Shown one piece after another: positions 1 to 64,000 of a stretch of DNA of 64,000 bases (within the stretch, counting starts at the first letter, position 1; every line of letters begins with the position of its first letter). The notes beneath the pieces were generated by a model that saw only the letters and a list, made by a program, of their open reading frames with translations, was not told the origin of the DNA and searched no databases. The stretch is from Kiloniella laminariae. GTDB lineage: Bacteria; Pseudomonadota; Alphaproteobacteria; Kiloniellales; Kiloniellaceae. Made by a program: the position numbers and the translations under genes. Location: contig NZ_JAPWGY010000004.1 in assembly GCF_027214005.1 (NCBI RefSeq), positions 62,001 through 126,000 of the forward strand. The letters are read 5' to 3'.

Positions 1-94
1 CATCACAACCAATATCAAGCACCCGGCTATCGGGCTCAATCATGTCTGCTATAAGCCGGAGGTCGCTTCTTAAGCTGTTGTTTTTCGCCGTCAT
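1..94 (-). CDS. metW: MetW, methionine biosynthesis protein (5' part only)
   Basis: Only the first 31 codons are present; the gene runs leftward off the window. The visible N-terminus ([14 protein letters not shown]..., then VLDIGC) is the start of a class I SAM-dependent methyltransferase fold and matches MetW, the small partner of MetX in many proteobacteria. Its ATG overlaps the metX stop codon as ATGA, so the two are translationally coupled, the usual metX-metW arrangement. MetW is thought to support MetX activity in O-acetylhomoserine formation, but its exact reaction is not settled. The identification rests on context plus about 30 residues. Confidence 0.85.
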
Positions 95-1278
95 GATATT
101 GCCCCCTTGCCATGTCCATTGAACCAGCGTTCGGCACAGCCCTTTACAAAACCGTCGATGGTTTCGTGAAACTCGGGCTCATCAAGCAGGAAAGCATCGT
201 GGCCGGCATCGCTTTCCACTTCGACGAAGGAGACATCGGCCGCAACGGCGTTGAGGGCGTGAACGATATCCCTGTTGGCTTTGGTCGGGAACAACCAGTC
301 GCTTGTGAATGAGACCACACAGAAACGCACCGGGGAGTCCTTGAAAGCATTCGCCAGGCGCCCCTTGTGCTCAGCTGCCAGGTCAAAGTAGTCCATGGCC
401 CGGGTGATATAGAGATAGGAGTTGGCGTCGAAGCGTTCGACAAAGGTATAGCCCTGGTGGCGCAGATAACTTTCGACCTGAAAGTCTGCGTCAAAGCCAT
501 AGGTGAGATTGGAACGATCCTGAAGCCTGCGCCCGAATTTGCGATGAAGTGCAGGTTCAGAAAGGTAGGTGACATGGGCCGTCATCCGGGCAACAGACAA
601 ACCGGCTCTTGGAACTTTGTTTTTTTCCAGATAGGCCCCGTGACACCAGTCAGGATCGGCCATGATTGCCTGGCGACCGACCTCGTGGAAAGCAATGTTC
701 TGTGCAGTGTGCCGCGGTGCTGTGGCAATGGGAATTGCAGCAAAAACCATTTCGGGATAACTGACTGCCCACTGCAGGACCTGCATGCCCCCCATAGAAC
801 CACCGATGACACAGAACAGCTTTTTTATGCCCATGTGGTCAATCAGGCGTTTTTGCGCACGCACCATATCCCCGATTGTAATGACCGGAAAATTGAGACC
901 ATAGGGATTGCCTGTTTCCGGATTGACCGAGACGGGGCCGGTTGAGCCCATGCACCCACCGATCACACTGCTGCAGATCACAAAATACTTTTCAGTATCA
1001 ATCGCCTTGCCTGGTCCAACCATCAAAGACCACCAGCCGGGCTTTTCTGTGATGGGATGGGTCTCTGAAACGAACTGGTCACCCGTCAGGGCATGACAGA
1101 TCAGGACGGCATTGGTTTTGTCCGCATTCAGTGTACCATAGGTCTGATAGGCGATCTCAATCGGCCCAAACGACAGGCCGCTGTCCAAAGGCATCGGGTC
1201 TTCAAACAAAACCCGTTGACCAGGGAGCTGGACTGTTTTGTCCTGAATGCGGATCTTATGGCAGTTGGTATCAGTCAT
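91..1278 (-). CDS. metX: Homoserine O-acetyltransferase (MetX)
   Basis: 395 aa alpha/beta hydrolase-fold enzyme that transfers an acetyl (in some relatives succinyl) group to homoserine in the first committed step of methionine synthesis in the cytoplasm. The nucleophile elbow GGSMGGMQ places Ser161; Asp327 (in TSDWLFP) and His360 (in DAGHDAF) complete the catalytic triad, at the spacing usual for MetX. Full family length. The ATG at 1278 starts [10 protein letters not shown]. It is coupled by ATGA overlap to metW downstream and is divergent from the chorismate mutase operon. The leader contains repeated pairing elements (separate entry). Acyl-donor specificity cannot be read with certainty from sequence alone. 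Confidence 0.96.
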
Positions 1279-1296
1279 CGCGACAGGGCTGTCTCA

Positions 1297-1377
1297 CTCT
1301 GGTTTTACACACTCTGGAAAGTACGAAGAGCCGGGAAAAGCATTTACTTGTTCAGCAGGCTAGAGGCCTTCCCAGAG
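1297..1377 (-). promoter_or_regulatory. Candidate structured leader of metX
   Basis: In the metX 5' leader, 1368-1377 (reads CTCTGGGAAG on the minus strand) can pair with 1312-1321 (CTTTCCAGAG) in a 10-bp stem closing a 46-nt loop. A second copy of CCAGAG lies at 1297-1302, closer to the start codon, so the upstream strand has two alternative partners. That layout is compatible with a switch, but I could not match it to a known SAM riboswitch class. The pairing is seen; the function is inference. The rest of the 1279-1591 gap holds the metX and chorismate mutase promoters, not confidently placed. Confidence 0.3.
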
Positions 1378-1492
1378 TTTGTCACTGTTTACTCAGTCTT
1401 GTCCGGTCATAAAACTGTTCAAAACGGCGTCTGTTGATCTTATGCAACGCTTTTATCGCCGGGGGTGCTGGCGTGCAAGAAAGAATGGTTTG

Positions 1493-1526
1493 GCAAAGGT
1501 TTTTAAAGAATCTTTCCTTTGCTTTT
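1493..1526 (+). terminator. Attenuator-like hairpin upstream of chorismate mutase
   Basis: GCAAAGG (1493-1499) pairs with CCTTTGC (1516-1522), followed by TTTTC. It sits about 65 bp before the chorismate mutase ATG, in the only leader of an aromatic amino-acid operon. A short frame from ATG 1485 has several Phe codons (MVWQRFLKNLSFAF...), as leader peptides of Phe-controlled operons do. The T-run is short and the peptide overlaps the downstream gene, so this is only a weak candidate for attenuation. Confidence 0.25.
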
Positions 1527-1591
1527 CAACCGGGCTGTGTCTATCTGTTTGACTCGGTTTTAGGAACAGGTATCAGGGAATTTTATCTGAG

Positions 1592-2428
1592 ATGGAACAG
1601 CTTGCCGATCTTCGAGGTCAGATCGATGAAATTGACACGCAGATTCATGATCTGTTGATGAAACGCGCGGGTGTTATTCAGGTGATTTCTGCTCAAAACG
1701 AGCAGGCAAAGCTTGGTTTGCGCCCCGGCCGGGAGGCTCAGGTCCTGCGGCGTCTGGTGAGCCGCCATCAGGGGATATTGCCAAAAGCCGTTGTTGTTAG
1801 AATCTGGCGCGAGATTTTTGCCAGTAGTGCCCAGCTTGGCAGTGAAATGGCCGTTTCCGTTCACGCCCCGGAAAATGATACGAAATTCTATGATCTTGCC
1901 CGGGAACATTTTGGCATGATGACCCCTATCCGGGGGTGTCAGACCGTGATGTCTGTCCTGCGGGAAGTCACTGATGGACAGACGACAGTCGGGGTCTTGC
2001 CTCTGCCTTTCACGGGTGATGATAATCCCTGGTGGCTGGCTCTTGCCCAAGGCGAAGCCGCGACCAATACACGGATTATTGCCCGTTTGCCGTTTTACAA
2101 TGCAAGTGGCACAGAATTGGCTGAAGCGGTTATCGTAGCTCAGGATACACAGGAACCAACTGGTGCTGACAGAAGCTATGTTGTTGCTGAATCAGGGGAG
2201 CCCCTTTCCCGCTCTACCTTGAAAAGCCTGCTTGATAAAGCAGGTCTTCCTTCTCTTAATATCCAGATCCATGCCCCTGATCCTGCGTATAGTTTGCAGT
2301 TGATCGAAGTGGATGATTATGTTGCGCCGGGTGATTCACGTCTGGCGCATCTGGGGGAACTTTCGGACCAGCGCATTACCCATGCCTGGACGATTGGTGG
2401 TTACGCTGTTCCCCTGACAGAGGCGTAA
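1592..2428 (+). CDS. Chorismate mutase (AroQ-type) with C-terminal extension
   Basis: 278 aa. The first ~95 residues are an AroQ all-helical chorismate mutase: MEQLADLRGQIDEIDTQIHD, an Arg-rich helix, and PGREAQVLRRL. It converts chorismate to prephenate at the branch to Phe and Tyr. The remaining ~180 residues resemble a degenerate regulatory or prephenate dehydratase-like region but lack a dehydratase TRF signature that I can recognise, so I call only the mutase. Start ATG 1592 begins the canonical mutase helix directly. First gene of a rightward operon with hisC (36 bp gap) and tyrA (overlap), which fits an aromatic biosynthesis unit. Confidence 0.85.
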   Translation: MEQLADLRGQIDEIDTQIHDLLMKRAGVIQVISAQNEQAKLGLRPGREAQVLRRLVSRHQGILPKAVVVRIWREIFASSAQLGSEMAVSVHAPENDTKFYDLAREHFGMMTPIRGCQTVMSVLREVTDGQTTVGVLPLPFTGDDNPWWLALAQGEAATNTRIIARLPFYNASGTELAEAVIVAQDTQEPTGADRSYVVAESGEPLSRSTLKSLLDKAGLPSLNIQIHAPDPAYSLQLIEVDDYVAPGDSRLAHLGELSDQRITHAWTIGGYAVPLTEA

Positions 2429-2463
2429 CAACCGGCTGCAAGGCCGTTATTTTTCCGATAGAT

Positions 2464-3564
2464 ATGAAAGTTCAGAGAATGGCTCTTAAACCACAACCCG
2501 GAATTATGGATGTTTCCCCTTATGTTGGTGGAGAATCTAAAGTTGAAGGTGTCGACCGGATCTGCCGCTTGGCTTCCAATGAAAACCCGCTTGGGGCTTC
2601 GGATGCTGCGAAAACGGCTTATCGGGGAATCGTAGACAATCTTCATCGATATCCGGATGGTGGTTCATATCTGCTTCGAAATGGGATTGCAGAAGCCGAA
2701 GGTCTTGTTGCCGAGCAGATAGTTTGTGGGGCCGGTTCTGATGAACTTCTCGCCCTGCTGATAAGATCCTATGTCGGTATCGGCGACGAGATCGTCTATA
2801 ACGAACATGGCTTTCTGATGTATCCGATTGGGGCAAAGACAGCTGGTGCCGTTCCGGTCAAAGCTGCAGAAAAGGACCTGCGGATTGATGTTGATGCCAT
2901 GCTTGGCGCGGTCACTGACAAGACCAAAATCATGTTCCTGGCCAACCCGAATAATCCGACCGGCAGTTATATTACGGAAAAAGAGCTGCGTTATCTGCGT
3001 GAAAATCTCAACGAAGATGTTTTGCTGGTAATTGATGCTGCCTATTGTGAATACGTGGACAGTCCGGACTATATCAGTGGTGCTGAGATGGTTGAGGAAT
3101 TCGGTAATGTGGTCATGACCCGGACTTTTTCCAAAATCCACGGTCTGGCATCCCTGCGTCTGGGCTGGGCTTACTGTCCTCCGGAAGTTGCTGATGTTCT
3201 CAACCGTGTCCGGGGGCCGTTTAATGTGAGTCTTGCAGCCCAGGCTGCTGGAGTTGCTGCGATCAAGGACAAAGCACACATTGAACGTTCGAGAGAACTA
3301 AATGCGCGGCTGCTGGGCTGGTTCTGTCAGCAAGTGACGGAATTGGGGCTGGAAACCCGCATGTCTGTTGCAAATTTTGTCCTGCTGGATTTCAAAGCAG
3401 CTGAGAAGGCTGCAGCTGCACTGGAGTTTCTCAAGCAGCGAGGAATCCTTGTGCGAGGTATGGGAGCCTACGGTTTGCCAGGCTTCTTGAGAATCAGTAT
3501 TGGAACAGACGAAGAAATGAGGGCGGTGGTTGAAAATCTGACCGTATTTGTCAATGGATCATGA
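2464..3564 (+). CDS. hisC: Histidinol-phosphate / aromatic aminotransferase (HisC family)
   Basis: 366 aa fold-type I PLP aminotransferase. Motifs: ASNENPLGAS near the N-terminus, FLANPNNPTG, and the Schiff-base lysine Lys224 in RTFSKIHGLASLRLGW; a C-terminal Arg-containing substrate loop (FLRISIG). HisC transfers the amino group between glutamate and imidazole-acetol phosphate; relatives in aromatic operons also transaminate phenylpyruvate or prephenate. Its place between chorismate mutase and prephenate dehydrogenase, with the tyrA start overlapping its stop, suggests a role in Tyr/Phe synthesis as well as, or instead of, histidine synthesis. Confidence 0.9.
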   Translation: MKVQRMALKPQPGIMDVSPYVGGESKVEGVDRICRLASNENPLGASDAAKTAYRGIVDNLHRYPDGGSYLLRNGIAEAEGLVAEQIVCGAGSDELLALLIRSYVGIGDEIVYNEHGFLMYPIGAKTAGAVPVKAAEKDLRIDVDAMLGAVTDKTKIMFLANPNNPTGSYITEKELRYLRENLNEDVLLVIDAAYCEYVDSPDYISGAEMVEEFGNVVMTRTFSKIHGLASLRLGWAYCPPEVADVLNRVRGPFNVSLAAQAAGVAAIKDKAHIERSRELNARLLGWFCQQVTELGLETRMSVANFVLLDFKAAEKAAAALEFLKQRGILVRGMGAYGLPGFLRISIGTDEEMRAVVENLTVFVNGS

Positions 3565-4495
3565 AAAGGGGAAACCCCTGTTTCAAAAGGTAGCCTTGAT
3601 CGGGATCGGTCTGATTGGCTCTTCACTGGCCCGGGCGATCAAGAAGAAGGGGCTGGCATCTGAGGTTGTAACCTGCGCCCGTTCCGAGGCGACACGCAAC
3701 ACAGTTAAAAAGCTCGGTCTGGTCGATGCTGTTTATGATACCCCGGCAGAAGCGGTCAGGGATGCGGATCTGATCATTCTCTGTACGCCTGTAAGTACCT
3801 ATGATGATCTGGCTGCTGCAATGGCACCATCTTTGAAAGCGGGCGCCATTGTCAGTGACGTAGGTTCTGTCAAAGAGTCTGTTATTCGGGATGTTGGGCA
3901 GCATTTGCCTGATGGGGTTCATTTTGTTCCCGGGCACCCGATTGCAGGGACCGAACATTCCGGACCAGAGGCAGGTTTTGCTGAATTGTTTGAAGGTCGC
4001 TGGTGTATTCTGACCCCGGTTGTCGGGACAGACGCACAGGCGATCGCGAAGGTTTCAGGTTTCTGGACTGCTCTGGGAAGCATGGTTGAAATCATGACTC
4101 CGCACCGGCACGACAAGGTTCTGGCGATTACATCGCATCTGCCACATCTCATTGCCTATACCATTGTTGGGACAGCAACAGATCTGGAAGAAACGGACCA
4201 GAATGATGTCATCAAGTTTTCTGCGGGTGGCTTCAGGGACTTCACCCGAATTGCCGCGTCTGATCCGATTATGTGGCGGGATGTTTTCCTCAACAACCGA
4301 GAAGCTGTGTTGGAGATGCTGCAGCGTTTTACGGAAGATCTGACCGTCCTGCAACGGGCGGTGCGCTGGGGGGAGGGAGATGTTCTTGAAGATCTCTTTC
4401 GCCGGACCCGGGAAGTCCGTCGGGGTATTGTTGATGCACATCAGGCCGGAACTTTTGATGCGCGTGAGCCGGATGAGGATCCGAAAAAACAATAG
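3554..4495 (+). CDS. tyrA: Prephenate/arogenate dehydrogenase family protein
   Basis: 313 aa. The N-terminal Rossmann motif GIGLIG (residues 17-22), followed by DVGSVKESV and GHPIAGTEHSGPE, is diagnostic of TyrA-type dehydrogenases that decarboxylate prephenate or arogenate with NAD(P) to give the tyrosine precursor. There is no C-terminal ACT domain, so feedback control would have to act elsewhere. I chose ATG 3554 over the in-frame TTG 3548. The gene overlaps the hisC stop, indicating translational coupling. Followed by a strong terminator, so it is the last gene of the aromatic operon. Whether prephenate or arogenate is preferred cannot be told. Confidence 0.93.
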   Translation: MDHEKGKPLFQKVALIGIGLIGSSLARAIKKKGLASEVVTCARSEATRNTVKKLGLVDAVYDTPAEAVRDADLIILCTPVSTYDDLAAAMAPSLKAGAIVSDVGSVKESVIRDVGQHLPDGVHFVPGHPIAGTEHSGPEAGFAELFEGRWCILTPVVGTDAQAIAKVSGFWTALGSMVEIMTPHRHDKVLAITSHLPHLIAYTIVGTATDLEETDQNDVIKFSAGGFRDFTRIAASDPIMWRDVFLNNREAVLEMLQRFTEDLTVLQRAVRWGEGDVLEDLFRRTREVRRGIVDAHQAGTFDAREPDEDPKKQ

Positions 4496-4512
4496 GCATA
4501 TTTTTCAGGAAG

Positions 4513-4544
4513 CAGGCTCCCGGTTTGGGAGCCTGTTTGTTTTT
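4513..4544 (+). terminator. Rho-independent terminator after tyrA
   Basis: Perfect 9-bp stem CAGGCTCCC/GGGAGCCTG with a 5-nt GGTTT loop, followed by TTTGTTTTT. It lies 18 bp after the tyrA stop and between convergent genes, so it ends the aromatic operon. Confidence 0.9.
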
Positions 4545-4557
4545 GAGGTGATCCCTT

Positions 4558-5631
4558 TTATTGAACCAGTGGCGGCAAGGGAAGCAAGGCTATGGGACCA
4601 AGGGAAAGCCAGCCATCCTGAAGCAACAGCGGGACGTTGATTTCATGGCGGCCTCGACTATTGTTTTTGCCGAGAGCCGCGAGGGATAGCCTCATGCCAA
4701 AGCTTTGCCCTTTGTTCAGAAGACCGGATTTTTCCATTTGCTCGACCACCCCATCGGCCCCTTCAATCCGGCTGTCGAGTTTTCCCTCAGGACGCAGTCG
4801 AATGTCGAGTGCCAGCTTGCCACGGGCATCCACCAGCAAGGGACCCCAGCGAAGGCTGGCGTCATGCAGGGATAAAAAACCACCAGAATCCCGCCAGATA
4901 TGAAGAGCCTTGTCGAGTTTGGCTTTTGGCAGATCCCCGTAGAGAGTGCCTTGCAGCTGGAGTTGGGATATCGGGCCTTTCAGAGGTGTTTTTTCCAGCT
5001 CGGGGTGGCTGACGTCCTGTGCATTCAGGGTGATATCGAATTCCTGTAAAGTTGCTCCTCCGGAAGCCGGGCGCAGGGGACCCAGCGTGCTGTCCAGGCT
5101 TGCAATTTCCAGAGAATGATGCCCTTCACGCAGAATAAAGAGATCATCGGCCTGCAGGCGGGCATGGAGAAGTTCCCCTTTCAAGGTGATTCTGGCTGTC
5201 GCTGTGGCCCGGTTGCTTTGTATGCGGATAGCAGGTTCCTGATAAGGCAGGCCGTTGATCAGATGTTCCTGAGAAAGATCGAGTGTCATCGAAAGCGGGG
5301 ACCAGGGAGCTGCTTCAGCAACCAGTCTTTCTGTCTGCCAGGACCAACCTTCAGGAGAGCGGATTTTGGGTGTTGCCAGGCTTGCTTTCACAACAAAGGG
5401 GAAGCCCGAAAGAGCAAGAGTCCCGTGGGTGATTTCAAACCCCCGCGCCTGTTGCTTTTCAACCCAGTGTGACAGACCGGTTTCCATCTGTTTTGCTGCC
5501 CAGAACCAATAGGCAACCGCGAGAAGCAAAATGAAACCACACAGGATGATCCCTGCAAAAAACATACGTTTTGCCAAGCTGCCCGGTGGTGGTGGCAGTG
5601 GGGATGATGTTTCTGGAGGGATAACTGACAT
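4558..5631 (-). CDS. DUF2125 domain-containing envelope protein
   Basis: 357 aa. One N-terminal transmembrane helix (about residues 23-46, FFAGIILCGFILLLAVAYWF) after a Pro-rich cytoplasmic tail, then a long beta-rich domain with the DUF2125 pattern found almost only in alphaproteobacteria (early motif RGFEITHG.L.LSGFPF). Predicted to be anchored in the inner membrane and exposed to the periplasm; resemblance of such domains to lipid-handling AsmA-like folds is suggestive only. No enzyme motif. Convergent with the aromatic operon. Function unknown. Confidence 0.75.
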   Translation of the reverse strand: MSVIPPETSSPLPPPPGSLAKRMFFAGIILCGFILLLAVAYWFWAAKQMETGLSHWVEKQQARGFEITHGTLALSGFPFVVKASLATPKIRSPEGWSWQTERLVAEAAPWSPLSMTLDLSQEHLINGLPYQEPAIRIQSNRATATARITLKGELLHARLQADDLFILREGHHSLEIASLDSTLGPLRPASGGATLQEFDITLNAQDVSHPELEKTPLKGPISQLQLQGTLYGDLPKAKLDKALHIWRDSGGFLSLHDASLRWGPLLVDARGKLALDIRLRPEGKLDSRIEGADGVVEQMEKSGLLNKGQSFGMRLSLAALGKNNSRGRHEINVPLLLQDGWLSLGPIALLPLPPLVQ

Positions 5632-5757
5632 GGGGCCTGTCTCGCGAGTAACTGAAGGGCGTTTTGAATAGCTATTTCTGGCGATCCCTTTATGTTCGGG
5701 AGGCCAGTCGATAAACTTGATCGTTCATACGCATAGACGATTCGGAGTAGTGGAGCA

Positions 5758-6348
5758 ATGTCGACCCCTGAACTAAGGGCCTTTTATGATGAACACCTGC
5801 CCGTTGAACCAGGCCGGGAGTTCTGGGTCTTTGGATATGGTTCCCTGATGTGGAATCCCGGCTTTCCTCATGTGGAGGTTCAGCCTGCGATACTACAGGG
5901 ATACCATCGACATTTTTGTATTTATTCCTATTTTTACAGAGGAACACCGGAATGTCCCGGGCTGGTGCTGGGGCTGGATCAGGGGGAGTCCTGTATCGGC
6001 ATGGCGTATCGTGTTCCGGCAGCCGAGCGGGATGTGGTTCTCGATTACCTGTTTGAACGGGAAATGATTTCTGGCGTTTATCATCCCCGCTGGGTCGAGG
6101 TCGAGTTGAAGTCCGGAGAGACAATCCCGGCGGCTACGTTTGTTGCTGATGTGAAACATGAACAATATGCCGGCAAACTGAGCAAGCAGGAGCTGATTGC
6201 ACACGTTCTGCAGGGAGTAGGCAGCAGCGGTCGTTGTTACGAGTATCTTGAAAATACTGTAGGGCATCTGAAGGCACTCGAGATTAACGATCCAGGTCTT
6301 GAAGAGCTGTTGTCACAGGTTCAGGATGCCATGAAGACGCTTCCCTGA
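5758..6348 (+). CDS. chaC: Gamma-glutamylcyclotransferase, ChaC type
   Basis: 196 aa. Nucleotide-free FGYGSLMW motif at residues 25-32 (the gamma-glutamyl-binding YGSL loop) and a likely catalytic Glu102 in LFEREMISGVYHP match the ChaC family, which splits glutathione into 5-oxoproline and Cys-Gly in the cytoplasm. Family length. ATG 5758 is preceded by TGGAGCA, a short-spaced Shine-Dalgarno. It stands alone between leftward genes, so it probably has its own promoter in 5632-5757. Role: glutathione turnover. Confidence 0.9.
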   Translation: MSTPELRAFYDEHLPVEPGREFWVFGYGSLMWNPGFPHVEVQPAILQGYHRHFCIYSYFYRGTPECPGLVLGLDQGESCIGMAYRVPAAERDVVLDYLFEREMISGVYHPRWVEVELKSGETIPAATFVADVKHEQYAGKLSKQELIAHVLQGVGSSGRCYEYLENTVGHLKALEINDPGLEELLSQVQDAMKTLP

Positions 6349-6360
6349 AGCCCTGGTCGC

Positions 6361-6564
6361 CTATTGCTGCAGTAAACTGTTAAAATATGCAATCAGGGCA
6401 TCTACGTCGGTCAAAAACCAAAACAAGCCAATCACGATTACGCCGCCCAGCGGCAATGTATACCAGGGATGGTTGATGGGGACATGTTCCCCACAGGCAT
6501 AGCAGATGTCATCATCCCGTCCGATCTCGGTGGAACACTTGGGGCATTTTCTTGGTTCAGCCAT
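6361..6564 (-). CDS. Small zinc-ribbon membrane protein
   Basis: 67 aa. CPKC (residues 8-11) and CYAC (residues 22-25) form a rubredoxin-like zinc ribbon. One transmembrane helix follows (GGVIVIGLFWFLTDVDALIAYF, about residues 38-59). The frame overlaps the start region of the upstream plsC gene by a few bases, so the two are probably cotranslated. Function unknown; it may be a small envelope adaptor. Confidence 0.7.
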   Translation of the reverse strand: MAEPRKCPKCSTEIGRDDDICYACGEHVPINHPWYTLPLGGVIVIGLFWFLTDVDALIAYFNSLLQQ

Positions 6565-7297
6565 TTTCTTTTACCTCTGCCTGACGGGCCTCGTCCATAA
6601 GACGATTACTGGCTTCTTCGATGGTGTCCTGCATTCTTTTCATAAAAACCTTCCGGTCGAGACCGGGGGGAATTGGTGGCAGATATTCCATGATAATCTT
6701 GCCTGGTTTCTTGACAAAAGCATCGCGCCCCCAGAATAACCCGGAATTCAGTGCGACGGGACTGACTGTCACGCCAAGTCCAGTATAGAGTGCTGCAATA
6801 CCGGTCTGGTATTTGGGCTCCTGATCGGGAGCCGCCCGGGTCCCTTCGGGAAAAATGATGATGGGACGTTTATCAGACAAAGGCTGTTGCGATTCCTTGA
6901 TCATCTGGCGGAGAGCTTTTGTCCCTGCCTTGCGGTCAATTGCGACGACTCCCCCTTTCCAGAGGTACCAGCCGAACATCGGGATACGTAGAAGCTCTTT
7001 CTTCAGAATAAAGCAGGGATTGGTATTGAAGGCCATCAGAGCAATGGTTTCCCAGGCTGACTGATGTTTACTCACAATAAGAAAACCTTGGTCTTTTGGT
7101 CGATTTTCGACCCCCCGTATTTCGTAGGTCGTGCCACAGATTGTCTTGAGCAGCCAGAAGACCACGACAGCCCAGTAACGCCCGGCGACGAGCATAAAGC
7201 GTTGCGGAAAAATCATCAGAAGAAGGCAAGGGGTGAAATAGATTAGACACCAGATCAGATAGCAGACGTTGAACGTCAGGGAGCGAAAGAAAATCAT
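6557..7297 (-). CDS. plsC: 1-acyl-sn-glycerol-3-phosphate acyltransferase
   Basis: 246 aa. Acyltransferase signature: His78-X4-Glu83 (KHQSAWET, with Glu in place of the usual Asp) and FPEGTR, plus an N-terminal hydrophobic segment for membrane attachment. PlsC adds the second acyl chain to lysophosphatidic acid, giving phosphatidic acid for phospholipid synthesis. Full family length. Four bp downstream of a DUF218 gene and overlapping a small zinc-ribbon gene, so part of a leftward envelope operon with ftsEX. The H-X4-E variant is seen in related acyltransferases, so alternative acyl-acceptors are possible. Confidence 0.88.
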   Translation of the reverse strand: MIFFRSLTFNVCYLIWCLIYFTPCLLLMIFPQRFMLVAGRYWAVVVFWLLKTICGTTYEIRGVENRPKDQGFLIVSKHQSAWETIALMAFNTNPCFILKKELLRIPMFGWYLWKGGVVAIDRKAGTKALRQMIKESQQPLSDKRPIIIFPEGTRAAPDQEPKYQTGIAALYTGLGVTVSPVALNSGLFWGRDAFVKKPGKIIMEYLPPIPPGLDRKVFMKRMQDTIEEASNRLMDEARQAEVKENG

Positions 7298-7301
7298 TGG
7301 T

Positions 7302-7931
7302 TTATCCGATCAGTTTATCTCGCAGGTCTTCACCCCAGTTGCGGATCTGGGCCAAAAGAAATTTATTATATTCAGAAAGAATCAAGGTCATGCTGCCGGG
7401 CCACATCCACCAGTCCTTGTGTCTTACATTCGAGGGAAACACCGGGTAAGGCTGGATGGTTGCCTGGGGCATGGCATGACGGAATTCGAGTAAACTGCGG
7501 GGCATATGATAAGAAGCTGTGACGAGGCGCAGGGATTTGTACCCCTGTTCGTCCAGCCAGCTTTTGGTCTCAAGCGCATTGCCCCGGGTATCATCAGCTT
7601 CATAGCCCAGCGTCACACAACATTCCAGATTGTTCGGGGCCTGTTGGGAAAGGGAAAGAAGCTCCCGGACCTCAACCCCCTGATAGACACCCGAGATAAA
7701 GAGCTTTTTTGCCTGACCGTTGGCAAGAAGTTCGAGACCGGTGTTGATTCTGTCGCTGCCACCAGTGAGCACGACGATCGCATCCACTGGGGCGACGTGG
7801 CTGCTTGTCTCTTCCGGCAAGGTCGCGGCAAACCAGAAAAAGCCCCCGATCCAGAAGAGAAGGCTTGAAACAATTATAAATGAGCTTAATCGCAGGCTAA
7901 TAAAGCTGCCTTTTGCTGATCTACGAAACAC
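7302..7931 (-). CDS. YdcF/ElyC-like DUF218 protein
   Basis: 209 aa. N-terminal membrane anchor (about residues 15-38), then a DUF218 domain beginning VDAIVVLTGGSDRINTGLELL with the later ASYHMPRSLLEF motif typical of SanA/ElyC/YdcF proteins. Members face the periplasm and affect envelope barrier or lipid-carrier metabolism; the reaction is not settled. Lies between ftsX and plsC in one leftward run. Confidence 0.83.
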   Translation of the reverse strand: MFRRSAKGSFISLRLSSFIIVSSLLFWIGGFFWFAATLPEETSSHVAPVDAIVVLTGGSDRINTGLELLANGQAKKLFISGVYQGVEVRELLSLSQQAPNNLECCVTLGYEADDTRGNALETKSWLDEQGYKSLRLVTASYHMPRSLLEFRHAMPQATIQPYPVFPSNVRHKDWWMWPGSMTLILSEYNKFLLAQIRNWGEDLRDKLIG

Positions 7932-7975
7932 GAAGAAAATCTTTCCTGTTTTTCACATCACTGATCCCTGCCTTA

Positions 7976-8866
7976 TCACGGCATTAAGGCGAGACTGCGG
8001 AGCACAGTCAGACGGGCGGTGATCATGGCGACAAGGGATGCCCCGACCGGGATCAGCAGAAGGAGACCCCATTCTGTTGCGGTGAGGGTGAAGCTTGGAA
8101 GCAGAGCGCTGTTCGCCTGTCCGAGAAGAGTACTGAAGGCTGCAATGGTCAAGCCGGCAAGCAGAAGGCCTGCAAAGCCACCTGCCATGCTCAGCTTCAG
8201 GGCATGAAGTTGAAAGCGGTTGGCGATGTAGGCATCCTGGGCCCCCATCAAATGAAAAAGCTCAACGACCTGACGATGAATGGCGAGCCCCATCCGGGTG
8301 ACCAGGATGACCATCAGGGCTGCAGCCCCGCCGACAAGAAGCACGACCAGCAGGGAAACTGTACCGATAATTTTGGCGAGTCCCAACAGATTTCCAAGCC
8401 AGCGCTGGTGATCATCAATACTGGCCGTCGGCAGGTTTTGAGCCGTCAAAGCGTTGATCGCGTCAAGTGTCCGGGCTGAAGATTGTGAAAGCTCGATAGA
8501 AATGAGAAGAGGGATCGGGAGATCGTGGAGCACGACATCTTTTCCCAACCAGGGTTCAAGTAATTTGTTCAACTCGCCATCGGTGAGCATTTCCGCTTTT
8601 TTGACATCCGGAATTTTTTTAAATTCCTGCAAGAGCAATACAGTCTTTTTTTCGATGGCCAGACGCTCTGCGGGGGACTGCCCCGCAGGAACCTGGATTG
8701 TAAGGCTGTTGGACAAGCCCTGATCCCAGCGATTGGCCAGTTTGTTCATGGTTAGGGCAACAATAAGAGACATGGTCGCCAGATAAACCATGACGGCGAT
8801 CAGCCAGGGTAAAAAACGGCTGGAGGCATCCTTGTCCAGGGGCACGTCGTTACGAGAGCCAAACAT
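7976..8866 (-). CDS. ftsX: Cell division protein FtsX
   Basis: 296 aa. Four predicted transmembrane helices: one near residues 20-42, then three in the C-terminal half (near residues 160-180, 215-240 and 265-285) around an FtsX/MacB-type permease domain. A periplasmic loop of about 110 residues after helix 1 corresponds to the extracellular domain that in relatives activates peptidoglycan amidase regulators. It abuts ftsE directly (stop and start adjacent), giving the standard FtsEX complex of the division site. Divergence in sequence among FtsX proteins is normal; neighbour ftsE makes the call firm. Confidence 0.92.
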   Translation of the reverse strand: MFGSRNDVPLDKDASSRFLPWLIAVMVYLATMSLIVALTMNKLANRWDQGLSNSLTIQVPAGQSPAERLAIEKKTVLLLQEFKKIPDVKKAEMLTDGELNKLLEPWLGKDVVLHDLPIPLLISIELSQSSARTLDAINALTAQNLPTASIDDHQRWLGNLLGLAKIIGTVSLLVVLLVGGAAALMVILVTRMGLAIHRQVVELFHLMGAQDAYIANRFQLHALKLSMAGGFAGLLLAGLTIAAFSTLLGQANSALLPSFTLTATEWGLLLLIPVGASLVAMITARLTVLRSLALMP

Positions 8867-9583
8867 TCAGGCAGCTCCGCTCTCGGTGTTCTGCTCTATG
8901 ACTGGCGCCGAGCGAATCAGACGGACTTCTCCATTGATGATCTTGAAGACAGGATGGTTGAACCGGTTAACAAGTGCCTCATTATGTGAAGCAACAACAA
9001 TGGTTGTGCCACGTTTGTTGAGTTCTTCAAAAAGAAACAGAAGCCGCTCGGCAATCTTGTCGTCGAGATTCCCGGTCGGCTCATCAGCCAGAAGCAGACT
9101 GGGGCGGCCAATAACGGCCCTGGCAATCGCTACGCGTTGCTGTTGACCACCAGAAAGAGTTGGTGGTTTCGAATCAAGATTATCTGCAAGCCCGACCCAG
9201 GAAAGCAGTTCGCTAACATTACGGCGTACCTTTTCCAGCGGCATCCCGGTGATGGTCAGGGGAAGAGCGACATTTTCCAGGGCAGTGAGATGATCGAGCA
9301 GGCGGAAATCCTGGAATATGATGCCAATTCTCCGGCGCAGCATGCTGGTTTCTTTGCGATCAAGCTGTGAGACATCGCGCCCGAAAAGGCTGAGCCTTCC
9401 TGTGGTGGGGCGGTGAGCGAGATACATAAGGCGCAATAAAGAGGATTTCCCCGCACCGCTGGGGCCGACCATGAAATGAAACGAGCCGGGCTCCAGTGTC
9501 AGGTTGACCTGATGAAGTACATCCGGACCGTTTCCGTAGCGCAAATGGACATCCTGAAAACGAACCAAAGGTTTGAAATCCAT
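8867..9583 (-). CDS. ftsE: Cell division ATP-binding protein FtsE
   Basis: 238 aa ABC ATPase. Walker A GPSGAGKS (residues 40-47), signature LSGGQQQRVAIARA, Walker B LLLADEPTGNLD and the switch His in VASHNE are all intact. With FtsX it forms the membrane complex that couples ATP use in the cytoplasm to septal cell-wall hydrolysis. First gene of the leftward envelope run; the 9584-9780 gap to the divergent zinc-ribbon gene must contain promoters for both directions. Confidence 0.97.
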   Translation of the reverse strand: MDFKPLVRFQDVHLRYGNGPDVLHQVNLTLEPGSFHFMVGPSGAGKSSLLRLMYLAHRPTTGRLSLFGRDVSQLDRKETSMLRRRIGIIFQDFRLLDHLTALENVALPLTITGMPLEKVRRNVSELLSWVGLADNLDSKPPTLSGGQQQRVAIARAVIGRPSLLLADEPTGNLDDKIAERLLFLFEELNKRGTTIVVASHNEALVNRFNHPVFKIINGEVRLIRSAPVIEQNTESGAA

Positions 9584-9780
9584 GGCAGTGAAAGAGGATC
9601 AAACAATGGCATATTTTAGTTGGGAGCGTAAAGGCTTGTGCTGCTAATATTCTCAGAGTCCCGGGGTGGAGGACAAAACTGGATGTGCTTGTCTTGCCTT
9701 CGCTTTTCCCGCACCCTATAAATTAAAGTGGTAATGATATCGTTACTCCCGAATATGCTTCTTCGCTGGTGGTGGGCCCA

Positions 9781-10587
9781 ATGATTCTCTCTTGTCCTGA
9801 ATGTAGCAGCAAGTTTCGACTTGATTCTGCAGCACTGGGTACTGACGGACGTAAAGTCCGGTGCAGCAGTTGCCGTCATGTCTGGTTGCAGCTGCCGGAG
9901 GAGGAAACAACCGAGGTCGATGTTTCTGGTACTGCAGTCGAAAGCAATCAGAGCAGTGCTGACAGGACTTCTTTTGACCAAGAGACGGATAACCTCTCTG
10001 ATGGTGCCTTGAACGGCCCGCCCCCACTCGACGATGATTTTGTTGAGCCAGGGAAAAAAATCAAAAGCAAGCGTCCGAGAGGCTTTGCTCCGGATCGTCA
10101 GGAAAAGCAAGGACGCGGAGGCCTGTGGGGCTGGTTGTTGCTCCTGCTGGTTCTGAGTGGACTGGGATACGGTTTCTGGTTTGAAAGAATCTTGATCGTC
10201 TCTACTGTTCCCGAAGCCATGAAAGTATATGATCTGCTCCATCTTGAAGTGGAATTTCCAGCAGGAAAAGGCCTGGAAATTGAAAACCAGAAGAACGAGC
10301 GGGCGACGAACGATGGCAAGAAAGTTATCGTCGTTTCAGGAGACGTAAAGAACGTCACAGATGAGGTTATTATTGTTCCCAAGCTGATCGGCGCTTTGCT
10401 CGATCAGGATGGGAGGGCTGTGTCCCGGAAAACACTCAAACTCGACGTGTCTTTTCTGGCCCCGGATGAGACGACCAGTTTTTCCATAGAACTGGTGAAC
10501 TCTTCCAAGGCTGTACTGTCGGATGTGCGGTTTATTTCTGATGAAGAAGCCTTGCAAATCCCTGATTTTGAACCAGTGGAAGAGTAA
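9781..10587 (+). CDS. Zinc-ribbon (MJ0042 type) plus DUF3426-like membrane protein
   Basis: 268 aa from ATG 9781 (an in-frame GTG at 9769 is less likely). Zinc ribbon with Cys5/Cys8 and Cys28/Cys31 (CPECSSKF...CSSCRHVW), an acidic linker, one transmembrane helix (about residues 118-140), and a C-terminal beta domain resembling DUF3426 (VSGDVKNVTDE, later LAPDETTSF). This architecture is common next to ftsEX in alphaproteobacteria, but no reaction is known. Probably tethered to the membrane with the zinc ribbon in the cytoplasm. Confidence 0.8.
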   Translation: MILSCPECSSKFRLDSAALGTDGRKVRCSSCRHVWLQLPEEETTEVDVSGTAVESNQSSADRTSFDQETDNLSDGALNGPPPLDDDFVEPGKKIKSKRPRGFAPDRQEKQGRGGLWGWLLLLLVLSGLGYGFWFERILIVSTVPEAMKVYDLLHLEVEFPAGKGLEIENQKNERATNDGKKVIVVSGDVKNVTDEVIIVPKLIGALLDQDGRAVSRKTLKLDVSFLAPDETTSFSIELVNSSKAVLSDVRFISDEEALQIPDFEPVEE

Positions 10588-10697
10588 GCCGCGGGCTGGC
10601 GCCTGTGGCCGCGTACGCCATAACTTCCTGCTTCCCATCGTGACGCCTTGTTGGTAACATAATATTAACCAAACTTTTTGTTGTGGCAGTGGATACG

Positions 10698-11078
10698 ATG
10701 GCGAAAATCTTGATAGCCGAAGATGACAAAGCTGTTCGTAGCTTCGTTGCCCGTGCGCTGATGCACAAGCAGCATGAAGTGAAAACCGTAAGTGACGGTA
10801 TGCAGGCGCTGGAAGCCCTGCAAGAAGAAACCTTCGACCTTCTGATTACAGACATCGTCATGCCAGGGCTGGACGGAATAGGTCTGGCGCTCAAGGTTGC
10901 CAAAGATGCGCCAGACATGCCTGTGCTTTTGATGACCGGATATTCTGCGGAAAAACAACGGGCCCATAATCTTGAAGAGCTGGTTTTTCAGGTTGTGACC
11001 AAACCTTTCAGCCTCAAGCAGATCTGTGCTGCTGCTGAAGCGGCGCTTGAGGGGCGTGCTTTACAGCTGGAGCAGTAG
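10698..11078 (+). CDS. cpdR: CpdR-like response regulator receiver
   Basis: 126 aa, a lone receiver domain. Acidic pocket Asp9/Asp10, phosphoacceptor Asp52 (LLITDIVMPGLDG), Thr80 and Lys102. No output domain. In Caulobacter, unphosphorylated CpdR primes the ClpXP protease for cell-cycle substrates and links CckA-ChpT signalling to CtrA control; length and overall sequence fit CpdR. I prefer ATG 10698 (MAKILIAEDD) to the GTG at 10683. A TTAACC half-site resembling CtrA binding sequences lies at 10665-10670, which would fit known regulation in this class. Confidence 0.87.
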   Translation: MAKILIAEDDKAVRSFVARALMHKQHEVKTVSDGMQALEALQEETFDLLITDIVMPGLDGIGLALKVAKDAPDMPVLLMTGYSAEKQRAHNLEELVFQVVTKPFSLKQICAAAEAALEGRALQLEQ

Positions 11079-11091
11079 AGAGAACAAAAGA

Positions 11092-13650
11092 CTAGAAGCG
11101 CTCCAGCAATCTTTGAATATAGGTCTTTTCTTCCTGGCTTCTGTTCCGGTCATTACGCCTTTCCCGCAATTCCTGTAAAATTCCCCTGCTTTCGAGGAAA
11201 TCGGCTTCTTTGGGCAGAGGAACGCCCTGTTTTGTCATGGTGCGTCCGTTTTCACCAAGATTACGCCCAAAGGGATCGCGACCTTTGCCACTTTGTCCTC
11301 TGACCCATCCGCTACCGCTTTCAGGTGCCTGACTGAGCATTTGCAGGAATTTTTCAGCAGCCTGCTCTGCCCCGTTTTGCAATTTTCTCAAGCTTCGGGT
11401 TTGTGCCTGAACCGCCTGCTCTGTTTCATTCCCATCTCCATCCTGACCTTGGAGCGCATCGCGGGCGATCCCCATCGATTGCTCGGCCTGTTCAAGATCT
11501 TCAGGGATCTGTCCAAGCATGTCCTGTAACTGTTGCATCAGTTGCTCCAGCTCCTGACGGAGCTGTTCCTGGCTCTTGGCATCTCTCGCCTGGCGTTCCC
11601 CTTCATTCCCTCCTTCGCCTTGCCCCTTGTCACCTGGGCGGCTGTCCCCGGGAATGTTTCGTGAAGACGTCTGCTCGCCGGGTTCTTTCTTCTGCCCGCC
11701 TTGTTGATTTTGATCCAGCTCCTGCTGTCGTTTATAACTGTTTTCCAGCAGTTCTTCCTGGCGTTTGATCAGGTCCTGTAGCTCCTCAAAGGCCCGACGG
11801 CCTGCCTCGCTCATCGGGTTCTGCTGTTGTTGACCTTGCTGGAAGGCCATATTCTCAAGCATGTTCTGCAGATCTGAAAGCAACTTCTGGGCTTCGTCGA
11901 GCTGTCCGTTTTCTGCCAGCATCCTTGCCTGATCAATCATTTCTTGCAGGTCTTTTTGATCAACCGTCATCTGATCATCGGGGATCGGAGAAGGAGGCTG
12001 GTTTTTTTCATTTTTGAGGAATTCTTCGAGCATGCTGGTCAGTAATGAATCGACAGCCTGCTGTAGTTGATCCATTAGCTGGGCGATTTCCTCCATACTG
12101 GCATCTGCAGCCAGAGCTTCGCGGAGTTGCTCTTGTATCTGCCTTAAATCTCTTTGGGCTGTGCTTAGCCGCCCGTTTTCGAGATGGAGCGCTGTTCTCC
12201 ACAACAAGTTCTGACTTTCGGTCACACTGTCCTCGTGCGGCCTGTGCAACAGATTTTTTCCAGCGACGGATAGTGCCAGGGAAACCAGACTGTCGTAATC
12301 GTAATTTTGTGGTTGTTTGACCAAAGCGTCGAGGGAGAGCATTACCTTGACGCTATTCCGGCGCTGGACGAGGTCTTTGCGCAGGCTGACAAGAGTCCTG
12401 GCCAGAGGATGGGTGAAGGTTCTTTCGGGTAATCTTATCTTTACCTGGTCCTCCAGCCCGATCTGTCCGATTTTGTCCTTCACACTTAATTGCAACCAGA
12501 CCTCTTCGCCGGCCCAGATATGGTCCGTCAGATCCAGGAAGTGTAAACTCTGATATTGCTGTTCGTTACTGGCAGGCAGAGGCAGAGTGTACTTCTCTGC
12601 AGCGTCGGGGTCGTTTTGCCAGAAGGTGATCCCGAGTTCTGTCGTGCCGTAATCATCGCGGGTTTCAAAAACCAGCCTCAAGAGTCCCTGGGTGTTTCCA
12701 AGAGGTTTCTCGAGCAGGATGACACTGGGCGGCAGATCTTCCTTGAGGTCAAATTCTGTTTCAACCAGACTTTGAAAGCCTGACGAGACTGAAAAGGTTC
12801 CGCTCTTTGTCAGTTGAAATGAACTCTGAAAAGAGGTTTCCCCTGTCCGTTCGAAAGAAAGGTCATCGTTCGCCAATGTCAGACCAGGGGGGCTCTCTGG
12901 TCCATGAACCTGAATAATAGCCCGACTGTTTTCCGGGAGGCTCAGTTGTGGAGGAATGAGGAAATCCTGATCAAAAAACAGGGGAGCTGCCCCGGTATAA
13001 TCAGGAGGGGTAAGCCAGATACTATATCGGGTGCCCGTGCCGGGGGATGCGACCAACAGGCCGCTAATATTCAGGTTTTTGTTCAGGCGTTCCGGCCAGA
13101 GCTCCATAGAAAAGAGGGCAATAAATAATCCGACGGCAAGGAGACTGCGTAATCCGTAAGGATCTTTGCTGACCATCAGAGGGGTAATTCTGGGGATTTG
13201 CAAAGCTTTCAGGTCGCGGGCAAGTCGTGTTCTGTTTTCTTGCCAGAGCTGAAGGCCGCTTGTTGTGACCTGAACCGGGCGGTCTCCCAGGCTGCTGAGG
13301 GGACGGTGGCGAAGAGAGTTGTGTCTTTCGAGCCGTCGATAGATCGTGTGGCGGTCGGGTAATTTGAGTTTTAAACAAAACCAGACAACTGTTCCCAGAA
13401 GCAGCAGAGCAGAACCTGTGAGAAAAACCAGGTGAAACCATACAGGAAAGCTACTGCCCAGTCCGAGAAGCATCCAGAGGACAATTGCTGAAAAGCTGAT
13501 GCAGAAGGGCCAGGAAGCTGCCCAGAGAGCATCAATCGAGAGCACCAGTCGTGTCAGAAGCACAGCTTTCCGCAAATCGCGGGGCAGATCGGGTTCTGGT
13601 CTGTCGCCTCTGGTTATTGGGACTGTCGAGGGCGGGCTGTCTTTCTGCAT
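11092..13650 (-). CDS. DUF4175 / TIGR02302 family membrane protein
   Basis: 852 aa from ATG 13650 (MQKDSPPSTV; the longer frame starts at 13701). Two or three N-terminal transmembrane helices (within residues 45-95 and near 175-190), a large periplasmic beta-rich region, then a Gln/Glu-rich coiled-coil domain with repeated QLMQQLQDMLGQ-like segments (roughly residues 590-760), and a charged C-terminus ending YIQRLLERF. This layout is the alphaproteobacterial TIGR02302 family. Role unknown; envelope location is likely. Sits between cpdR (convergent) and lysA. Confidence 0.82.
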   Translation of the reverse strand: MQKDSPPSTVPITRGDRPEPDLPRDLRKAVLLTRLVLSIDALWAASWPFCISFSAIVLWMLLGLGSSFPVWFHLVFLTGSALLLLGTVVWFCLKLKLPDRHTIYRRLERHNSLRHRPLSSLGDRPVQVTTSGLQLWQENRTRLARDLKALQIPRITPLMVSKDPYGLRSLLAVGLFIALFSMELWPERLNKNLNISGLLVASPGTGTRYSIWLTPPDYTGAAPLFFDQDFLIPPQLSLPENSRAIIQVHGPESPPGLTLANDDLSFERTGETSFQSSFQLTKSGTFSVSSGFQSLVETEFDLKEDLPPSVILLEKPLGNTQGLLRLVFETRDDYGTTELGITFWQNDPDAAEKYTLPLPASNEQQYQSLHFLDLTDHIWAGEEVWLQLSVKDKIGQIGLEDQVKIRLPERTFTHPLARTLVSLRKDLVQRRNSVKVMLSLDALVKQPQNYDYDSLVSLALSVAGKNLLHRPHEDSVTESQNLLWRTALHLENGRLSTAQRDLRQIQEQLREALAADASMEEIAQLMDQLQQAVDSLLTSMLEEFLKNEKNQPPSPIPDDQMTVDQKDLQEMIDQARMLAENGQLDEAQKLLSDLQNMLENMAFQQGQQQQNPMSEAGRRAFEELQDLIKRQEELLENSYKRQQELDQNQQGGQKKEPGEQTSSRNIPGDSRPGDKGQGEGGNEGERQARDAKSQEQLRQELEQLMQQLQDMLGQIPEDLEQAEQSMGIARDALQGQDGDGNETEQAVQAQTRSLRKLQNGAEQAAEKFLQMLSQAPESGSGWVRGQSGKGRDPFGRNLGENGRTMTKQGVPLPKEADFLESRGILQELRERRNDRNRSQEEKTYIQRLLERF

Positions 13651-13715
13651 CAGTACAAATGATTCCTGTAGAAATTCATTTGAACATCCCGCCCCGAACA
13701 AGATTTCCTAGAAGA

Positions 13716-14987
13716 TTATGAGGATAGCCATTCAGGCAGGAGGTCCTGCCCTATAAGTGTATCATAATCAATCCGTTTGCGAACCACTGCAAATTTATCG
13801 CCTTTAACCAGTACTTCAGGAGCATTCAGCCGGCTGTTGTAACTGGAGGCCATTACGGCGCCATAGGCACCAGCGGATTCCATTGCCAGAAGATCCCCTG
13901 CTTTCACAGGTGGAAGAGGGCGCTGTCGGGCAAAGGTATCACCTGATTCACAGATCGGGCCGACAACGTCACAAGGTGAAATTTCCGTATCTGCTCCGGG
14001 TTCTTGTAAAGGAGTTATGTCATGCCAGGCATCATAGAGGGACGGGCGGATCAGATCGTTCATGGCCGCATCAATAATAACGAAGCGCCGGTTTGATCCC
14101 TCTTTGACGTAGATGGTCTCTGTAACCAGTACACCTGCGTTACCAACAAGAAAGCGTCCGGGTTCAAAGATGCATTCTGCGTCCAGCCCCTGCACAACTT
14201 CGCTGACAGTCTTTGCATAGACGCTGAGGTCAGGCGGGGTTTCGTCATTGTACTGGATGCCGAGACCACCACCGAAATCAATACGTTTCAGCGGCAGGCC
14301 GGCCTGCTTGAGTTCACTGTACAGTCCTGCCAGACGTTCGAAGGCATCTTTGAAGGGACTGGCATCTGTCAGCTGGGAACCAATATGTACAGCCAGACTT
14401 TCGATCGCGATGTTTGGAAGGTCGTTGGCCCGTTCTATGAACTTGCGCACCCGGGGAATATCAATGCCAAATTTATTCTCGGCTTTCCCTGTCGAAATCT
14501 TGGCATGTGTTTTTGCATCGACGTCCGGGTTTATCCGGAAGGCTATCGGGGCGACAACACCCATTTTCTGGGCAACCTCAGAAAGCGCCTCGAGTTCAGG
14601 TAATGATTCTACATTGAACTGGAGAATCCCGACCTTTAGACCTAGGGCCATTTCTTCCGGCTTTTTACCAACTCCGGCGAAGACAATCTTCTTGGGGTCT
14701 ATGCCTGCAGCAAGAGCGCGGCGCAGTTCTCCTTCTGAAACAACATCAGCACCTGCACCGGCGGCGGCCAGGGTGCTGATGACAGACTGGTTGGAGTTGG
14801 CCTTCAGGGCATAAAAGATCGTGCCCTTAACACCTGCATCCTTTAGAGCGGAAGCGAAGGCATTGTATGCATTGACCATTGCTGCGGTGGAGTAGCAGAA
14901 AAACGGTGTTCCGACTTCGCGGGCAATGTCTTCCAGCGGCAGGTCCTCTACATGGAGCTTGCCGTTGCGGTATTCAAAAGAACTCAT
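13716..14987 (-). CDS. lysA: Diaminopimelate decarboxylase
   Basis: 423 aa fold-type III PLP enzyme that decarboxylates meso-diaminopimelate to lysine, the last step of the DAP pathway. Schiff-base Lys62 in FYALKANSN, the glycine-rich phosphate loop FGGGLGI, and PICESGDTFA with the Cys that reaches into the partner active site are present. Full length. Ends one base short of the next gene start region and follows argH and the lptM-like gene in the conserved order argH-lptM-lysA. Confidence 0.97.
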   Translation of the reverse strand: MSSFEYRNGKLHVEDLPLEDIAREVGTPFFCYSTAAMVNAYNAFASALKDAGVKGTIFYALKANSNQSVISTLAAAGAGADVVSEGELRRALAAGIDPKKIVFAGVGKKPEEMALGLKVGILQFNVESLPELEALSEVAQKMGVVAPIAFRINPDVDAKTHAKISTGKAENKFGIDIPRVRKFIERANDLPNIAIESLAVHIGSQLTDASPFKDAFERLAGLYSELKQAGLPLKRIDFGGGLGIQYNDETPPDLSVYAKTVSEVVQGLDAECIFEPGRFLVGNAGVLVTETIYVKEGSNRRFVIIDAAMNDLIRPSLYDAWHDITPLQEPGADTEISPCDVVGPICESGDTFARQRPLPPVKAGDLLAMESAGAYGAVMASSYNSRLNAPEVLVKGDKFAVVRKRIDYDTLIGQDLLPEWLSS

Positions 14988-14988
14988 A

Positions 14989-15255
14989 TCAATTTCCGTA
15001 AGTCGTGGTCTTTGTCCGGGAATTTTTGCGGATATTCAAACCCTGAGGCAGAAGGTTTTCCTCTTCTGTGCTCTGTGCCGGAGTAGAGGGGGTTGCAGGG
15101 GTCACTGAAGGGGGATAGGGGTACTGTGCCGGATAGTCCCAATCGCCTTCGGGCCGATCAAGTTTGCCGACCTTGCCACAGCTGGCCAGCAAGAGTAATC
15201 CGGCCAGGAGAACACCGGTTTTAATGGCAATTTTTCCCGCTGAGGTATAGATCAT
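14989..15255 (-). CDS. lptM: Small lipoprotein, LptM-like
   Basis: 88 aa. Signal peptide with lipobox ([10 protein letters not shown]): Cys26 would be lipidated after cleavage. The short GKVGKLDRP stretch after the Cys resembles the G.KGPL..P core of LptM/YifL, a helper of LptD maturation in the LPS export machine. The rest is Pro/Thr-rich and low complexity. The ATG overlaps the argH stop by four bases and lysA follows at once, the same order as in many proteobacteria. Family match is short, so context carries much of the weight. Confidence 0.72.
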
Positions 15256-16664
15256 CGGATAAAGCGCTCCCGGGCGGCTTTGGCCGCTGCCTTAACATTT
15301 TCTGGGGCCGTGCCGCCAAAACTTGTGCGACTCTGTGCGGACTGTTCAACAGTAAGAAAACGGAATATTTCTTGTGTGATCCTTGGCTCGACGGACTGCA
15401 TTTCTGCAAGATCCAGTTCACTGATATCACATTTTTTGTCTTCTGCCTTCTTCACAATCGTACCCGTCACGTGATGGGCATCCCGGAAGGGGAGGCCAAG
15501 TTCACGCACAAGCCAATCGGCCAGGTCTGTCGCTGTCAGAAAACCGTCAGCAGTGGCGGCATGCAGTTTGTCGCGGTTGGCTTTCATATCGGCAACCATA
15601 CCAGTCATAGCCGTTACGCAGAGGATCAGGGTATCAGCAGCGTCAAAAACGGGTTCTTTATCTTCCTGCATATCCTTGCCATAGGTCAGTGGAAGACCCT
15701 TCATCACGACAAGCAGTGTGTTGAGTGCGCCGATAACACGCCCTGCCTTGCCCCGGATCAGTTCTGCTGCATCCGGATTTTTCTTTTGCGGCATGATCGA
15801 GCTGCCCGTGGTGAAGGCATCGGAGAGGGTAACGAAGCCAAAACCCTGGGAACACCAGATCACCAGTTCCTCGGCAAAACGGGAAAGGTGGATGGCCATG
15901 ATGGCCCCGGCAGACATGAACTCAAGGGCATAGTCACGATCAGAGACAGAATCGAGTGAATTTGCCGTTGGCCGATCAAAGGCAAGTGCTGTAGCAGTGG
16001 CATGGCGGTCGATGGGGAAAGAGGTTCCGGCCAGTGCTGCGGCGCCAAGCGGGCATTCGTTCAAACGCTTGCGACAATCAATCAGACGACTGCGATCGCG
16101 GCCAAACATCTCGACATAGGCGAGCATATGGTGCCCGAAGGTAACGGGTTGTGCTGCCTGGAGATGTGTATAGCCGGGCATGATCACGTCATGATTTTTT
16201 TCGGCCTGATCGATCAGAGCTGAGATTAACAACCCGGTTTGCTTGTCCAGTTCGTCAATTGCTCCCCGAACCCAGAGTTTGAAATCCGTTGCGACCTGGT
16301 CGTTTCTGGATCTGGCAGTGTGCAGGCGGCCAGCGGCGTCGCCGATCAGTTCGCGCAATCTGTTTTCGACATTCATATGAATATCTTCGAGCGCAGCAGA
16401 GAAGGTAAAACGTCCCTCCTGGATTTCTCGCAAAATTGTGTCTAGACCTTCAAGGATTGCCTTGCCATCTTCAGGGGAAATAATGCCCTGTTTAACCAAC
16501 ATGGCGCAGTGAGCTTTAGAGCCCGCAATATCCTGTGCGGCCATACGTTTGTCAAAGTCGATGGAAGCATTTATTTTTTCCATAACTTCTGCGGGGCCTA
16601 CGGTAAAGCGGCCGCCCCACATGGCGTTGGCTGTGGTTTCACTGGCTGTTTTGGTATTTGACAC
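15252..16664 (-). CDS. argH: Argininosuccinate lyase
   Basis: 470 aa member of the fumarase/aspartase superfamily; splits argininosuccinate to arginine and fumarate. The signature loop [12 protein letters not shown] is intact, with [12 protein letters not shown] in the N-terminal third and a His ([10 protein letters not shown]) corresponding to the catalytic base region. Full length. It starts the leftward argH-lptM-lysA unit and is divergent from the thioredoxin-like gene across only 48 bp, so promoters must be compact. Confidence 0.97.
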
Positions 16665-16712
16665 GGTGTTCTCTTTCGTCTTCTTGGGCGTGCGACTTAT
16701 GGATTTTATATT

Positions 16713-17288
16713 ATGACTTTGGCTTATGCCTATCGTGTGTTTTTTGTTTCTATCGGGCTCTTTTTAGCTGTTTTCTTTCTGCAGATAACAGAAGCAACCG
16801 CCGAAAATTCCGACAAACCCCCTCTTGAGGGGCGACTCGAGGGGAACTTTACTCTGTTCGATCCGCCTGTGCCAGTGCCGATCGAAAGCTTTGAGGATGA
16901 AGAAGGAAATCTTCGTTCTCTGAAGGATTTTGAGGGGCAGGTTTTACTTTTGAATTTTTGGGCAACCTGGTGCCCTCCCTGCATCAAGGAGATGCCCGAT
17001 CTTGATAAACTGCAAGCAGAGCTTGGCAGTGATGATTTCCGGGTTGTAACGCTGTCTGAAGACCGAGGCGGGCTTAAACAGGTTCTCCCATTTTTGAATG
17101 ACAACAACCTGAAAAATCTGCCTCCCTATGTGGACGTAAAGGGACGGGTTTCCCGTGCTTTCGGGGTGCGGGGCTTGCCATCAACCTATCTGATTGATAA
17201 AGAGGGATTGATCGTCGGAGCTTTGATTGGACCCTTTGAGTGGTCTGCACCGGAGGTGAAAAAACTTATCGCCTTTTATACAAAATAG
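16713..17288 (+). CDS. TlpA-like thiol:disulfide oxidoreductase
   Basis: 191 aa. N-terminal signal or anchor helix (about residues 7-28), then an AhpC/TSA-Redoxin thioredoxin fold with active site WCPPC (Cys87, Cys90) and the cis-Pro region GLPSTYLID. This is the TlpA/ResA class that keeps periplasmic thiols reduced, for example for cytochrome maturation. Adjacency to argH is common in alphaproteobacteria. Ends before a bidirectional terminator. Confidence 0.88.
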
Positions 17289-17320
17289 CTGCCGCCTGGA
17301 GCAAGCTGCTCCTGCTGTAT

Positions 17321-17357
17321 AAAAAAGCCCGAGATCGAGAAGATCATCGGGCTTTTT
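17321..17357. terminator. Bidirectional terminator between tlpA-like and hbd genes
   Basis: AAAAAGCCCGA (17322-17332) and TCGGGCTTTTT (17347-17357) form an 11-bp stem with flanking A and T runs in both directions, between convergent genes. Works as an intrinsic terminator on both strands. Confidence 0.9.
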
Positions 17358-17381
17358 AACAGTGTTTGGTCGTTTGTCAGA

Positions 17382-18275
17382 TTACCGCGTGGGGACAGGA
17401 ACCTCGCCACCATAATCATAGAAGCCCCGGCCGGCTTTTTTGCCAACCCAGCCAGCTTCGACATATTTGACCAGTAGCGGGCAGGGGCGATACTTGGTAT
17501 CGGCCAGGCCGTCGTAGAGGACGTGCATAATGGCGAGACAGGTATCCAGACCAATGAAATCGGCAAGTTCCAGGGGGCCCATAGGATGGTTGGCGCCCAG
17601 ACGCATTGCTGTGTCGATGGAATCAACGGTGCCGACACCCTCGTAAAGCGTATAAACAGCTTCGTTGATCATGGGCAGAAGGATTCTGTTGACGATAAAA
17701 GCCGGAAAATCTTCGGAAGATGCCGAGGTTTTTCCAAGTTTTGCTGTCATGTCCTTGATCAGCTGATAGGTCGGTTCTTCGGTTGCGATACCGCGAATAA
17801 GTTCGACCAGCTGCATCACCGGCACCGGATTCATAAAGTGCATACCCATAAACTGGCCGGGGCGTTTTGTAACCGCAGCCAGGCGGGTAATGGAAATGGA
17901 AGAGGTGTTGGAACAGAGAATGGCTTCTGGTTTGAGCAAAGGGCAAACCTTGCGGAAGATATCTTTTTTGATTTCTTCATTCTCAGTGGCAGCTTCGATG
18001 ACGACATCGCACTGGGCCAGACTTTCCATTTCAACGGAATTCCGGATCCGGGGCAGTGCGGCTTCCATCTCGCTTTTGGCGATTTTCCCTTTCGAGGCCT
18101 GACGCTGCATATTCTTTTTGATGATACTCAGGGCGCTGGTCAGCTGTTCCTGGCTGATATCGACCATGTGAACATCATAGCCGGCAAGGGCGCAAACATG
18201 CGCAATTCCGCTACCCATCTGGCCTGCGCCGATGATGCCGACTGTTTTGATTTCCTGAATTGTCATACTCGTCAT
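17382..18275 (-). CDS. 3-hydroxybutyryl-CoA dehydrogenase
   Basis: 297 aa from ATG 18275 (AGGA six bases upstream; a longer frame to 18308 lacks this). Rossmann motif GAGQMGSG (residues 16-23), the catalytic His-Glu dyad region (GMHFMNPVPVMQLVE), and the C-terminal helical domain NRILLPMINEA. It oxidises (S)-3-hydroxyacyl-CoA with NAD(P). Next to etfAB and near ccr/ecm/mcd, it probably interconverts acetoacetyl-CoA and 3-hydroxybutyryl-CoA feeding crotonyl-CoA metabolism. Confidence 0.94.
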   Translation of the reverse strand: MTSMTIQEIKTVGIIGAGQMGSGIAHVCALAGYDVHMVDISQEQLTSALSIIKKNMQRQASKGKIAKSEMEAALPRIRNSVEMESLAQCDVVIEAATENEEIKKDIFRKVCPLLKPEAILCSNTSSISITRLAAVTKRPGQFMGMHFMNPVPVMQLVELIRGIATEEPTYQLIKDMTAKLGKTSASSEDFPAFIVNRILLPMINEAVYTLYEGVGTVDSIDTAMRLGANHPMGPLELADFIGLDTCLAIMHVLYDGLADTKYRPCPLLVKYVEAGWVGKKAGRGFYDYGGEVPVPTR

Positions 18276-18399
18276 GGGCCTTCCTGCCACGTCTGCTTCC
18301 CGAAACAAGACGCTATCACAGATGATACCGTCTTGCCGCAGGATATTGCTTTAGAGCGATTGAAACCGTCCGGATTAGAGGATCCGGACGGGAATCTCC

Positions 18400-19332
18400 C
18401 TAGCCGAGTTCTTTTTCAAGCTCGGGGATGGCATCAAAAAGATCAGCAACCAGACCGTAGTCCGCTACCTGGAAGATCGGTGCTTCCTGATCCTTGTTGA
18501 TGGCCACGATAACTTTTGAGTCCTTCATCCCGGCAAGATGCTGGATCGCTCCGGAAATCCCGACTGCAATGTAGAGATCAGGCGCCACAACCTTACCGGT
18601 CTGACCGACCTGATAATCGTTGGGGACATACCCAGCATCGACAGCTGCCCGAGAGGCGCCAACGGCGGCACCAAGCTTGTCTGCAACACGTTCCAGCATG
18701 GCAAAGTTTTCACCATTCTGCATGCCGCGGCCACCAGAGATCACTACGCCTGCGCTGGTAAGCTCAGGACGTTCGGATTTGGTCAGCTCCTGGCCTAGGA
18801 AGGTCGAAAGTCCGGCGTCACCGGTTGCTTCGACTGCTTCAACCGCAGCGGAACCGCCTTCTTCTGCAGCAGCTTCGAAAGCGGTACCCCGAACTGTGAT
18901 CAGTTTGATTGCATCACTGGACTGGACGGTTGCAAGTGCATTGCCTGCATAGATCGGGCGAACAAAAGTGTCCGCGCTTTCAATGGCGGAAATTTCTGAG
19001 ATCTGCTGGACATCAAGCAAGGCTGATGCGCGCGGCAGAATGTTTTTTCCGTAGGTTGTCGCTGGTGCAAGAATGTGGCTGTAACCTGAAGCCAGTTTTA
19101 CAATAAGCGGCGCGATGTTTTCGGCGACATCCTGGGCATATTCAGGGGCATCGGAAACAAGAACCTTGGAAACACCGGCGATCTTGGCAGCAGCAGCACC
19201 TGCATCGGCGCAGCCGGAGCCAGCAACCAGAACATGAACATCTCCGCCCAGCTGTGAGGCAGCGGTAACGGTGTTCAGGGTTGCAGATTTGATCGTCGTA
19301 TTGTCGTGTTCGGCGATAACAAGAATAGACAT
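18400..19332 (-). CDS. etfA: Electron transfer flavoprotein alpha subunit
   Basis: 310 aa. N-terminal nucleotide-fold domain and the C-terminal FAD-binding domain with [26 protein letters not shown] and the [11 protein letters not shown] motif that holds the flavin. EtfAB takes electrons from acyl-CoA dehydrogenases and passes them to the membrane ubiquinone oxidoreductase. Two bp from etfB in a coupled pair. Likely electron acceptor for the methylsuccinyl-CoA dehydrogenase encoded 8 kb away (inference). Confidence 0.97.
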
Positions 19333-19334
19333 CG

Positions 19335-20084
19335 TCAGATCACCTTTGCTTCGTTCTTCAGTTTGTCGACCAGCTCGGCAACGGAGCCAACAATAACACC
19401 AGCAGCACGCGCAGGCGGTTCGGTTACTTTCAGCGTTTTGACACGTGGAGCAACTTCTACACCGAGATCGGCAGGGCTTGTTGCATCAATCGGCTTTTTC
19501 TTGGCTTTCATGATATTCGGCAGAGAAGCGTAACGGGGCTCATTCAGGCGAAGATCAACAGTCAGAACGGATGGAAGCTTGACACTGACCTTCTGAAGGC
19601 CGCCGTCAACCTCACGGGTGATTTTGAGTAGATCGCCGTCTTTTTCCATGGCAGAAATGAAAGCACCCTGAGACCAGCCCAGCAATGCAGAGAGCATCTG
19701 GCCAGTCTGGTTGTTGTCGCCATCAATTGCCTGCTTGCCAAGAATAACAAGACCAGGATCTTCCTTGGCAACGACAGCCTTGAGCAACTTGGCAATAGCC
19801 AAGGGCTGCAGGTCTTCGTCACTCTGGATGTGAATGCCGCGGTCTGCACCCATGGCCAGACCTGTACGGAGAGTTTCCTGAGCCTGAGCAGGCCCGGCGG
19901 AAACGACAATAACTTCGCTGGCAATACCAGCTTCTTTCAGACGCACAGCCTGTTCAACCGCAATCTCGCAGAACGGGTTCATCGCCATCTTGACGTTAGT
20001 AAGTTCAACGCCAGTCTGGTCCGACTTAACCCGAACCTGTACGTTCGCGTCAATGACACGTTTGATCGGGACGAGTACTTTCAT
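19335..20084 (-). CDS. etfB: Electron transfer flavoprotein beta subunit
   Basis: 249 aa. Starts [19 protein letters not shown] and carries [16 protein letters not shown] plus the [19 protein letters not shown](K) segment, the recognition loop of beta-ETF that docks dehydrogenases and binds AMP. First gene of the etfBA pair; its promoter should be in 20085-20244. Confidence 0.97.
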
Positions 20085-20244
20085 AGAGAAGTATCCTTAA
20101 TTATCACGCTTTCCCTAAGCAGATCTGTGGATTTTTCCATCAAATTTCTGCTCTCTTACAGCCAGTCGCCGGGAACCTTAGGCCCGCCGGCATACACTGT
20201 CAATGACCGCCTACCGAGTTTTTCCGGAGAGTTTTCGGGGCGGA

Positions 20245-20820
20245 TCATCTGTTCGCTCCGGGTACCCAGAGCACATCTCTGGCACCGTTGTCATTGACAT
20301 GGCGGGCCAGAACGAAAAACAGGTCCGAAAGCCGATTGATATACTTCAGGCCTTCGGGGTTGATTTCTTCTTCCTGTATCAGGGCGGATACCAGTCGCTC
20401 GGCACGACGTGCCACGGTGCGCGCCTGATGCAGATAAGCTGCCGCAGCGGAACCACCAGGCAGGATAAACGATTTTAGCGGTGCCAGATCGGCGTTGATC
20501 TGGTCGATTTCCTGTTCAAGCCTTGTTACCTGTTCGGCGGTAATCCGCAGAGGAGGGTAGGCTGGATCTTTTTCTTCAGGGCAGCAGAGATCAGCGCCCA
20601 GATCAAAGAGGTCATTCTGAATGCGTGAAAGCATTGCATCAATCGGGGCATCAGCAGGGTTTGCAGTGTGAAGGCGTACCAGACCAACAATCGCGTTGGT
20701 TTCGTCCACAGTACCATAGGCCTCGACACGCAGATCATGTTTAAAGACACGCTTCCCGGAGCCAAGAGACGTTTTCCCCTTGTCCCCGCCACGTGTATAT
20801 ATTCGTGTCAACTGTACCAT
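20245..20820 (-). CDS. Cob(I)alamin adenosyltransferase, PduO type
   Basis: 191 aa four-helix-bundle ATR. N-terminal TRIYTRGGDKGKTSLG ATP-binding motif, VDETNA, and the C-terminal RLSDLFFVLARHVN. It transfers 5'-deoxyadenosine from ATP to cob(I)alamin, making coenzyme B12. Ethylmalonyl-CoA mutase encoded nearby depends on that cofactor, so the neighbourhood makes metabolic sense. Full length; start ATG 20820. Confidence 0.95.
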   Translation of the reverse strand: MVQLTRIYTRGGDKGKTSLGSGKRVFKHDLRVEAYGTVDETNAIVGLVRLHTANPADAPIDAMLSRIQNDLFDLGADLCCPEEKDPAYPPLRITAEQVTRLEQEIDQINADLAPLKSFILPGGSAAAAYLHQARTVARRAERLVSALIQEEEINPEGLKYINRLSDLFFVLARHVNDNGARDVLWVPGANR

Positions 20821-20960
20821 TATGGTCTGGCTCCGTACTGCAGGGCTGGTTCAGGCCTTCTGCAAGATGAAATCACAACATAGCCTATAGATCTTTGTTC
20901 AGGATATCACCGTTGCGACTGGCTTTTGATGAATTGAACAAATCCGCCATATTCCTTGGG

Positions 20961-21158
20961 TCAACTGCCTTTGGCTAACAATGCGAGGACGAGCACCACT
21001 AAAGCGATGCCCTGGGCAATCACCCGGTAGCGCATAAAGCGGTTGGCATTGTTTTTGTTGAAATCCCCTCCTTTGGCCATCGTGAAAAGGCCGGTGAAGA
21101 GAATGATCAGGACGGCTGCGAGTGATAGAACGATGAGTATGTTGAGAAAGACTTCCAT
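20961..21158 (-). CDS. HIG1-like twin transmembrane protein
   Basis: 65 aa with two transmembrane helices (about residues 5-27 and 43-62) joined by the short loop GGDFNKNNANRFMRYRV. The N.NR.MR.R pattern and twin helices match the bacterial hypoxia-induced-gene-1 (HIG1) domain proteins, several of which associate with respiratory oxidases. Start ATG 21158. Stand-alone gene. A 14-bp motif at 21216-21229 upstream is identical to one before ecm/ccr. Confidence 0.78.
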   Translation of the reverse strand: MEVFLNILIVLSLAAVLIILFTGLFTMAKGGDFNKNNANRFMRYRVIAQGIALVVLVLALLAKGS

Positions 21159-21215
21159 GTTTTTACTGTCTCGCAGCGCTGGGTGTTTCTGTGTGGTGAT
21201 GATGTCATTCTAAGA

Positions 21216-21229
21216 AATTGTGCATTGCA
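21216..21229. promoter_or_regulatory. Motif AATTGTGCATTGCA, copy 1
   Basis: Fourteen-base sequence, identical at 25755-25768 between ecm and ccr. Here it is 58 bp before the HIG1-like gene. The TGC-A-TTGCA core is semi-palindromic like operators of small acyl-CoA or PHB metabolism regulators. Identity seen; binding protein unknown. Confidence 0.3.
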
Positions 21230-21335
21230 TCATTACGCAAAGATGCGGTTGAGAAAACCCAAAAACCGGATTTTTTCTGCAAGGGGGCTTTGTTCTTCCT
21301 GCACCTTTGAGAGCAGAGGGTGCTGGAAGAGGTGT

Positions 21336-22193
21336 TCAGGAGCTTTGGCGCTGCATACCCTTGACCAGGGCACAGTAATCCGGATCATCATCCGGCGTTA
21401 TGTAACCCTGGCGAATAAGGAAGTGGATAAGGACTAGACTGACGTTGAATTTGAAGTCATCACCGCTTTTGATGCGGTCAATGACCTGTTCCAGCGGCCA
21501 GAGATAAAATTCTTCGACTTCTCCATCGGTGTTTCGGGGGGTGAAATCTTCAGGCAGGCAGAGGTCATAAACAAAGAGGATATCATTTCGCAAGCCGTCT
21601 TCACGGGCACAGCGATAGGAGACGATCCCCGCCGGTTTCGCTTTTTGCACGAGGGCCTCGGGAATATCTGCTTCCTCTGCGGCTTCTTTGACAAGATTTT
21701 CGTAAACACCAAGCCCGAAAGGCTGCCCTCCAGCGACAATGTGATCCAGCTTGCCGGGAGCGTTGGGTTTATCGAGCGAACGTTTCCCGACCCAGATTTT
21801 TAATCCCTCAGCGGTGTGCACTAGGCCGTTGACGTGAACGCCGTATCCGCGGATGCCAAAATATCCAGCAGCGCCGCGGTCCATTTTCATAATCGGGGAC
21901 TGCCCCCAATCATTGGTTACTGGATAGTATTCACCCCGCCAACGGGAGATGGTGCCATCCGCGACCAACTGTTGAATAGCTTCTTCAACTTTTTCGCTTC
22001 GTTCTGCAAAGCTCTTCAAGCTGGAGCAAAGGCTGACCTGCTGTTCGGTTACGACAAACACTTTGGGGAAGGCGGCGAGTGCCTGGGCAAATTCGTGTGT
22101 CACATGGCCGAAGATTTCTGCGCCGATCAGGAAGGGGCGATATTTTTCCGGCTGCCAGGTATGGCAACTGCGTACACGATCCATAAAGGCCAC
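21336..22193 (-). CDS. NUDIX hydrolase with DUF4743-like N-terminal domain
   Basis: 285 aa. N-terminal DUF4743-like region to about residue 115, then a Nudix fold with the metal-binding box at residues 155-178 (starts GGQPFGLG and includes ENLVKEAAEEA). Resembles the plant/bacterial Nudix 20/24 group linked to thiamine-derived diphosphates. Start is GTG 22193, six bases after AGGGAG. Substrate not provable from sequence. Confidence 0.82.
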   Translation of the reverse strand: MAFMDRVRSCHTWQPEKYRPFLIGAEIFGHVTHEFAQALAAFPKVFVVTEQQVSLCSSLKSFAERSEKVEEAIQQLVADGTISRWRGEYYPVTNDWGQSPIMKMDRGAAGYFGIRGYGVHVNGLVHTAEGLKIWVGKRSLDKPNAPGKLDHIVAGGQPFGLGVYENLVKEAAEEADIPEALVQKAKPAGIVSYRCAREDGLRNDILFVYDLCLPEDFTPRNTDGEVEEFYLWPLEQVIDRIKSGDDFKFNVSLVLIHFLIRQGYITPDDDPDYCALVKGMQRQSS

Positions 22194-22296
22194 AAGAAAC
22201 TCCCTGAAGGCTGATTCAATTCAGGAGCCATAGTGCGTTGGAAGTGCGTCTGTCACAATCATGAATTTTGGTACAGGCATGAATTTGGTACAGGCT

Positions 22297-22881
22297 TTAT
22301 TTGGTTGCGACACCCTCAATAACAAAGGTGATGCGGACCATTTCGCCAATAACCGCTGTGTCAAGCCATTGGCCGTTGCCGATGCCATAATCCAGTCTTG
22401 AGACTTCTGCTTCGCCTTGAGCCCGTAATTCATCGCCCTCAACCGAGGCCTGAAAAGGCAGGTCGATCTCTTTGGTGACACCCCGCATGGTCAGGGAGCC
22501 GTGGGCAATAAAGCTATCGGGGGATAGCTGTTCGAAAGTCGTGGCTTCAAAGATCGCTTTTGGGTGTGCCGCAGTGTCAAAAAAGGCATTCGAGCGAATA
22601 AGTTTGTCCCGATCTCCGGACTGGGTGTTGACCGATTCGGTTGCGATTTCAACACGGATATGACTGTTCGAAAGCTCTTGGGGGTGGAAGGCGATTTCTG
22701 CCTGATACTGTTCAAATACACCGGGGATCTCCGCGCCGGATTGTTTTGCAACAAAGCCAACCTTGCTCTGATCATTCTTCAAAGACCAAAGCGGGGCGGC
22801 CTCGGCGTGTGAGCGGCCCAGGAACATGATGCCGAATACCAGGAGAGCGACTGAAAAAATAACGCGAAATAGAAATCTCAT
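22297..22881 (-). CDS. YceI family periplasmic protein
   Basis: 194 aa. Cleavable signal peptide (about residues 1-28, ending SHAEAA) followed by a YceI lipocalin-like beta-barrel: WSLKNDQSKVGF near the start and LTMRGVTKEIDLPF. Such proteins bind polyisoprenoids in the periplasm. It follows the cytochrome b561 gene by 28 bp, and the pair forms the widely seen b561-YceI operon. Confidence 0.92.
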   Translation of the reverse strand: MRFLFRVIFSVALLVFGIMFLGRSHAEAAPLWSLKNDQSKVGFVAKQSGAEIPGVFEQYQAEIAFHPQELSNSHIRVEIATESVNTQSGDRDKLIRSNAFFDTAAHPKAIFEATTFEQLSPDSFIAHGSLTMRGVTKEIDLPFQASVEGDELRAQGEAEVSRLDYGIGNGQWLDTAVIGEMVRITFVIEGVATK

Positions 22882-22909
22882 AACGGGTTCGATTCAAAAA
22901 TTGTCGGGT

Positions 22910-23494
22910 TCAACTGCGCGGTTTGCCAAAAGGCATCATGCGAAGCAGGATTGTGTCTTTGTCTAGAAAATGATGCTTGAGCGCTGCGCCGGCATGAAGA
23001 AGAACCAGTGCTGCAATACCCCAGCCGACATAGAAATGGGAAGCGGCCAGAAGATCTGCAAGTTCTTTGTTGGCCTCGACCACATTTGGCAGGCTGTAGT
23101 AATTAAAAAACACAATGGGATAGCCGCTTGCCCCGGAATGGACAATGCCGATCAGGGGTTGAAGGATGAAGGCTGCGTAAAGAGCAAGGTGTACGGCATG
23201 GGCAGCAACCTTCTCCAGGTAGGGTTGTCCAGGCAAGGGAGGCGGTGGGGGGGACAAAAACCGCCAGGTCAATCTGATCAGAGCCAGGGCCATGACGATC
23301 AATCCGAGCGACTTGTGCAAATTGTAGTACCAGACTTTGTCAAGGCCGAGTGGCAGTCCCCCCATCCAGACCCCGAGAATAATCAGGGCGATGATGAGAA
23401 AGGCCATGGACCAATGCAGTGACTTGGCGACGGCTCCATATCGTTCTGCATTATTTTTGTACTGCATCTGAACAAATCCGCTGGTTTCGGCCAT
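22910..23494 (-). CDS. Cytochrome b561 family membrane protein
   Basis: 194 aa from ATG 23494 (GTG 23518 and ATG 23467 are alternatives). Four transmembrane helices with histidines placed to hold two b-hemes (SLHWSMAF, YNLHKSLG, AVHLALY, LLHAGAALKHHFLDKD). Likely moves electrons between the quinone pool and periplasmic acceptors. Cotranscribed with YceI. Confidence 0.9.
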   Translation of the reverse strand: MAETSGFVQMQYKNNAERYGAVAKSLHWSMAFLIIALIILGVWMGGLPLGLDKVWYYNLHKSLGLIVMALALIRLTWRFLSPPPPPLPGQPYLEKVAAHAVHLALYAAFILQPLIGIVHSGASGYPIVFFNYYSLPNVVEANKELADLLAASHFYVGWGIAALVLLHAGAALKHHFLDKDTILLRMMPFGKPRS

Positions 23495-23632
23495 TCTCGG
23501 GCCTGTTGGCAAAAACACTGCTCGCTATAGCTCTGTAGTTGAGAGATAGGAAATGTTTTCGGCAATCAGTAGTCACAAATGGGTGATGAGAATGTTTACC
23601 GAGAGGAAATAATCAGAAGGCAGGTTTCTGCG

Positions 23633-25633
23633 TTAGGGGGGGGCAGATGTTGTGTCGAGAATGTTCACGATATCAGCAAGGATTGATGTCAGGTCAAAGT
23701 CTTTGGGCGTATAGACGGCTGCGACGCCCGCTTTCAAAAGGGTTGCCGCATCTTCAGGCGGGATGATGCCGCCCACGACAACAGGGATGTTCGATAACCC
23801 GGCGTCCTTGAGGCGGGAAATGACTTCTGTAACCAGAGGTCCGTGAGATCCGGACAGGATTGAAAGGCCGACAATATGAACATCTTCTTCCAGTGCGGCA
23901 TTGACTATCTGGGCTGGTGTGAGGCGGATGCCTTCATAGACGACTTCAAAACCAGCATCACGTGCGCGCACAGCGATTTGCTCTGCGCCGTTGGAATGAC
24001 CATCCAGTCCAGGTTTGCCAACAAGGATCTTGGCGCGGCGACCAAGTTTCGTTGAGACCAGATCAAGCTTTTTGCGAACTTCCTTGAGCGAGTTGATGTC
24101 ATTACTGGTGGCGCTGGCTCGACCAACGCCCGTGGGCGCCCGGTATTCCCCAAAAATTTCTCTGAGCGCTTGGCCCCATTCACCGGTTGTAACGCCAGCA
24201 TGGGCACAGGCTATTGAGCACTCCATGATGTTTTTGCCCTCGCGGGCTGCGGTCTGAAGATCCTGGAGGGTTTTTGTGACCTGATCATGATTCCGTTTTT
24301 CGCGCCATTCGTTCAAGCGGGAGATTTGTTCAGCCTCGGCCTGACTGTCAATTTTCATATAGCCGCCGTCCCCGCCACTGGTGAGGGGGGATTGTTCGGT
24401 TTCTGTATGTTTGTTGACGCCGATAACGGTCAAGTCACCGCTTTCGATATCCCGAAACCTTTTGGCTGCGGATTCTACCAGTTTGCCTTTCATGTACGAG
24501 CTTTCGACTGCTGCAACCGCACCGCCCATTTCTTCGATTCGGGCAAGTTCTTCGCGCGCTTCCTGCATCAGCTCTTCGACCTTGGCTTCAATCACGACCG
24601 AGCCGTTGAAGATATCGCCATATTCCAGCAGGTCGGTTTCGAAGGCGACGATCTGCTGAAGCCGCAGAGACCACTGCTGGTCCCAGGCCCGGGGCAGGCC
24701 CATGGCTTCGTTCCAGGCAGGAAGCTGTACGGCACGCGCCCGGGCATCTTTGGAGAGGACAACAGCCATCATTTCAAGAAGAATTCGGTAAACGTTGTTT
24801 TCCGGTTGCTGTTCGGTCAGGCCTAGTGAGTTGACCTGGACGCCATAACGGAAGCGGCGGTATTTTTCCTCTTCAACGCCATAGCGTTCCCGGCAGATCT
24901 CGTCCCAAAGACGGGTGAACGCCCGCATCTTACAGAGCTCGGTAACAAAGCGAACGCCGGCATTCACGAAAAAGGAGATGCGCCCGACAACCCGGGCGAA
25001 GTCCCTGTCGGGAACCTGCCCGGCTTCCTTGAGCGAATCGAGGACAGCTATTGCAGTAGCCAGAGCATAGGCGAGTTCCTGTACCGGTGTCGCACCTGCT
25101 TCCTGGAGGTGATAGGAGCAGACATTCATCGGATTCCATTTGGGGATCTGGGTGTAGGTAAAGGCAATTATGTCAGTGATCAGACGCATGGACTGTCGCG
25201 GCGGGAAAATGTAGGTGCCGCGTGAAAGGTATTCCTTGATCAGGTCGTTCTGGGTTGTGCCGGAAAGGCTGTCGCGTGACAGTCCCTGTTTTTCGGCACA
25301 GGCAATATAAAGCGCCAGTAACCAGGGTGCGGTGGCGTTGATGGTCATGGAGGTATTCATTTGATCCAGAGGGATCTGGGCAAAGAGCGTTTCCATGTCG
25401 CCGAGGTGGGATACTGGTACCCCGACCTTGCCGACTTCCCCCTTGGAAAGAGGGTGGTCGGAGTCGTATCCGGTTTGGGTTGGCAGGTCAAAAGCGACGG
25501 ACAATCCTGTCTGCCCCTTGGCCAGATTTGTCTTGTAGAGCGCATTGGAGGCGGCAGCAGTCGAATGCCCGGCATAGGTACGGAAAAGCCAGGGTTTGTC
25601 GCGGGATTCAGTTTTTGCTGCACTTGCGTTCAT
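23633..25633 (-). CDS. ecm: Ethylmalonyl-CoA mutase (MeaA-type B12 mutase)
   Basis: 666 aa. N-terminal TIM-barrel mutase domain (FDLPTQTGYDSDHP, SMTINATAPWLL) and C-terminal cobalamin-binding domain with DGHSNG (Asp544-x-His546, the lower axial His), then GLSILSGSH and GGIIPPEDA. Length and the divergent ccr neighbour separate it from the longer methylmalonyl-CoA mutase: Ecm turns ethylmalonyl-CoA into methylsuccinyl-CoA in acetyl-CoA assimilation. Needs adenosylcobalamin, made by the transferase at 20245. Start ATG 25633. Confidence 0.93.
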   Translation of the reverse strand: MNASAAKTESRDKPWLFRTYAGHSTAAASNALYKTNLAKGQTGLSVAFDLPTQTGYDSDHPLSKGEVGKVGVPVSHLGDMETLFAQIPLDQMNTSMTINATAPWLLALYIACAEKQGLSRDSLSGTTQNDLIKEYLSRGTYIFPPRQSMRLITDIIAFTYTQIPKWNPMNVCSYHLQEAGATPVQELAYALATAIAVLDSLKEAGQVPDRDFARVVGRISFFVNAGVRFVTELCKMRAFTRLWDEICRERYGVEEEKYRRFRYGVQVNSLGLTEQQPENNVYRILLEMMAVVLSKDARARAVQLPAWNEAMGLPRAWDQQWSLRLQQIVAFETDLLEYGDIFNGSVVIEAKVEELMQEAREELARIEEMGGAVAAVESSYMKGKLVESAAKRFRDIESGDLTVIGVNKHTETEQSPLTSGGDGGYMKIDSQAEAEQISRLNEWREKRNHDQVTKTLQDLQTAAREGKNIMECSIACAHAGVTTGEWGQALREIFGEYRAPTGVGRASATSNDINSLKEVRKKLDLVSTKLGRRAKILVGKPGLDGHSNGAEQIAVRARDAGFEVVYEGIRLTPAQIVNAALEEDVHIVGLSILSGSHGPLVTEVISRLKDAGLSNIPVVVGGIIPPEDAATLLKAGVAAVYTPKDFDLTSILADIVNILDTTSAPP

Positions 25634-25754
25634 TGTCGTTTTTCCTGTTCTGTCTTTATCAGGATTTTTTCCTGAATTTATCGTTATAGACTACATTAAT
25701 GCTATATGTAGACATAAAGTTTCTTTATTTATTAATCTATAGCAAAATTATAAC

Positions 25755-25768
25755 AATTGTGCATTGCA
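25755..25768. promoter_or_regulatory. Motif AATTGTGCATTGCA, copy 2, in the ecm-ccr intergenic region
   Basis: Exact copy of the sequence at 21216. It lies in an AT-rich 244-bp divergent promoter region (25634-25877) between ecm and ccr, so a common regulator could act on both directions. Regulator unidentified. Confidence 0.35.
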
Positions 25769-25877
25769 AAAAAAATAAGTCGCGATTAAGCTTGTTTTCA
25801 AGCGGCGACAGACCTACCGCCATCCGAAGAAATCTAAAGACCGTCACAAGGCGGCTGGAACGGGGATGAGGCTAAAG

Positions 25878-27161
25878 ATGACTGATACAGCAAAAGTAGT
25901 GGACCTTACTGTCCATCAGGAAAAAAAAGATCTCTATGAAGTGGGTGAAATCCCACCTATGGGGCATGTGCCGAAACAGATGTATGCCTGGGCCATCCGG
26001 CGGGAACGTCAGGGCGAACCGGAAAAGGCCATGCAGGTCGAGGTGGTTGATGTTCCCACGTTGGAAACCAACGAGGTTCTGGTTCTGGTCATGGCGGCAG
26101 GCGTTAATTACAACGGCGTCTGGGCCGGGTTGGGCAAGCCGATTTCCGTATTTGATGTTCACAAAGAGCCCTACCATATCGCCGGATCAGACGCATCCGG
26201 GATTGTCTGGGCGGTTGGTGCCAAGGTTACCCGCTGGAAAGTGGGTGATGAGGTTGTGGTTCACTGTAATCAGGATGACGGAGACGATGAGGAGTGTAAT
26301 GGCGGTGACCCCATGTTTTCCCCCTCCCAGCGTATATGGGGTTATGAAACGCCAGATGGTTCTTTTGCCCAATTTACAAGAGTCCAGTCCCAGCAGCTCA
26401 TGCATCGTCCCCGTCACCTGACCTGGGAAGAATCCGCCTGTTACACCCTGACCCTGGCAACAGCTTATCGCATGCTCTTTGGTCATCGCCCGCATATCCT
26501 TCGTCCGGGGCATAATGTTCTGGTCTGGGGGGCTTCAGGTGGTCTTGGCTCCATGGCAATTCAGTTGATTGCCACGGCAGGTGCCAACGCCATCGGGGTG
26601 ATCTCTGATGAGACCAAACGTGATTTTGTTCTTTCCCTTGGCGCCAAGGGCGTGATCAATCGTCGTGATTTTGACTGTTGGGGGCGGTTGCCTGAAGTCA
26701 ATGATGTCGAGGGATACAAGGACTACATGAAAGAAGTCCGCAAGTTCGGCAAGGCGATCTGGGATATCACCGGCAAGGGCAATGATGTTGATTTTGTCTT
26801 TGAGCATCCAGGGGAACAAACCTTCCCGGTCAGCTGTAACATTGTCAAACGGGGAGGCATGGTGGTTTTTTGTGCCGGGACAACCGGCTTTAACCTCACT
26901 TTTGACGCCCGTTTTGTCTGGATGCGACAAAAGCGGATCCAGGGGAGCCACTTCGCCAATCTGAAGCAGGCATCACAGGCAAACCAGCTGGTAATCGAGC
27001 AGCGTCTTGACCCCTGTATGTCTGAGGTATTCTCCTGGGATGATATTCCGCGTGCGCATACCAAAATGCTGAATAATCAACATAAACCCGGGAATATGGC
27101 CGTGCTGGTTCAATCAAAACGCCCCGGTTTGCGTACGTTGGAAGACGTGGTCGAAGGCTAG
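25878..27161 (+). CDS. ccr: Crotonyl-CoA carboxylase/reductase
   Basis: 427 aa zinc-free MDR-family enzyme that reductively carboxylates crotonyl-CoA to ethylmalonyl-CoA with NADPH and CO2. Diagnostic segments: CNQDDGDDEECNGGDPMFSP(S) insertion, the nucleotide motif WGASGGLGSMA, and FEHPGEQTFPVS. I chose ATG 25878 (MTDTAKVV) because GAGG sits six bases before it; an upstream in-frame ATG at 25866 lacks such spacing. Divergent from ecm and 166 bp before mcd: the core of the ethylmalonyl-CoA pathway. Confidence 0.97.
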   Translation: MTDTAKVVDLTVHQEKKDLYEVGEIPPMGHVPKQMYAWAIRRERQGEPEKAMQVEVVDVPTLETNEVLVLVMAAGVNYNGVWAGLGKPISVFDVHKEPYHIAGSDASGIVWAVGAKVTRWKVGDEVVVHCNQDDGDDEECNGGDPMFSPSQRIWGYETPDGSFAQFTRVQSQQLMHRPRHLTWEESACYTLTLATAYRMLFGHRPHILRPGHNVLVWGASGGLGSMAIQLIATAGANAIGVISDETKRDFVLSLGAKGVINRRDFDCWGRLPEVNDVEGYKDYMKEVRKFGKAIWDITGKGNDVDFVFEHPGEQTFPVSCNIVKRGGMVVFCAGTTGFNLTFDARFVWMRQKRIQGSHFANLKQASQANQLVIEQRLDPCMSEVFSWDDIPRAHTKMLNNQHKPGNMAVLVQSKRPGLRTLEDVVEG

Positions 27162-27327
27162 GTCTTCTCCAGTTGCCGACAGGGATTGCTTCTGCCCGTG
27201 GTTATGTAGCGCCCGGGTAGTCGCAAAGCCGTACTTGTAACCTGCTGTTGTAAGGACGCTCCCTGTCGGAACCTACGCTGTCACTGTACCTGAATTTCCT
27301 TACGATGCGTGTTAAAGGTCCACCACA

Positions 27328-28986
27328 ATGTCCCATGATCCGCTGCTGTTCTCGCGCTGCGAGAAGTCTGTTGCTGCTGCCACCGTTTTGCTGGAAGAGG
27401 CAAAGCAGTCTGTTGCCCATCTGGTCAAGCAGGAGGGGCGCATCAGTACGGAATTGCTGGAAGAACAGCAGTTTGCGGCTCACGGACTGGCCTGGATGGC
27501 GACGTATGTTGCCGCGCTTGATACATTGCTGGATTGGGCGCGGAAGCTGGACGAGGATGGGGGATTTCGTCAGCTTGAATCCCTGTTGCTGAAAATCGCC
27601 TTTGGCGAGTATCTCTCGCAGATCAGGGGAGGGATAGCCATCAGCCAGGTGGAGATCCTACGCCCGGTTGATATGGGGCTTTCCGCCGAACAGGTAGCGG
27701 TATTCGAGAGTGAGGCGGTCAGGGTTCTGATTGCCGAGGGAAATACTGCAGAAAACCGCAAGGCGCTGTCAGAATATCTGACAGGCAGCCTTGAAACGGG
27801 TGATTTCGGGGCCTCAGGCCTGGGCGATGAGACGCTGGAGATGATCCGTGGGCAGTTTCACAAGATTGCTGATGATTATCAGGATGCGGCTCATGGCTGG
27901 CACCTCAGGGATGAACTGATACCTATTGAGGTGGTTGAACAACTGGCAGAACTTGGCATCTTTGGCCTCACCGTTCCTGAAGAATATGGCGGGCTTGGAA
28001 TGGGCAAGCTGGCGATGTGTGTTGTAACAGAAGAACTTTCTCGCGGGTATATCGGTCTGGGATCACTGGGTACGCGGTCTGAAATTGCCGCTGAATTGAT
28101 TCGTCTGGGTGGAACCGAAGCGCAAAAAAAATCCTGGTTGCCGCGTATATCATCGGGCGAAATCTTGCCGACAGCCGTTTTTACCGAGCCAAACACGGGG
28201 TCTGATCTTGGCTCGCTTAAAACCCGGGCCGTACGCGAAGGAGATTGTTATCGCGTCACAGGCAACAAGACCTGGATTACCCATGCAGCGCGTAGTGACA
28301 TTATGACCTTGCTGGCCCGGACGAACCCGGACGAACCCGGGTATAAGGGGTTGTCGATGTTTATTGCCGAAAAACCTCGGGGGAATGAGGAAAACCCTTT
28401 TCCGGCAGCGGGTATGAGTGGTGGAGAGATCAAGGTTCTCGGGTATCGCGGTATGAAAGAATACGAGCTTGGTTTCGATAATTTCGAGGTTCGCGGTGAT
28501 AATCTCCTGGGAGGTGAAGAGGGGCAAGGCTTTAAGCAACTGATGGCGACCTTTGAATCAGCAAGGATCCAGACCGCGGCACGGGCGGTGGGGGTGGCGC
28601 AATGTGCCATGGAACTCGGCATGCAGTACGCCCGCGAGCGCATTCAGTTCGGTAAGCCGCTGTACAGTTTTCCACGGGTGTTCGGCAAGCTGGTCTGGAT
28701 GGCGGTGGAAACCATGATTGCCCGTCAGTTGACCTATGCAGCAGCCCGGGAAAAAGATTCCGATCGCCGCTGCGATATCGAAGCTGGCATGGCAAAACTG
28801 CTTGGGGCAAGAGTCGCCTGGTCCAATGCGGATAACGCTTTGCAGATCCACGGTGGCAATGGCTATGCCCAGGAGTACAAGATCAGTCGGGTTCTTTGTG
28901 ATGCCCGTATCCTCAATATCTTTGAGGGCGCTGCAGAAATCCAGGCCCAGGTGATTGCCCGGGGATTGTTATCCGGACGCAACTGA
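27328..28986 (+). CDS. mcd: (2S)-Methylsuccinyl-CoA dehydrogenase
   Basis: 552 aa acyl-CoA dehydrogenase. About 150 extra N-terminal residues, then the standard domains (VPEEYGGLGMGKLA; FTEPNTGSDLGSLKT for flavin and substrate; GYAQEYKISRVLCDARILNIFEGAAEIQ). That long N-terminus and the ccr neighbour mark Mcd, which oxidises methylsuccinyl-CoA to mesaconyl-CoA using FAD and ETF. With ecm and ccr it completes three consecutive steps. Confidence 0.93.
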   Translation: MSHDPLLFSRCEKSVAAATVLLEEAKQSVAHLVKQEGRISTELLEEQQFAAHGLAWMATYVAALDTLLDWARKLDEDGGFRQLESLLLKIAFGEYLSQIRGGIAISQVEILRPVDMGLSAEQVAVFESEAVRVLIAEGNTAENRKALSEYLTGSLETGDFGASGLGDETLEMIRGQFHKIADDYQDAAHGWHLRDELIPIEVVEQLAELGIFGLTVPEEYGGLGMGKLAMCVVTEELSRGYIGLGSLGTRSEIAAELIRLGGTEAQKKSWLPRISSGEILPTAVFTEPNTGSDLGSLKTRAVREGDCYRVTGNKTWITHAARSDIMTLLARTNPDEPGYKGLSMFIAEKPRGNEENPFPAAGMSGGEIKVLGYRGMKEYELGFDNFEVRGDNLLGGEEGQGFKQLMATFESARIQTAARAVGVAQCAMELGMQYARERIQFGKPLYSFPRVFGKLVWMAVETMIARQLTYAAAREKDSDRRCDIEAGMAKLLGARVAWSNADNALQIHGGNGYAQEYKISRVLCDARILNIFEGAAEIQAQVIARGLLSGRN

Positions 28987-29018
28987 CCTTTTTTCGGGGC
29001 TAGTGTTTCGGGCTAGTC

Positions 29019-29867
29019 TTACAGGCCAATCATATTGAGAATATCTTCAGGGGTCTTGCCTTCTTCGCGAAGGCTGCGGATTGCCAGGGCGTTGTGGCGT
29101 TTGGCGAGCCGGATGCCCTGATCATCCCTGACCAGTTCGTGATGGTGCCACCGGGGCACAGGCAGATCGAATAAAGCTTGCAGCAGGCGGTGAATATGGG
29201 TTGCATGAAAAAGATCCATGCCGCGGGTGACACAGGTTATGCCCTGTAGCGCATCATCCAGCGTAACCGAAAGGTGATAGCTCGTGGCAATATCCTTGCG
29301 GGCAAGGACGACATCCCCGAAAATTTCTGGAGTGGCACGAATCTCTCCCGCAGCGAGATCCTCCCAGTATAAGGTGCCGGATTGTGCCAGAGCCCGATCC
29401 ATATGCAGACGCAGGGCATAGGACGCCCCGCTGTCCTGTCGATCTTTCTGCTCGCTTCGGGTCAGGTGTTTGCAAATCCCGGGATAGATAACACCGTCCG
29501 GACCATGAGGGGCGTTGCCGGACTGTCCTATTTCCTCTGCGATATCCTTGCGGGTGCAAAAACAGGGGTAGATCAGTCCTCTTTGTGTCAGCTTGTCCAG
29601 CGCGCTCTGATACTCTGGCAAATGTTCAGATTGACGCCGCACGGGTTGCTCCCATTCCAGCCCCAACCAGGAGAGGTCTTCATAGAGCGCCTGCTCAAAA
29701 ATCTTGCGACAGCGCGTGGTGTCGATATCTTCGATGCGGAGCAAGAAACGGGCAGACTCTGTAAGCGTTTTCTGCCAGCTGAAGAGCGCAGAGTAGGCGT
29801 GCCCCAGATGGAGATAACCAGTGGGGGAAGGGGCAAAGCGGTAGGTGGGTGTTTCAGATCGGATCAT
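29019..29867 (-). CDS. gluQ: Glutamyl-Q tRNA(Asp) synthetase
   Basis: 282 aa from ATG 29867 (MIRSETPTYRFAPSPTG; the longer frame to 30005 runs through the neighbouring promoter). Class I synthetase core with HLGH in place of HIGH and a KRHNAL stand-in for KMSKS, a Cys-x-Cys...Tyr...Cys zinc site (CFCTRKDI ... YPGICK), and no anticodon domain. It adds glutamate to queuosine of tRNA-Asp. Divergent from the glycosylase gene. Confidence 0.94.
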   Translation of the reverse strand: MIRSETPTYRFAPSPTGYLHLGHAYSALFSWQKTLTESARFLLRIEDIDTTRCRKIFEQALYEDLSWLGLEWEQPVRRQSEHLPEYQSALDKLTQRGLIYPCFCTRKDIAEEIGQSGNAPHGPDGVIYPGICKHLTRSEQKDRQDSGASYALRLHMDRALAQSGTLYWEDLAAGEIRATPEIFGDVVLARKDIATSYHLSVTLDDALQGITCVTRGMDLFHATHIHRLLQALFDLPVPRWHHHELVRDDQGIRLAKRHNALAIRSLREEGKTPEDILNMIGL

Positions 29868-29909
29868 GGTCTGACAAATGTGCAATGACCAGGGGGAAGA
29901 AGTCCAGTT

Positions 29910-30539
29910 GTGAGTGATAGAAAAATTCCAGACGAGAACCTGCGCCCTGCGTTGGAAGCTCTTTCCAGCCTCGACCCGGATATTGCCCGAGCTTTCGCGG
30001 AACATGGTTTGCCACCAGAGCGCTCCCAGGAAGCAGGTTTTGACGGGTTAATCCGGATGATCATCTCGCAACAGGTTTCAGTCCAGTCTGCCCGTGCCAT
30101 TCTCGGGCGCTTGCTGGAACAGGTTGGCGTGATCACCCCACAAGAGATTCTGAAACTGGATGACGAGGGAATGAAAGCCGCAGGCCTCAGTCGGCCCAAG
30201 CAACGTTATGCCCGCGGACTTGCCGAAGATGTTCTCAGCGGAAAGCTTCAACTGGATCTATTGCCGGGGATGGATGATGAGGCGGTGATCGATCATCTTA
30301 TTGCCGTAAAGGGGATTGGGCGCTGGACCTGCGAGATCTATTTGCTCTTTGCATTGCGCCGCCCCGATGTCATGCCGGCAGCTGATCTCGCCTTGCAGGA
30401 GGCAATGAAACATCTCAAGGGGCTGAGACAACGGCCAGGACCTGCTGAAATGTACCAGCTTTCTGAGCTCTGGCGTCCCTATCGCAGTGCCGGGGCAAGG
30501 TTCCTCTGGCACTATTATCGCCATGCCGGAATTGCCTAA
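29910..30539 (+). CDS. DNA-3-methyladenine glycosylase II (AlkA-like)
   Basis: 209 aa HhH-GPD protein. Helix-hairpin-helix VKGIGRWTCEIYLLF and the catalytic Asp in PAADLALQ; early LIRMIISQQVSVQSA helix. Removes alkylated purines for base-excision repair. No N-terminal AlkA TBP-like domain, so it belongs to the short form. GTG start 29910 with GGGGGAAG upstream. Confidence 0.88.
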   Translation: MSDRKIPDENLRPALEALSSLDPDIARAFAEHGLPPERSQEAGFDGLIRMIISQQVSVQSARAILGRLLEQVGVITPQEILKLDDEGMKAAGLSRPKQRYARGLAEDVLSGKLQLDLLPGMDDEAVIDHLIAVKGIGRWTCEIYLLFALRRPDVMPAADLALQEAMKHLKGLRQRPGPAEMYQLSELWRPYRSAGARFLWHYYRHAGIA

Positions 30540-30550
30540 GAGGCAGTGTG

Positions 30551-30574
30551 TAAATATCTGCTGACAGATATTTA
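30551..30574. repeat. 24-bp perfect dyad TAAATATCTG/CAGATATTTA
   Basis: Ten-bp arms with a CTGA centre, 12 bp after the glycosylase stop and about 78 bp before the esterase start. It is AT-rich and has no following T-run, so it reads more like an operator than a terminator. A TTAACCAT sequence (CtrA half-site type) follows at about 30575. Role unknown. Confidence 0.4.
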
Positions 30575-30651
30575 TTAACCATTTTTGTTAAATTCGTGAC
30601 CTCGGGCAAAAATTCGTGTAAAAGTATAGTGTTATTCATGGGGGGCATGAA

Positions 30652-31323
30652 ATGTCAGAGGTAGTTTTAACGGGCCCAAGGCACGAGCCAAGCTCGGGCG
30701 GACCGGCCAAAGAATTAATCATTATGCTACATGGTCTCGGAGCAAACGGGCAGGACCTGATTGGTCTTGCGCCTTTTTTTGCCCAGGCTCTTCCTTCTGC
30801 AGCGATTGTTTCTCCTGATGCCCATCAGACCTGCGATATGGCCCCGATGGGGCGGCAGTGGTTTAGTCTGATGAGCCGGGATCCCGACCAGATCCTGATC
30901 GGAATAAAAGCTGCGGCACCAATTGTTGATGCTTTCATCGACCAGCAAATGGCGCATTACAAACTCCCTGCTGAGCGGGTTTTGCTGATGGGCTTTTCCC
31001 AGGGGGCGATGATGGCCTATCATGTCGGGCTGCGCCGCAAAGAGGCTTTTGCCGGAATAATGGCCTATTCGGGGATGCTGGTTTCGTCTGATCTGCTCAA
31101 GACAGAGATGACAAGCCCTTGCCCTGTTCTGGCGATCCATGGCGACAAGGACGAGGTTGTGCCGTCTCAAGCCCTGCCTTCTGCGGTGAAAGCGCTGCAG
31201 GAGCACAAGGTACCCGTTTATCAGCAGATGATCTCTGAACTGGGGCATGGAATTGACGAAAACGGAATTTCCATGGGGGTGGGTTTTGCCCTTGAGGTTC
31301 TGGGCTATAGCACCCCGGAATAG
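30652..31323 (+). CDS. Alpha/beta hydrolase, carboxylesterase/phospholipase family
   Basis: 223 aa. Nucleophile motif GFSQGAMM, acid in HGDKDEVVP, and histidine in ELGHGID form a Ser-Asp-His triad; N-terminal MLHGLGANGQDLIGL oxyanion region. Matches the small cytosolic acyl-protein thioesterase/phospholipase-carboxylesterase family. Substrate not defined. Monocistronic, closed by a strong terminator. Confidence 0.9.
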   Translation: MSEVVLTGPRHEPSSGGPAKELIIMLHGLGANGQDLIGLAPFFAQALPSAAIVSPDAHQTCDMAPMGRQWFSLMSRDPDQILIGIKAAAPIVDAFIDQQMAHYKLPAERVLLMGFSQGAMMAYHVGLRRKEAFAGIMAYSGMLVSSDLLKTEMTSPCPVLAIHGDKDEVVPSQALPSAVKALQEHKVPVYQQMISELGHGIDENGISMGVGFALEVLGYSTPE

Positions 31324-31361
31324 ACGCGCACATTTGTCAGACAGATCTGTCAGGCTGATTC

Positions 31362-31397
31362 CCTGACCTGCCCGCTCAAGGGGCGGTCAGGTTTTTT
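31362..31397 (+). terminator. Terminator after the esterase
   Basis: CCTGACC...GGTCAGG outer stem continued by GCCC/GGGC across one bulged T, then TTTTTT. Strong intrinsic terminator 38 bp downstream of the stop codon. Confidence 0.9.
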
Positions 31398-31728
31398 CTG
31401 TTGCGGCCCTTTCTTTACATTCCTTCTGAAAAAAAATCTGCTGTGGGGACGCGACTGCTTTTGCTGATCACGCGGGGCCGGTTTTCCCGGGGCAGGCTTT
31501 ATGAAGAAGCGATGACCGTGGTGTGACAGTGGAATCTGAATTTTGTGTTTCTTTTGTTACGTGCATACAAAATGTTGTATGTATTCGAAATATGCAGTAT
31601 TTTTAAATAGATGCTGGTTTCAGGTTGTCGCAAGTACGGTTTGTTTGGACAATTTGGCAGGCGGCATCGACAGGCCCAAGTTTTTGATGATTCCCTAGGT
31701 GTGTTTGGTAATCCTGCGGAGGAAAGAC
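31398..31728. other. Non-coding stretch before the HNH gene
   Basis: No convincing gene. It contains an 18-bp perfect dyad CATACAA-AATG-TTGTATG at 31564-31581 in an AT-rich patch, a reasonable operator for a dimeric repressor, and presumably the HNH gene promoter downstream of it. Nothing else recognised. Confidence 0.45.
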
Positions 31729-32310
31729 GTGGTTTCCTTTTCTGCCAATCCGGCGTTAGTCCTTAATGCAGACTTTCGACCGCTCAGTTATTTTCCTCTT
31801 TCTTTGCTGTCATGGCAGGATACGATCAAGGCTGTGTTCCTTGACCGGGTCCAGATCGTTTCAGAATACGATAGCGAGGTTCATTCGCCGTCTTTTCAGA
31901 TGCGTTTGCCCTCTGTCGTCGCGCTGAAAGATTATGTGCAGCTGGATCGTCGTCCAGCCTTTACCCGTTTTAACGTTTTTTTGCGGGATTCCTTTACCTG
32001 TCAGTATTGTGGCGTGAAACAGGCATCTGAATTGTTGACATTTGATCATGTGGTGCCGCGTTGTCAGGGTGGTGGCACATCCTGGGAAAATATCGTTACA
32101 GCCTGCCAGTGTTGTAACCTGGCCAAGGGCGGTCGTTCTCCCGGACAGGCACGGATGAGCCTGCAGTCCTGGCCCTGTTGCCCCACGGTTCATGAACTGA
32201 ATATCAAGGGACGTGCTTTCCCCCCAAATTATCTGCACCAGAGCTGGCGAGATTTTCTCTACTGGGATACCGAGCTGGAAGGTGAAAGTGGTGTGTCACT
32301 GCTTCATTAG
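31729..32310 (+). CDS. HNH endonuclease family protein
   Basis: 193 aa from GTG 31729, which has a near-perfect GCGGAGGA Shine-Dalgarno seven bases upstream (the longer frame from 31699 does not). HNH core: CQYCGVKQ (zinc Cys pair), LTFDHVVPRCQGG (catalytic His), SWENIVTACQCCNLAKGGRSP (Asn and second Cys pair). This chromosomal type is widespread in alphaproteobacteria, with no phage or restriction context here; cellular role not known. Confidence 0.85.
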   Translation: MVSFSANPALVLNADFRPLSYFPLSLLSWQDTIKAVFLDRVQIVSEYDSEVHSPSFQMRLPSVVALKDYVQLDRRPAFTRFNVFLRDSFTCQYCGVKQASELLTFDHVVPRCQGGGTSWENIVTACQCCNLAKGGRSPGQARMSLQSWPCCPTVHELNIKGRAFPPNYLHQSWRDFLYWDTELEGESGVSLLH

Positions 32311-32359
32311 GCAGGCAGCATTGCGTTCTGGATCGTGAAGGGCGAAGCCTCTTCTGATG

Positions 32360-32887
32360 TCAGTTTTGTCGTTGGGAACTCGAGGGGCTTTTGAGGGCAA
32401 GTAAACAGATTACGGCCAGTGCAAAAGCAATCATCACGTTGTAACCCGCCATGGATATGCCAAAAAGATCCCAGGGGATCTGATCGCAGCGGGCAACTGG
32501 TTTGTCGAGCAACTGGGCCATCAATTCTTCAGTCGAGAGTGAAAGGTCAATTGCATCGCCCTGACATTCGCTGCTGCCTTCCCACCATTGCTGCTCAACC
32601 CCGGTATGAAAGGCGGCAACGGCTGATTCAACAAAGAAAGAAAGGCTGGCAAGGCCGATAAACAGGCGGGCGAGGAAGGGGTTTTTACGCAACAGCCAGG
32701 CAAACAAGCCCATCGCGGCCGCGCAGACATAGACCCAGCGCTGGTACATACAAAGAACACAGGGAGAAAGACCGCCGATATATTCAAACGCCAAAGCACC
32801 TGCAAGCATAGACGCGCTGGAAAGGATGGTTACAAGTGCCATCCAGCCACTGCGGATCTCAAACAGGTGCTGTGTGAATTTTGACAT
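32360..32887 (-). CDS. dsbB: Disulfide bond formation protein DsbB-like
   Basis: 175 aa from ATG 32887. Four transmembrane helices; first periplasmic Cys pair in LSPCVLCMYQRW and a second pair (Cys in SSECQGDA and ARCDQIPW). DsbB reoxidises DsbA with ubiquinone. Shares a leftward run with the YqaA-like gene, 22 bp apart. Confidence 0.9.
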   Translation of the reverse strand: MSKFTQHLFEIRSGWMALVTILSSASMLAGALAFEYIGGLSPCVLCMYQRWVYVCAAAMGLFAWLLRKNPFLARLFIGLASLSFFVESAVAAFHTGVEQQWWEGSSECQGDAIDLSLSTEELMAQLLDKPVARCDQIPWDLFGISMAGYNVMIAFALAVICLLALKSPSSSQRQN

Positions 32888-32909
32888 GGTCTTTCCCCCA
32901 GGGTTTCTG

Positions 32910-33491
32910 TCAGAGCAGGTACTTGAGGGCAATGAAGCCCCCGACCAGAAGTATGCAAAAAAGTGTGGCGAGAATATTGAGGTACTTTTCGATAAAAATC
33001 CGGATCGGCTGACCGAAATACCACAACAGTCCGGCGACGAGGAAGAAACGCGCACCGCGGGCACCGAAAGAAGCGACAGAGAAGACGCCGAAATTCAGTT
33101 CGAAGAAACCGGAGGCAATCGTGATGACCTTGTAGGGGAAAGGTGTCACGCCAGCGATGAAAACAATCCAGGCACCCCACTCGTGGTATTTTGTGCGGAA
33201 ACTCTCGATATAATCTGCCTTTCCGTAAAATTCGATAATCGGCTGACCGACAGAATCAAACAGAAAAGCGCCGATACCATATCCCAGCATCCCGCCGAGA
33301 ACAGAGGCAATGGTCGCGACCAGCGCAATTTTCCAGGCCTGATCCCGGGCAGCAAGTACCATGGGGATGATCAGAATGTCCGGGGGAATGGGGAAGACCG
33401 AGCTTTCGATGAAGGCGATAAAGGCGAGGGCAAGCAGAGCATGAGGGTGCGCTGCAAGCCCCATGGTCCAGTTATAGAGGCTGCGAAACAC
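32910..33491 (-). CDS. YqaA/DedA-family (VTT domain) membrane protein
   Basis: 193 aa. I start it at GTG 33491 (VFRSLYNWTMGLAAHP), eight bases after AGGAAG; longer frames have no such site. Several hydrophobic segments and the ESSVFPIPPDILIIPM re-entrant motif, with GVTPFPYKVITIASG later, define the SNARE-associated/VTT family, implicated in lipid scrambling or export. Inner membrane. Confidence 0.86.
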   Translation of the reverse strand: MFRSLYNWTMGLAAHPHALLALAFIAFIESSVFPIPPDILIIPMVLAARDQAWKIALVATIASVLGGMLGYGIGAFLFDSVGQPIIEFYGKADYIESFRTKYHEWGAWIVFIAGVTPFPYKVITIASGFFELNFGVFSVASFGARGARFFLVAGLLWYFGQPIRIFIEKYLNILATLFCILLVGGFIALKYLL

Positions 33492-33677
33492 AGGGAGCTT
33501 CCTTTTGTTGATCTGGTGGCGAAGCAAACAGGAGCAGGACTGATCCGTCAAGGCAGATTGACGCGATTTCAGTCAGACGTCAGAAAGTTTGCCAAGAAAA
33601 TCGGGCCACCACAGATCTTTAGGGGCTAAGGACAGGAGAGAAAAGGTCAATAATTCCCAAGGAGGGGATAAGCTGGA

Positions 33678-34181
33678 TTATTCGATCAACTGGGCCAGTG
33701 TCGCCAGTGGCCCCTTGTCTCCATCTTCAATTTCCATTCTGATTCGCTGATTCTGGGCGATGCGGAAGATGCCGGATCTTTCCAGAATACGGGCGGAGAT
33801 AAAAATATCCCGGCTGCCGTCATCAGGGGCGACAAAGCCATAGCCCTTGTCAGCATTGAAAAACTTGACCACACCATCAATGGTCGGCAACCCACTTTCA
33901 CTGCCCGGAGGTGGTGGCGGTTCGGGCAGGGATTCGACCCGGTGAATATGTTTGACCTGCAGGCCTTTGTCTCCGTTGGTCAGATCGCACACAAGCTCGG
34001 CCCCTTCTGGCAGAGATCTGTGGCCTGCCCGCTCAAGAACGGAAATGTGGAGAAATGCATCAGGCAGGTCTTCCCCCGCCTGGACAAAGCCGAAGCCCTT
34101 GGTGGCGTTGAACCATTTGACGCGGGCCTGAATGTCAGGCAGTTCATTTTCTGCCTGGTCGAGTGTACTGGTTTCCAACAT
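33678..34181 (-). CDS. Double cold-shock-domain protein
   Basis: 167 aa with two CSD repeats: residues ~17-80 (VKWFNATKGFGFVQ...DAFLHIS) and ~98-165 (VKFFNADKGYGFVAP...DIFISA). RNP1-like KGFGFV and KGYGFV are intact in both. Single-stranded nucleic acid binding; alphaproteobacteria often carry such tandem forms linked to stationary phase or cold. Leftward gene with a long upstream region. Confidence 0.93.
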   Translation of the reverse strand: MLETSTLDQAENELPDIQARVKWFNATKGFGFVQAGEDLPDAFLHISVLERAGHRSLPEGAELVCDLTNGDKGLQVKHIHRVESLPEPPPPPGSESGLPTIDGVVKFFNADKGYGFVAPDDGSRDIFISARILERSGIFRIAQNQRIRMEIEDGDKGPLATLAQLIE

Positions 34182-34635
34182 GGCGCACGGTTACTCCCGG
34201 ACTGACCTCTCTGTTGAACCTGCCAGCTATCCATCCCTGTCTGCTGCAGGGCTTCCCGGAAAATCACCGGGAGGATGTCTCGCAAGCTTGGAGGGAGATG
34301 TTCTTCTTTGATCGGCCAGAACGTTGAAAAGCTTCCCCCCAGAACCTGGCCGTTGGAACAGATCATACCCTTAATTAAGGGTTAAGTTCCAGTGACACTT
34401 TACTAAAATTTGCGAAATAAGGCAAAAATGCAGGTTTGACGTGTGAAATACGGCCTTCTCTGATGGTGGGGGCAGGGGAATGTTTGATATGGTGAGAAGA
34501 AAAGGATGAAGCTATTGTGTTGTCCGAATGACATGGTTCCGGCGCGATTTGTCTTCGGGAGTAGCAGGCAGGATTTATTTTTGTAAAGGAGGCTTGCCAA
34601 AGGCGCTGGCATAAGTAATATGCGCATCCACGAGA
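34182..34635. other. Intergenic region between csp and tRNA-Leu
   Basis: 454 bp with no credible gene. It probably holds a long cold-shock-type leader and the csp promoter. It includes a 16-bp perfect palindrome ACCCTTAATTAAGGGT (34367-34382) that overlaps a TTAA-N7-TTAA sequence (34371-34385), the consensus for the cell-cycle regulator CtrA. Binding is inferred only. Confidence 0.5.
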
Positions 34636-34720
34636 GCCCCCGTGGCGGAATTGGTAGACGCGCGTGACTCAAAATCTCGTATCTTCGGATGTGCCTGTTC
34701 GAGTCAGGCCGGGGGCACCA
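34636..34720 (+). tRNA. tRNA-Leu(CAA)
   Basis: 85 nt including an encoded CCA. Acceptor GCCCCCG/CGGGGGC pairs perfectly, D-loop GGAATTGGTAGACGCG, anticodon CAA in ACTCAAAAT, a class II variable arm, and TTCGAGTC in the T-loop. Reads UUG leucine codons. The integrase gene starts 207 bp downstream, so the 3' half of this gene is the likely attachment site, with the prophage restoring its end. Confidence 0.95.
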
Positions 34721-34733
34721 ACTCGTATAAAAC

Positions 34734-34769
34734 AAGAGGTCGATGCATTTTGCTCAGGCCTCTTTTTTT
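34734..34769 (+). terminator. Terminator after tRNA-Leu
   Basis: AAGAGG (34734-34739) and CCTCTT (34759-34764) followed by a run of T. Whether it is host or prophage sequence depends on the exact crossover site. Confidence 0.6.
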
Positions 34770-34927
34770 ATGCCCGAAATCCTTATGGTTCTAAGAGGTT
34801 TATGTAATTTTGAGTGTGTTAATCTCTTCTGAGGTTAAGGCTTTGATCTGGACGAAACATGGCGTTTTATGGCATTCATGATCAAAATTTACGACTAATT
34901 TACGACTAAATTGGATGTTGGAACCGT

Positions 34928-35911
34928 ATGGCCACTTTTAAAAAACGTGAAAAAAAATGGGTGGCAGAGGTTCGGATTAAAGGCCGCTACGCTTCTAAGA
35001 CATTTTTGACTAAACTTGAGGCTCAAGCTTGGGCAGTTGAAAAAGAGCAGGATTTTGGACGACAAACAGGACTGGTCCAGGGAAAAACAGCCTCCGACGC
35101 ATTCGATCGTTATGCGAAAGAAATCTCTCCAACCAAAAAAGGGGCTCGTTGGGAAGATATACGTCTTCAAAAACTAAAAAGATCTGGTCTGGCCGATATT
35201 TCACTCCTGCAACTGTCGACCGAGGATATCAATGACTGGATAAAGGAATCCGCAAAGACACTATCTGCTGGCTCCATCCATCGGGAATTCCATCTCATCG
35301 GTTCTGTAATGGAGGCCGCAAGAAAACGTTGGAAATGGATAGAGAAAAATCCCTGTCGCGATGCAGAACTCCCGAAAGAACCACCTCCAAGAGATCGGCG
35401 ATTGTCTGATCAGGAGATCGCAATAATCCTTCGAGCACTAGATTATAAAGAAGGGGAAAAACCTAAAACCTCCCGTCAGAGGCTGGCGATCGCCTTTTTG
35501 TTAGCCATTGAAACCGCGATGCGGCAAGGCGAGATCTGGGGATTAACATGGGATAATGTTTTTCTTGAGGGAAGATACGTTCACCTTCCTGATACAAAGA
35601 ACGGCACTAAAAGAGACGTGCCTTTATCTACGGCAGCTGTTGAGCTGCTTACGCTGTTTTTGCCAACCGAGGATAATAAAGTTTTTAAAGGCAGTCAGGT
35701 TGCGGCGGCCACAATGTTTCGACGGATAATCAATGAGAAATGTAAAATTTTTGATTTGAAATTCCATGACACCAGACATGAAGCTTTGACCAGGTTGGCT
35801 AGAAAAATTGATGTGCTGGATTTGGCGCGTATGGTTGGCCATAAAGATCCCCGGTCGCTGATGATTTATTATAATCCTACGGCTAGTGAGATCGCGCAGC
35901 GCCTTGGCTGA
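34928..35911 (+). CDS. int: Phage tyrosine integrase
   Basis: 327 aa. N-terminal AP2-like DNA-binding segment (KKREKKWVAEVRIKGRYASKTF), SAM-like core-binding domain, catalytic domain with Arg199 (TAMRQGEIWGL), His280 and Arg283 (HDTRHE), His305 (VGHKDP) and Tyr314 or Tyr315 (MIYYNP). All catalytic residues intact. Site-specific recombination between phage and the tRNA-Leu target. The 3' end overlaps the convergent excisionase-like gene by 29 bp, a tight arrangement that may couple their expression by antisense transcription. Confidence 0.95.
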   Translation: MATFKKREKKWVAEVRIKGRYASKTFLTKLEAQAWAVEKEQDFGRQTGLVQGKTASDAFDRYAKEISPTKKGARWEDIRLQKLKRSGLADISLLQLSTEDINDWIKESAKTLSAGSIHREFHLIGSVMEAARKRWKWIEKNPCRDAELPKEPPPRDRRLSDQEIAIILRALDYKEGEKPKTSRQRLAIAFLLAIETAMRQGEIWGLTWDNVFLEGRYVHLPDTKNGTKRDVPLSTAAVELLTLFLPTEDNKVFKGSQVAAATMFRRIINEKCKIFDLKFHDTRHEALTRLARKIDVLDLARMVGHKDPRSLMIYYNPTASEIAQRLG

Positions 35912-36158
35912 TTGTTCCTTTGAACCTTCGTACCCACTGTTTCACCTCATTCGCATACCACCGTTTATGCCCACCTTTTTCTGAGGTGGGCAGTTGTACA
36001 GGAATCGGAAATCCTTCGATAGTAACGACACGACGCGCAACGGAATTGACAGCCAGTTTCAGATAATCCGCTATATCCTCCAGATCCCAGATTTCCCGAC
36101 TAGTCCGGTTTTGTTTCCTAAGTTCTTCTAGAATGCCGATGAGAATTTCTTCACTCAT
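35883..36158 (-). CDS. Excisionase-like HTH protein
   Basis: 91 aa from ATG 36158, nine bases after GGAG. Residues ~20-85 form a winged-helix/AlpA-like DNA-binding domain (IWDLEDIADYLKLAVNSVARRVV then HKRWYANEVKQWVRRF). Position opposite the integrase 3' end and last in the early operon supports a role as recombination directionality factor, but a plain regulator is possible. Overlaps the next gene upstream as ATGAGTGA. Confidence 0.7.
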   Translation of the reverse strand: MSEEILIGILEELRKQNRTSREIWDLEDIADYLKLAVNSVARRVVTIEGFPIPVQLPTSEKGGHKRWYANEVKQWVRRFKGTISQGAARSH

Positions 36159-36423
36159 GGTTATCAACTCCGGCATTATTCTGCAGCGCCCTTTCAATCA
36201 TCCTTTCAAGGGGCGAGAGGTGTTTGACTTCCTTGGGTGGCTTATAAGGACGGAGATAGCGTTTTCTTGCCGCCAGCCAAGCCTTGTAAGGCCAGTGTTT
36301 TCTTTCTCCAAATGGATAAGCCGAATCGACAGCTTTAACCCTTGATTTGTAATCGATATCATCTGGTAAAGTTTGATGAACTTGGTCGATAACTTGTGAG
36401 GCGGATAGCGACCATTCTGTCAT
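36151..36423 (-). CDS. Hypothetical phage protein
   Basis: 90 aa, basic middle (KHWPYKAWLAARKRYLRPYKP), no recognised domain or membrane segment. Start overlaps the methyltransferase stop by four bases and its stop overlaps the excisionase-like start, so it is part of the translationally coupled early operon. Function unknown. Confidence 0.7.
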   Translation of the reverse strand: MTEWSLSASQVIDQVHQTLPDDIDYKSRVKAVDSAYPFGERKHWPYKAWLAARKRYLRPYKPPKEVKHLSPLERMIERALQNNAGVDNHE

Positions 36424-37820
36424 TCTGCTGCCTCCCGGCTGTACAGAATCCTCGCCTCAACCGCCTTAATTCTCTGACCAATCCACCGCATAACAGGCCT
36501 AGCCATTGAATTGCCGATCGACTTGTATCTGGGACCGTCGGGGCAGTCCTCAGCCGGCTTGTTTCTCCATGGAATACGCGTGTGATTATCTGGGATGCCT
36601 TGAAGCCTCTCGCACTCAAGCGGGGTAAGGCGTCGGACTGTCATGCCTTCACGGACATAACTTGTCTGCTTCATTCCAGGCGTAGCGGATAGCGCTCCAG
36701 AATAAGGCATTTCTCTGAGCTCATCGCGTGAATTTTGGGCGAAAGCAACAGCAACCTGACCACCTCCGTTTTGATGGCCGGTTACGCTATTCATCGACCG
36801 TAGCGTTGGCGATATGCCCTCAACAACATCCCTGCCGTCATCTTTGCAGGAGAAGGCCAGTAAATTCTCACTGCCTAACCCGCAATCACCGCCACTTGCG
36901 CGGATAGTGCCAAAGCCTTCGCTGTACTTCCCGTGACCTGATGAATGGCAAGCAACAAAAGTCTCTACTTCAAAATCCTGCCTGCACCCTTTTGCCGTGA
37001 GGGTTGCCGCCACATCGATCGGACCTGAACAATTTCCCCCCCCGAATGCCTCAACCAGCCCCGCACCACCCTGCGAGAATAGTTCCTGGTTGCTCATACC
37101 GATACCGCCGACATTATTGCTCTGATTTAGGGTTGGATGTGGCCCGTCTTCCCAGTGGTTTCCTTGTACTATTGATCCGGGTGATGTTCCTGCACCGCGA
37201 CTGCGCCCAAGGCTTGCCTCAAGCGTTCCGGCAATTTCTTGCCCCTCTTTTCTGCCCGGCGGAGGATGCCCGCACAGGCTGTGGCGCTCAAATAGTACTT
37301 CTGCTGGATGGGCGTCTGTTCCAGAATACGCGACAACGAACACACGGCGGCGGCGCTGTGGTACTCCGAAGTACTGAGCGTCAAGCACCCTGTATGCGTA
37401 CTGAAACCCGAGTTCGCGTAACGCCCCGAGGAAGGAACCAAAGTCCCGTCCGCCCTTGGAAGACAAGACGCCGGGGACGTTCTCCCAGACCATCCAGCGG
37501 GCCCCTGTTCGTTCAAGAAGGCGAAGAAATTCAAGCGATAAGTTGCCGCGTTGATCGTCCATTCCGCCTCTGAGTCCCGCAATGGAGAAGGACTGGCATG
37601 GTGTCCCCCCGACAAGAAGGTCAATTGGTCCATATTCATCGCCTCGAATTGTTGTGAAGTCGCCATGCAGTGGCACTTTTGGCCAGTGATGCTTGAGAAC
37701 GGCGCGAGGGAATTTATCGATTTCGGAAAAGAAAGCCGGTTTCCATCCAAGCGGTTCCCAAGCGATCGATGCCGCCTCAATTCCTGAGCAGACAGAGCCG
37801 TATGTGAAAAGCTGCATCAT
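36420..37820 (-). CDS. DNA C5-cytosine methyltransferase
   Basis: 466 aa. Motif I region GSVCSGIEAASIA, motif IV GGTPCQSFSIAG with the catalytic Cys, motif VI WENVPG, motif VIII QRRRRVFVV, and C-terminal motifs IX-X (LTPLECERLQGIPD ... KSIGNSMARPVM). A long variable segment between residues ~180 and ~375 is the target-recognition region. No restriction endonuclease gene adjoins, so it is probably a protective or regulatory phage methylase. Target not predictable here. Starts with two consecutive Met codons overlapping the upstream stop. Confidence 0.95.
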   Translation of the reverse strand: MMQLFTYGSVCSGIEAASIAWEPLGWKPAFFSEIDKFPRAVLKHHWPKVPLHGDFTTIRGDEYGPIDLLVGGTPCQSFSIAGLRGGMDDQRGNLSLEFLRLLERTGARWMVWENVPGVLSSKGGRDFGSFLGALRELGFQYAYRVLDAQYFGVPQRRRRVFVVAYSGTDAHPAEVLFERHSLCGHPPPGRKEGQEIAGTLEASLGRSRGAGTSPGSIVQGNHWEDGPHPTLNQSNNVGGIGMSNQELFSQGGAGLVEAFGGGNCSGPIDVAATLTAKGCRQDFEVETFVACHSSGHGKYSEGFGTIRASGGDCGLGSENLLAFSCKDDGRDVVEGISPTLRSMNSVTGHQNGGGQVAVAFAQNSRDELREMPYSGALSATPGMKQTSYVREGMTVRRLTPLECERLQGIPDNHTRIPWRNKPAEDCPDGPRYKSIGNSMARPVMRWIGQRIKAVEARILYSREAAE

Positions 37821-38338
37821 GCTGCTACTCCTACGTTTTGGATGAAGAGGTAGTCTCGGCGGCGGAGGTTGGTGATCAGCTTTCTGGCCATACGCCAGGC
37901 TGAATCCTTCATTCCATCAATCATCTTGGCGTTACTGCCATTTTCGGCCAAGGGTGTCAGGGTGTTGACCGCGTCGATGATGTTGTCGGAAAGGTCTGCC
38001 CCTTCTTGCACCAGCTGGTGGCAGATATAGATGATGACGAGGAAGCCATAGCCGGTCAGGCGTTTTCTCAGGGGCGTCTGGAACAGCTCCATATAGTCGT
38101 TGCGCAGACTGCGCTTTAATCTGGGGCATTCAACCCAGATCATTCGCTCAGCCTTGACCTGCGCCAGTGCTGATTTCAGCATGGGAACCGCTCTTTTAAG
38201 TTCGCTCAGTTCCTCCTGGTGTAGAGGGTTTTTCAAACCTTCTTCGCTGTCGACCAGGATAAGGGAAATGACCTGCTCAAGCATAAAAGGCAAAAAGGCA
38301 TTCTGCCGACGACGTTTGTCGGTGAGGTGACTAGTCAT
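37817..38338 (-). CDS. Hypothetical phage protein
   Basis: 173 aa, mostly helical, Leu-rich (LKSALAQVKAERMIW; YGFLVIIYICHQLVQEG). No domain recognised. Coupled to the methyltransferase (ATGATG overlap) and to the DUF4406 gene upstream (8-bp overlap). Confidence 0.7.
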   Translation of the reverse strand: MTSHLTDKRRRQNAFLPFMLEQVISLILVDSEEGLKNPLHQEELSELKRAVPMLKSALAQVKAERMIWVECPRLKRSLRNDYMELFQTPLRKRLTGYGFLVIIYICHQLVQEGADLSDNIIDAVNTLTPLAENGSNAKMIDGMKDSAWRMARKLITNLRRRDYLFIQNVGVAA

Positions 38339-38636
38339 GGCCCTTCTCCGTAAATAATTCGCTTGGCACTACTTCGAGCCCCAGTTTTCCGGCAAGTAGA
38401 GATTCTACGATAGCTCCGGCGGAATTTTCCCATCCAGGCAGCATGACAATGCGTTCGCAGGAACGGACCATGGCCAGGCAGATATCCATGTAGTGGCTTT
38501 CTTCAAAGCCGACGGGTAAGCGAGCGGGGTTCATGACCGCGTGGCCTTGCTGTGTCTGGCGGTATTCTTCCTGCAGAAAAGCATCGCGGTTCTGGTCGGG
38601 CATGTCCGTAATTGGACCAGCGATATAAACTCTCAT
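38331..38636 (-). CDS. DUF4406 protein (nucleoside deoxyribosyltransferase-like)
   Basis: 101 aa. MRVYIAGPITDMPDQNRDAF at the N-terminus and MLPGWENSAGAIVE with the conserved Glu are the signature of DUF4406, a Rossmannoid relative of nucleoside 2-deoxyribosyltransferases frequent in phages. Substrate unknown; could act on nucleotides or modified bases together with neighbouring methylase and ASCH-like proteins (inference). ATGA overlap with the gene upstream. Confidence 0.85.
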   Translation of the reverse strand: MRVYIAGPITDMPDQNRDAFLQEEYRQTQQGHAVMNPARLPVGFEESHYMDICLAMVRSCERIVMLPGWENSAGAIVESLLAGKLGLEVVPSELFTEKGHD

Positions 38637-39028
38637 TTGTCCAGACCCTCCCAGGAGATGTGCCAGCCGGCGAATGGGATGCTGTAGGTTTTGTCGAAAA
38701 ACTCGATCATCTCCTGGGCGTTTTCAAAGCCATCGGCGATTGCTAGTTGATGAAGGGAAGTTTCGGACAGAGGCATGCCGTCCAGATATCCGGTGAAATC
38801 AAAACCGTCGTTGTTGCGCCGGTTGGTGATCATAAAGGTTCTGACAGCCGATATACGGGCCTTCGCAAGCTTGTTGCAGTTCTTGGTCCTCATACCTGTA
38901 TAAAGGGTCACTTCATCACCCACGGCTGCGGGGCTGCGTTTGTCCTTACGTTCAGCGCGGATGGTGCTGAGTTTTGTTCCTGAAGTGATCTGGGTGGCGA
39001 AACGTTTCTGGAAATTAAAGGCTGGCAT
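38633..39028 (-). CDS. ASCH-like domain protein
   Basis: 131 aa from ATG 39028, which has GGGAGG eight bases before it (the longer frame to 39094 lacks a site). Starts with the MPAFNFQKRFATQITSGTKLSTIR pattern of ASCH/PUA-like domains that bind RNA or modified nucleotides; then GDEVTLYTGMRTKNC and C-terminal W-rich IPFAGWHISWEG. Exact function unknown. Its start overlaps the small ORF upstream. Confidence 0.75.
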   Translation of the reverse strand: MPAFNFQKRFATQITSGTKLSTIRAERKDKRSPAAVGDEVTLYTGMRTKNCNKLAKARISAVRTFMITNRRNNDGFDFTGYLDGMPLSETSLHQLAIADGFENAQEMIEFFDKTYSIPFAGWHISWEGLDK

Positions 39029-39146
39029 TGTTGACCTCCCGGGTTGATTTGTGGCGGGCTGGCTTTTGAGTGGTTTCGGAAAGGCGTTTCTCAAGAAGGG
39101 TCACGCTTTCCAGTGCGGATAACAAAATCGGTGATAAGGGCTTCAT
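39015..39146 (-). CDS. Small phage ORF, 43 aa
   Basis: Too short for many gene finders. ATG 39146 is preceded by GGAGGTCTGTGAGCC, a good Shine-Dalgarno, and its stop overlaps the ASCH-like start (translational coupling). Sequence MKPLSPILLSALESVTLLEK... suggests an amphipathic helix; no family recognised. It fills the only gap in an otherwise gapless operon. Confidence 0.5.
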   Translation of the reverse strand: MKPLSPILLSALESVTLLEKRLSETTQKPARHKSTREVNNASL

Positions 39147-39149
39147 GGC

Positions 39150-39413
39150 TCACAGACCTCCCTGGTCGATTTCAGAAGAAAGGGTTTTGAAAAGCACTTC
39201 AGCATCGGGCGGCGGCAGATTGCGCACCGCTTTACTGCTTGCTTCGGCCAGCAGACCGGCAATGCAGCGGAAACGCTCGTTCGCGCCATAGCAGCTATAA
39301 TCAAACTGCCCAGTGGTGGCGTTGTAGGTAATGAGCATGGCCATGCTGGATTTTTTTACATGTGCGCCGTGGTGAGCGGCTTCTGAATAGGGAGGTAGTT
39401 TTATGTTGCTCAT
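39150..39413 (-). CDS. Hypothetical phage protein
   Basis: 87 aa with ITYNATTGQFDYSCYG and FRCIAGLLAEA; no known domain. ATGA overlap with the primase stop. Part of the early operon. Confidence 0.68.
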   Translation of the reverse strand: MSNIKLPPYSEAAHHGAHVKKSSMAMLITYNATTGQFDYSCYGANERFRCIAGLLAEASSKAVRNLPPPDAEVLFKTLSSEIDQGGL

Positions 39414-42034
39414 GATTGTTTCCCCTCGGTTTCAAAAATCCAGCAGCGGATCGATTTGTTCTGTTCAAGCCCTGAATTGACGACCTTGACGTCCTTGAAC
39501 TTGCGCGACTGGCTCTGTTTCAGATGTTTTTTAAGGTCCTGAATAGGCGGGACGGTCTGCTGTTTGATATTGGCCCAGCGGACAAAGTCATTCAGGTTGA
39601 TGGCGATTTCGGTTTTATCGTTCCGGGAATGATTGAGATCTGTTCCGTCCTGCTGCAGATATTCAACGACTTCCCAGAAATCGGCGACGATCGGGTGATC
39701 TGCGGCCAGTGCGGCCTGACGTTTGATCGCGGCATTGGTAAAACAGGAAATGACTGCATCATGTTGGTCATCGGTCAGGCCGATCAATGGTGCCAAGGCA
39801 TCGACCAGGGCCATCATCTGGGAATGGTTTTTTGCGATCCTGTTCGATTTGATTTCGCTAATAGTCGATAGCTGCTGTTCATAGGCCGGGGCTTTCTCTT
39901 TCACGGTGGCCAGAATGCTTTTTTCTGCCAGGCAAGCCATACGAATAAAGTAATTCACATGCTTGACCTCTGTACTTTCAAGTTCCTTGGCAGCTCGATA
40001 ACTGTCTTTGGTCTGGGTCTCGGTGGTGAAGTAAAAATGCACAATGCGGGACATGATCGCTTCTGATGCATTAACTGCGTTGTTCTGGGTTATAACGATC
40101 GATCCCCTGAAGGGTTGGTCGTCGGTATCATTCCCGGAGTTCTTGACTCCGCGTCCACGGTGCGATCGTCCGTTATAGGCGGTTTTCAGTTCATCCCAAT
40201 CGAACTGCCGGACCTTGGATTTATCTTCGCGATCCGATTCAATCAGACTGACCGGAATGTTTGCTCCCTGGGAGAACTTACGGGCCCGGGCCGCGACGGT
40301 TTCCTTATTTGGGTCAAATCCTTCAAAGTCGTCGCGGCCCAGCAGTTTCCATAGAAACTCGATCAGTGTCGATTTACCTGCGCCAGCTGCCCCAACCACC
40401 TCCAGAAAGGGATAGGATTTTTGAATTGCGCGGATCTGTTCGGCAAAGAGACTGCCGAAAAAGAAGGTCAATGCGGCAAAACCTTCTGGTCCAAAGGCGT
40501 TCCAGAGATTGTCTTTCCACTCTGGTTTGTAATCTTCCCTGTTTCCGATCGTGATATGGACCGACTTGTTCATGGTCTTGATCGAATGCTTGCCGATTTC
40601 AAAAAAATCTTCGTCATTGATCGGGTACTCTTTGCCATCGGCTATCGCGACCTGGTCAAAGATATAGGCCCCGTATTCTTTGGCGTAGCCAAGGAAATCA
40701 ACCGTCTCGACAGTTTTGATGTTGCTGAGATGTCGATTAATAATCCAGTCCAACTGGTTGCCTTTTCCGGTAAACAGGGCTCCAGCTGCGATTGATAGAA
40801 GGCGTTTTTTAAACTCTGCCGATGCCGCGACCTGCCCACCAGAAAAGGTGTCTTTGACGACAGTGTTTTTATGCGGGAACTGGACCTTCGCGTAGTACCA
40901 GCTTTCATCAGTAAAACGACTTTTGAGGAAGTAGAGGAATTCAAAGTGACAGTTGGCGATCTGGCTGATAGAGCCGGATTGCCGGGCGGCTTCTTCTTCA
41001 TCCATCGTGTCCCTGGCCTTGTTGAACTTCTCCAGGTCCAGGGCAAACCAGTAATATTTCATCCCGAAATCAACGGCAAAATGGTTCACGCCCATTCTGG
41101 CCCAGATAATCATGGCCTTTTCGAAGGGGCTTTTGGCCATAAGCAGTTCGCCGTGATATTTAAATCCGGTTATCCGGCCCTTTTCATCAAGCCAACCCAA
41201 CTGATAGGCATCATTCCAGTCGAGCTTTTCCTTACCTTTTGGAGGAATGATCGCGGCTTCACAGCAGTAGCCGGCTTCTGTGGCTTTTTTTGCATGGCGA
41301 AGGATGTATTTTTTTCCTGCCTTATCTCCATCCAGAGCCCAGACCAGCTTGACCGATAGAGGGACCAATTTGAGAAATTCCTCGGGATAATTGGTGCAGG
41401 CCAGTATAGCTGCTGCCCGGATGCCTTTCAGGTTTAGAGCAATGGCATCGATACAGCCTTCGACCAGCCACAGCTCGCCGATCTTATCGAGTTCGACCCC
41501 GGGTGGCATCCATGCCATTCCCCGGAATTTTCCGGAAAAATGCGCTTTTTGAGGTTTGACGACCCCGTCTTCAGGGTCTCGGATCTTGAGAACCTCGATA
41601 AAACGTTCCATCGAAATGCTGTTGGCGCGATCGATGTCGAACTTTACTGTGGCAGTTCCCTTGTATTTTCCGATCGCGTTCGGGTTCCAGTATTTTCCCT
41701 GTCGCCACCAGCCCCGTGTTTTCTCCAGAGGAAAGCCCCTGGAGAACTGCATATAGGCGTTGGCGGTTGCGTCGGGGTCTTTTTCCGTCGGTTGGTACCG
41801 CTCGTTAAAGTTTGCGAAGGCGTCAGGGTAAAGTTCCTTAACGTTCGATGACCAGCCACAGTTATTCTCGCGGCCACATTTTACGGTCCAGGGTTCCTTG
41901 GCATGGGCAAAGAATTCCTTCTTGCCGCATCCGGGGCAGACACCGCCCCGGAACCAGTCGCCGACTACCTTGAATTTATAGTCGCGGGCAAGACGTTTGA
42001 TCACGTCCTGCCGCACGTCGTTGGGTATCGACAT
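39410..42034 (-). CDS. Phage DNA primase-helicase
   Basis: 874 aa. N-terminal zinc finger with Cys33, Cys36, Cys53 and Cys59, a Toprim domain (acidic LWLVEGCIDAIAL near residue 190 and WALDGDKAG near 234), and a C-terminal helicase with Walker A GAAGAGKS (about residues 546-553) followed by a Walker-B-like LIESDRED region. This two-domain primase-helicase is typical of P2/P4-like and related phages and starts replication. Likely the main replication enzyme. Six bases from the small gene upstream. Confidence 0.9.
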   Translation of the reverse strand: MSIPNDVRQDVIKRLARDYKFKVVGDWFRGGVCPGCGKKEFFAHAKEPWTVKCGRENNCGWSSNVKELYPDAFANFNERYQPTEKDPDATANAYMQFSRGFPLEKTRGWWRQGKYWNPNAIGKYKGTATVKFDIDRANSISMERFIEVLKIRDPEDGVVKPQKAHFSGKFRGMAWMPPGVELDKIGELWLVEGCIDAIALNLKGIRAAAILACTNYPEEFLKLVPLSVKLVWALDGDKAGKKYILRHAKKATEAGYCCEAAIIPPKGKEKLDWNDAYQLGWLDEKGRITGFKYHGELLMAKSPFEKAMIIWARMGVNHFAVDFGMKYYWFALDLEKFNKARDTMDEEEAARQSGSISQIANCHFEFLYFLKSRFTDESWYYAKVQFPHKNTVVKDTFSGGQVAASAEFKKRLLSIAAGALFTGKGNQLDWIINRHLSNIKTVETVDFLGYAKEYGAYIFDQVAIADGKEYPINDEDFFEIGKHSIKTMNKSVHITIGNREDYKPEWKDNLWNAFGPEGFAALTFFFGSLFAEQIRAIQKSYPFLEVVGAAGAGKSTLIEFLWKLLGRDDFEGFDPNKETVAARARKFSQGANIPVSLIESDREDKSKVRQFDWDELKTAYNGRSHRGRGVKNSGNDTDDQPFRGSIVITQNNAVNASEAIMSRIVHFYFTTETQTKDSYRAAKELESTEVKHVNYFIRMACLAEKSILATVKEKAPAYEQQLSTISEIKSNRIAKNHSQMMALVDALAPLIGLTDDQHDAVISCFTNAAIKRQAALAADHPIVADFWEVVEYLQQDGTDLNHSRNDKTEIAINLNDFVRWANIKQQTVPPIQDLKKHLKQSQSRKFKDVKVVNSGLEQNKSIRCWIFETEGKQS

Positions 42035-42039
42035 GGGAT

Positions 42040-42357
42040 TTATCCCTGTTTGGATTTGTTATCGATTGTCTTTTTCGGGGTGCCGGGCTTGGGGTTGACC
42101 CTGAAGTCATCAATCTGGCGATTACATTCGCGCACTGATTTTGTGATGACCTTCTGGAAAATCCCCATGGAGAACGAGGCCGCGGACAATTTGTCCATAT
42201 CGACCTTGCCGCTGTCGACCATGTCTGAGACAGAGGATTTAACCAGGTATAGTGCTTCGCCGCAGACGGCGATTTCCAGTATCTCGTTCTCGAGGCTGGT
42301 GAGCTGCTTTTCTTTTACCGTATAGGGGGATTCAGGGTGTGCTTTTTCATAGGGCAT
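42040..42357 (-). CDS. First gene of the early operon, hypothetical
   Basis: 105 aa from ATG 42357, after AGGAGG (seven bases). MPYEKAHPESPYTVKEKQLT, then a helical region (SVSDMVDSGKVDMDKLSAASFSM) and a Lys-rich tail. No domain recognised. The frame stays open to 43608, but upstream sequence there is the hicAB region read backwards, so I reject the long form. Its Shine-Dalgarno lies in a predicted stem (next entry), so expression may be structure-controlled. Confidence 0.75.
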   Translation of the reverse strand: MPYEKAHPESPYTVKEKQLTSLENEILEIAVCGEALYLVKSSVSDMVDSGKVDMDKLSAASFSMGIFQKVITKSVRECNRQIDDFRVNPKPGTPKKTIDNKSKQG

Positions 42358-42453
42358 TTTACTGCCTCCTACTGATCGGGTTAACCCGATCACTGCCCAC
42401 GCTAACAGGCTGGTGACCGGACGGACAAGGTTAGCGTACTCCCCAGTAGGAGG
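42358..42453 (-). promoter_or_regulatory. Candidate three-way-junction leader RNA with sequestered Shine-Dalgarno
   Basis: Reading leftward: P1 5' strand CCTCCTACT (42453-42445), then ACGCTAAC (42437-42430) pairing with GTTAGCGT (42406-42399), then GATCGGG-TTAA-CCCGATC (42391-42374), then AGTAGGAGG (42373-42365) pairing back with P1. The last strand is the Shine-Dalgarno of the first early gene (ATG 42357). Joining segments GGGGAGT and GGGCAGT are nearly the same. All three stems are perfect. Alternatively the dyads are DNA operators. No match to a riboswitch class that I know. Confidence 0.5.
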
Positions 42454-42493
42454 GAGCGGATCCGAAGATCCCCTCGTACGTCCGGCCATAAGA

Positions 42494-42604
42494 GGCAACA
42501 AAAAACACGCTCTCGTGGCGTGCGGACGCCTACTGGATATATTGATCAAATGAGACGCTAACCCCGTTTGAACAGTTCCGACATTACGCGTGTTTTTTGC
42601 TGCC
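42494..42604. repeat. 17-bp inverted repeat between the early operon and hicA
   Basis: Arms 42494-42510 (GGCAACAAAAAACACGC) and 42588-42604 pair at 16 of 17 positions with 77 bp between them. Another CACGC/GCGTG pairing exists inside. A third copy of ACGCTAAC lies at 42555-42562. Together with the preceding entry this accounts for most of the 342-bp gap 42358-42699. Confidence 0.6.
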
Positions 42605-42620
42605 GTCAAGAAATATAAGT

Positions 42621-42681
42621 GTGTATCATTATACATATTATCTATTGCGGGGTGAGAATAAGTATGTATAATAATGTGTAT
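42621..42681 (+). promoter_or_regulatory. hicAB promoter and operator pair
   Basis: Promoter: TTGCGG (42645-42650), 16 bp, TATAAT (42667-42672), placing the start about 20 bp before hicA. Two inverted copies of TATGTATAATRAT flank or overlap it: one on the minus strand in 42621-42637 (TGTAT-CATT-ATACA dyad) and one at 42664-42677 covering the -10 box. This fits autoregulation by the DNA-binding HicB C-terminus (family knowledge). Confidence 0.65.
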
Positions 42682-42699
42682 TGAAGCGGTGAGGGAGAC

Positions 42700-42888
42700 A
42701 TGACCACAAGCAAAGAAGTCAAAAGGGTACTTGAACAGAATGGCTGGACCCTCAGCCGGGTAAAAGGAAGTCACCATATTTTCAAACATCCCGGCAAAGG
42801 TATCGTCATTCTTCCCCATCCCAAAAGCAAACTTGGAACCGGATTGCTCAGGGATATGGAAAGAAAAACAGGTCTGAAGCTCCGCTAA
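42700..42888 (+). CDS. hicA: HicA mRNA interferase toxin
   Basis: 62 aa, the full size of HicA. dsRBD-like fold with the catalytic His in VKGSHHIFKHP and the terminal LLRDMERKTGLKLR. HicA cleaves mRNA independent of ribosomes when not held by HicB. GAGGGAGAC precedes the ATG. First gene of the hicAB module, toxin first as usual. In the prophage it may stabilise lysogeny or exclude other phages. Confidence 0.93.
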   Translation: MTTSKEVKRVLEQNGWTLSRVKGSHHIFKHPGKGIVILPHPKSKLGTGLLRDMERKTGLKLR

Positions 42889-42918
42889 GCGGGGCTTCAG
42901 CTCTCCCTCACTCAACAG

Positions 42919-43332
42919 ATGGAACGAAAGAACATGATTGAACAGAAAAGACTGTATCCCGCGGTGATGCACAAGGATGTCGATAGCGATTACAACATCA
43001 TCATTCCTGATCTGGATGGCTGCTACGCATCGGGCAGGACTATTGAAGAGGTCCTGATTAACGCCCATGAAGCTGCTGATCTTATGGTCGAAGAGCTGGT
43101 CAAGGCCAAAGCGGATGTTCCCAGGGCTTCGCAGGTTGAAGACCTCTCCAGGGACACTCTGCAAGGATCCTACATGGTCACGCTGGTTTCGGTTATTTTG
43201 CCCAGCCGTGCGAAACGGGTGCAGGTCACGATCGATGAAGCGGTGCTTGAAGCCATTGATGCGGTGTCGAGTAACCGCAGCAAGTTTCTTACCGACGCGG
43301 CGAGAGCGTTTTTGTCCCAGACGATCAGGTAA
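42919..43332 (+). CDS. hicB: HicB antitoxin with ribbon-helix-helix tail
   Basis: 137 aa (132 if ATG 42934 is used; MIEQKRLYPAVMHKD). N-terminal partial RNase H fold (DYNIIIPDLDGCYASG, EEVLINAHEAADL) neutralises HicA; the C-terminus (KRVQVTIDEAVLEAID, SKFLTDAARAFL) is a ribbon-helix-helix DNA-binding domain that would repress its own promoter. 30 bp after hicA. Confidence 0.92.
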   Translation: MERKNMIEQKRLYPAVMHKDVDSDYNIIIPDLDGCYASGRTIEEVLINAHEAADLMVEELVKAKADVPRASQVEDLSRDTLQGSYMVTLVSVILPSRAKRVQVTIDEAVLEAIDAVSSNRSKFLTDAARAFLSQTIR

Positions 43333-43415
43333 CAGACATTCCTGATGGATTTGTTGTGCGAGCATTATTTCCCCCTGGTTTAAGTGTTGACTGGTGCTGC
43401 CGGATGGACCGGATG

Positions 43416-43718
43416 TTAATCGGAATAGTTCGGCAGTCTTATTTCCGGATCTGGGATCTTTGATCTGTGGATCGTCCGGATCGGGGTGAGCTGTGCGACA
43501 AAGATGTGACCGCATTCCCTGGTACTGCAGAAATAGGTGATTTCGCGAACCAGGTCTGTCTGCTGTTCGGTCTTTATTCCCAGACAGGCCCCCTTGCAGT
43601 GCGGGCACATCATTTTCGGGTAGTGCCCGAAATAATAACTTTTGAACTGTCTATCTGGCTGGGATGGTTCTTCCGGTGTTTTCCCGCCTGAACAGAAAAA
43701 ATCTCTCTGCAGCTGCAT
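43416..43718 (-). CDS. ogr: Ogr/Delta-type late gene activator
   Basis: 100 aa. Zinc-binding pattern CPHC...CSTREC with flanking GACLGIKTEQQTD and later FVAQLTPIRTIHR resembles P2 Ogr, the small zinc-finger activator of P2 late promoters. ATG 43718 has AGGAAG in the end of ner, two bases apart, arguing for coupling and the longer start; ATG 43613 (MMCPHC) is the alternative. Expected to switch on the tail and capsid operons. Confidence 0.85.
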   Translation of the reverse strand: MQLQRDFFCSGGKTPEEPSQPDRQFKSYYFGHYPKMMCPHCKGACLGIKTEQQTDLVREITYFCSTRECGHIFVAQLTPIRTIHRSKIPDPEIRLPNYSD

Positions 43719-43720
43719 GT

Positions 43721-43987
43721 TCAGCTTCCTACTCTGGCCAGTCCGGATTTTGCACGTCCCCGATTGTCGATCGGCGCGCCCCTGCTGTCATAGCGGCTGG
43801 GCCAGATGGCCTGTGGGGCGAGATTAAGGCGGGCAGCAATATGGTCCTGCATTCTGGCCCAAGGCGTCTTCAAAGCCTTGCTGGCAGACCCCGGACCCAT
43901 CCCGCTTTCCCGATCAATATCCGACAGGTTGATGCCCCGGAGCATCAGTTCCGAGCGGATTTTATTGGCTGGCCAGTCAAAAATCAT
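43721..43987 (-). CDS. ner: Ner-like phage regulator
   Basis: 88 aa from ATG 43987 (an in-frame TTG at 43993 is the alternative). Matches the Ner/Nlp winged-HTH family: DWPANKIRSELMLRGINLSDIDRESG, then KALKTPWARMQDHIAARLNL and APQAIWPSRYDSRG. Ner proteins repress early promoters and, against the repressor, shift phage toward lysis. It faces the cI-like gene across three operators. Likely cotranscribed with ogr. Confidence 0.92.
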   Translation of the reverse strand: MIFDWPANKIRSELMLRGINLSDIDRESGMGPGSASKALKTPWARMQDHIAARLNLAPQAIWPSRYDSRGAPIDNRGRAKSGLARVGS

Positions 43988-44000
43988 TGTCAATCCAATG

Positions 44001-44076
44001 TCGATTAAAATCGAGGTGTTGAATAATTAATATCGATTAAAATCGCTATTGCAAGGTAAATATCGATTAAAATCGA
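44001..44076. promoter_or_regulatory. Three dyad operators of the lysis-lysogeny switch
   Basis: TCGATT-AA-AATCGA at 44001-44014 and 44063-44076, and a one-mismatch copy at 44033-44046. Spacing 32 and 30 bp, about three helical turns, so all face the same side. They lie between divergent ner and the repressor gene; a TATAAA -10 candidate for the repressor gene is at 44098-44103. Presumed targets of the repressor, Ner or both. Confidence 0.85.
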
Positions 44077-44152
44077 CATTTACCACTCGACATGGCCTAT
44101 AAAATGTTTCAAGGTATCGAAACTTTAATAAGCCACCCGCAGGGAACTATTG

Positions 44153-44623
44153 ATGCTGGATCCTGAAAAATACCGGACAGAACTGGGCAAACGCATTCAG
44201 ACAGTTGTCGAGCGCTTTCCCAGCAAATCTGCTGCTGCTCTTGCCGCAGGCGTCACGGTTGAACAGCTCAACAAGTGGTGCCGTGGGACGGTCAAGGTTC
44301 CGGTTGAAGGGCTTTCGGCTCTGGCGGATCTCGGAGGGGTCGGGTTGGGCTGGCTTTGTGGTGATGCGAAAAGATCATCAGACAATGTGATCTATGCCGA
44401 TTTTGACAAACAGCCTGATAACCTGGACAGATCAGTTGTCCAGTCGGTCTTGAAGTCATTGATCATGATTATGCGAGAAGAAGATCTCGAGATGGTCAGT
44501 CCGGACCGTTTTGCAGAACTGGTCATTGCTTTGCACGATTATGTGGTGGAGCAAAATGGCGAAGGGACCATGGATGTTGATTCCATGGCCAATATCATCC
44601 GCCTGGCCGCGCGAGAAAGATAA
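44153..44623 (+). CDS. Phage repressor, cI-like, non-cleavable
   Basis: 156 aa from ATG 44153 (AGGGA upstream; TTG 44150 is unlikely). N-terminal HTH (KSAAALAAGVTVEQLNKWCRGTVKVPVEGLSALAD) and a short helical C-terminus (VQSVLKSLIMIMREEDLEMV). No S24 peptidase domain with Ser/Lys dyad, so RecA-stimulated self-cleavage is not expected, as with the P2 C repressor. Holds the prophage silent through the three operators. Its 3' end overlaps the convergent small ORF by 29 bp. Confidence 0.85.
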   Translation: MLDPEKYRTELGKRIQTVVERFPSKSAAALAAGVTVEQLNKWCRGTVKVPVEGLSALADLGGVGLGWLCGDAKRSSDNVIYADFDKQPDNLDRSVVQSVLKSLIMIMREEDLEMVSPDRFAELVIALHDYVVEQNGEGTMDVDSMANIIRLAARER

Positions 44624-44774
44624 TGGTGATGAGGGACAGACTTGAAAAAGAGAATACACAGAGGATCAGGAGCGCCTGTAGGAAGACATTGTCGACCGGA
44701 ATTTTCCTTTGTCCGGTTTCGTCTTTTGCAAAGGCCTCTTTGACCAGGCTGTGAAGGGTTCTTTTATTGTCCAT
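44595..44774 (-). CDS. Small membrane protein divergent from luxR, candidate antirepressor
   Basis: 59 aa from ATG 44774 (GGTGG upstream; the open frame to 44876 crosses the lux box and is rejected). Basic, soluble N-terminus (MDNKRTLHSLVKEAFAKDE) and one C-terminal transmembrane helix (residues ~29-55). No known family. It is divergent from luxR across the lux-box-like dyad and converges on the repressor gene, overlapping its last 29 bp. Such transcription-factor/small-ORF pairs in other phages encode antirepressors; that role here is inference. Confidence 0.6.
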   Translation of the reverse strand: MDNKRTLHSLVKEAFAKDETGQRKIPVDNVFLQALLILCVFSFSSLSLITIIFLARPGG

Positions 44775-44829
44775 TCTTACCACCAAAACATGAAAAACTG
44801 TTATAAAGAGCAAGCGAGATAATCTGTTT

Positions 44830-44847
44830 ACTATGGTTTTCCATAGT
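44830..44847. promoter_or_regulatory. lux-box-like dyad ACTATGG-TTTT-CCATAGT
   Basis: Perfect 18-bp palindrome with 7-bp arms, matching the CT-N12-AG pattern of LuxR/LasR/TraR-family sites. It lies between the divergent luxR (start 44871 or 44889) and the small ORF (44774). On the small-ORF side a TATAAC -10 candidate (44805-44800) would put the dyad centre near -45, the usual class II activator position; on the luxR side TATAAA (44861-44866) puts it closer to -35. Confidence 0.8.
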
Positions 44848-44870
44848 GAGCAAGGCGAAATATAAAAGTA

Positions 44871-45593
44871 ATGCAACTTGGGGTTATCATGTGGAGCGAT
44901 CTAGAAAAGTTCACGTTAGAATGTAACCGGATCAATGATGTAGACGATTTGTGTCGGGCACTCGAGAGTTTTCTCGGTAAGCTGGGCTTCAATCTCTACG
45001 CCTTCGGTAATCTTTACGGTGATAAAAAATCCCTGATGGAAGACCACGGGCCAGCGATTGCCATGAACCTGCCAGAAAAATGGATCCAGCATTATTTCGA
45101 GCGGGAGTATTTCGACATTGATCCGGTCATTCTGGCGACGCCTTATGTGCAACGCTACCTGAAATGGGATAACCTCCGTCAGTATCAACCGGACTTTTTC
45201 GCTGAAGCGGAACATTATGGGCTGAAGAACGGGATAGCTATCCCCCTTCGTACCTTTGACGGTTGTTATGTTCTTTCGATCATGTCTTCAGAAGTCTTTG
45301 ATATTGGGGAAAGTCTGATCAATGTTCTGGAAATTGCCGCAGGTCATTTTTTCCGCTGCTATCTGTCTGTTCGGAAAATCCGCCATGTACCAGTGAATTT
45401 TTCCGACAAACAGATCCAGGCAATTCAATTGTCCATGCTGGGCAAACGTAATGCGGAGATCGGGACCATTATTGGGAGATCCACCTCTGGTGTAGAGTGG
45501 ATGCTTAAAGATGCCCGGCAGCAGCTGGGCTGTAAAAACCTCCCGGAACTGATTTCCCGTTCAGTACAAAAGGGCATCGTGACCATCGGCTAG
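44871..45593 (+). CDS. luxR: LuxR-family quorum-sensing receptor/regulator
   Basis: 240 aa (234 from ATG 44889, MWSDLEKFTL, which may be the true start). Autoinducer-binding domain residues Trp71, Tyr75, Asp84, Trp99 and Gly121 keep the spacing of TraR/LuxR acyl-homoserine-lactone contacts. C-terminal LuxR HTH from residue 177: Ile185 and Gly191 match the invariant Leu and Gly, but the invariant Glu is Gln181. A complete receptor with a DNA-binding domain, not a fragment. Its gene is followed by a strong terminator and then luxI. Confidence 0.95.
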   Translation: MQLGVIMWSDLEKFTLECNRINDVDDLCRALESFLGKLGFNLYAFGNLYGDKKSLMEDHGPAIAMNLPEKWIQHYFEREYFDIDPVILATPYVQRYLKWDNLRQYQPDFFAEAEHYGLKNGIAIPLRTFDGCYVLSIMSSEVFDIGESLINVLEIAAGHFFRCYLSVRKIRHVPVNFSDKQIQAIQLSMLGKRNAEIGTIIGRSTSGVEWMLKDARQQLGCKNLPELISRSVQKGIVTIG

Positions 45594-45655
45594 GCCAGAC
45601 AGTATCGTGAAAAGCAACCCTTCCTGAATTTTTTCTACCCCAAGTTAGCTATATT

Positions 45656-45689
45656 CTCCGTTAGTCATCTGATTAACGGAGTTTTTTTT
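45656..45689 (+). terminator. Terminator hairpin containing the luxI Shine-Dalgarno
   Basis: CTCCGTTAGTC (45656-45666), loop ATCT, GATTAACGGAG (45671-45681): 11-bp stem with one G-U pair and a tetraloop, then eight T directly before the luxI ATG at 45690. It should end luxR transcripts. The only Shine-Dalgarno for luxI (CGGAG, 8 nt spacing) is the 3' arm. A TATATT -10 candidate at 45650-45655 would start a transcript inside the 5' arm, which would destroy the stem and free the site. Confidence 0.85.
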
Positions 45690-46271
45690 ATGATTTCTCA
45701 CATCCTGAACTGGCAGAATATTCACCTCAACGGCGATCTGTGGCTCCAGCATCACCGCATCCGCTACCAGTCTTTCGTTGGGCGGCAGAACTGGGATGTC
45801 CCGCACCATGACGGTCTGGAGTGGGACCAGTACGACAACCCACGCGCCAGCTATATTCTGATCTCACAACAAGGGCGATGCCTTGCCTGTTGTCGTCTGA
45901 TTTCCTCTGTGCATCCCTATATGATCGAAGAGGTTTTTCCTGATTTCCTGCCCTACGCTCCGCCCAAAAAACCAAAGGTGTGGGAGGCCAGTCGTATTGC
46001 CGTTGATAACAGCCTGGCAGCAGACATCCGAAACCGTGCCCTGTGCCAACTGATCATCGCGATTCAACAGTTTGGGCTCGAAAACGGTATTGAAAAATAT
46101 CTTGGCCTTATGCCAGTGGCCATATTTAACCGGGTGCTGGTTAGAAATGGGGTTTGCCTGAAAATCCACCAGGGAAAAGCGGGGTTGATTGATGGGAAGA
46201 AAACCGCGACCGCTGATATTCTGGTTGACCCGCGGACGGTCGATTACCTTCAATCGCACTTGGTTGCATAA
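45690..46271 (+). CDS. luxI: LuxI-family acyl-homoserine lactone synthase
   Basis: 193 aa, full family length. All ten residues usually invariant in LuxI enzymes are present: Arg25, Phe29, Trp35, Glu44, Asp46, Asp49, Arg69, Phe83, Glu99, Arg102 (in KVWEASRIAV). The enzyme joins S-adenosylmethionine and an acyl-ACP to make an AHL signal. Thr at the position linked to 3-oxo products is not apparent, so an unsubstituted or 3-hydroxy signal is more likely (weak). Encoded in the prophage next to its cognate luxR. Confidence 0.96.
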   Translation: MISHILNWQNIHLNGDLWLQHHRIRYQSFVGRQNWDVPHHDGLEWDQYDNPRASYILISQQGRCLACCRLISSVHPYMIEEVFPDFLPYAPPKKPKVWEASRIAVDNSLAADIRNRALCQLIIAIQQFGLENGIEKYLGLMPVAIFNRVLVRNGVCLKIHQGKAGLIDGKKTATADILVDPRTVDYLQSHLVA

Positions 46272-46341
46272 TTCAAAGTATTGCAATTATAAATTCAAAA
46301 GCTACCATGATCGCCGCTGAGTTTTTAAGGGGGAAGTTGAG

Positions 46342-47148
46342 ATGTTTATTAAAATTCTGGGCTGGCTGGTTGCAATCTGGTGCTGGTTCGTTGCTGTTGC
46401 CTTGTTGACAAACGGGATACCTGTTTCGGCATTTGTTCTTTTCCTGCTTAGCATCATTCCGCTACCGCCAGTCTATGCCAGGATAAAATCCCGACTGCTG
46501 ACCAAAGCCGATGATGATAAAATACCGGGCAAGGTCATGGGGCCGGGTCTGTTGTCGGTTCTGGTGTTTGTTCTCTCCTTTGTTGTCCTGATTCTTTCGA
46601 TTGATACCTCTGGAAAATCGCAGCAGGCAGATCTTGCGCGATCGATCGAAGGCAAAGCCGCCAGTTACCAGGTGCTGGAGCTTTCAGATAGCAGCATTGC
46701 GACCATGAAAAGATACCGGGCCTATATTGTGGCCACATCCCCGGTCGGATCCGCTGAAGAATACGCCGCAACGGTCATCCATGCGGCGAAGGATCTGCAA
46801 CAGCAAACCGGGAGTGACCAGGTATCGGTATTTCTGGAGCTGGACGAAGTATCCAAAGGATACGGCTGGGTTGTTGCCCGGGCGAACTACACCCCAAAAG
46901 GCCCATCCTATTCCGGTACCGACAAAACTGCGGTCTGGGAGGTTGCAGCCTATCCCAAGGAAATCACTGCCGAGGAACGCAGCCTGATTCTTGACTGGTT
47001 TGGGGCCAGAAACCAGTTTCTTGATGCCGATGGGGTGTTGAATGAAGAGGCGTTGAAGGCTTTCCTTGGAGAAAAAAGAGGCATCGCGCCAGAGGATTTC
47101 TCTTTGCCCTATATTCACGCGGAAGATTTTCCATACAAGAATGATTAA
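46342..47148 (+). CDS. Membrane protein downstream of luxI
   Basis: 268 aa. Three transmembrane helices within residues 1-90 (FIKILGWLVAIWCWFVAVAL; SAFVLFLLSIIPLPPVYA; LLSVLVFVLSFVVLILS), then a soluble domain (YRAYIVATSPVGSAEEYAATV ... GYGWVVARANYTP) that resembles DUF4875-type accessory proteins. GGGGGAAG is seven bases before the ATG. 70 bp after luxI with no terminator seen, so it may be cotranscribed. A cargo gene of unknown function; superinfection exclusion is possible. Confidence 0.7.
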   Translation: MFIKILGWLVAIWCWFVAVALLTNGIPVSAFVLFLLSIIPLPPVYARIKSRLLTKADDDKIPGKVMGPGLLSVLVFVLSFVVLILSIDTSGKSQQADLARSIEGKAASYQVLELSDSSIATMKRYRAYIVATSPVGSAEEYAATVIHAAKDLQQQTGSDQVSVFLELDEVSKGYGWVVARANYTPKGPSYSGTDKTAVWEVAAYPKEITAEERSLILDWFGARNQFLDADGVLNEEALKAFLGEKRGIAPEDFSLPYIHAEDFPYKND

Positions 47149-47167
47149 AGAGACACAATCCCCCCCC

Positions 47168-47461
47168 TCAATCCCCCGTATAACCCAGGCCATCAAAAGC
47201 CCCTTCGGTCGTCGGCTCCAGATCCCCGAAATTCTGATAAATATTCAGCATCGCACCCCTGCCCCTGACCGTAACCAACCCGGCCTCGTGACCGTCTGCG
47301 ATATAATCAGCCAGCATCTTGTATGCCTGGTGAATAGCATAATCAGGAACGGAATGATGCGGGAACGACTGACACAACACAGCCCGGCCAGCCGGATTAT
47401 GCAGGATGACTTTTATCGGATACTTATCTGGGGTTTTGGGCAATGATCGAGCGAATGACAT
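47168..47461 (-). CDS. Hypothetical phage protein
   Basis: 97 aa from ATG 47461; the frame is open to ATG 47536, which lies in the helicase promoter dyad. Contains YPIKVILHNPAGRAVLCQSF and AIHQAYKMLADYIADGHEAGLVTV; no domain recognised. Convergent with the membrane protein. Start uncertain. Confidence 0.5.
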   Translation of the reverse strand: MSFARSLPKTPDKYPIKVILHNPAGRAVLCQSFPHHSVPDYAIHQAYKMLADYIADGHEAGLVTVRGRGAMLNIYQNFGDLEPTTEGAFDGLGYTGD

Positions 47462-47520
47462 AAGAACAAAATAAGAACATAATAAGGTTGTGGCAAGTGT
47501 GATTTTTTCACTGTTCGCTA

Positions 47521-47549
47521 TTGACAAATGAGACATAAAGTCTCATATT
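47521..47549 (+). promoter_or_regulatory. Sigma-70-type promoter with operator dyad
   Basis: TTGACA (47521-47526), 17-bp spacer, CATATT (47544-47549). The spacer and -10 carry a perfect dyad ATGAGAC-ATAAA-GTCTCAT (47528-47546), so a bound dimer would block RNA polymerase. A GAGGC-TACG-GCCTC hairpin follows at 47564-47577. Drives the helicase-HTH pair; the HTH protein is the natural candidate repressor. Confidence 0.75.
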
Positions 47550-47601
47550 TAATTTATCAACACGAGGCTACGGCCTCACCTTACCAAGGGAGAATGGTAA
47601 A

Positions 47602-48735
47602 ATGGATAAAGTCATTTATGAAGGCCCAACCGGGTCAGGTAAAACATTTCAAGCCCTGAAAAAAGCAAAATCAAAAGGCTCATTTGCCTATTTGGCCCCT
47701 TGCCGCCAGTTGGTTTATGAAACCTTTATGCGCTATGCCCAACCGGGGGATACGCTTTCAACCGGAGAGTTAAAAATCAAGGGACGAAAGTCTGGTAATT
47801 TTTTTGGCGTTTTCGAGAGCCAACCCCCGAAAGTTGATTCAATCATTATTGATGAATGTCATTTTCTGACCGATCCAGACAGAGGCCCTGGCCTTTATCA
47901 GAAAATCAATGAAAACCCGGAAATCAATATTTTTTTATGCACCGGGACACGGACATTCCGCAAAACGGAGTTACCCGGTTTCAGTATAGAGAAAATCAAG
48001 CCAATACGGACATTTCAGAAAAAAGAAATCTCATTTGGTGAGTTTTTGAAGAGAAAAGATCAGGGCGTTCCGTCGATCATATTTCACAAATACTCCGATA
48101 ACTGCGGACAATACGGAGGGTATCCCGTTACGGCAGATACACCCATTGATCAGAGGCTTGAGGCCCAGATCGCTTTCAGTCGCGGGGAAATTCCGCTGAT
48201 TGAATGCACAAATGTTTTGGCCCAGGGGCTAAACTTCCCGGCCCAAAATATTCTTATTATCGCAAACCAGTGGGACACAACTGAGATACTTGCTCAAAAA
48301 ATAGGCCGTCTGGGGCGACCTGGGTTCAATAATGAGAGCGATAGTTTGACTTATTGTATTGAGGTCTATGCTGGTAAAGTTAAAAAAACAAAAAAACTGC
48401 AAAAAGAAAAATTTGAAGAAGATATCTCTTGGAAAATTGAACCGTTGATCGAAAACGGCCACAAAGAGGCCTATGATTATTTGTGCAATAATTTGCCGCA
48501 CGAGGTTCCTGAATTTTATGTCGGGGACAGCGGATTATTCGGAGTGGATTGGGATAAGTACTCATTTGACACCCTGCTTACCCTCGAGAAAAATGGGATA
48601 CTTCCTCCGCTTGATGAGGCGGATGCCCATTATTTTGAACAATATAAAGAGCGAACTCTTAATGCGAGAAAACGCGCAAAAAGAATTATCATGAGGGAGT
48701 TTCTTTCTAATGACAGACGTAGAAAAACTGCGTAA
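47602..48735 (+). CDS. DExH-box helicase-like ATPase
   Basis: 377 aa. Walker A GPTGSGKT (residues 8-15), DExH box DECH (84-87, in IIIDECHFLTD), motif III-like CTGTRTF, and QKIGRLGRPG as motif VI, in an arrangement close to compact Suv3-type SF2 helicases. Acts on nucleic acid; whether for phage replication, RNA decay or defence is unknown. Own strong promoter; overlaps the HTH gene by 26 bp. AT-richer than its neighbours, which suggests separate acquisition. Confidence 0.8.
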   Translation: MDKVIYEGPTGSGKTFQALKKAKSKGSFAYLAPCRQLVYETFMRYAQPGDTLSTGELKIKGRKSGNFFGVFESQPPKVDSIIIDECHFLTDPDRGPGLYQKINENPEINIFLCTGTRTFRKTELPGFSIEKIKPIRTFQKKEISFGEFLKRKDQGVPSIIFHKYSDNCGQYGGYPVTADTPIDQRLEAQIAFSRGEIPLIECTNVLAQGLNFPAQNILIIANQWDTTEILAQKIGRLGRPGFNNESDSLTYCIEVYAGKVKKTKKLQKEKFEEDISWKIEPLIENGHKEAYDYLCNNLPHEVPEFYVGDSGLFGVDWDKYSFDTLLTLEKNGILPPLDEADAHYFEQYKERTLNARKRAKRIIMREFLSNDRRRKTA

Positions 48736-48988
48736 GGAAACAGCCAAATTTCTTGGATTGCCTCGACTTTCGCAGTCGCAATTCGGCGCAATAATCGGCT
48801 TGAAGCCCGACAACGCCCGAACGACCATAATGCGGTGGGAAAAGGGTAAATTCGAGCCAAGCGGCCCAAGCATCCTTGTGTTTGTGATATTGAAAATGGC
48901 GATCGAGGGGAAACTGGACAGCGACACGCTGCGGCAAAACCTTCTCGACCGATTAAATAACCCTTGCAAAAATGACAGCAAGGATTAA
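48710..48988 (+). CDS. HTH regulator paired with the helicase
   Basis: 92 aa. XRE-like HTH (LSQSQFGAIIGLKPDNARTTIMRWEKGKFEPSGP, residues ~20-53) and a short helical tail. Translationally coupled to the helicase (26-bp overlap). Likely controls the 47521 promoter through its dyad (inference). Confidence 0.78.
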   Translation: MTDVEKLRKETAKFLGLPRLSQSQFGAIIGLKPDNARTTIMRWEKGKFEPSGPSILVFVILKMAIEGKLDSDTLRQNLLDRLNNPCKNDSKD

Positions 48989-48999
48989 GTTTTTATTGT

Positions 49000-49118
49000 C
49001 TCCATCCCTACATTAAAGGGAACCCCTCTGTAGGTGTTCGGCACAGCAGAGGTTAAGCATTAGGCCGCGACCTGATGTGGGGACAATAGCCCCGGTTGGT
49101 TCGCCCGCCGGGGCTTTT
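49000..49118 (+). ncRNA. Candidate phage small RNA with terminator
   Basis: Three successive hairpins: CCTCTG/CAGAGG (49025-49052), CATTAGG-CCGCGA-CCTGATG with one G-U (49058-49077), and GCCCCGG/CCGGGGC (49089-49114) followed by TTTT. An alternative GGGG (49079-49082)/CCCC pairing could disrupt the last. No open frame. At minimum the last hairpin is the terminator of the helicase operon; the rest is a candidate structured RNA. Confidence 0.45.
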
Positions 49119-49165
49119 ACTTTGTCTCGAACCAGGGACCATATTCGGTCTGGGGCGAATATGGC

Positions 49166-50143
49166 TCAGACCCGTTCTTCCAAATCAATCGCCGTACTCA
49201 ATCCGCTGCTGTCGATCCGGTGGGTGATGTCGCCGCTGATCCACTTGATCGCGTTAATTTCAGCCCGCCAGCCGGAGAGGGTCACGGGCAGGTTGGGGAT
49301 CAGTTCGGGCAAGCCGGGGTTGCGGGAAAAGCGCATGGTCCGTTTGGCCCGCCCGATTTCATTCCATTTTGACTTTGCCGCCGCTGCGGCTTCCGCCTGT
49401 GTCGGAAAGGTCTTTTTCAGGGTTTTGATTGATCCCTCTTCCCCGGCCAGTTCCTCCCGGCTCTGCCCGCTGTTCAGGTCGTGCCAGCGGGCTTTGACCC
49501 CGGTGAATTCGCTTTCGCGATCAGCGTCCATGAATGAATGCCGGCCCGATCCTTCGCGGGTCAGGGAGATGCCAGGCAGGGTGATCCCGCCGACCGTGGT
49601 TTTATGGCCAACGGGAATAAACAGCAGCTTGTCATCCTTGATCGTGGCCAGCGCATCGTATTGTCCCGCCAGCCGGGTGATCAGGTTGGCCCAGCTTTCC
49701 CCGGTCTGGTCAATATGATCGATCACGGTGTTTTTAAGCTTGTCCTCGATCGCCAGTTCCAGATTGTTGGCCCCGGCAATCGCGCCCAAAATCTGGCCCA
49801 GGCTCTGGCCATCAAACGACAGATCGCGTTCCTGTTTCAGTCCGGCAGTAAAGTTGGCCGACCGGGCGCGGATCGTGATGACATCCGGAGGCCCGGTTTC
49901 GCTGATTTCATCTGCCGTGTAGCTGCCCTTGTACACCAGACCGCTCTGTTGAAATCCGATCCAACAGCGCAGCTTGACACCTTTGCGCGGCAGGGCGAAT
50001 TTTCCTGTCGGGTCGGTAAAGCTGATGTCCAGTTGATCGGCTTCGAGATTGCGTTTGTCGGTCAGGGTCAGGTTGACCAGGTTGTCTTTGATCTTGCCGG
50101 TGATGTCGTGTTGATCTGCGGTAATGCGGTAAAGCGGTTTCAC
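49166..50143 (-). CDS. gpD: P2 gpD-like late control/baseplate hub protein
   Basis: 325 aa. Matches the phage late control D family (starts MKPLYRITADQHDITGKIKDNL; IDHIDQTGESWANLITRLAGQYDALA). The gp27-like hub at the centre of the baseplate through which the tail tube passes. Last gene of the leftward tail operon. ATGA overlap with gpU. Ends before the phage small RNA region. Confidence 0.95.
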   Translation of the reverse strand: MKPLYRITADQHDITGKIKDNLVNLTLTDKRNLEADQLDISFTDPTGKFALPRKGVKLRCWIGFQQSGLVYKGSYTADEISETGPPDVITIRARSANFTAGLKQERDLSFDGQSLGQILGAIAGANNLELAIEDKLKNTVIDHIDQTGESWANLITRLAGQYDALATIKDDKLLFIPVGHKTTVGGITLPGISLTREGSGRHSFMDADRESEFTGVKARWHDLNSGQSREELAGEEGSIKTLKKTFPTQAEAAAAAKSKWNEIGRAKRTMRFSRNPGLPELIPNLPVTLSGWRAEINAIKWISGDITHRIDSSGLSTAIDLEERV

Positions 50144-50556
50144 AGACTGTCCTCCAGCTCACCGAGGAGGTCGGGATCCTCTTCGCCGTAGCGTTCCAGG
50201 CTGATCGTGAACTCGATCTTTCGGGGTTGGCCATCACTGGTGAAATGGGTTCGGGTTTCGTCGATCCCTTCAATAATCCACATGCCGAGAACATCGCCAC
50301 GACCGGAAGTCAGGATCCAGGCTTTGCCTTCCGCCATCATCCGCCGCAAGGTATCGAGATTGCGCGGGCTGCCCGCGATGGCCGGGGCGATGATGCCGTC
50401 AATGCGCAGGGTATCTTCGCCGGGCCCGATGTGCTGGGTGGCCGGGCGGACACCAAAACGCTCGGATTTACTCCAGTTTTCCTTGCTGCTGCGACTGGTT
50501 TTCTGCAAAGGCGCCTGATTCTGACTGAAAACAAACAGGCCGAGGGACATCAGCAT
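50140..50556 (-). CDS. gpU: P2 gpU-like tail terminator/assembly protein
   Basis: 138 aa. MLMSLGLFVFSQNQAP, RFGVRPATQHIGPGEDTLRIDGII and the FTISLERYGEEDPDLL ending match P2 gpU, needed to finish the tail. Located between T and D as in P2; 13 bp after the tape measure stop. Confidence 0.95.
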   Translation of the reverse strand: MLMSLGLFVFSQNQAPLQKTSRSSKENWSKSERFGVRPATQHIGPGEDTLRIDGIIAPAIAGSPRNLDTLRRMMAEGKAWILTSGRGDVLGMWIIEGIDETRTHFTSDGQPRKIEFTISLERYGEEDPDLLGELEDSL

Positions 50557-50569
50557 AAAAATCGCTCCT

Positions 50570-52906
50570 TTAATCGTGAAGCTTGGACCTGTGGCGGGCG
50601 GCTTCTTCCTCGTTCATCCGCTCCATCTCCTGACGGACGGCGGTGGCAATGGCCTGGTTATCGGCCCCGGCGGGCGCGTGGATCGCGATTTCATACTTCT
50701 GATTGTTCTGGACCTGCGACGGCCCTGCAATCGCCGGGGTGGCCACGGCTGTGGTGGCAATGGTGGCCGCAGCGATTTTGGTCGACAGCGGCTTGCCTCC
50801 TCCGGCTTCTTCTTCGTCATCGCCGAAAAGGCCGTCAAAAGCCCCGCCGATAGAGCTGCCGATCTTGCTGACCAGCTCGAAGGGGGCCATCAGGCTTTCG
50901 GTAAAGGCTGAAATCAGCGGAGAAATCTTGTCGATGATCGCCTTGATCCATTCCCATCCCCTGGTGAACGCAGCCATTGCCTTGTCCCACAGCGGGCCAA
51001 AGAACCTGCCGAGCGGTTCCCAGTAGGCATAAATAAGGCTGGCGGCGGTGGCGATGCCAAAGATCACCGCCCCGACAGGATTGGCGATCATCGCTGCAGA
51101 CAGGATCCGAAACCCGGTGGCAATCAGGGGAAAGACCGTGGTCGCGATCGATGTCAGAATGCCGCCGAAGGAAAAGATCTTCAGCCCCAGTGCTGCGGCG
51201 GCAAATTTCATCATCACAAAAGGCCCCAAGATCCCCGCGACAGCCAGAGCCAGGCCACCCAGCACCGTAATGCCGATGGCGGCTGCCGCGAAGACCTTGA
51301 AGAGCGTCCCGGCCAGAACCGGGTTGTCCTTGATCCACTGGTTTGTCGTGCGCAAAAGCCCGGTGCCGAGCTGGATCAACTCGCGCAGGGGACTGGTGTT
51401 GGTTTCTGTCAGGGAAATATTGACCGCTTCCCAGGCCGATGAAAAGGCCAGCAGATCCCCGGCGGAATTGTCGCCCATCTGGCTGGCAATGCGTTCGGCC
51501 TCGCCCCCAGACGACTTCAGCACATCGGTGAATTTGGTAATGGCTTCCGATCCGCCCTTGTCGACCAGTTCGGCAAAGGCCGACCCGGCTTCTTCCCCGG
51601 CGATATGCTTGAAAAACCCCAGCCGCACGGCATTGCCCATGCCTTCGGTTTTTTTCGCGACCTGTCCCATGATATCAACCAGCGGCAGCATGTTGCCCTG
51701 GGCATCGGTGATGGAAAGGCCGAGCTGGTCAATGGCGTCCTGGGCCATCTTTGGCGGTGCGGCAAGGCGGGACTGGATTGCCCGCAGCGCCGTTCCAGCC
51801 TGCTGCCCCTGGATCCCGACATTACCCAGCAGTCCGGCCATGGCCGAGGCTTCCTCGATCGAAACCCCGATGGTCCTGGCAATCGGGGCAACGTACTTCA
51901 TGGTATCGCCCAACATGCCCAGATCGACGTTGGAACGGGTAAAGGTCGCCGCCAGCACGTCCGACACCCGTCCCATCTCTCCCGCTTCCAGCCCGAAACC
52001 GGACAGGATGTTGCTGGCGATATCGGCGGTCTGGCCCAGATCCATCGACCCGGCCTTGGCCAGATTGAGCAACCCGGGCATGGTTTTCAGAATGTCACTG
52101 GTCTCAAAGCCTGCCATGGCAAGGAAGCCCATGCCTTCGGCGGCTTGCGATGCAGAAAAGTGGGTGGTCTCCCCCAGTTTTTTCGCGGTGTCGGTGAGCA
52201 GCTTGAAATCTTCAGAGGTTTTATCAACCCGGGCAAGCGCCCCGACCCGGGACATCTGCTCTTCAAAATTGATACCGGGCTGGAGAATGCTGCCAGCCGC
52301 CCCCAGCATGGTCCGCCCGGTGGCAACACCCGCCGCCCCGGCGATGCCGATGTTGGCTTTCTGGGCCATGGATTTATCCATTTGCCAGCGGGCCTTTGCC
52401 AGACGGTTAGCCTTGTTGCGGGCTTTGTCGAGGCTGGCAGAATAGCCATCCAGTTCCTGCCGCGTCTTGCCGATGCGCAGGCCGAGCTTGCGTTGCTCGG
52501 TGGCGACATCGGTGATCGATATGCCCTGTTTGCGCAGTTTCTGACTGACCCCGGCGACCTTCTGCTGTAACCCGGCCTGCTGATCCTTGAGCTTTGACAC
52601 CTGGTTGCGGGCCGCTTCAAAGCTGCTGGCCATGCGCTTGGTGACCTTGTCGGCCCCCGTCATCTCCCGCCCCAGCTGCTGGGCGCGCTCCTGTGCCTGC
52701 TGCAGGGCTGTGGCATTACGCCCCGCCTGGTCTTTCAGGCGATTAAAGGCAACCAGATCCCGGCTGGATCCCTCCAGCTCCTTTAGCCTGTCGGCGGTTT
52801 TGCCGATCGAGGCCTGCAAGCCGCCGGACGCCCCGGTCATCTTTTTGAACGGGCCGCTGATCTTGTCGGCGGATTTAAGGATCAGTTTGAGCGTGAGATC
52901 TTTCAT
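50570..52906 (-). CDS. gpT: Tail tape measure protein (P2 gpT-like)
   Basis: 778 aa. N-terminal coiled coil, then the TP901-type core (FEEQMSRVGALARVDKTSEDFKLL; AAEGMGFLAMAGFETSDIL), membrane-inserting hydrophobic helices around residues 530-640, and a low-complexity C-terminus. Sets tail length; its size predicts a tail of roughly P2 length. ATG 52906 overlaps the stop of the E' frame (ATGA). Confidence 0.96.
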   Translation of the reverse strand: MKDLTLKLILKSADKISGPFKKMTGASGGLQASIGKTADRLKELEGSSRDLVAFNRLKDQAGRNATALQQAQERAQQLGREMTGADKVTKRMASSFEAARNQVSKLKDQQAGLQQKVAGVSQKLRKQGISITDVATEQRKLGLRIGKTRQELDGYSASLDKARNKANRLAKARWQMDKSMAQKANIGIAGAAGVATGRTMLGAAGSILQPGINFEEQMSRVGALARVDKTSEDFKLLTDTAKKLGETTHFSASQAAEGMGFLAMAGFETSDILKTMPGLLNLAKAGSMDLGQTADIASNILSGFGLEAGEMGRVSDVLAATFTRSNVDLGMLGDTMKYVAPIARTIGVSIEEASAMAGLLGNVGIQGQQAGTALRAIQSRLAAPPKMAQDAIDQLGLSITDAQGNMLPLVDIMGQVAKKTEGMGNAVRLGFFKHIAGEEAGSAFAELVDKGGSEAITKFTDVLKSSGGEAERIASQMGDNSAGDLLAFSSAWEAVNISLTETNTSPLRELIQLGTGLLRTTNQWIKDNPVLAGTLFKVFAAAAIGITVLGGLALAVAGILGPFVMMKFAAAALGLKIFSFGGILTSIATTVFPLIATGFRILSAAMIANPVGAVIFGIATAASLIYAYWEPLGRFFGPLWDKAMAAFTRGWEWIKAIIDKISPLISAFTESLMAPFELVSKIGSSIGGAFDGLFGDDEEEAGGGKPLSTKIAAATIATTAVATPAIAGPSQVQNNQKYEIAIHAPAGADNQAIATAVRQEMERMNEEEAARHRSKLHD

Positions 52907-53342
52907 TTTTTCCCGTAAGCCTTTGCCTTGGCGTCGAGGTGATCGACGGCAGCTTGATACCAGTAGGTCAGATCCTCGATCGGCATCCGGTCCATTTCAG
53001 AGGGTGGCCAGCCCTTGAATGCGATGTTGATGACCACCCAGGCAGCGCTGAAATCTTCCGGTACCGGACGGGTTAATCGACGAAAAAACCCTGGACACCA
53101 TGGAAAAGTCTGGTGGTATCGCGGGCCGACAGCGTTTCAAGCTGTGCTGCGGTGATATTCTCGATCGCAATCCGCGGCAACAGTTTCAGCAGATGCTCGA
53201 CCTCCATCTGCGCGATGCCGCTGATCGAAACCCCACGCAGATCGCCTGCGCAGGGCGCACGAAAGGAAATCTCGGTCAGCTTCTTGTCGCCCCAGGCGAT
53301 CGGGTCTTTCAGCTCAATTTTGGTAATTGATTTATCAGGCAT
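52903..53342 (-). CDS. gpE': Tail assembly chaperone fusion gpE-E' (-1 frameshift product)
   Basis: Reading E from 53342 to the heptamer T-TTT-TTC at 53088-53082, then shifting -1, continues without stop for 59 codons to TGA 52905-52903, giving about 146 aa: ...GVQGFF then RRLTRPVPEDFSAAW and DLTYWYQAAVDHL. The E' part fits the GpE family (W-rich, ...AYGKK end). Same gene layout and -1 site as P2 E/E'. Guides tape measure and tube assembly. Confidence 0.88.
53073..53342 (-). CDS. gpE: Tail assembly chaperone gpE
   Basis: 89 aa from ATG 53342 (MPDKSITKIELKDPI; GAGAG upstream). The open frame to 53516 reads through a tandem repeat and is rejected. Homologous to phage tail assembly chaperones of the E family (EISFRAPCAGDLRGV). 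Its end carries the slippery heptamer for the longer product. Confidence 0.92.
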   Translation of the reverse strand: MPDKSITKIELKDPIAWGDKKLTEISFRAPCAGDLRGVSISGIAQMEVEHLLKLLPRIAIENITAAQLETLSARDTTRLFHGVQGFFVD

Positions 53343-53355
53343 AATGGCTCTCTTG

Positions 53356-53404
53356 GGTTGGTGGTTGGTGGTTGGTGGTTGGTGGTTGGTGGTTGGTGGT
53401 TGGT
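53356..53404. repeat. Seven perfect copies of GGTTGGT
   Basis: 49 bp of uninterrupted 7-bp repeat between FII and E. The repeat lies just upstream of the gpE start. The plus strand can form two-tier G-quadruplexes like GGTTGG aptamers; the tail transcript has the C-rich complement. Copy number could vary. Confidence 0.95.
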
Positions 53405-53453
53405 TTGGTTTGATGGTTGAAAGTTTCCCCCCGGAAATCTTCTTGATCCCGGG

Positions 53454-53483
53454 CCTAGATCCCCAGGGACTAGATCCCCAGGG
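53454..53483. repeat. 15-bp tandem duplication at the end of the tail tube gene
   Basis: Minus strand CCCTGGGGATCTAGT then CCCTGGGGATCTAGG (14 of 15 identical). The first unit contains the FII stop TAG; the second lies just after it. A recent slippage duplication is the simplest reading. Confidence 0.9.
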
Positions 53484-53979
53484 CCTGGCGTTCTTCGGCC
53501 AACAGGTCGACGCCATTAACCCGGAAGATCATGTTGATCTGGTCGATATCGATGATTTCGTATCCGTTGACCTCGTATTTGAAGGCAGTCAGGGGAATCA
53601 TGACCTTGAGGCTGTTGGCTTCGCCAGTTTTGGCCGATCCGAAATCCAGTTCCTTCAGGCGTCCGCGAACCGAAATCTCAATCGCGTCGGTGGCGACATC
53701 GCCGGCCTCACTGCGAGCCGCGCCGCGAAACCGCAGCGGAACAGCATCGGCAGCAAAGGCCCCATAATGTTTCAGCAGTTCCTTGTTCCAGCCTTTGAAG
53801 GTGACTTCCATCTCAAGCTTGTCCTGCCCCAGATCCAGCTCGACCGGGCCATGCATGCCGCCAGCGCGATAGTCTTCGGTAATGCGGGTCAGCTTTGGGG
53901 GAGTGATTTCCTCCGCCTCTCCGACATAGGACGTACCGTTAATGAAGATATTAAAATTCTTGAGGGTGGAGGGGATCAT
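53470..53979 (-). CDS. gpFII: Major tail tube protein (P2 gpFII-like)
   Basis: 169 aa. Starts MIPSTLKNFNIFINGTSYVG with the ITEDYRAGGMHGPVEL segment and IDIDQINMIFRVNG ending, all typical of P2 FII. Forms the inner tube of the contractile tail. Follows the sheath gene as in P2. Confidence 0.96.
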   Translation of the reverse strand: MIPSTLKNFNIFINGTSYVGEAEEITPPKLTRITEDYRAGGMHGPVELDLGQDKLEMEVTFKGWNKELLKHYGAFAADAVPLRFRGAARSEAGDVATDAIEISVRGRLKELDFGSAKTGEANSLKVMIPLTAFKYEVNGYEIIDIDQINMIFRVNGVDLLAEERQALGI

Positions 53980-54034
53980 CGTCTCTCTCGCTTATCAATC
54001 GTTGAACGGGTGCTTCAGGCGTTGTGATCTGGGC

Positions 54035-55204
54035 TCAGGCGGCAATCGCCTGGGCGAAATCGACCAGATGGCGATCGGTAATCCGCTGCTGGAAGTTCAG
54101 GTTTTCGAGCGGCGGAACCGGGGTGTAGGCATAATCGACGTAAGCTTTCCCTGAAAACAGCAGCTCTTTCGGATTGTATTTAGGATCAAACCAGGCTTCC
54201 CCGCCGATCAGATAGCCGAGGGTCGAGAGATTGCGCAGTTTGGCATCGACCCCGTTCACAATATCCTTGAACAGCGTCACACTCATGGGTTTGTCGACGG
54301 CCCAGAAGTGGGCATCGGCGATGGTGTCAGCCAGAACCTGGGCGGTGCGGGTGTAGCTTTCAAAGGCAAAGAGCGGATCGGCGGTACAGGTGCGCGATCC
54401 CCAGAAGCGGAAACCCTTGTGATTGATAAGGGTGGTGACCTCGTTTGCGTTCAGCACCCCGGCGTCCGTCTGCGGCGACTGCAAATCAAAGTAGATATCT
54501 TTTGACAAGCCGGTGACGCCATTGACCGGCACGTTGGACAAAGTCTTGTGCCAGCCGATTTCATTGTCGATCTTGGCCCGCAGACCAAGCGCCCGCGCGG
54601 TGGCCCATGCGTTGCGGGTGGTGCTGGTGGTGGTGTCCCAGCTGATAAAATCAGGCCAGATGATCATGACTTCACGCTGGCCAAACTTGTCCCGATAAAC
54701 CACGGCATCATCCCGTGTTTCAGCCCCATGAGCTGCAGCATAGACAAAGGAGCGGGTCTGTTGCGCGATCCCGGCTAGTTCGGCGGTGACAAATTCGTCA
54801 TCCAGCCCGGGGGCGCCGAGAATACGCGGTTGCACTCCCGTCTGGGCCTTTGCCGCTGTGAGGGCCTGCAACCCGGTTTTCATGCCATCGACCGACCCGC
54901 CGATGACATTGGTCCGGGTGGCGGCTTCGTCAGCGCCTTCCTCGACCCGGACAACCACGATCAGCGGGTTGCACTGGTCTTTGATCGCATCAAGCACATA
55001 GGGCAGGGTGCCGTTGGTGCCGGCCTTGTCGATGCCGGAATAGACATCAGTCAGAAGAACCGGACGGTTGAGTGGAAAGGTCTCTACATCGGCGGTCGGT
55101 CCGGTACAGACCACGCCGATCACAGCGGTTTCAATGGTGCGGATCGGGCGAACGCCTTCGTTGATTTCGATAACGCGGACGCCGTGGTGGTAATCAGCTG
55201 GCAT
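54035..55204 (-). CDS. gpFI: Tail sheath protein (P2 gpFI-like)
   Basis: 389 aa. MPADYHHGVRVIEINEG start, RPIRTIETAVIGVVCTGP, and the C-terminal KDIVNGVDAKLRNLSTLGYLIGGEAWFDPKYNP with NLNFQQRITDRHLVDFA. Contractile sheath around the tube. AGGAGG upstream of ATG 55204. Confidence 0.97.
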   Translation of the reverse strand: MPADYHHGVRVIEINEGVRPIRTIETAVIGVVCTGPTADVETFPLNRPVLLTDVYSGIDKAGTNGTLPYVLDAIKDQCNPLIVVVRVEEGADEAATRTNVIGGSVDGMKTGLQALTAAKAQTGVQPRILGAPGLDDEFVTAELAGIAQQTRSFVYAAAHGAETRDDAVVYRDKFGQREVMIIWPDFISWDTTTSTTRNAWATARALGLRAKIDNEIGWHKTLSNVPVNGVTGLSKDIYFDLQSPQTDAGVLNANEVTTLINHKGFRFWGSRTCTADPLFAFESYTRTAQVLADTIADAHFWAVDKPMSVTLFKDIVNGVDAKLRNLSTLGYLIGGEAWFDPKYNPKELLFSGKAYVDYAYTPVPPLENLNFQQRITDRHLVDFAQAIAA

Positions 55205-55264
55205 GGGATGCCTCCTGTGTTTTCAGATAAAAAGAGGGCAGGGGAGAAAGGGCAGAGGATCGGA

Positions 55265-55987
55265 TCATTCACCTGCCCCGGGGTTAGCCGGCAGTTCCGG
55301 CCAGCCTGTGGTGATATCAATGGCCATAACAGCAGCCAGATCAGCTGCAGCTGCAATTTCCTGTTCAAGCGCCGCATAGCGCTGCCAACAGGAAATCCCT
55401 TGCAGCCCCTTGGTATAGGCCATGTCGTTGATCTGATCGGGCGTCAAAGGTGGGGTCCAGCCGTTGTCCCAGGTGCGCCAGGGTTGTTTTGCCTCTTCAG
55501 CAGCAATGCCACGGGCAATCATCTCGTTCAGCAGATCCCGCGACCGTTCCATCTGGGCAACCGAAGAAGACGTCCCCTGCAGGCGATAGGTCACGCCCTC
55601 CAGGCTCCATTCAAAATCACCGTCATCGGCAATGGCATCGCGGCGACTTTTGACCTTGGCCATGACCTTGGCTTGGGCTTCTGCCAGCGAGATCGGGGCT
55701 GTGTTGTAAACTTGCGTCGCGGTGATATCGCTTAATTCAGAGCCGTTATTTTCAACAACAAGCTCTATGCCGGAATCAACAACGTTATCCCATTCCTGAT
55801 CTGGTTCGGGGACGTCAATGACGGGAACAAGATTAAACAGATCGAAGAGATGGTCATCATCCAGATGTTTAACCCCGATGGATCTGTCGGGAAAATCGGG
55901 GTGCGGCAGTGTAGCTGGAAGAATAAAAGGATCCCCTGCCTGGGCACCATCAATGACTTTAATGTAGGTTTTCAATTTTATCTCCAT
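55265..55987 (-). CDS. Tail fibre-associated protein with DUF4376-like domain
   Basis: 240 aa from ATG 55987 (MEIKLKTYIKV), which overlaps the previous stop as TGATG with GGGGA upstream; the longer frame is not used. C-terminal half (LAEAQAKVMAKVKSRRDAIADDGDFEWSL... and LNEMIARGIAAEE) resembles DUF4376 proteins of tail loci, often chaperones or fibre assembly factors. Takes the place of P2 gpG. Exact role unknown. Confidence 0.72.
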   Translation of the reverse strand: MEIKLKTYIKVIDGAQAGDPFILPATLPHPDFPDRSIGVKHLDDDHLFDLFNLVPVIDVPEPDQEWDNVVDSGIELVVENNGSELSDITATQVYNTAPISLAEAQAKVMAKVKSRRDAIADDGDFEWSLEGVTYRLQGTSSSVAQMERSRDLLNEMIARGIAAEEAKQPWRTWDNGWTPPLTPDQINDMAYTKGLQGISCWQRYAALEQEIAAAADLAAVMAIDITTGWPELPANPGAGE

Positions 55988-56697
55988 CAGAATCCCCATT
56001 CGATCAGACAGCATCCGTCCGTGCCGGGCGCCTGGGCCGGGTCACTTATTTCCTTGGGATGGCCGGTTCCTCCTGCGCCATAGGGGACACTATCCAGGAC
56101 TTGACCCTCTCCTCCGGTGCCGCCGTCGGCATGAATGAACGAAAGCCCGACGACATTCCGATGATCGCCGGCTTCGCCAGCCGCCCCGTTCAGGTTGATA
56201 TCGCCACCCGCGGCAATCCCGCCAGCTCCGGCAATCCCGCCGACGCCTGTACTTTGGTATTGAGCCCAGCCACCACCGCCACCTTTGCCAGAATCAGCGG
56301 TCAGCAGATTTCCAAAAGAGCTGTCGATCCCGTCGTTCCCGTCAATGTTCTTCCCCCAGATCAAATGCACATAATTGATGGATGCACCGCCGGCTCCCAC
56401 GACCACGGGAATGATCTGGCCTGGAAAAACCGGGAGGACTTTTTTGACGAAAGCTCCGCCACCGCCGCCACCACCGCCGCCGCCGGAGCTAGAAATATTG
56501 TAATTTGTTGAAGCATTTCCCGTTGTATAGGAACCGTGTGCACCTGCGCCGCCGCCGCCGCCGATAAGCGTGACGCGAACGCTGTAGACACCTTGGGGAA
56601 CAACCCAGTCGGTCTGACCTGGTGTTGTCAGGAAAAGATCACCCGGCGGTGGTGAAAAGGCCGACAGGCTCACAGGCTGGGGTGCCATCAGGGTCAT
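55987..56697 (-). CDS. Glycine-rich tail tip/adhesin-like protein
   Basis: 236 aa, very rich in Gly: a start region LTTPGQTDWVVPQGVYSVRVTLIGGG, a run of ten Gly after SSS, several GGxGG blocks, and a CCLIEWGF C-terminus. Such Gly-rich domains pack as polyglycine-II helices in receptor-binding tips of T-even gp38 type. Likely determines host surface binding. Overlaps both neighbours by a few bases. The central Gly tract is prone to variation. Confidence 0.8.
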   Translation of the reverse strand: MTLMAPQPVSLSAFSPPPGDLFLTTPGQTDWVVPQGVYSVRVTLIGGGGGAGAHGSYTTGNASTNYNISSSGGGGGGGGGGAFVKKVLPVFPGQIIPVVVGAGGASINYVHLIWGKNIDGNDGIDSSFGNLLTADSGKGGGGGWAQYQSTGVGGIAGAGGIAAGGDINLNGAAGEAGDHRNVVGLSFIHADGGTGGEGQVLDSVPYGAGGTGHPKEISDPAQAPGTDGCCLIEWGF

Positions 56698-57575
56698 TGT
56701 GCTATGGCCTTGATGCTAAGGGTCAAACCCTGTCCCCTGATTACCGATCCGACCTGTGTGACAAGGGGTTCGATAAGGTCTCCTGCAACACAGGCAAGCT
56801 GTGCGGGATCCAGAACCCCGCCGCTCAAGAGGTTGGTACCGACTGGAATTGTCGGTTTTGTTGTAAAAATCGAAGTGCCGTTTTTGGTAATATCTATTTC
56901 CACTGGATCCCCGGTCGGTGCGGTGGCCACAACAGCGATCACATTCTGAATCAGGGTGTTTCGGGCAAGTCGCAAAGCGCCGATCCTCTGGACAGACAGA
57001 TCAACATTGCTGCCGTTGTTGGCAATCCCGGCTAGAAAGGCCATGTCGACCACCGGAATTTTGATCGCGGCATCTACATAACTTTTTGTGGCCAGGGGCA
57101 GGATCAGATCATCTACATATTTTTTGCTGGCCATAATGATGGCAGGATCAATCAGCAGGGTGATGCTGTTGATATTGTTGACAGCAAGAATGGCCCTGAT
57201 CAGCTGATCCGTCGGCGCCCCTTGGGCAAGAGAGGTTTTTGTTGTCGGCGGATATTTACCAACCGCAAAGAGATCGCCGTCACTGTCGAATATTCCGAAT
57301 TCGCGGATAACAAACCCGCCCACATTCTGGGGAATATTCGTTTCGATGATGATTCTGGTATTGTTGTCCGGGTCCGTCCGTATCGCCCCGATCCCCCCGC
57401 GCCAGACTTCGGTTTTTAGAGCTGTCTGGGTATCGACGGGCTCGTACAAAGTATCGTTCTGGCCACTGCCGACAGCCATTTCAGTCAGGGATATATTGCC
57501 GCCTGTTGCTATCGCAGTGGCGTGTTTAGCGGCACCAAGTCTGGTCAGGATGACATAGTAATTTTCAACAGCCAT
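56694..57575 (-). CDS. Tail-collar/tail fibre protein (P2 gpH-like N-terminus)
   Basis: 293 aa. N-terminal MAVENYYVILTRLGAAKHATAIATGG with the ITLLIDPAIIMASK segment and KKYVDDLILPLATKSYVDAAI of phage tail-collar fibre proteins; C-terminal beta-rich part (VVATAPTGDPVEIDITKNG). Shorter than P2 H, lacking a long shaft, so binding is probably made by the next (Gly-rich) protein. ATGA overlap with that gene. Confidence 0.85.
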   Translation of the reverse strand: MAVENYYVILTRLGAAKHATAIATGGNISLTEMAVGSGQNDTLYEPVDTQTALKTEVWRGGIGAIRTDPDNNTRIIIETNIPQNVGGFVIREFGIFDSDGDLFAVGKYPPTTKTSLAQGAPTDQLIRAILAVNNINSITLLIDPAIIMASKKYVDDLILPLATKSYVDAAIKIPVVDMAFLAGIANNGSNVDLSVQRIGALRLARNTLIQNVIAVVATAPTGDPVEIDITKNGTSIFTTKPTIPVGTNLLSGGVLDPAQLACVAGDLIEPLVTQVGSVIRGQGLTLSIKAIAQ

Positions 57576-57580
57576 GGGGT

Positions 57581-58198
57581 CTATGCCTTTGGATGAATGG
57601 TTGTTATCGCGGCGCTATAGCTTGCCTGCGCTATAAAGGGGACAGTCCCCAAGGTGATGAGATCCCCGGGAGCCGGGGGAAATATGGTGATGTCCTGACC
57701 GCCAAACGGCACCAGACCCAGATAGGGCACATTTCCTTCACTGGTGAGAAAAATCTGAAGCCGATCAAGCCGGGATCGGGTGTTTTTTGTGCCAAGAGCC
57801 ACGGCTTCTATGGTCTGAAGATCACGGGCAGTCAGGCCGTGGGTCGTAACATTGACATCAATCCTAAAATGATAGGGTTGACCGCCATAATTGAACCATT
57901 CCGAGATCGATGCACCGACCTCCAGGGCGTCCAGTGCATCCTGAACCGCGCCGGGCGTTCCCTTGTGGCGATGGACCTTGATAGCTGTGGCCACAACCTT
58001 ACGCTTGATGGCGAGCGACCAGCTGGCATCCCAGCTGTCAACCGACCAGGCCCAGGCGAGGAAGGGCAGAATTTCGGCGGGGCAACGCAGCGGATCCCAG
58101 AGATCGGCAATCGGCACCGGAATGTCGTTGATCCGGATGGTCGCGGCTTCGACCGCCCGTTCGGTCGCGGTTGCGTTGGGGGGAAGCAGGCTGGTCAT
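57581..58198 (-). CDS. gpI: P2 gpI-like tail/baseplate protein
   Basis: 205 aa. LLPPNATATERAVEAATIRIND and DPLRCPAEILPFLAWAWSVD (P2 I pattern), then IKVHRHKGTPGAVQDALDALEV. Wedge part of the baseplate between J and the fibre. ATGA overlap with J. Confidence 0.95.
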   Translation of the reverse strand: MTSLLPPNATATERAVEAATIRINDIPVPIADLWDPLRCPAEILPFLAWAWSVDSWDASWSLAIKRKVVATAIKVHRHKGTPGAVQDALDALEVGASISEWFNYGGQPYHFRIDVNVTTHGLTARDLQTIEAVALGTKNTRSRLDRLQIFLTSEGNVPYLGLVPFGGQDITIFPPAPGDLITLGTVPFIAQASYSAAITTIHPKA

Positions 58199-59175
58199 GA
58201 ATCCCCCACGACAGTGAGGTTCAAGGCCGTGCAGAAAGGAGCTTCTTCCTGTGTGGTGGTGATATCTGTCCAGCCGTCCAGCTCGACCTTGCGCACCCCG
58301 GCAATCTGGAGGGCGGCATCGATGCCGGAGCTGGTCACGATTTCTCCCAGGGCATGGCGGTCACCGGCATAGAGCCAGAAACGTCTGGTCGCTTCCGCCT
58401 GGACCAGATCCAGATCCGGGCCATCGTAAAGGTGCAGGGTTGCCGTGACCTGATATTCAACAATTTGGGCCGACTGAACCGTCAGCTGGTCGGTCAGGGG
58501 GCGGACATACTTGCCGGACAAATGTTGGGTGACGGCGTTCAGAGTGGCGGTATCAGCAGTGCCGTTTCCATCTCGGGACAGCACCGAAACCAGTACCTGG
58601 CCGGGTGCGGGGTCATAGGCCGAGGCGTGTTTGACTTTGGCAGAAAAACCTTCTGTCGGAAATTCATAGGTCAGAACCACCTTGCCCGGTTCGGGGCTGA
58701 CAATGCTGACCGTGGTCGGGGTTTCTCCGGCAGACAGGGCATTGAAAATATAACTGCCTTCGGATCCGGCGGTGGTGAATGCTTCTGGTGCCAGTTGGGT
58801 ACGGCGCCGCAGATCTTCATCGCCTTCATAAACCGGGGGAACCGGGGGAAATGCCTGGTCATCGCCGGGGGTGAGGATCTGGCGGGTGACGTTGTAGCTT
58901 GCGGCGAGATGCTCGAGGTCTGCCTGTCGGGCGAAGGCCAGCAGCAGGGAGCGGGCCGCGTCATTCACCCTTTGGCGCAGGGTCAGTTCGCCATAGGCAA
59001 AGACCTCGAGCAACTTGGTCAGGGGTTCGCTTTCCAGCTCAAGCACCGCGGCTGATGCCGGTGACCGGGCGATCAGCTCGGCCTTGCGCAACCCGAGAAT
59101 ATCTTCATAGGCAATGGTCTCGATCACATCAGGGAAGGGCAAATCAGAAAGATTGATCCCGTTGAAAGTCTTCAT
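58195..59175 (-). CDS. gpJ: Baseplate assembly protein gpJ
   Basis: 326 aa, P2 gpJ family: MKTFNGINLSDLPFPDVIE at the start, AGDRHALGEIVTSSGIDAALQIAGVRKVEL later. Baseplate wedge. Coupled to W by ATGA overlap. Confidence 0.96.
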   Translation of the reverse strand: MKTFNGINLSDLPFPDVIETIAYEDILGLRKAELIARSPASAAVLELESEPLTKLLEVFAYGELTLRQRVNDAARSLLLAFARQADLEHLAASYNVTRQILTPGDDQAFPPVPPVYEGDEDLRRRTQLAPEAFTTAGSEGSYIFNALSAGETPTTVSIVSPEPGKVVLTYEFPTEGFSAKVKHASAYDPAPGQVLVSVLSRDGNGTADTATLNAVTQHLSGKYVRPLTDQLTVQSAQIVEYQVTATLHLYDGPDLDLVQAEATRRFWLYAGDRHALGEIVTSSGIDAALQIAGVRKVELDGWTDITTTQEEAPFCTALNLTVVGDS

Positions 59176-59546
59176 GCGAGGCCACCTGCTGTGCCCACAG
59201 AACCGCCCACAGAACCACCGAGTACGAAGACATCGGAGAACTTGATCCCTTCGGTGGTTTCCCCCTCTACCAGAATCTGACCCCGGCCATTAAAAGCAAT
59301 ACTGCTCTGGATGCGGGTCAGGCGCAGGCGGGGCTCCCAGCGGGCGATGGCGTCTGCGGAGGCGGCGATAATCCGCTGGGCGTTAAAGGGATTACCGGGC
59401 GCGTCGATAAAATCAAATACCGCGGCACCATAATTGCGGCGCATCACCCGGGTGCCGCGCGGGGTGGAGAGGATATCGGCAATGGACTGGTTCAGATGTT
59501 CCAGACCGGACAATTTTTTGCCACTCGTGTTGTTCATCCCGATCAT
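59172..59546 (-). CDS. gpW: Baseplate wedge protein gpW (gp25-like)
   Basis: 124 aa. HLNQSIADILSTPRGTRVMRRNYGA is the GPW/gp25 signature; IAASADAIARWEPRLRLTRI follows. Lysozyme-like fold wedge protein of contractile tails. ATGA overlaps on both sides. Confidence 0.96.
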   Translation of the reverse strand: MIGMNNTSGKKLSGLEHLNQSIADILSTPRGTRVMRRNYGAAVFDFIDAPGNPFNAQRIIAASADAIARWEPRLRLTRIQSSIAFNGRGQILVEGETTEGIKFSDVFVLGGSVGGSVGTAGGLA

Positions 59547-60139
59547 AGCCCGGCATCCTCTTCATCGGGGGTCAGGACTTCCGGTGGCTGGTATCCGTAA
59601 TCGGGCTTGGCCGTGACCACAGATCCATTGATCCAGCTTTCGCTTTCAAAATTAGGGCCGGACAAGTGGGTCAGGCGGGTGGCTTTGCCGTGGTGGTCGA
59701 GGTGGAAATAGCCTTCTTCCCCTGTGCGCAGGACAATGTTTTTTGCTTCAAGTACCAACGTGCCTTCGCTGTCCAGGGCGTTGATGCGGGTCAGTTTGGT
59801 TGCCCGGTCGTGTTCGATCACCATGCCGTCACCAAACACCCGTCGCGTGGTATCAACCGAACTGGCCGGGGCCGGGGCGGCTTGACGGAACAGGGTCCCG
59901 GCGATCACGCCATTGGCCGGATCGCCAGAGGGACAAAGCACCAGAACCTGTTCACCGATTTCCGGAGCGTCCCATGACCGGTCATGGGCAGCGCGATCTG
60001 TTGACCAGGGTAACCAGGCGGTGGCGCGACCCTTGATCGAAACCTTGACCCGGGCAGAGGGGTAGTCCGCCGCGACAACAGTGCCGTAGCAGATCAGGTT
60101 TTCAATCAGGCGCAGGATTTCGGTCAGGTTTGGGCTCAT
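59543..60139 (-). CDS. gpV: Baseplate spike protein gpV
   Basis: 198 aa from ATG 60139 (MSPNLTEILRLIENLICYG); the frame is open to TTG 60199. OB-fold (VKVSIKGRATAWLPW ... APEIGEQVLVLCPSGD) then a beta-helical tip (LVLEAKNIVLRTGEEGYFHLD). Membrane-piercing spike of the P2 type. A CCCGGA-TTTC-TCCGGG hairpin lies upstream, 60205-60220. Confidence 0.93.
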   Translation of the reverse strand: MSPNLTEILRLIENLICYGTVVAADYPSARVKVSIKGRATAWLPWSTDRAAHDRSWDAPEIGEQVLVLCPSGDPANGVIAGTLFRQAAPAPASSVDTTRRVFGDGMVIEHDRATKLTRINALDSEGTLVLEAKNIVLRTGEEGYFHLDHHGKATRLTHLSGPNFESESWINGSVVTAKPDYGYQPPEVLTPDEEDAGL

Positions 60140-60228
60140 AAAGCCATGATGATTTCGCCTGCGGGGGAAGTCATCTTCAGCGCGGTTGGATTGCGCCAAA
60201 GCAACCCGGAGAAATCCGGGCTGATGGT

Positions 60229-60720
60229 CTATTTGAATGCCTGGGAGATTGTGCTCAGGATCCGGTCACGCACCGCGTCGCGATCATCAGGCGAAAACCC
60301 GAGCAGCTGGCGGACGGGATAGCGGACTTTTGTTGTTCCATCCTGATCGACCAGATCCATACCGCCGAAGTGATGAACCATTGCAATCCGGGCCGTCCGC
60401 CCGGCAAAGCCAATATCAGCACTGTCAGGACTGGCTGTAAATTTAAGCCGTCGGGCGCTGCGCAACCCCAGCATCATCTTCTTTTTTTTACGGATCTGTC
60501 CAGTCCTGCTTTTCCCTGCAGCCGGGCGGACTGTCTTCCGGGGTTCCCAGCTGCTGCCATCGGGATCCTGCTGGGCGGTGATGCGTTTCTGGTTCCGGCT
60601 GCGCAGATCCCGGGCAATATCCCGGAACAGACTGCGCCGGCGGGCGGGGGACAGGGTTTCGATAACCTGTTCCATCCAGCTGTCAAATTTCTCAAGGCCC
60701 TGGATCAGATCGTCAGACAT
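60229..60720 (-). CDS. gpS: P2 gpS-like tail completion protein
   Basis: 163 aa from ATG 60720 (MSDDLIQGLEKFDSWMEQV). Matches phage virion morphogenesis protein family S: SRNQKRITAQQDPDGSSWEPRK and AMVHHFGGMDLV. Separated from gpR by four genes instead of being next to it as in P2. Confidence 0.92.
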   Translation of the reverse strand: MSDDLIQGLEKFDSWMEQVIETLSPARRRSLFRDIARDLRSRNQKRITAQQDPDGSSWEPRKTVRPAAGKSRTGQIRKKKKMMLGLRSARRLKFTASPDSADIGFAGRTARIAMVHHFGGMDLVDQDGTTKVRYPVRQLLGFSPDDRDAVRDRILSTISQAFK

Positions 60721-60721
60721 G

Positions 60722-61351
60722 TCAAAGCAGCACTGCGGCAGGTACGACCGCCAAAGGTGCAGGGCCTGAGTCTGCACTATGAGTGATTGTTATTTTGGGA
60801 TCCGAAACAGTTCCTAGCGTTTCAGTCATTTTAAACCTGAGATACTGGGATCCTACGGCTGGGGTGCTGGAAGCATGCCCGTCAAAATGACAAACAATCG
60901 AGGTGTGCCCCTGGCCGTTAATAGCATCTTTAAATTCTGAAGTTTCGGAAAAATTCATATAGTCCGAAGAATAGTCTGCTTCGGTTATACTTGCCACCAG
61001 GGGTAAAGAGGTCAAATCACTCGGTTTCTGATAGGTATCCCCCCCTTCAGATCCATCCCACGTTATCGCCCGGACTTCGAAAGTGGTGGCTACTGTTGTA
61101 TTGTTGGAATAACCAGCGAGGCCAAGAACAACATCAGATATTTGATCAGAACCGATCACGGATGTGTCAAAACGAAAGAAGGATTGCATGTAGTAGTAGG
61201 TTGCCCCAGCTTGATAAGCACCACAATAACCAAAAGCAATATTTGCTTTTGTTGATAAAGTACCCCCTCCAACCATGATGTAGGATGAAGGTACTCCGTT
61301 GCGATAAATAAATTTGTCACTGGGGTCGGCATAAATCACCGTTACTGTCAT
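60722..61351 (-). CDS. Phage structural protein, unknown (inserted cassette)
   Basis: 209 aa, beta-rich, Ser/Thr/Gly-rich (DKFIYRNGVPSSYIMVGGG; YYYMQSFFRFDTSVIGSDQISDVVLGL), in the style of DNRLRE or carbohydrate-binding virion decorations. No firm family. ATGA overlap with the next gene; ends one base before gpS. Probably a virion surface protein (inference). Confidence 0.6.
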   Translation of the reverse strand: MTVTVIYADPSDKFIYRNGVPSSYIMVGGGTLSTKANIAFGYCGAYQAGATYYYMQSFFRFDTSVIGSDQISDVVLGLAGYSNNTTVATTFEVRAITWDGSEGGDTYQKPSDLTSLPLVASITEADYSSDYMNFSETSEFKDAINGQGHTSIVCHFDGHASSTPAVGSQYLRFKMTETLGTVSDPKITITHSADSGPAPLAVVPAAVLL

Positions 61352-61677
61352 GACAAATCCTGAATAGTTGATAGCAGTATTGAAGTTAATGCTCCGAGGG
61401 GATCTTTTTTAGTAATGAAAACCGGGACTGTATTTTCTTGGCCTGTGATTTCGTCAACTTCAGTAACTGTTTGCCCAGTCGGTTCCGATATATATACGGG
61501 CGGGTTAATCAGCCGGGCATGGTCATGAAATATAACTAAGTCATTCTTTTCTACAGTAACATCCGCCTCAAAGCAGTTACTTGAAGCTAAAGGATTATGA
61601 ATGGTGACTTTGTAAATGCCCAGGTGAAGTTGTAGCCCATCAGGCACAACAGCAAGGATTTCCTCTGAATTGGTCAT
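61348..61677 (-). CDS. Hypothetical protein of the inserted cassette
   Basis: 109 aa. LQLHLGIYKVTIHNPLASSN, DLVIFHDHARLINPPVYIS; a small beta protein without a known domain. ATGA overlaps on both ends show it belongs to the operon. Confidence 0.6.
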   Translation of the reverse strand: MTNSEEILAVVPDGLQLHLGIYKVTIHNPLASSNCFEADVTVEKNDLVIFHDHARLINPPVYISEPTGQTVTEVDEITGQENTVPVFITKKDPLGALTSILLSTIQDLS

Positions 61678-62090
61678 GTTGCAATCCCCAGGGCAACTGC
61701 GTGTCCGATGACGACTGCGCCACCGTCGATCGTGGTAAAAACCAGTTCATTTAAACCGACAGCAAGTGTTGGTGCAGAGCCCAGAGCCCAGCCGGAAACA
61801 AAGGTGAAATCAACTGTATTGGCACTAGACAAGTTCAGGTAAAGGGTCAGTTTCCCGGCTTTTCCGCTATCTGGCCAATTCATTACAGTCAGATTGGTGA
61901 TATTGCCACCGACTGTGATTTTCTGGATCTGGCCTTCCTGGTATAGCCCACCAGCGCGATAATCAATGACAACAGCCCCCGATTTTGTGCCTGTATCAAC
62001 AACAGTTTTGCTTTCAAATGCATTTCGCAGAGAGGTAAATTCCTGCCCGATCCGGTTGGCCAATAGAGAAAGTTTTTGCTCCAGGGACAT
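61674..62090 (-). CDS. Fibre-like protein, paralogue of the next
   Basis: 138 aa. N-terminus MSLEQKLSLLANRIGQEFTSLRN closely resembles MSLQNSLTNFATRLATETNNLRN of the gene upstream. C-terminal beta domain (DFTFVSGWALGSAPTLAVGLNELV). Looks like a short trimeric fibre with a head. Two bp from its neighbour. Confidence 0.65.
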   Translation of the reverse strand: MSLEQKLSLLANRIGQEFTSLRNAFESKTVVDTGTKSGAVVIDYRAGGLYQEGQIQKITVGGNITNLTVMNWPDSGKAGKLTLYLNLSSANTVDFTFVSGWALGSAPTLAVGLNELVFTTIDGGAVVIGHAVALGIAT

Positions 62091-62092
62091 GA

Positions 62093-62587
62093 TCAGGCCA
62101 GCCCGGCTTCAAAAACCGCGATCAGGTCAATATCGGGATTGCCGATATCCGTTTTGGCGACGGCATCGATGTTGGTCCGGGCATTGGCCTGCTCTGCCGG
62201 CAGCAACCCTTGGGATGCTGTGTCGGTTCTGACCCGTTTGGCCTGGGCGGTCAGGATTGTTGCGATATCCCCGTCATTACTGGCCAGAGCCGTGGCAAGT
62301 TCGCTCAGGGTATCCAGAGCGCCGGGAGCACCATTAACGAGGGCATCCCTGGCGGCAATGATTTCGGCATTGATTTTGGTCGAGGACCAGGTCGATGACA
62401 GGGCTGTTGCCGTGTCGTTAATCCCGGTGGCTGTATCAATCAGGCCCTTCAGTTCGTTAATTGCGGCAACCAGGCTGGCTTTATCACTGGTCGAGAGCGA
62501 GGCCAGTGCCCCCATCTGATTGCGCAGGTTGTTTGTTTCGGTCGCCAGACGGGTGGCAAAATTGGTGAGAGAATTCTGGAGGGACAT
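62093..62587 (-). CDS. Fibre-like phage protein
   Basis: 164 aa: N-terminal helix shared with the paralogue, then STSDKASLVAAINELKGLID, a common motif of fibre and tail appendage proteins, TSELATALASNDGDIATIL, and ending DIGNPDIDLIAVFEAGLA, which resembles the end of the gpR-like protein (IGDPAVNLVVLFDNLI). Shares the last base region with gpR (adjacent overlap). Confidence 0.68.
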   Translation of the reverse strand: MSLQNSLTNFATRLATETNNLRNQMGALASLSTSDKASLVAAINELKGLIDTATGINDTATALSSTWSSTKINAEIIAARDALVNGAPGALDTLSELATALASNDGDIATILTAQAKRVRTDTASQGLLPAEQANARTNIDAVAKTDIGNPDIDLIAVFEAGLA

Positions 62588-63189
62588 TATCCGTTTCCTT
62601 GACTGATCAGGTTATCAAAAAGCACCACCAGATTGACCGCGGGATCCCCGATGGTTTCGCTCAGCCGGCTTTCGGTTTTATGGCTTGAATAAACACTTGT
62701 CTGGCTGACTGTATCGTCATCAATCAGAACCCCGCCGGGCGGAGGAGGATCGGTTGGGTCGTCTGGATCAGGGATTGGCAGGACCAATCCGTCCGGCATC
62801 CCGATCTTGTGGATATTGGGTTCTGGCAGAGAAGTGATTTCGTGGCCATCGGCAACCGGGGAAACAAGGATGTCTTCGCTTAGCGGGATCAGCAGGGAAA
62901 CATCGGCCCGTTTATGATCCTGGATATCTATATGATAGCTGATGGCCTCCGGTTTCATATGTGGTTCGTGATCTTCCAGCCAGCTCAGGATGATAAAAAT
63001 CAGGCCGTTAAAATCACCGGTGAAGTCGACCAGGATCACATTGGCATCGTACCGGGTAGCAAAGGAAGGATCGTCGGGATCAAAGTGATGCTGGACCGAT
63101 CCTTTTTCGGCAAAGGTCAGCAGGTTCGCCGGATCAATGCCGATCGGATGTGCAATCAGGAAATCGCGTAGATCGGCAAGCTTTTTCAT
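62587..63189 (-). CDS. gpR: P2 gpR-like tail completion protein with extra C-terminus
   Basis: 200 aa. Residues 1-120 fit GpR (MKKLADLRDFLIAHPIGIDPANLL, NVILVDFTGDFNGLIFIILSWL). The extra ~80 residues have a Pro/Asp-rich linker (PIPDPDDPTDPPPPGG) and a tail with TSVYSSHKTESRLSETIGDP shared with the downstream fibre-like gene, as if a fibre module was fused. ATGA overlap with the holin. Confidence 0.82.
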   Translation of the reverse strand: MKKLADLRDFLIAHPIGIDPANLLTFAEKGSVQHHFDPDDPSFATRYDANVILVDFTGDFNGLIFIILSWLEDHEPHMKPEAISYHIDIQDHKRADVSLLIPLSEDILVSPVADGHEITSLPEPNIHKIGMPDGLVLPIPDPDDPTDPPPPGGVLIDDDTVSQTSVYSSHKTESRLSETIGDPAVNLVVLFDNLISQGNG

Positions 63190-63641
63190 TGATCCCCCAT
63201 CTGGGTTTTCCGTTTTTCAAAACTCCGGAACGATCCCAGGCCCAGCATGCCGGTCAGGATCACCGAGAGTTCCATCCATTCGATCACCGGGAGGTATTCC
63301 ATGGGGAAAAGCTGGGCATCGGCATAAAACGCCGTGACCTGCAGGGCAAAAACCAGAAAGGGATAGAGAATAAATTTATAGGCCAGGGCAATGCCGCAAA
63401 CCCAGCCGCAGAAGGGGCGCCAGCCGCCTTTGAAATTGCCGCCGTGCTGGGCTTCCATCCGGTTGATTTCCAGCTGACCGGTCAGGACTTTCAGATCGGC
63501 TTCAAGAAAGGCCAGATCGCCACGCTGTTCCAGGTTTTTCATATTCAACAGCGCTTCAGCCCGTTGCGCCGGATCCGGCCAGACCCGTTCGATAACCTTT
63601 TCGGCGACACCAAAGACCGCAGAGATCGGGTCAAAGGACAT
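63186..63641 (-). CDS. Three-helix holin (3TMP/GTA-holin type)
   Basis: 151 aa from ATG 63641 (MSFDPISAVFGVAEKVIERVWPDPAQRAEALL), GGGG upstream; the frame is open further because it overlaps the endolysin. N-terminal DPAQRAEA region, then helices including GWVCGIALAYKFILYPFLVFALQVTAF and WMELSVILTGMLGLGSF. Makes membrane lesions for lysis with the adjacent endolysin. Start overlaps the endolysin stop. Confidence 0.88.
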   Translation of the reverse strand: MSFDPISAVFGVAEKVIERVWPDPAQRAEALLNMKNLEQRGDLAFLEADLKVLTGQLEINRMEAQHGGNFKGGWRPFCGWVCGIALAYKFILYPFLVFALQVTAFYADAQLFPMEYLPVIEWMELSVILTGMLGLGSFRSFEKRKTQMGDQ

Positions 63642-64000
63642 GGTCAGACCCCGCCATACCGACACGATTGAGCAGCCAGCCATATATAAAGGTTTCATCC
63701 TTTTCCCGGGCCTCGGCCAAGGCGATATACTTGGCGCCCTGCAGGGCGTTGAGCGCCCGATAAAGCACGGTTTCCCCTTCGCGCTGTCGCAAGTGCAGGT
63801 AGCGCTGAAGGGCGTCAATGGTGGCATTGCCGATCGCGCCGTCGACCACAAGGTCGGGATAGAGCTGTTGCTGTTTGTTAAAAGCGTTGAGGCTGCGTTG
63901 CAGAAATTTTGCCGCCCGACCGACGCCCATATTGACGCCGGTATCCGCCAGCTCTTCGGCAATGAGCGGCGACAGGCCGACGACGTGATCCAGTTTCAGG
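63631..64000 (-). CDS. Endolysin, glycosyl hydrolase 108 type (3' part)
   Basis: C-terminal about 122 codons; the gene begins beyond the right edge. GVNMGVGRAAKFLQRSLN, VVDGAIGNATIDALQRYL and REKDETFIYGWLLNRVG are the peptidoglycan-binding C-terminal half of GH108 N-acetylmuramidases. Cleaves the cell wall at lysis. Coupled to the holin. Confidence 0.9.
   Translation of the reverse strand, partial: LKLDHVVGLSPLIAEELADTGVNMGVGRAAKFLQRSLNAFNKQQQLYPDLVVDGAIGNATIDALQRYLHLRQREGETVLYRALNALQGAKYIALAEAREKDETFIYGWLLNRVGMAGSDHVL

Follow-up and report, generated by a model that had tools for sequence, protein, structure and literature searches.

Phage-encoded quorum-sensing switches

The arbitrium system (aimP-aimR) of the SPbeta-group Bacillus phages uses a phage-made peptide signal that reports lysogen density. 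The switch proposed here would also report lysogen density through a phage-made signal, and differs from arbitrium, whose signal is a peptide and whose receptor is unrelated. Closer relatives are prophages A and B of Phaeobacter inhibens T5, which are reported to carry hth and xre-luxR-luxI, to make distinct AHLs and to promote lysogeny (PMC13345283, bioRxiv July 2026). In the logic described for them, LuxR activates the promoter before xre, and the xre and hth of the two phages have low identity to each other. In the same preprint, 53 of 93 Roseobacter prophages are reported to have luxI, modules are described as swapped with cI or BRCT regulators, and the modules are stated to be confined to the Roseobacter clade. 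Its survey was based on genomes with at least two luxI genes and on clusters of at least three members, and would therefore have missed singletons such as the prophage described here. Among the papers listed by literature searches, titles and abstract openings show no other experimental case of phage luxI. A second group of systems comprises phage transcription factors, including an XRE and LuxR with C4-HSL, that are reported to switch on a counter-oriented small gene, the product of which inactivates a repressor; in these systems the smORF is located upstream of xre and its target is a separate cI (PMC10432266).

The window analysed here, a 64,000-nucleotide stretch of the Kiloniella laminariae genome, contains most of a prophage with a probable switch of this kind, a variant of the recently described phage quorum switch that differs in host group and phage type and has an extra gene. 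An earlier note on this DNA knew of no well-characterised phage with both luxI and luxR, a statement overtaken by the two Phaeobacter prophages. As in these (PMC13345283), LuxI and LuxR are encoded together in a prophage, in the same order with a divergent hth and with no recognisable cI, and relatives have the module swapped with cI-type regulators. Unlike in Phages A and B as reported, the host lies outside the Roseobacter clade, the phage is P2-like and sits in a tRNA-Leu gene, a membrane-protein gene (sm) lies between xre and luxR, and the candidate LuxR box is located between sm and luxR. The XRE-LuxR-smORF arrangement of Aeromonas phage ARM81ld and of an A. popoffii phage similarly places XRE and LuxR beside a counter-oriented small gene; no luxI was seen beside luxR in ARM81ld, and the Aeromonas system further differs in its reported C4-HSL response, its separate cI target and the position of its small gene upstream of xre (PMC10432266).

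Extent and insertion site of the prophage

The prophage is 39.7 kb long and appears complete and P2-like. It starts at position 34703 and extends 10,385 bases past the end of the window, more than the 34.7-49 kb given in the earlier note. Its main features in the window outside the switch are as follows.

34636..34720, + strand: tRNA-Leu (caa), the attachment gene (ARAGORN)
34703-34720: attL core, 18 bp, within the 3' end of tRNA-Leu (repeat comparison)
34928..35911, + strand: tyrosine integrase (Pfam Phage_integrase, phrog_1; G008 copy 75% identical)
39410..42034, - strand: phage DNA primase (phrog_1139; G008 copy 81% identical)
43416..43718, - strand: Ogr/Delta-type late-gene activator (Pfam Ogr_Delta 7.5e-10, phrog_603)
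49166..63962, - strand: tail, baseplate, fibre and holin genes, with head genes following past the window end

The part beyond the window (L025) holds major head, scaffold, terminase and portal genes, and the prophage also encodes a cytosine methylase, a tail sheath and a tape measure protein. Judged by its genes, and with what we take to be the P2 gene order as yardstick, this is a temperate P2-like phage, with integrase, Ogr, contractile tail, capsid, scaffold, terminase, portal and att repeats. The 18 bases of the attL core are found again 10,368-10,385 bases beyond the end of the window, and they also flank the prophage on either side in a related genome, G008. A query of the joined flanks was run against nine genus members: G002 is continuous across the join and carries no prophage (86% identity, query positions 87-757 of 757), thus providing an empty site; G000 and G008 carry the prophage, and the six other non-carriers match the left part only.

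In G008 (locus L003, a contig of the MAG 'uncultured Rhodospirillales bacterium' CAJXUS01) the prophage occupies the same tRNA with the same gene order and all switch genes. Matches in G008 were found for 33 of the 45 window ORFs compared (E 1e-5; one frame, at 64797, is probably spurious), and prophage frames match four further G008 ORFs. Identity between the two prophages is 72% for luxI, 65% for luxR, 57% for xre and 62% for hth, and dN is 0.21 for luxI and 0.26 for luxR, with silent sites saturated. The possibility that luxRI is a separate recent island is not borne out, given its presence in the same place, with similar divergence, in this syntenic prophage; over longer times the pair does look exchangeable from the genes found at this position in related phages. 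Between luxI and the tail genes lie a DUF4875 protein and a helicase-like protein (46342-47148 and 47602-48735); the DUF4875 gene takes the place directly 3' of luxI where the G008 prophage has an S24 peptidase-like gene (L003 10641-11072).

Organization of the switch region

Reading from left to right, the region consists of ogr and hth, both on the negative strand, three dyads, xre on the positive strand, sm on the negative strand, a CT-N12-AG dyad, luxR, a hairpin and luxI. It thus has the divergent hth and the xre-luxR-luxI order, plus an extra opposite-strand gene within; since sm is on the opposite strand, xre-luxR-luxI does not form a clean operon. The hth gene, operator array, small ORF and likely LuxR box are parts identified beyond those in the earlier note.

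43721..43993, - strand: hth, a winged HTH protein divergent from xre (Pfam HTH_35 8e-16; phrog_769 transcriptional repressor)
44001..44076: three operator-like dyads near TCGATTAAAATCGA, at 44001, 44033 and 44063, between hth and xre
44153..44623, + strand: xre, HTH repressor-like (HTH_3 20.7 bits, just under the cut-off of 23; alignment)
44595..44774, - strand: sm, 59 aa, with a membrane-like segment at the C-terminus; convergent with xre and divergent from luxR
44830..44847: 18-bp dyad ACTATGGTTTTCCATAGT in the sm-luxR gap, of CT-N12-AG form; candidate LuxR box
44889-45593, + strand: luxR, AHL receptor and activator by sequence; full-length, intact
45656..45681, + strand: hairpin whose 3' arm contains the likely luxI ribosome-binding site, then eight T (RNA folding)
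45690-46271, + strand: luxI, AHL synthase by sequence; full-length, intact

The hth product would have a Cro-like role. For dyads resembling TCGATTAAAATCGA, 0.41 matches are expected in the window; the three between hth and xre are spaced 32 and 30 bases apart, with identical spacing in L003, and similar sites occur in the IMG/VR relatives L156 and L091, with one weak site in L097. In the predicted structure of XRE the HTH part is confident and the helical tail less sure, and neither Pfam nor this structure gives an S24 domain.

LuxR-type boxes follow the rule CT-N12-AG. Of the two gaps searched (sm-luxR and hth-xre), the one between sm and luxR has the dyad most like a LuxR box; 12, 0 and 5 of 2000 shuffles did as well in the window, L003 and L097, respectively, and the genome has a single exact match to the consensus of this dyad. 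In the hth-xre gap, no CT-N12-AG dyad was found in the window or L003, and a poor one was found in L097. Matches that tolerate mismatches are not over-represented, with 2 found versus 3.4 expected in the window (up to 3 mismatches) and 12 places versus 83 for a reversed control in the genome (up to 2 mismatches); only the exact, conserved site is counted here.

The pairing of the luxI hairpin is kept in L003 despite changed sequence and is weaker in L097, with z of -5.9 in the window, -7.6 in L003 and only -1.6 or -0.7 in L097. Hairpins occur in luxI leaders of 3/3 P2-like and 4/6 Roseobacter-type loci versus 4/44 other prophage genes, where the Roseobacter-type count includes L047 and takes L004 from a TTG start. 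The hairpin was rejected as a phage-specific element, as it also precedes host luxI genes (4 of 12 leaders, including that of this host; the 27 loci L048-L074 contributed 11 leaders, from those in which the match begins with ATG). Hairpins covering the luxI ribosome-binding site are thus seen in several phage and host loci, and a wider translational control of luxI by leader hairpins is possible.

The LuxI and LuxR proteins

The window LuxI matches Pfam Autoind_synth (2.8e-25, 89 bits; cut-off 24) and the viral protein family phrog_31881, of unknown function (185 bits). In the three LuxIs of the P2-like phage type, R25, F29, W35, E44, D46, D49, R69, F83, E99 and R102 are invariant, which we take to be the ten canonical LuxI residues, and a profile built from the three matches seven solved AHL synthase sequences, including LasI. 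The ten residues reported in the earlier note are hence all present, and with a domain above cut-off this places the protein, by sequence, with the LuxI AHL synthases.

The receptor, too, is full-length. It matches Autoind_bind (9e-20), it has a PDB sequence match to QscR (residues 18-233 of 240), with RhlR also aligning along most of its length, and W71, Y75, D84 and W99 (W65, Y69, D78 and W93 in the shorter numbering) are present as described. The C-terminal GerE domain is detected by Pfam in the LuxR of the IMG/VR homologue, L097, and is below Pfam detection in the window and G008 copies. The predicted structure has a mean pLDDT of 79; against the PDB, RhlR and SdiA come first and QscR ranks 16, with moderate TM-scores of 0.54-0.61 among the top ten. 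By its autoinducer-binding domain, contact residues and C-terminal HTH, this LuxR is of the AHL receptor type. A start at 44889 is more likely than one at 44871, because the same start is found in G008. An E-to-Q change in the LuxR HTH was discarded as a phage signature, given that the LuxR of this host likewise has Q.

The pair lies, as the earlier note had it, between a repressor, the repressor-like xre, and the P2-like tail genes. Its retention in two further phages argues against a chance occurrence in this prophage, and lysogens predicted to encode both synthase and receptor could make and read their own signal.

Host quorum sensing and phylogeny of phage LuxI

A second luxI is located on contig C11 of the same genome, with its own luxR; its product is 29% identical to the phage LuxI and groups with the luxI of G002 in the tree. 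The notion that a host luxI already explains the pair is not borne out, the host gene being this divergent and on another contig. G008 too has a separate host-type luxI.

Once L097, L170 and L171 are included, the LuxI tree has one clade of the three LuxIs from P2-like phages (96/90) and a second of six Roseobacter-type LuxIs (100/99), the latter counting L047, which has no proven module. Forcing all nine phage-type LuxIs together gave a p-AU of 0.043, and an earlier six-row test gave 0.063; the grouping used in the tests was chosen with the first tree already in view, a tree from which 11 short translations had been dropped. An eight-row test (p-AU 9e-5) was set aside, as it omitted L047, which groups firmly with L046. 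Separate recruitment of luxI in P2-like and Roseobacter-type phages is somewhat favoured by these comparisons.

The family of the Ruegeria genome has a LuxI match in 164 of 345 genomes (E 1e-25); among the 8 of at least 30 such loci with ORFs listed, L046 shows xre-luxR-luxI. L047, whose LuxI groups with L046, has no module within its 3.5 kb.

Related phages and the occupants of the switch position

The phage DNA primase (39410..42034) served as a probe for related phages. A primase alignment was used to scan IMG/VR, the best 80 of 86 loci being kept, and a LuxI profile run on these gave one match, L097 (IMGVR_UViG_2519899638_000005). Its order of gpD, luxI, luxR, sm, xre, hth, ogr and primase is that of the window, with all five switch parts in the same position (hereafter the slot); its LuxI is 50% and its LuxR 35% identical to those of the window. 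IMG/VR scans with a single LuxI protein and with a LuxR alignment were empty; alignment scan A2 gave L045, and A6 gave L170, L171 and the L097 contig again.

L091 and L156 have hth, xre and sm in the slot, and no luxR or luxI was found in either. The window XRE matches those of L091 and L156 with 127 and 123 bits and that of L097 with 107 bits. For the 52 of the best 80 of 86 contigs in which gpD is visible (the 28 others were left out), the slot was labelled repressor in 39, other in 7, xre-type in 5 and QS in 1; three of the five xre-type labels are weak (under 32 bits) and were left out of the count, and the repressor label derives from a loose profile that grew from 2 to 60 hits in four rounds. 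By Pfam, 39 of 43 repressor-labelled ORFs match HTH_31 and 18 match Peptidase_S24, a set that includes the XRE of L097 itself and L157, which is outside the slot. Among 387 genomes of the class, 5 have the primase at E 1e-60, this genome included. The slot of G394 holds a 303-aa HTH-S24 repressor and that of G182 a near-identical one by eye, whereas the ORF in the slot of G263 matches no Pfam family; the contig of G121 is not long enough to show the slot.

A profile of xre matched this genome only in a sample of 386 class genomes (E 1e-18), and in IMG/VR three contigs that had all been found already, which makes the switch of the window look rare. Because the slot in related phages also holds hth-xre-sm alone or CI/XRE repressors, luxRI appears to be an exchangeable addition to a switch already in place, one that some phages would have gained rather than others lost. 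The slot states (CI/S24 or other XRE; hth-xre-sm; hth-xre-sm with luxRI) suggest a change from a DNA-damage or plain switch to a social one.

Small opposite-strand ORFs

The sm gene overlaps the end of xre and lies upstream of luxR across the conserved CT-N12-AG dyad. Counterparts occur in L003, L097, L091 and L156, so that sm stands next to this type of xre in 5 of 5 copies, each with a membrane-like segment (hydropathy 2.5-2.8). Third codon positions vary most between L091 and L156, and dN (0.27) is below dS (0.84), which supports sm as coding; the window and L003 proteins share 13 of 52 residues, with silent sites saturated. A role for sm as an XRE mimic in the P2-like family found no support, as it has no similarity to XRE.

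The Roseobacter-type modules (L004 from Ruegeria; L045, L170 and L171 from IMG/VR) have hth, xre, a small opposite-strand ORF, luxR and luxI in the same order as the window. Such an ORF lies between xre and luxR in 4 of the 5 modules examined; in the fifth, L046, none was found by the rule used.

L004 9091-9201, - strand: small ORF resembling the XRE C-terminus
L045 7084-7221, - strand: small ORF resembling the XRE C-terminus
L170 7052-7216, - strand: small ORF resembling the XRE C-terminus
L171 7063-7239, - strand: small ORF resembling the XRE C-terminus

These ORFs are short and partly conserved (16/35 and 13/45 identical residues in two pairs). A profile of the four, searched against the ORFs of 60 loci (L042 being the same locus as L004), matches besides itself only XRE proteins of such modules, at 8.6e-5 for L171 and 0.0043 for L004; values for L170, L045 and L046 (0.23-2.3) are individually not significant. 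An hhalign comparison places the small ORF on 26 positions close to the C-terminal end of XRE (probability 86%, E 5e-6). These ORFs lack a membrane segment and resemble the XRE C-terminus, the opposite of the window sm on both counts. The other switch proteins also differ: the L004 LuxI is 33% identical to that of the window and falls in the separate supported clade, the window hth has no match in L004 and looks unrelated, and the window XRE, which has no BLAST match there and whose profile aligns weakly over the HTH (probability 56%), is at most distantly related. Term searches of the main text of PMC13345283 found no small ORF.

Proposed switch and alternative explanations

We consider it probable that this temperate P2-like phage feeds an AHL signal of its own making into its lysis-lysogeny switch, which would extend phage-made AHL signalling beyond the Roseobacter clade and into a P2-like phage. 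In the mechanism that we infer, hth and xre would encode opposed Cro/CI-like regulators acting on the operator array between them, and XRE, having no S24 domain, would not be cleavable through RecA. LuxI would make AHL in lysogens, and LuxR with AHL would act at the dyad at 44830-44847, raising luxR-luxI expression and setting the divergent sm; lysogen density would thereby feed into the xre/hth decision. Counted in favour of such a self-signalling switch are the full-length genes, the complete-looking prophage, the empty site, the synteny with G008, the five parts in L097, the Phaeobacter-like order, and the fact that the same slot in relatives holds an HTH-S24 repressor or hth-xre-sm without luxRI. 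Counted against it are switch parts that differ from the Roseobacter ones, the opposite-strand sm that breaks up a clean xre-luxR-luxI operon, the lack of a good box between hth and xre, unlike the reported LuxR activation before xre in Phaeobacter, and the thought that luxRI could be cargo altering only host behaviour. If the switch is self-signalling, its direction is somewhat better read as holding lysogeny when lysogens are common, by analogy with both Phaeobacter phages; this precedent favours lysogeny, whereas the divergent sm and the absence of a good hth-xre box favour an output through sm, making induction through sm the main alternative.

In such an induction, LuxR with the AHL of the phage would activate sm, and the small membrane protein would disable XRE, for instance by holding it at the membrane, resulting in lysis at high lysogen density. 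The position of sm fits this arrangement, since it diverges from luxR with the more LuxR-box-like dyad of the two gaps in between and stands next to this xre in 5 of 5 copies, and there is the reported precedent of XRE and LuxR with C4-HSL driving a repressor-inactivating small gene (PMC10432266). We nevertheless think it unlikely: lysis amid cells that are already infected looks disadvantageous, the small genes described in that paper lie upstream of xre and target a separate cI, sm has a membrane segment, sm has no similarity to its XRE, and in L091 it directly follows gpD with no luxR and is thus drivable in another way. That luxRI is instead lysogenic-conversion cargo, changing host group behaviour with no part in the phage switch, seems more improbable still, even though hth-xre-sm exists without luxRI in L091 and L156, the DUF4875 and helicase-like genes beside luxI may be cargo, and the host's own luxI could be influenced; in each of the three phages found, luxRI is immediately next to the switch, and in Phaeobacter genes in this order have been tested as a switch (PMC13345283). 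Decay of the prophage or of the pair into a non-functional remnant is very improbable. Although 12 of the 45 window ORFs compared have no match in G008 (E 1e-5), phages usually have variable genes, and against decay stand the open frames, the conserved catalytic residues, the low dN of luxI and luxR with saturated silent sites, and the presence of integrase, primase, head, tail and holin genes.

Returning to the self-signalling switch, the small opposite-strand ORF seen in both module groups is a candidate for its output. A doubtful but possible extension is that the phage modules of the two LuxI clades share this fifth gene as the real output of LuxR, a quorum-controlled XRE antirepressor; the P2-like phages would have it as a membrane protein, the Roseobacter-type modules as a mimic of the XRE C-terminus; both would then be self-signalling modules of the TF-smORF kind, assembled more than once.

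Other luxI loci

A tblastn search of INPHARED for luxI gave matches in 5 of 50,697 records at E 1e-3. The surroundings were viewed for four, the fifth (CAKLQF020000013) sharing a phage name with one of these, and all four were rejected because, from a reading of the neighbouring genes, they look like bacterial DNA: Pseudomonas phage Y5 has LuxR/LuxI amid housekeeping-like genes, Acinetobacter MD-2021a has metabolic neighbours, and MT835580 and MT837523 have chromosome- and plasmid-like neighbours. Public phage records with bacterial chromosome- or plasmid-like DNA around a luxI match are OQ572407, CAKLQH020000009, MT835580 and MT837523.

Loci with luxRI by a contractile-injection-like cluster, in G037 and in L172, L173 and L175, were set aside by eye as host loci. 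In G037 (L029 8148-9859, contig C579) luxR-luxI adjoins a cluster that by eye resembles a contractile injection system, with sheath-like, tube-like and AAA ATPase-like ORFs; the LuxI at this locus, 36% identical to that of the window, is its best non-prophage match among the LuxIs compared.
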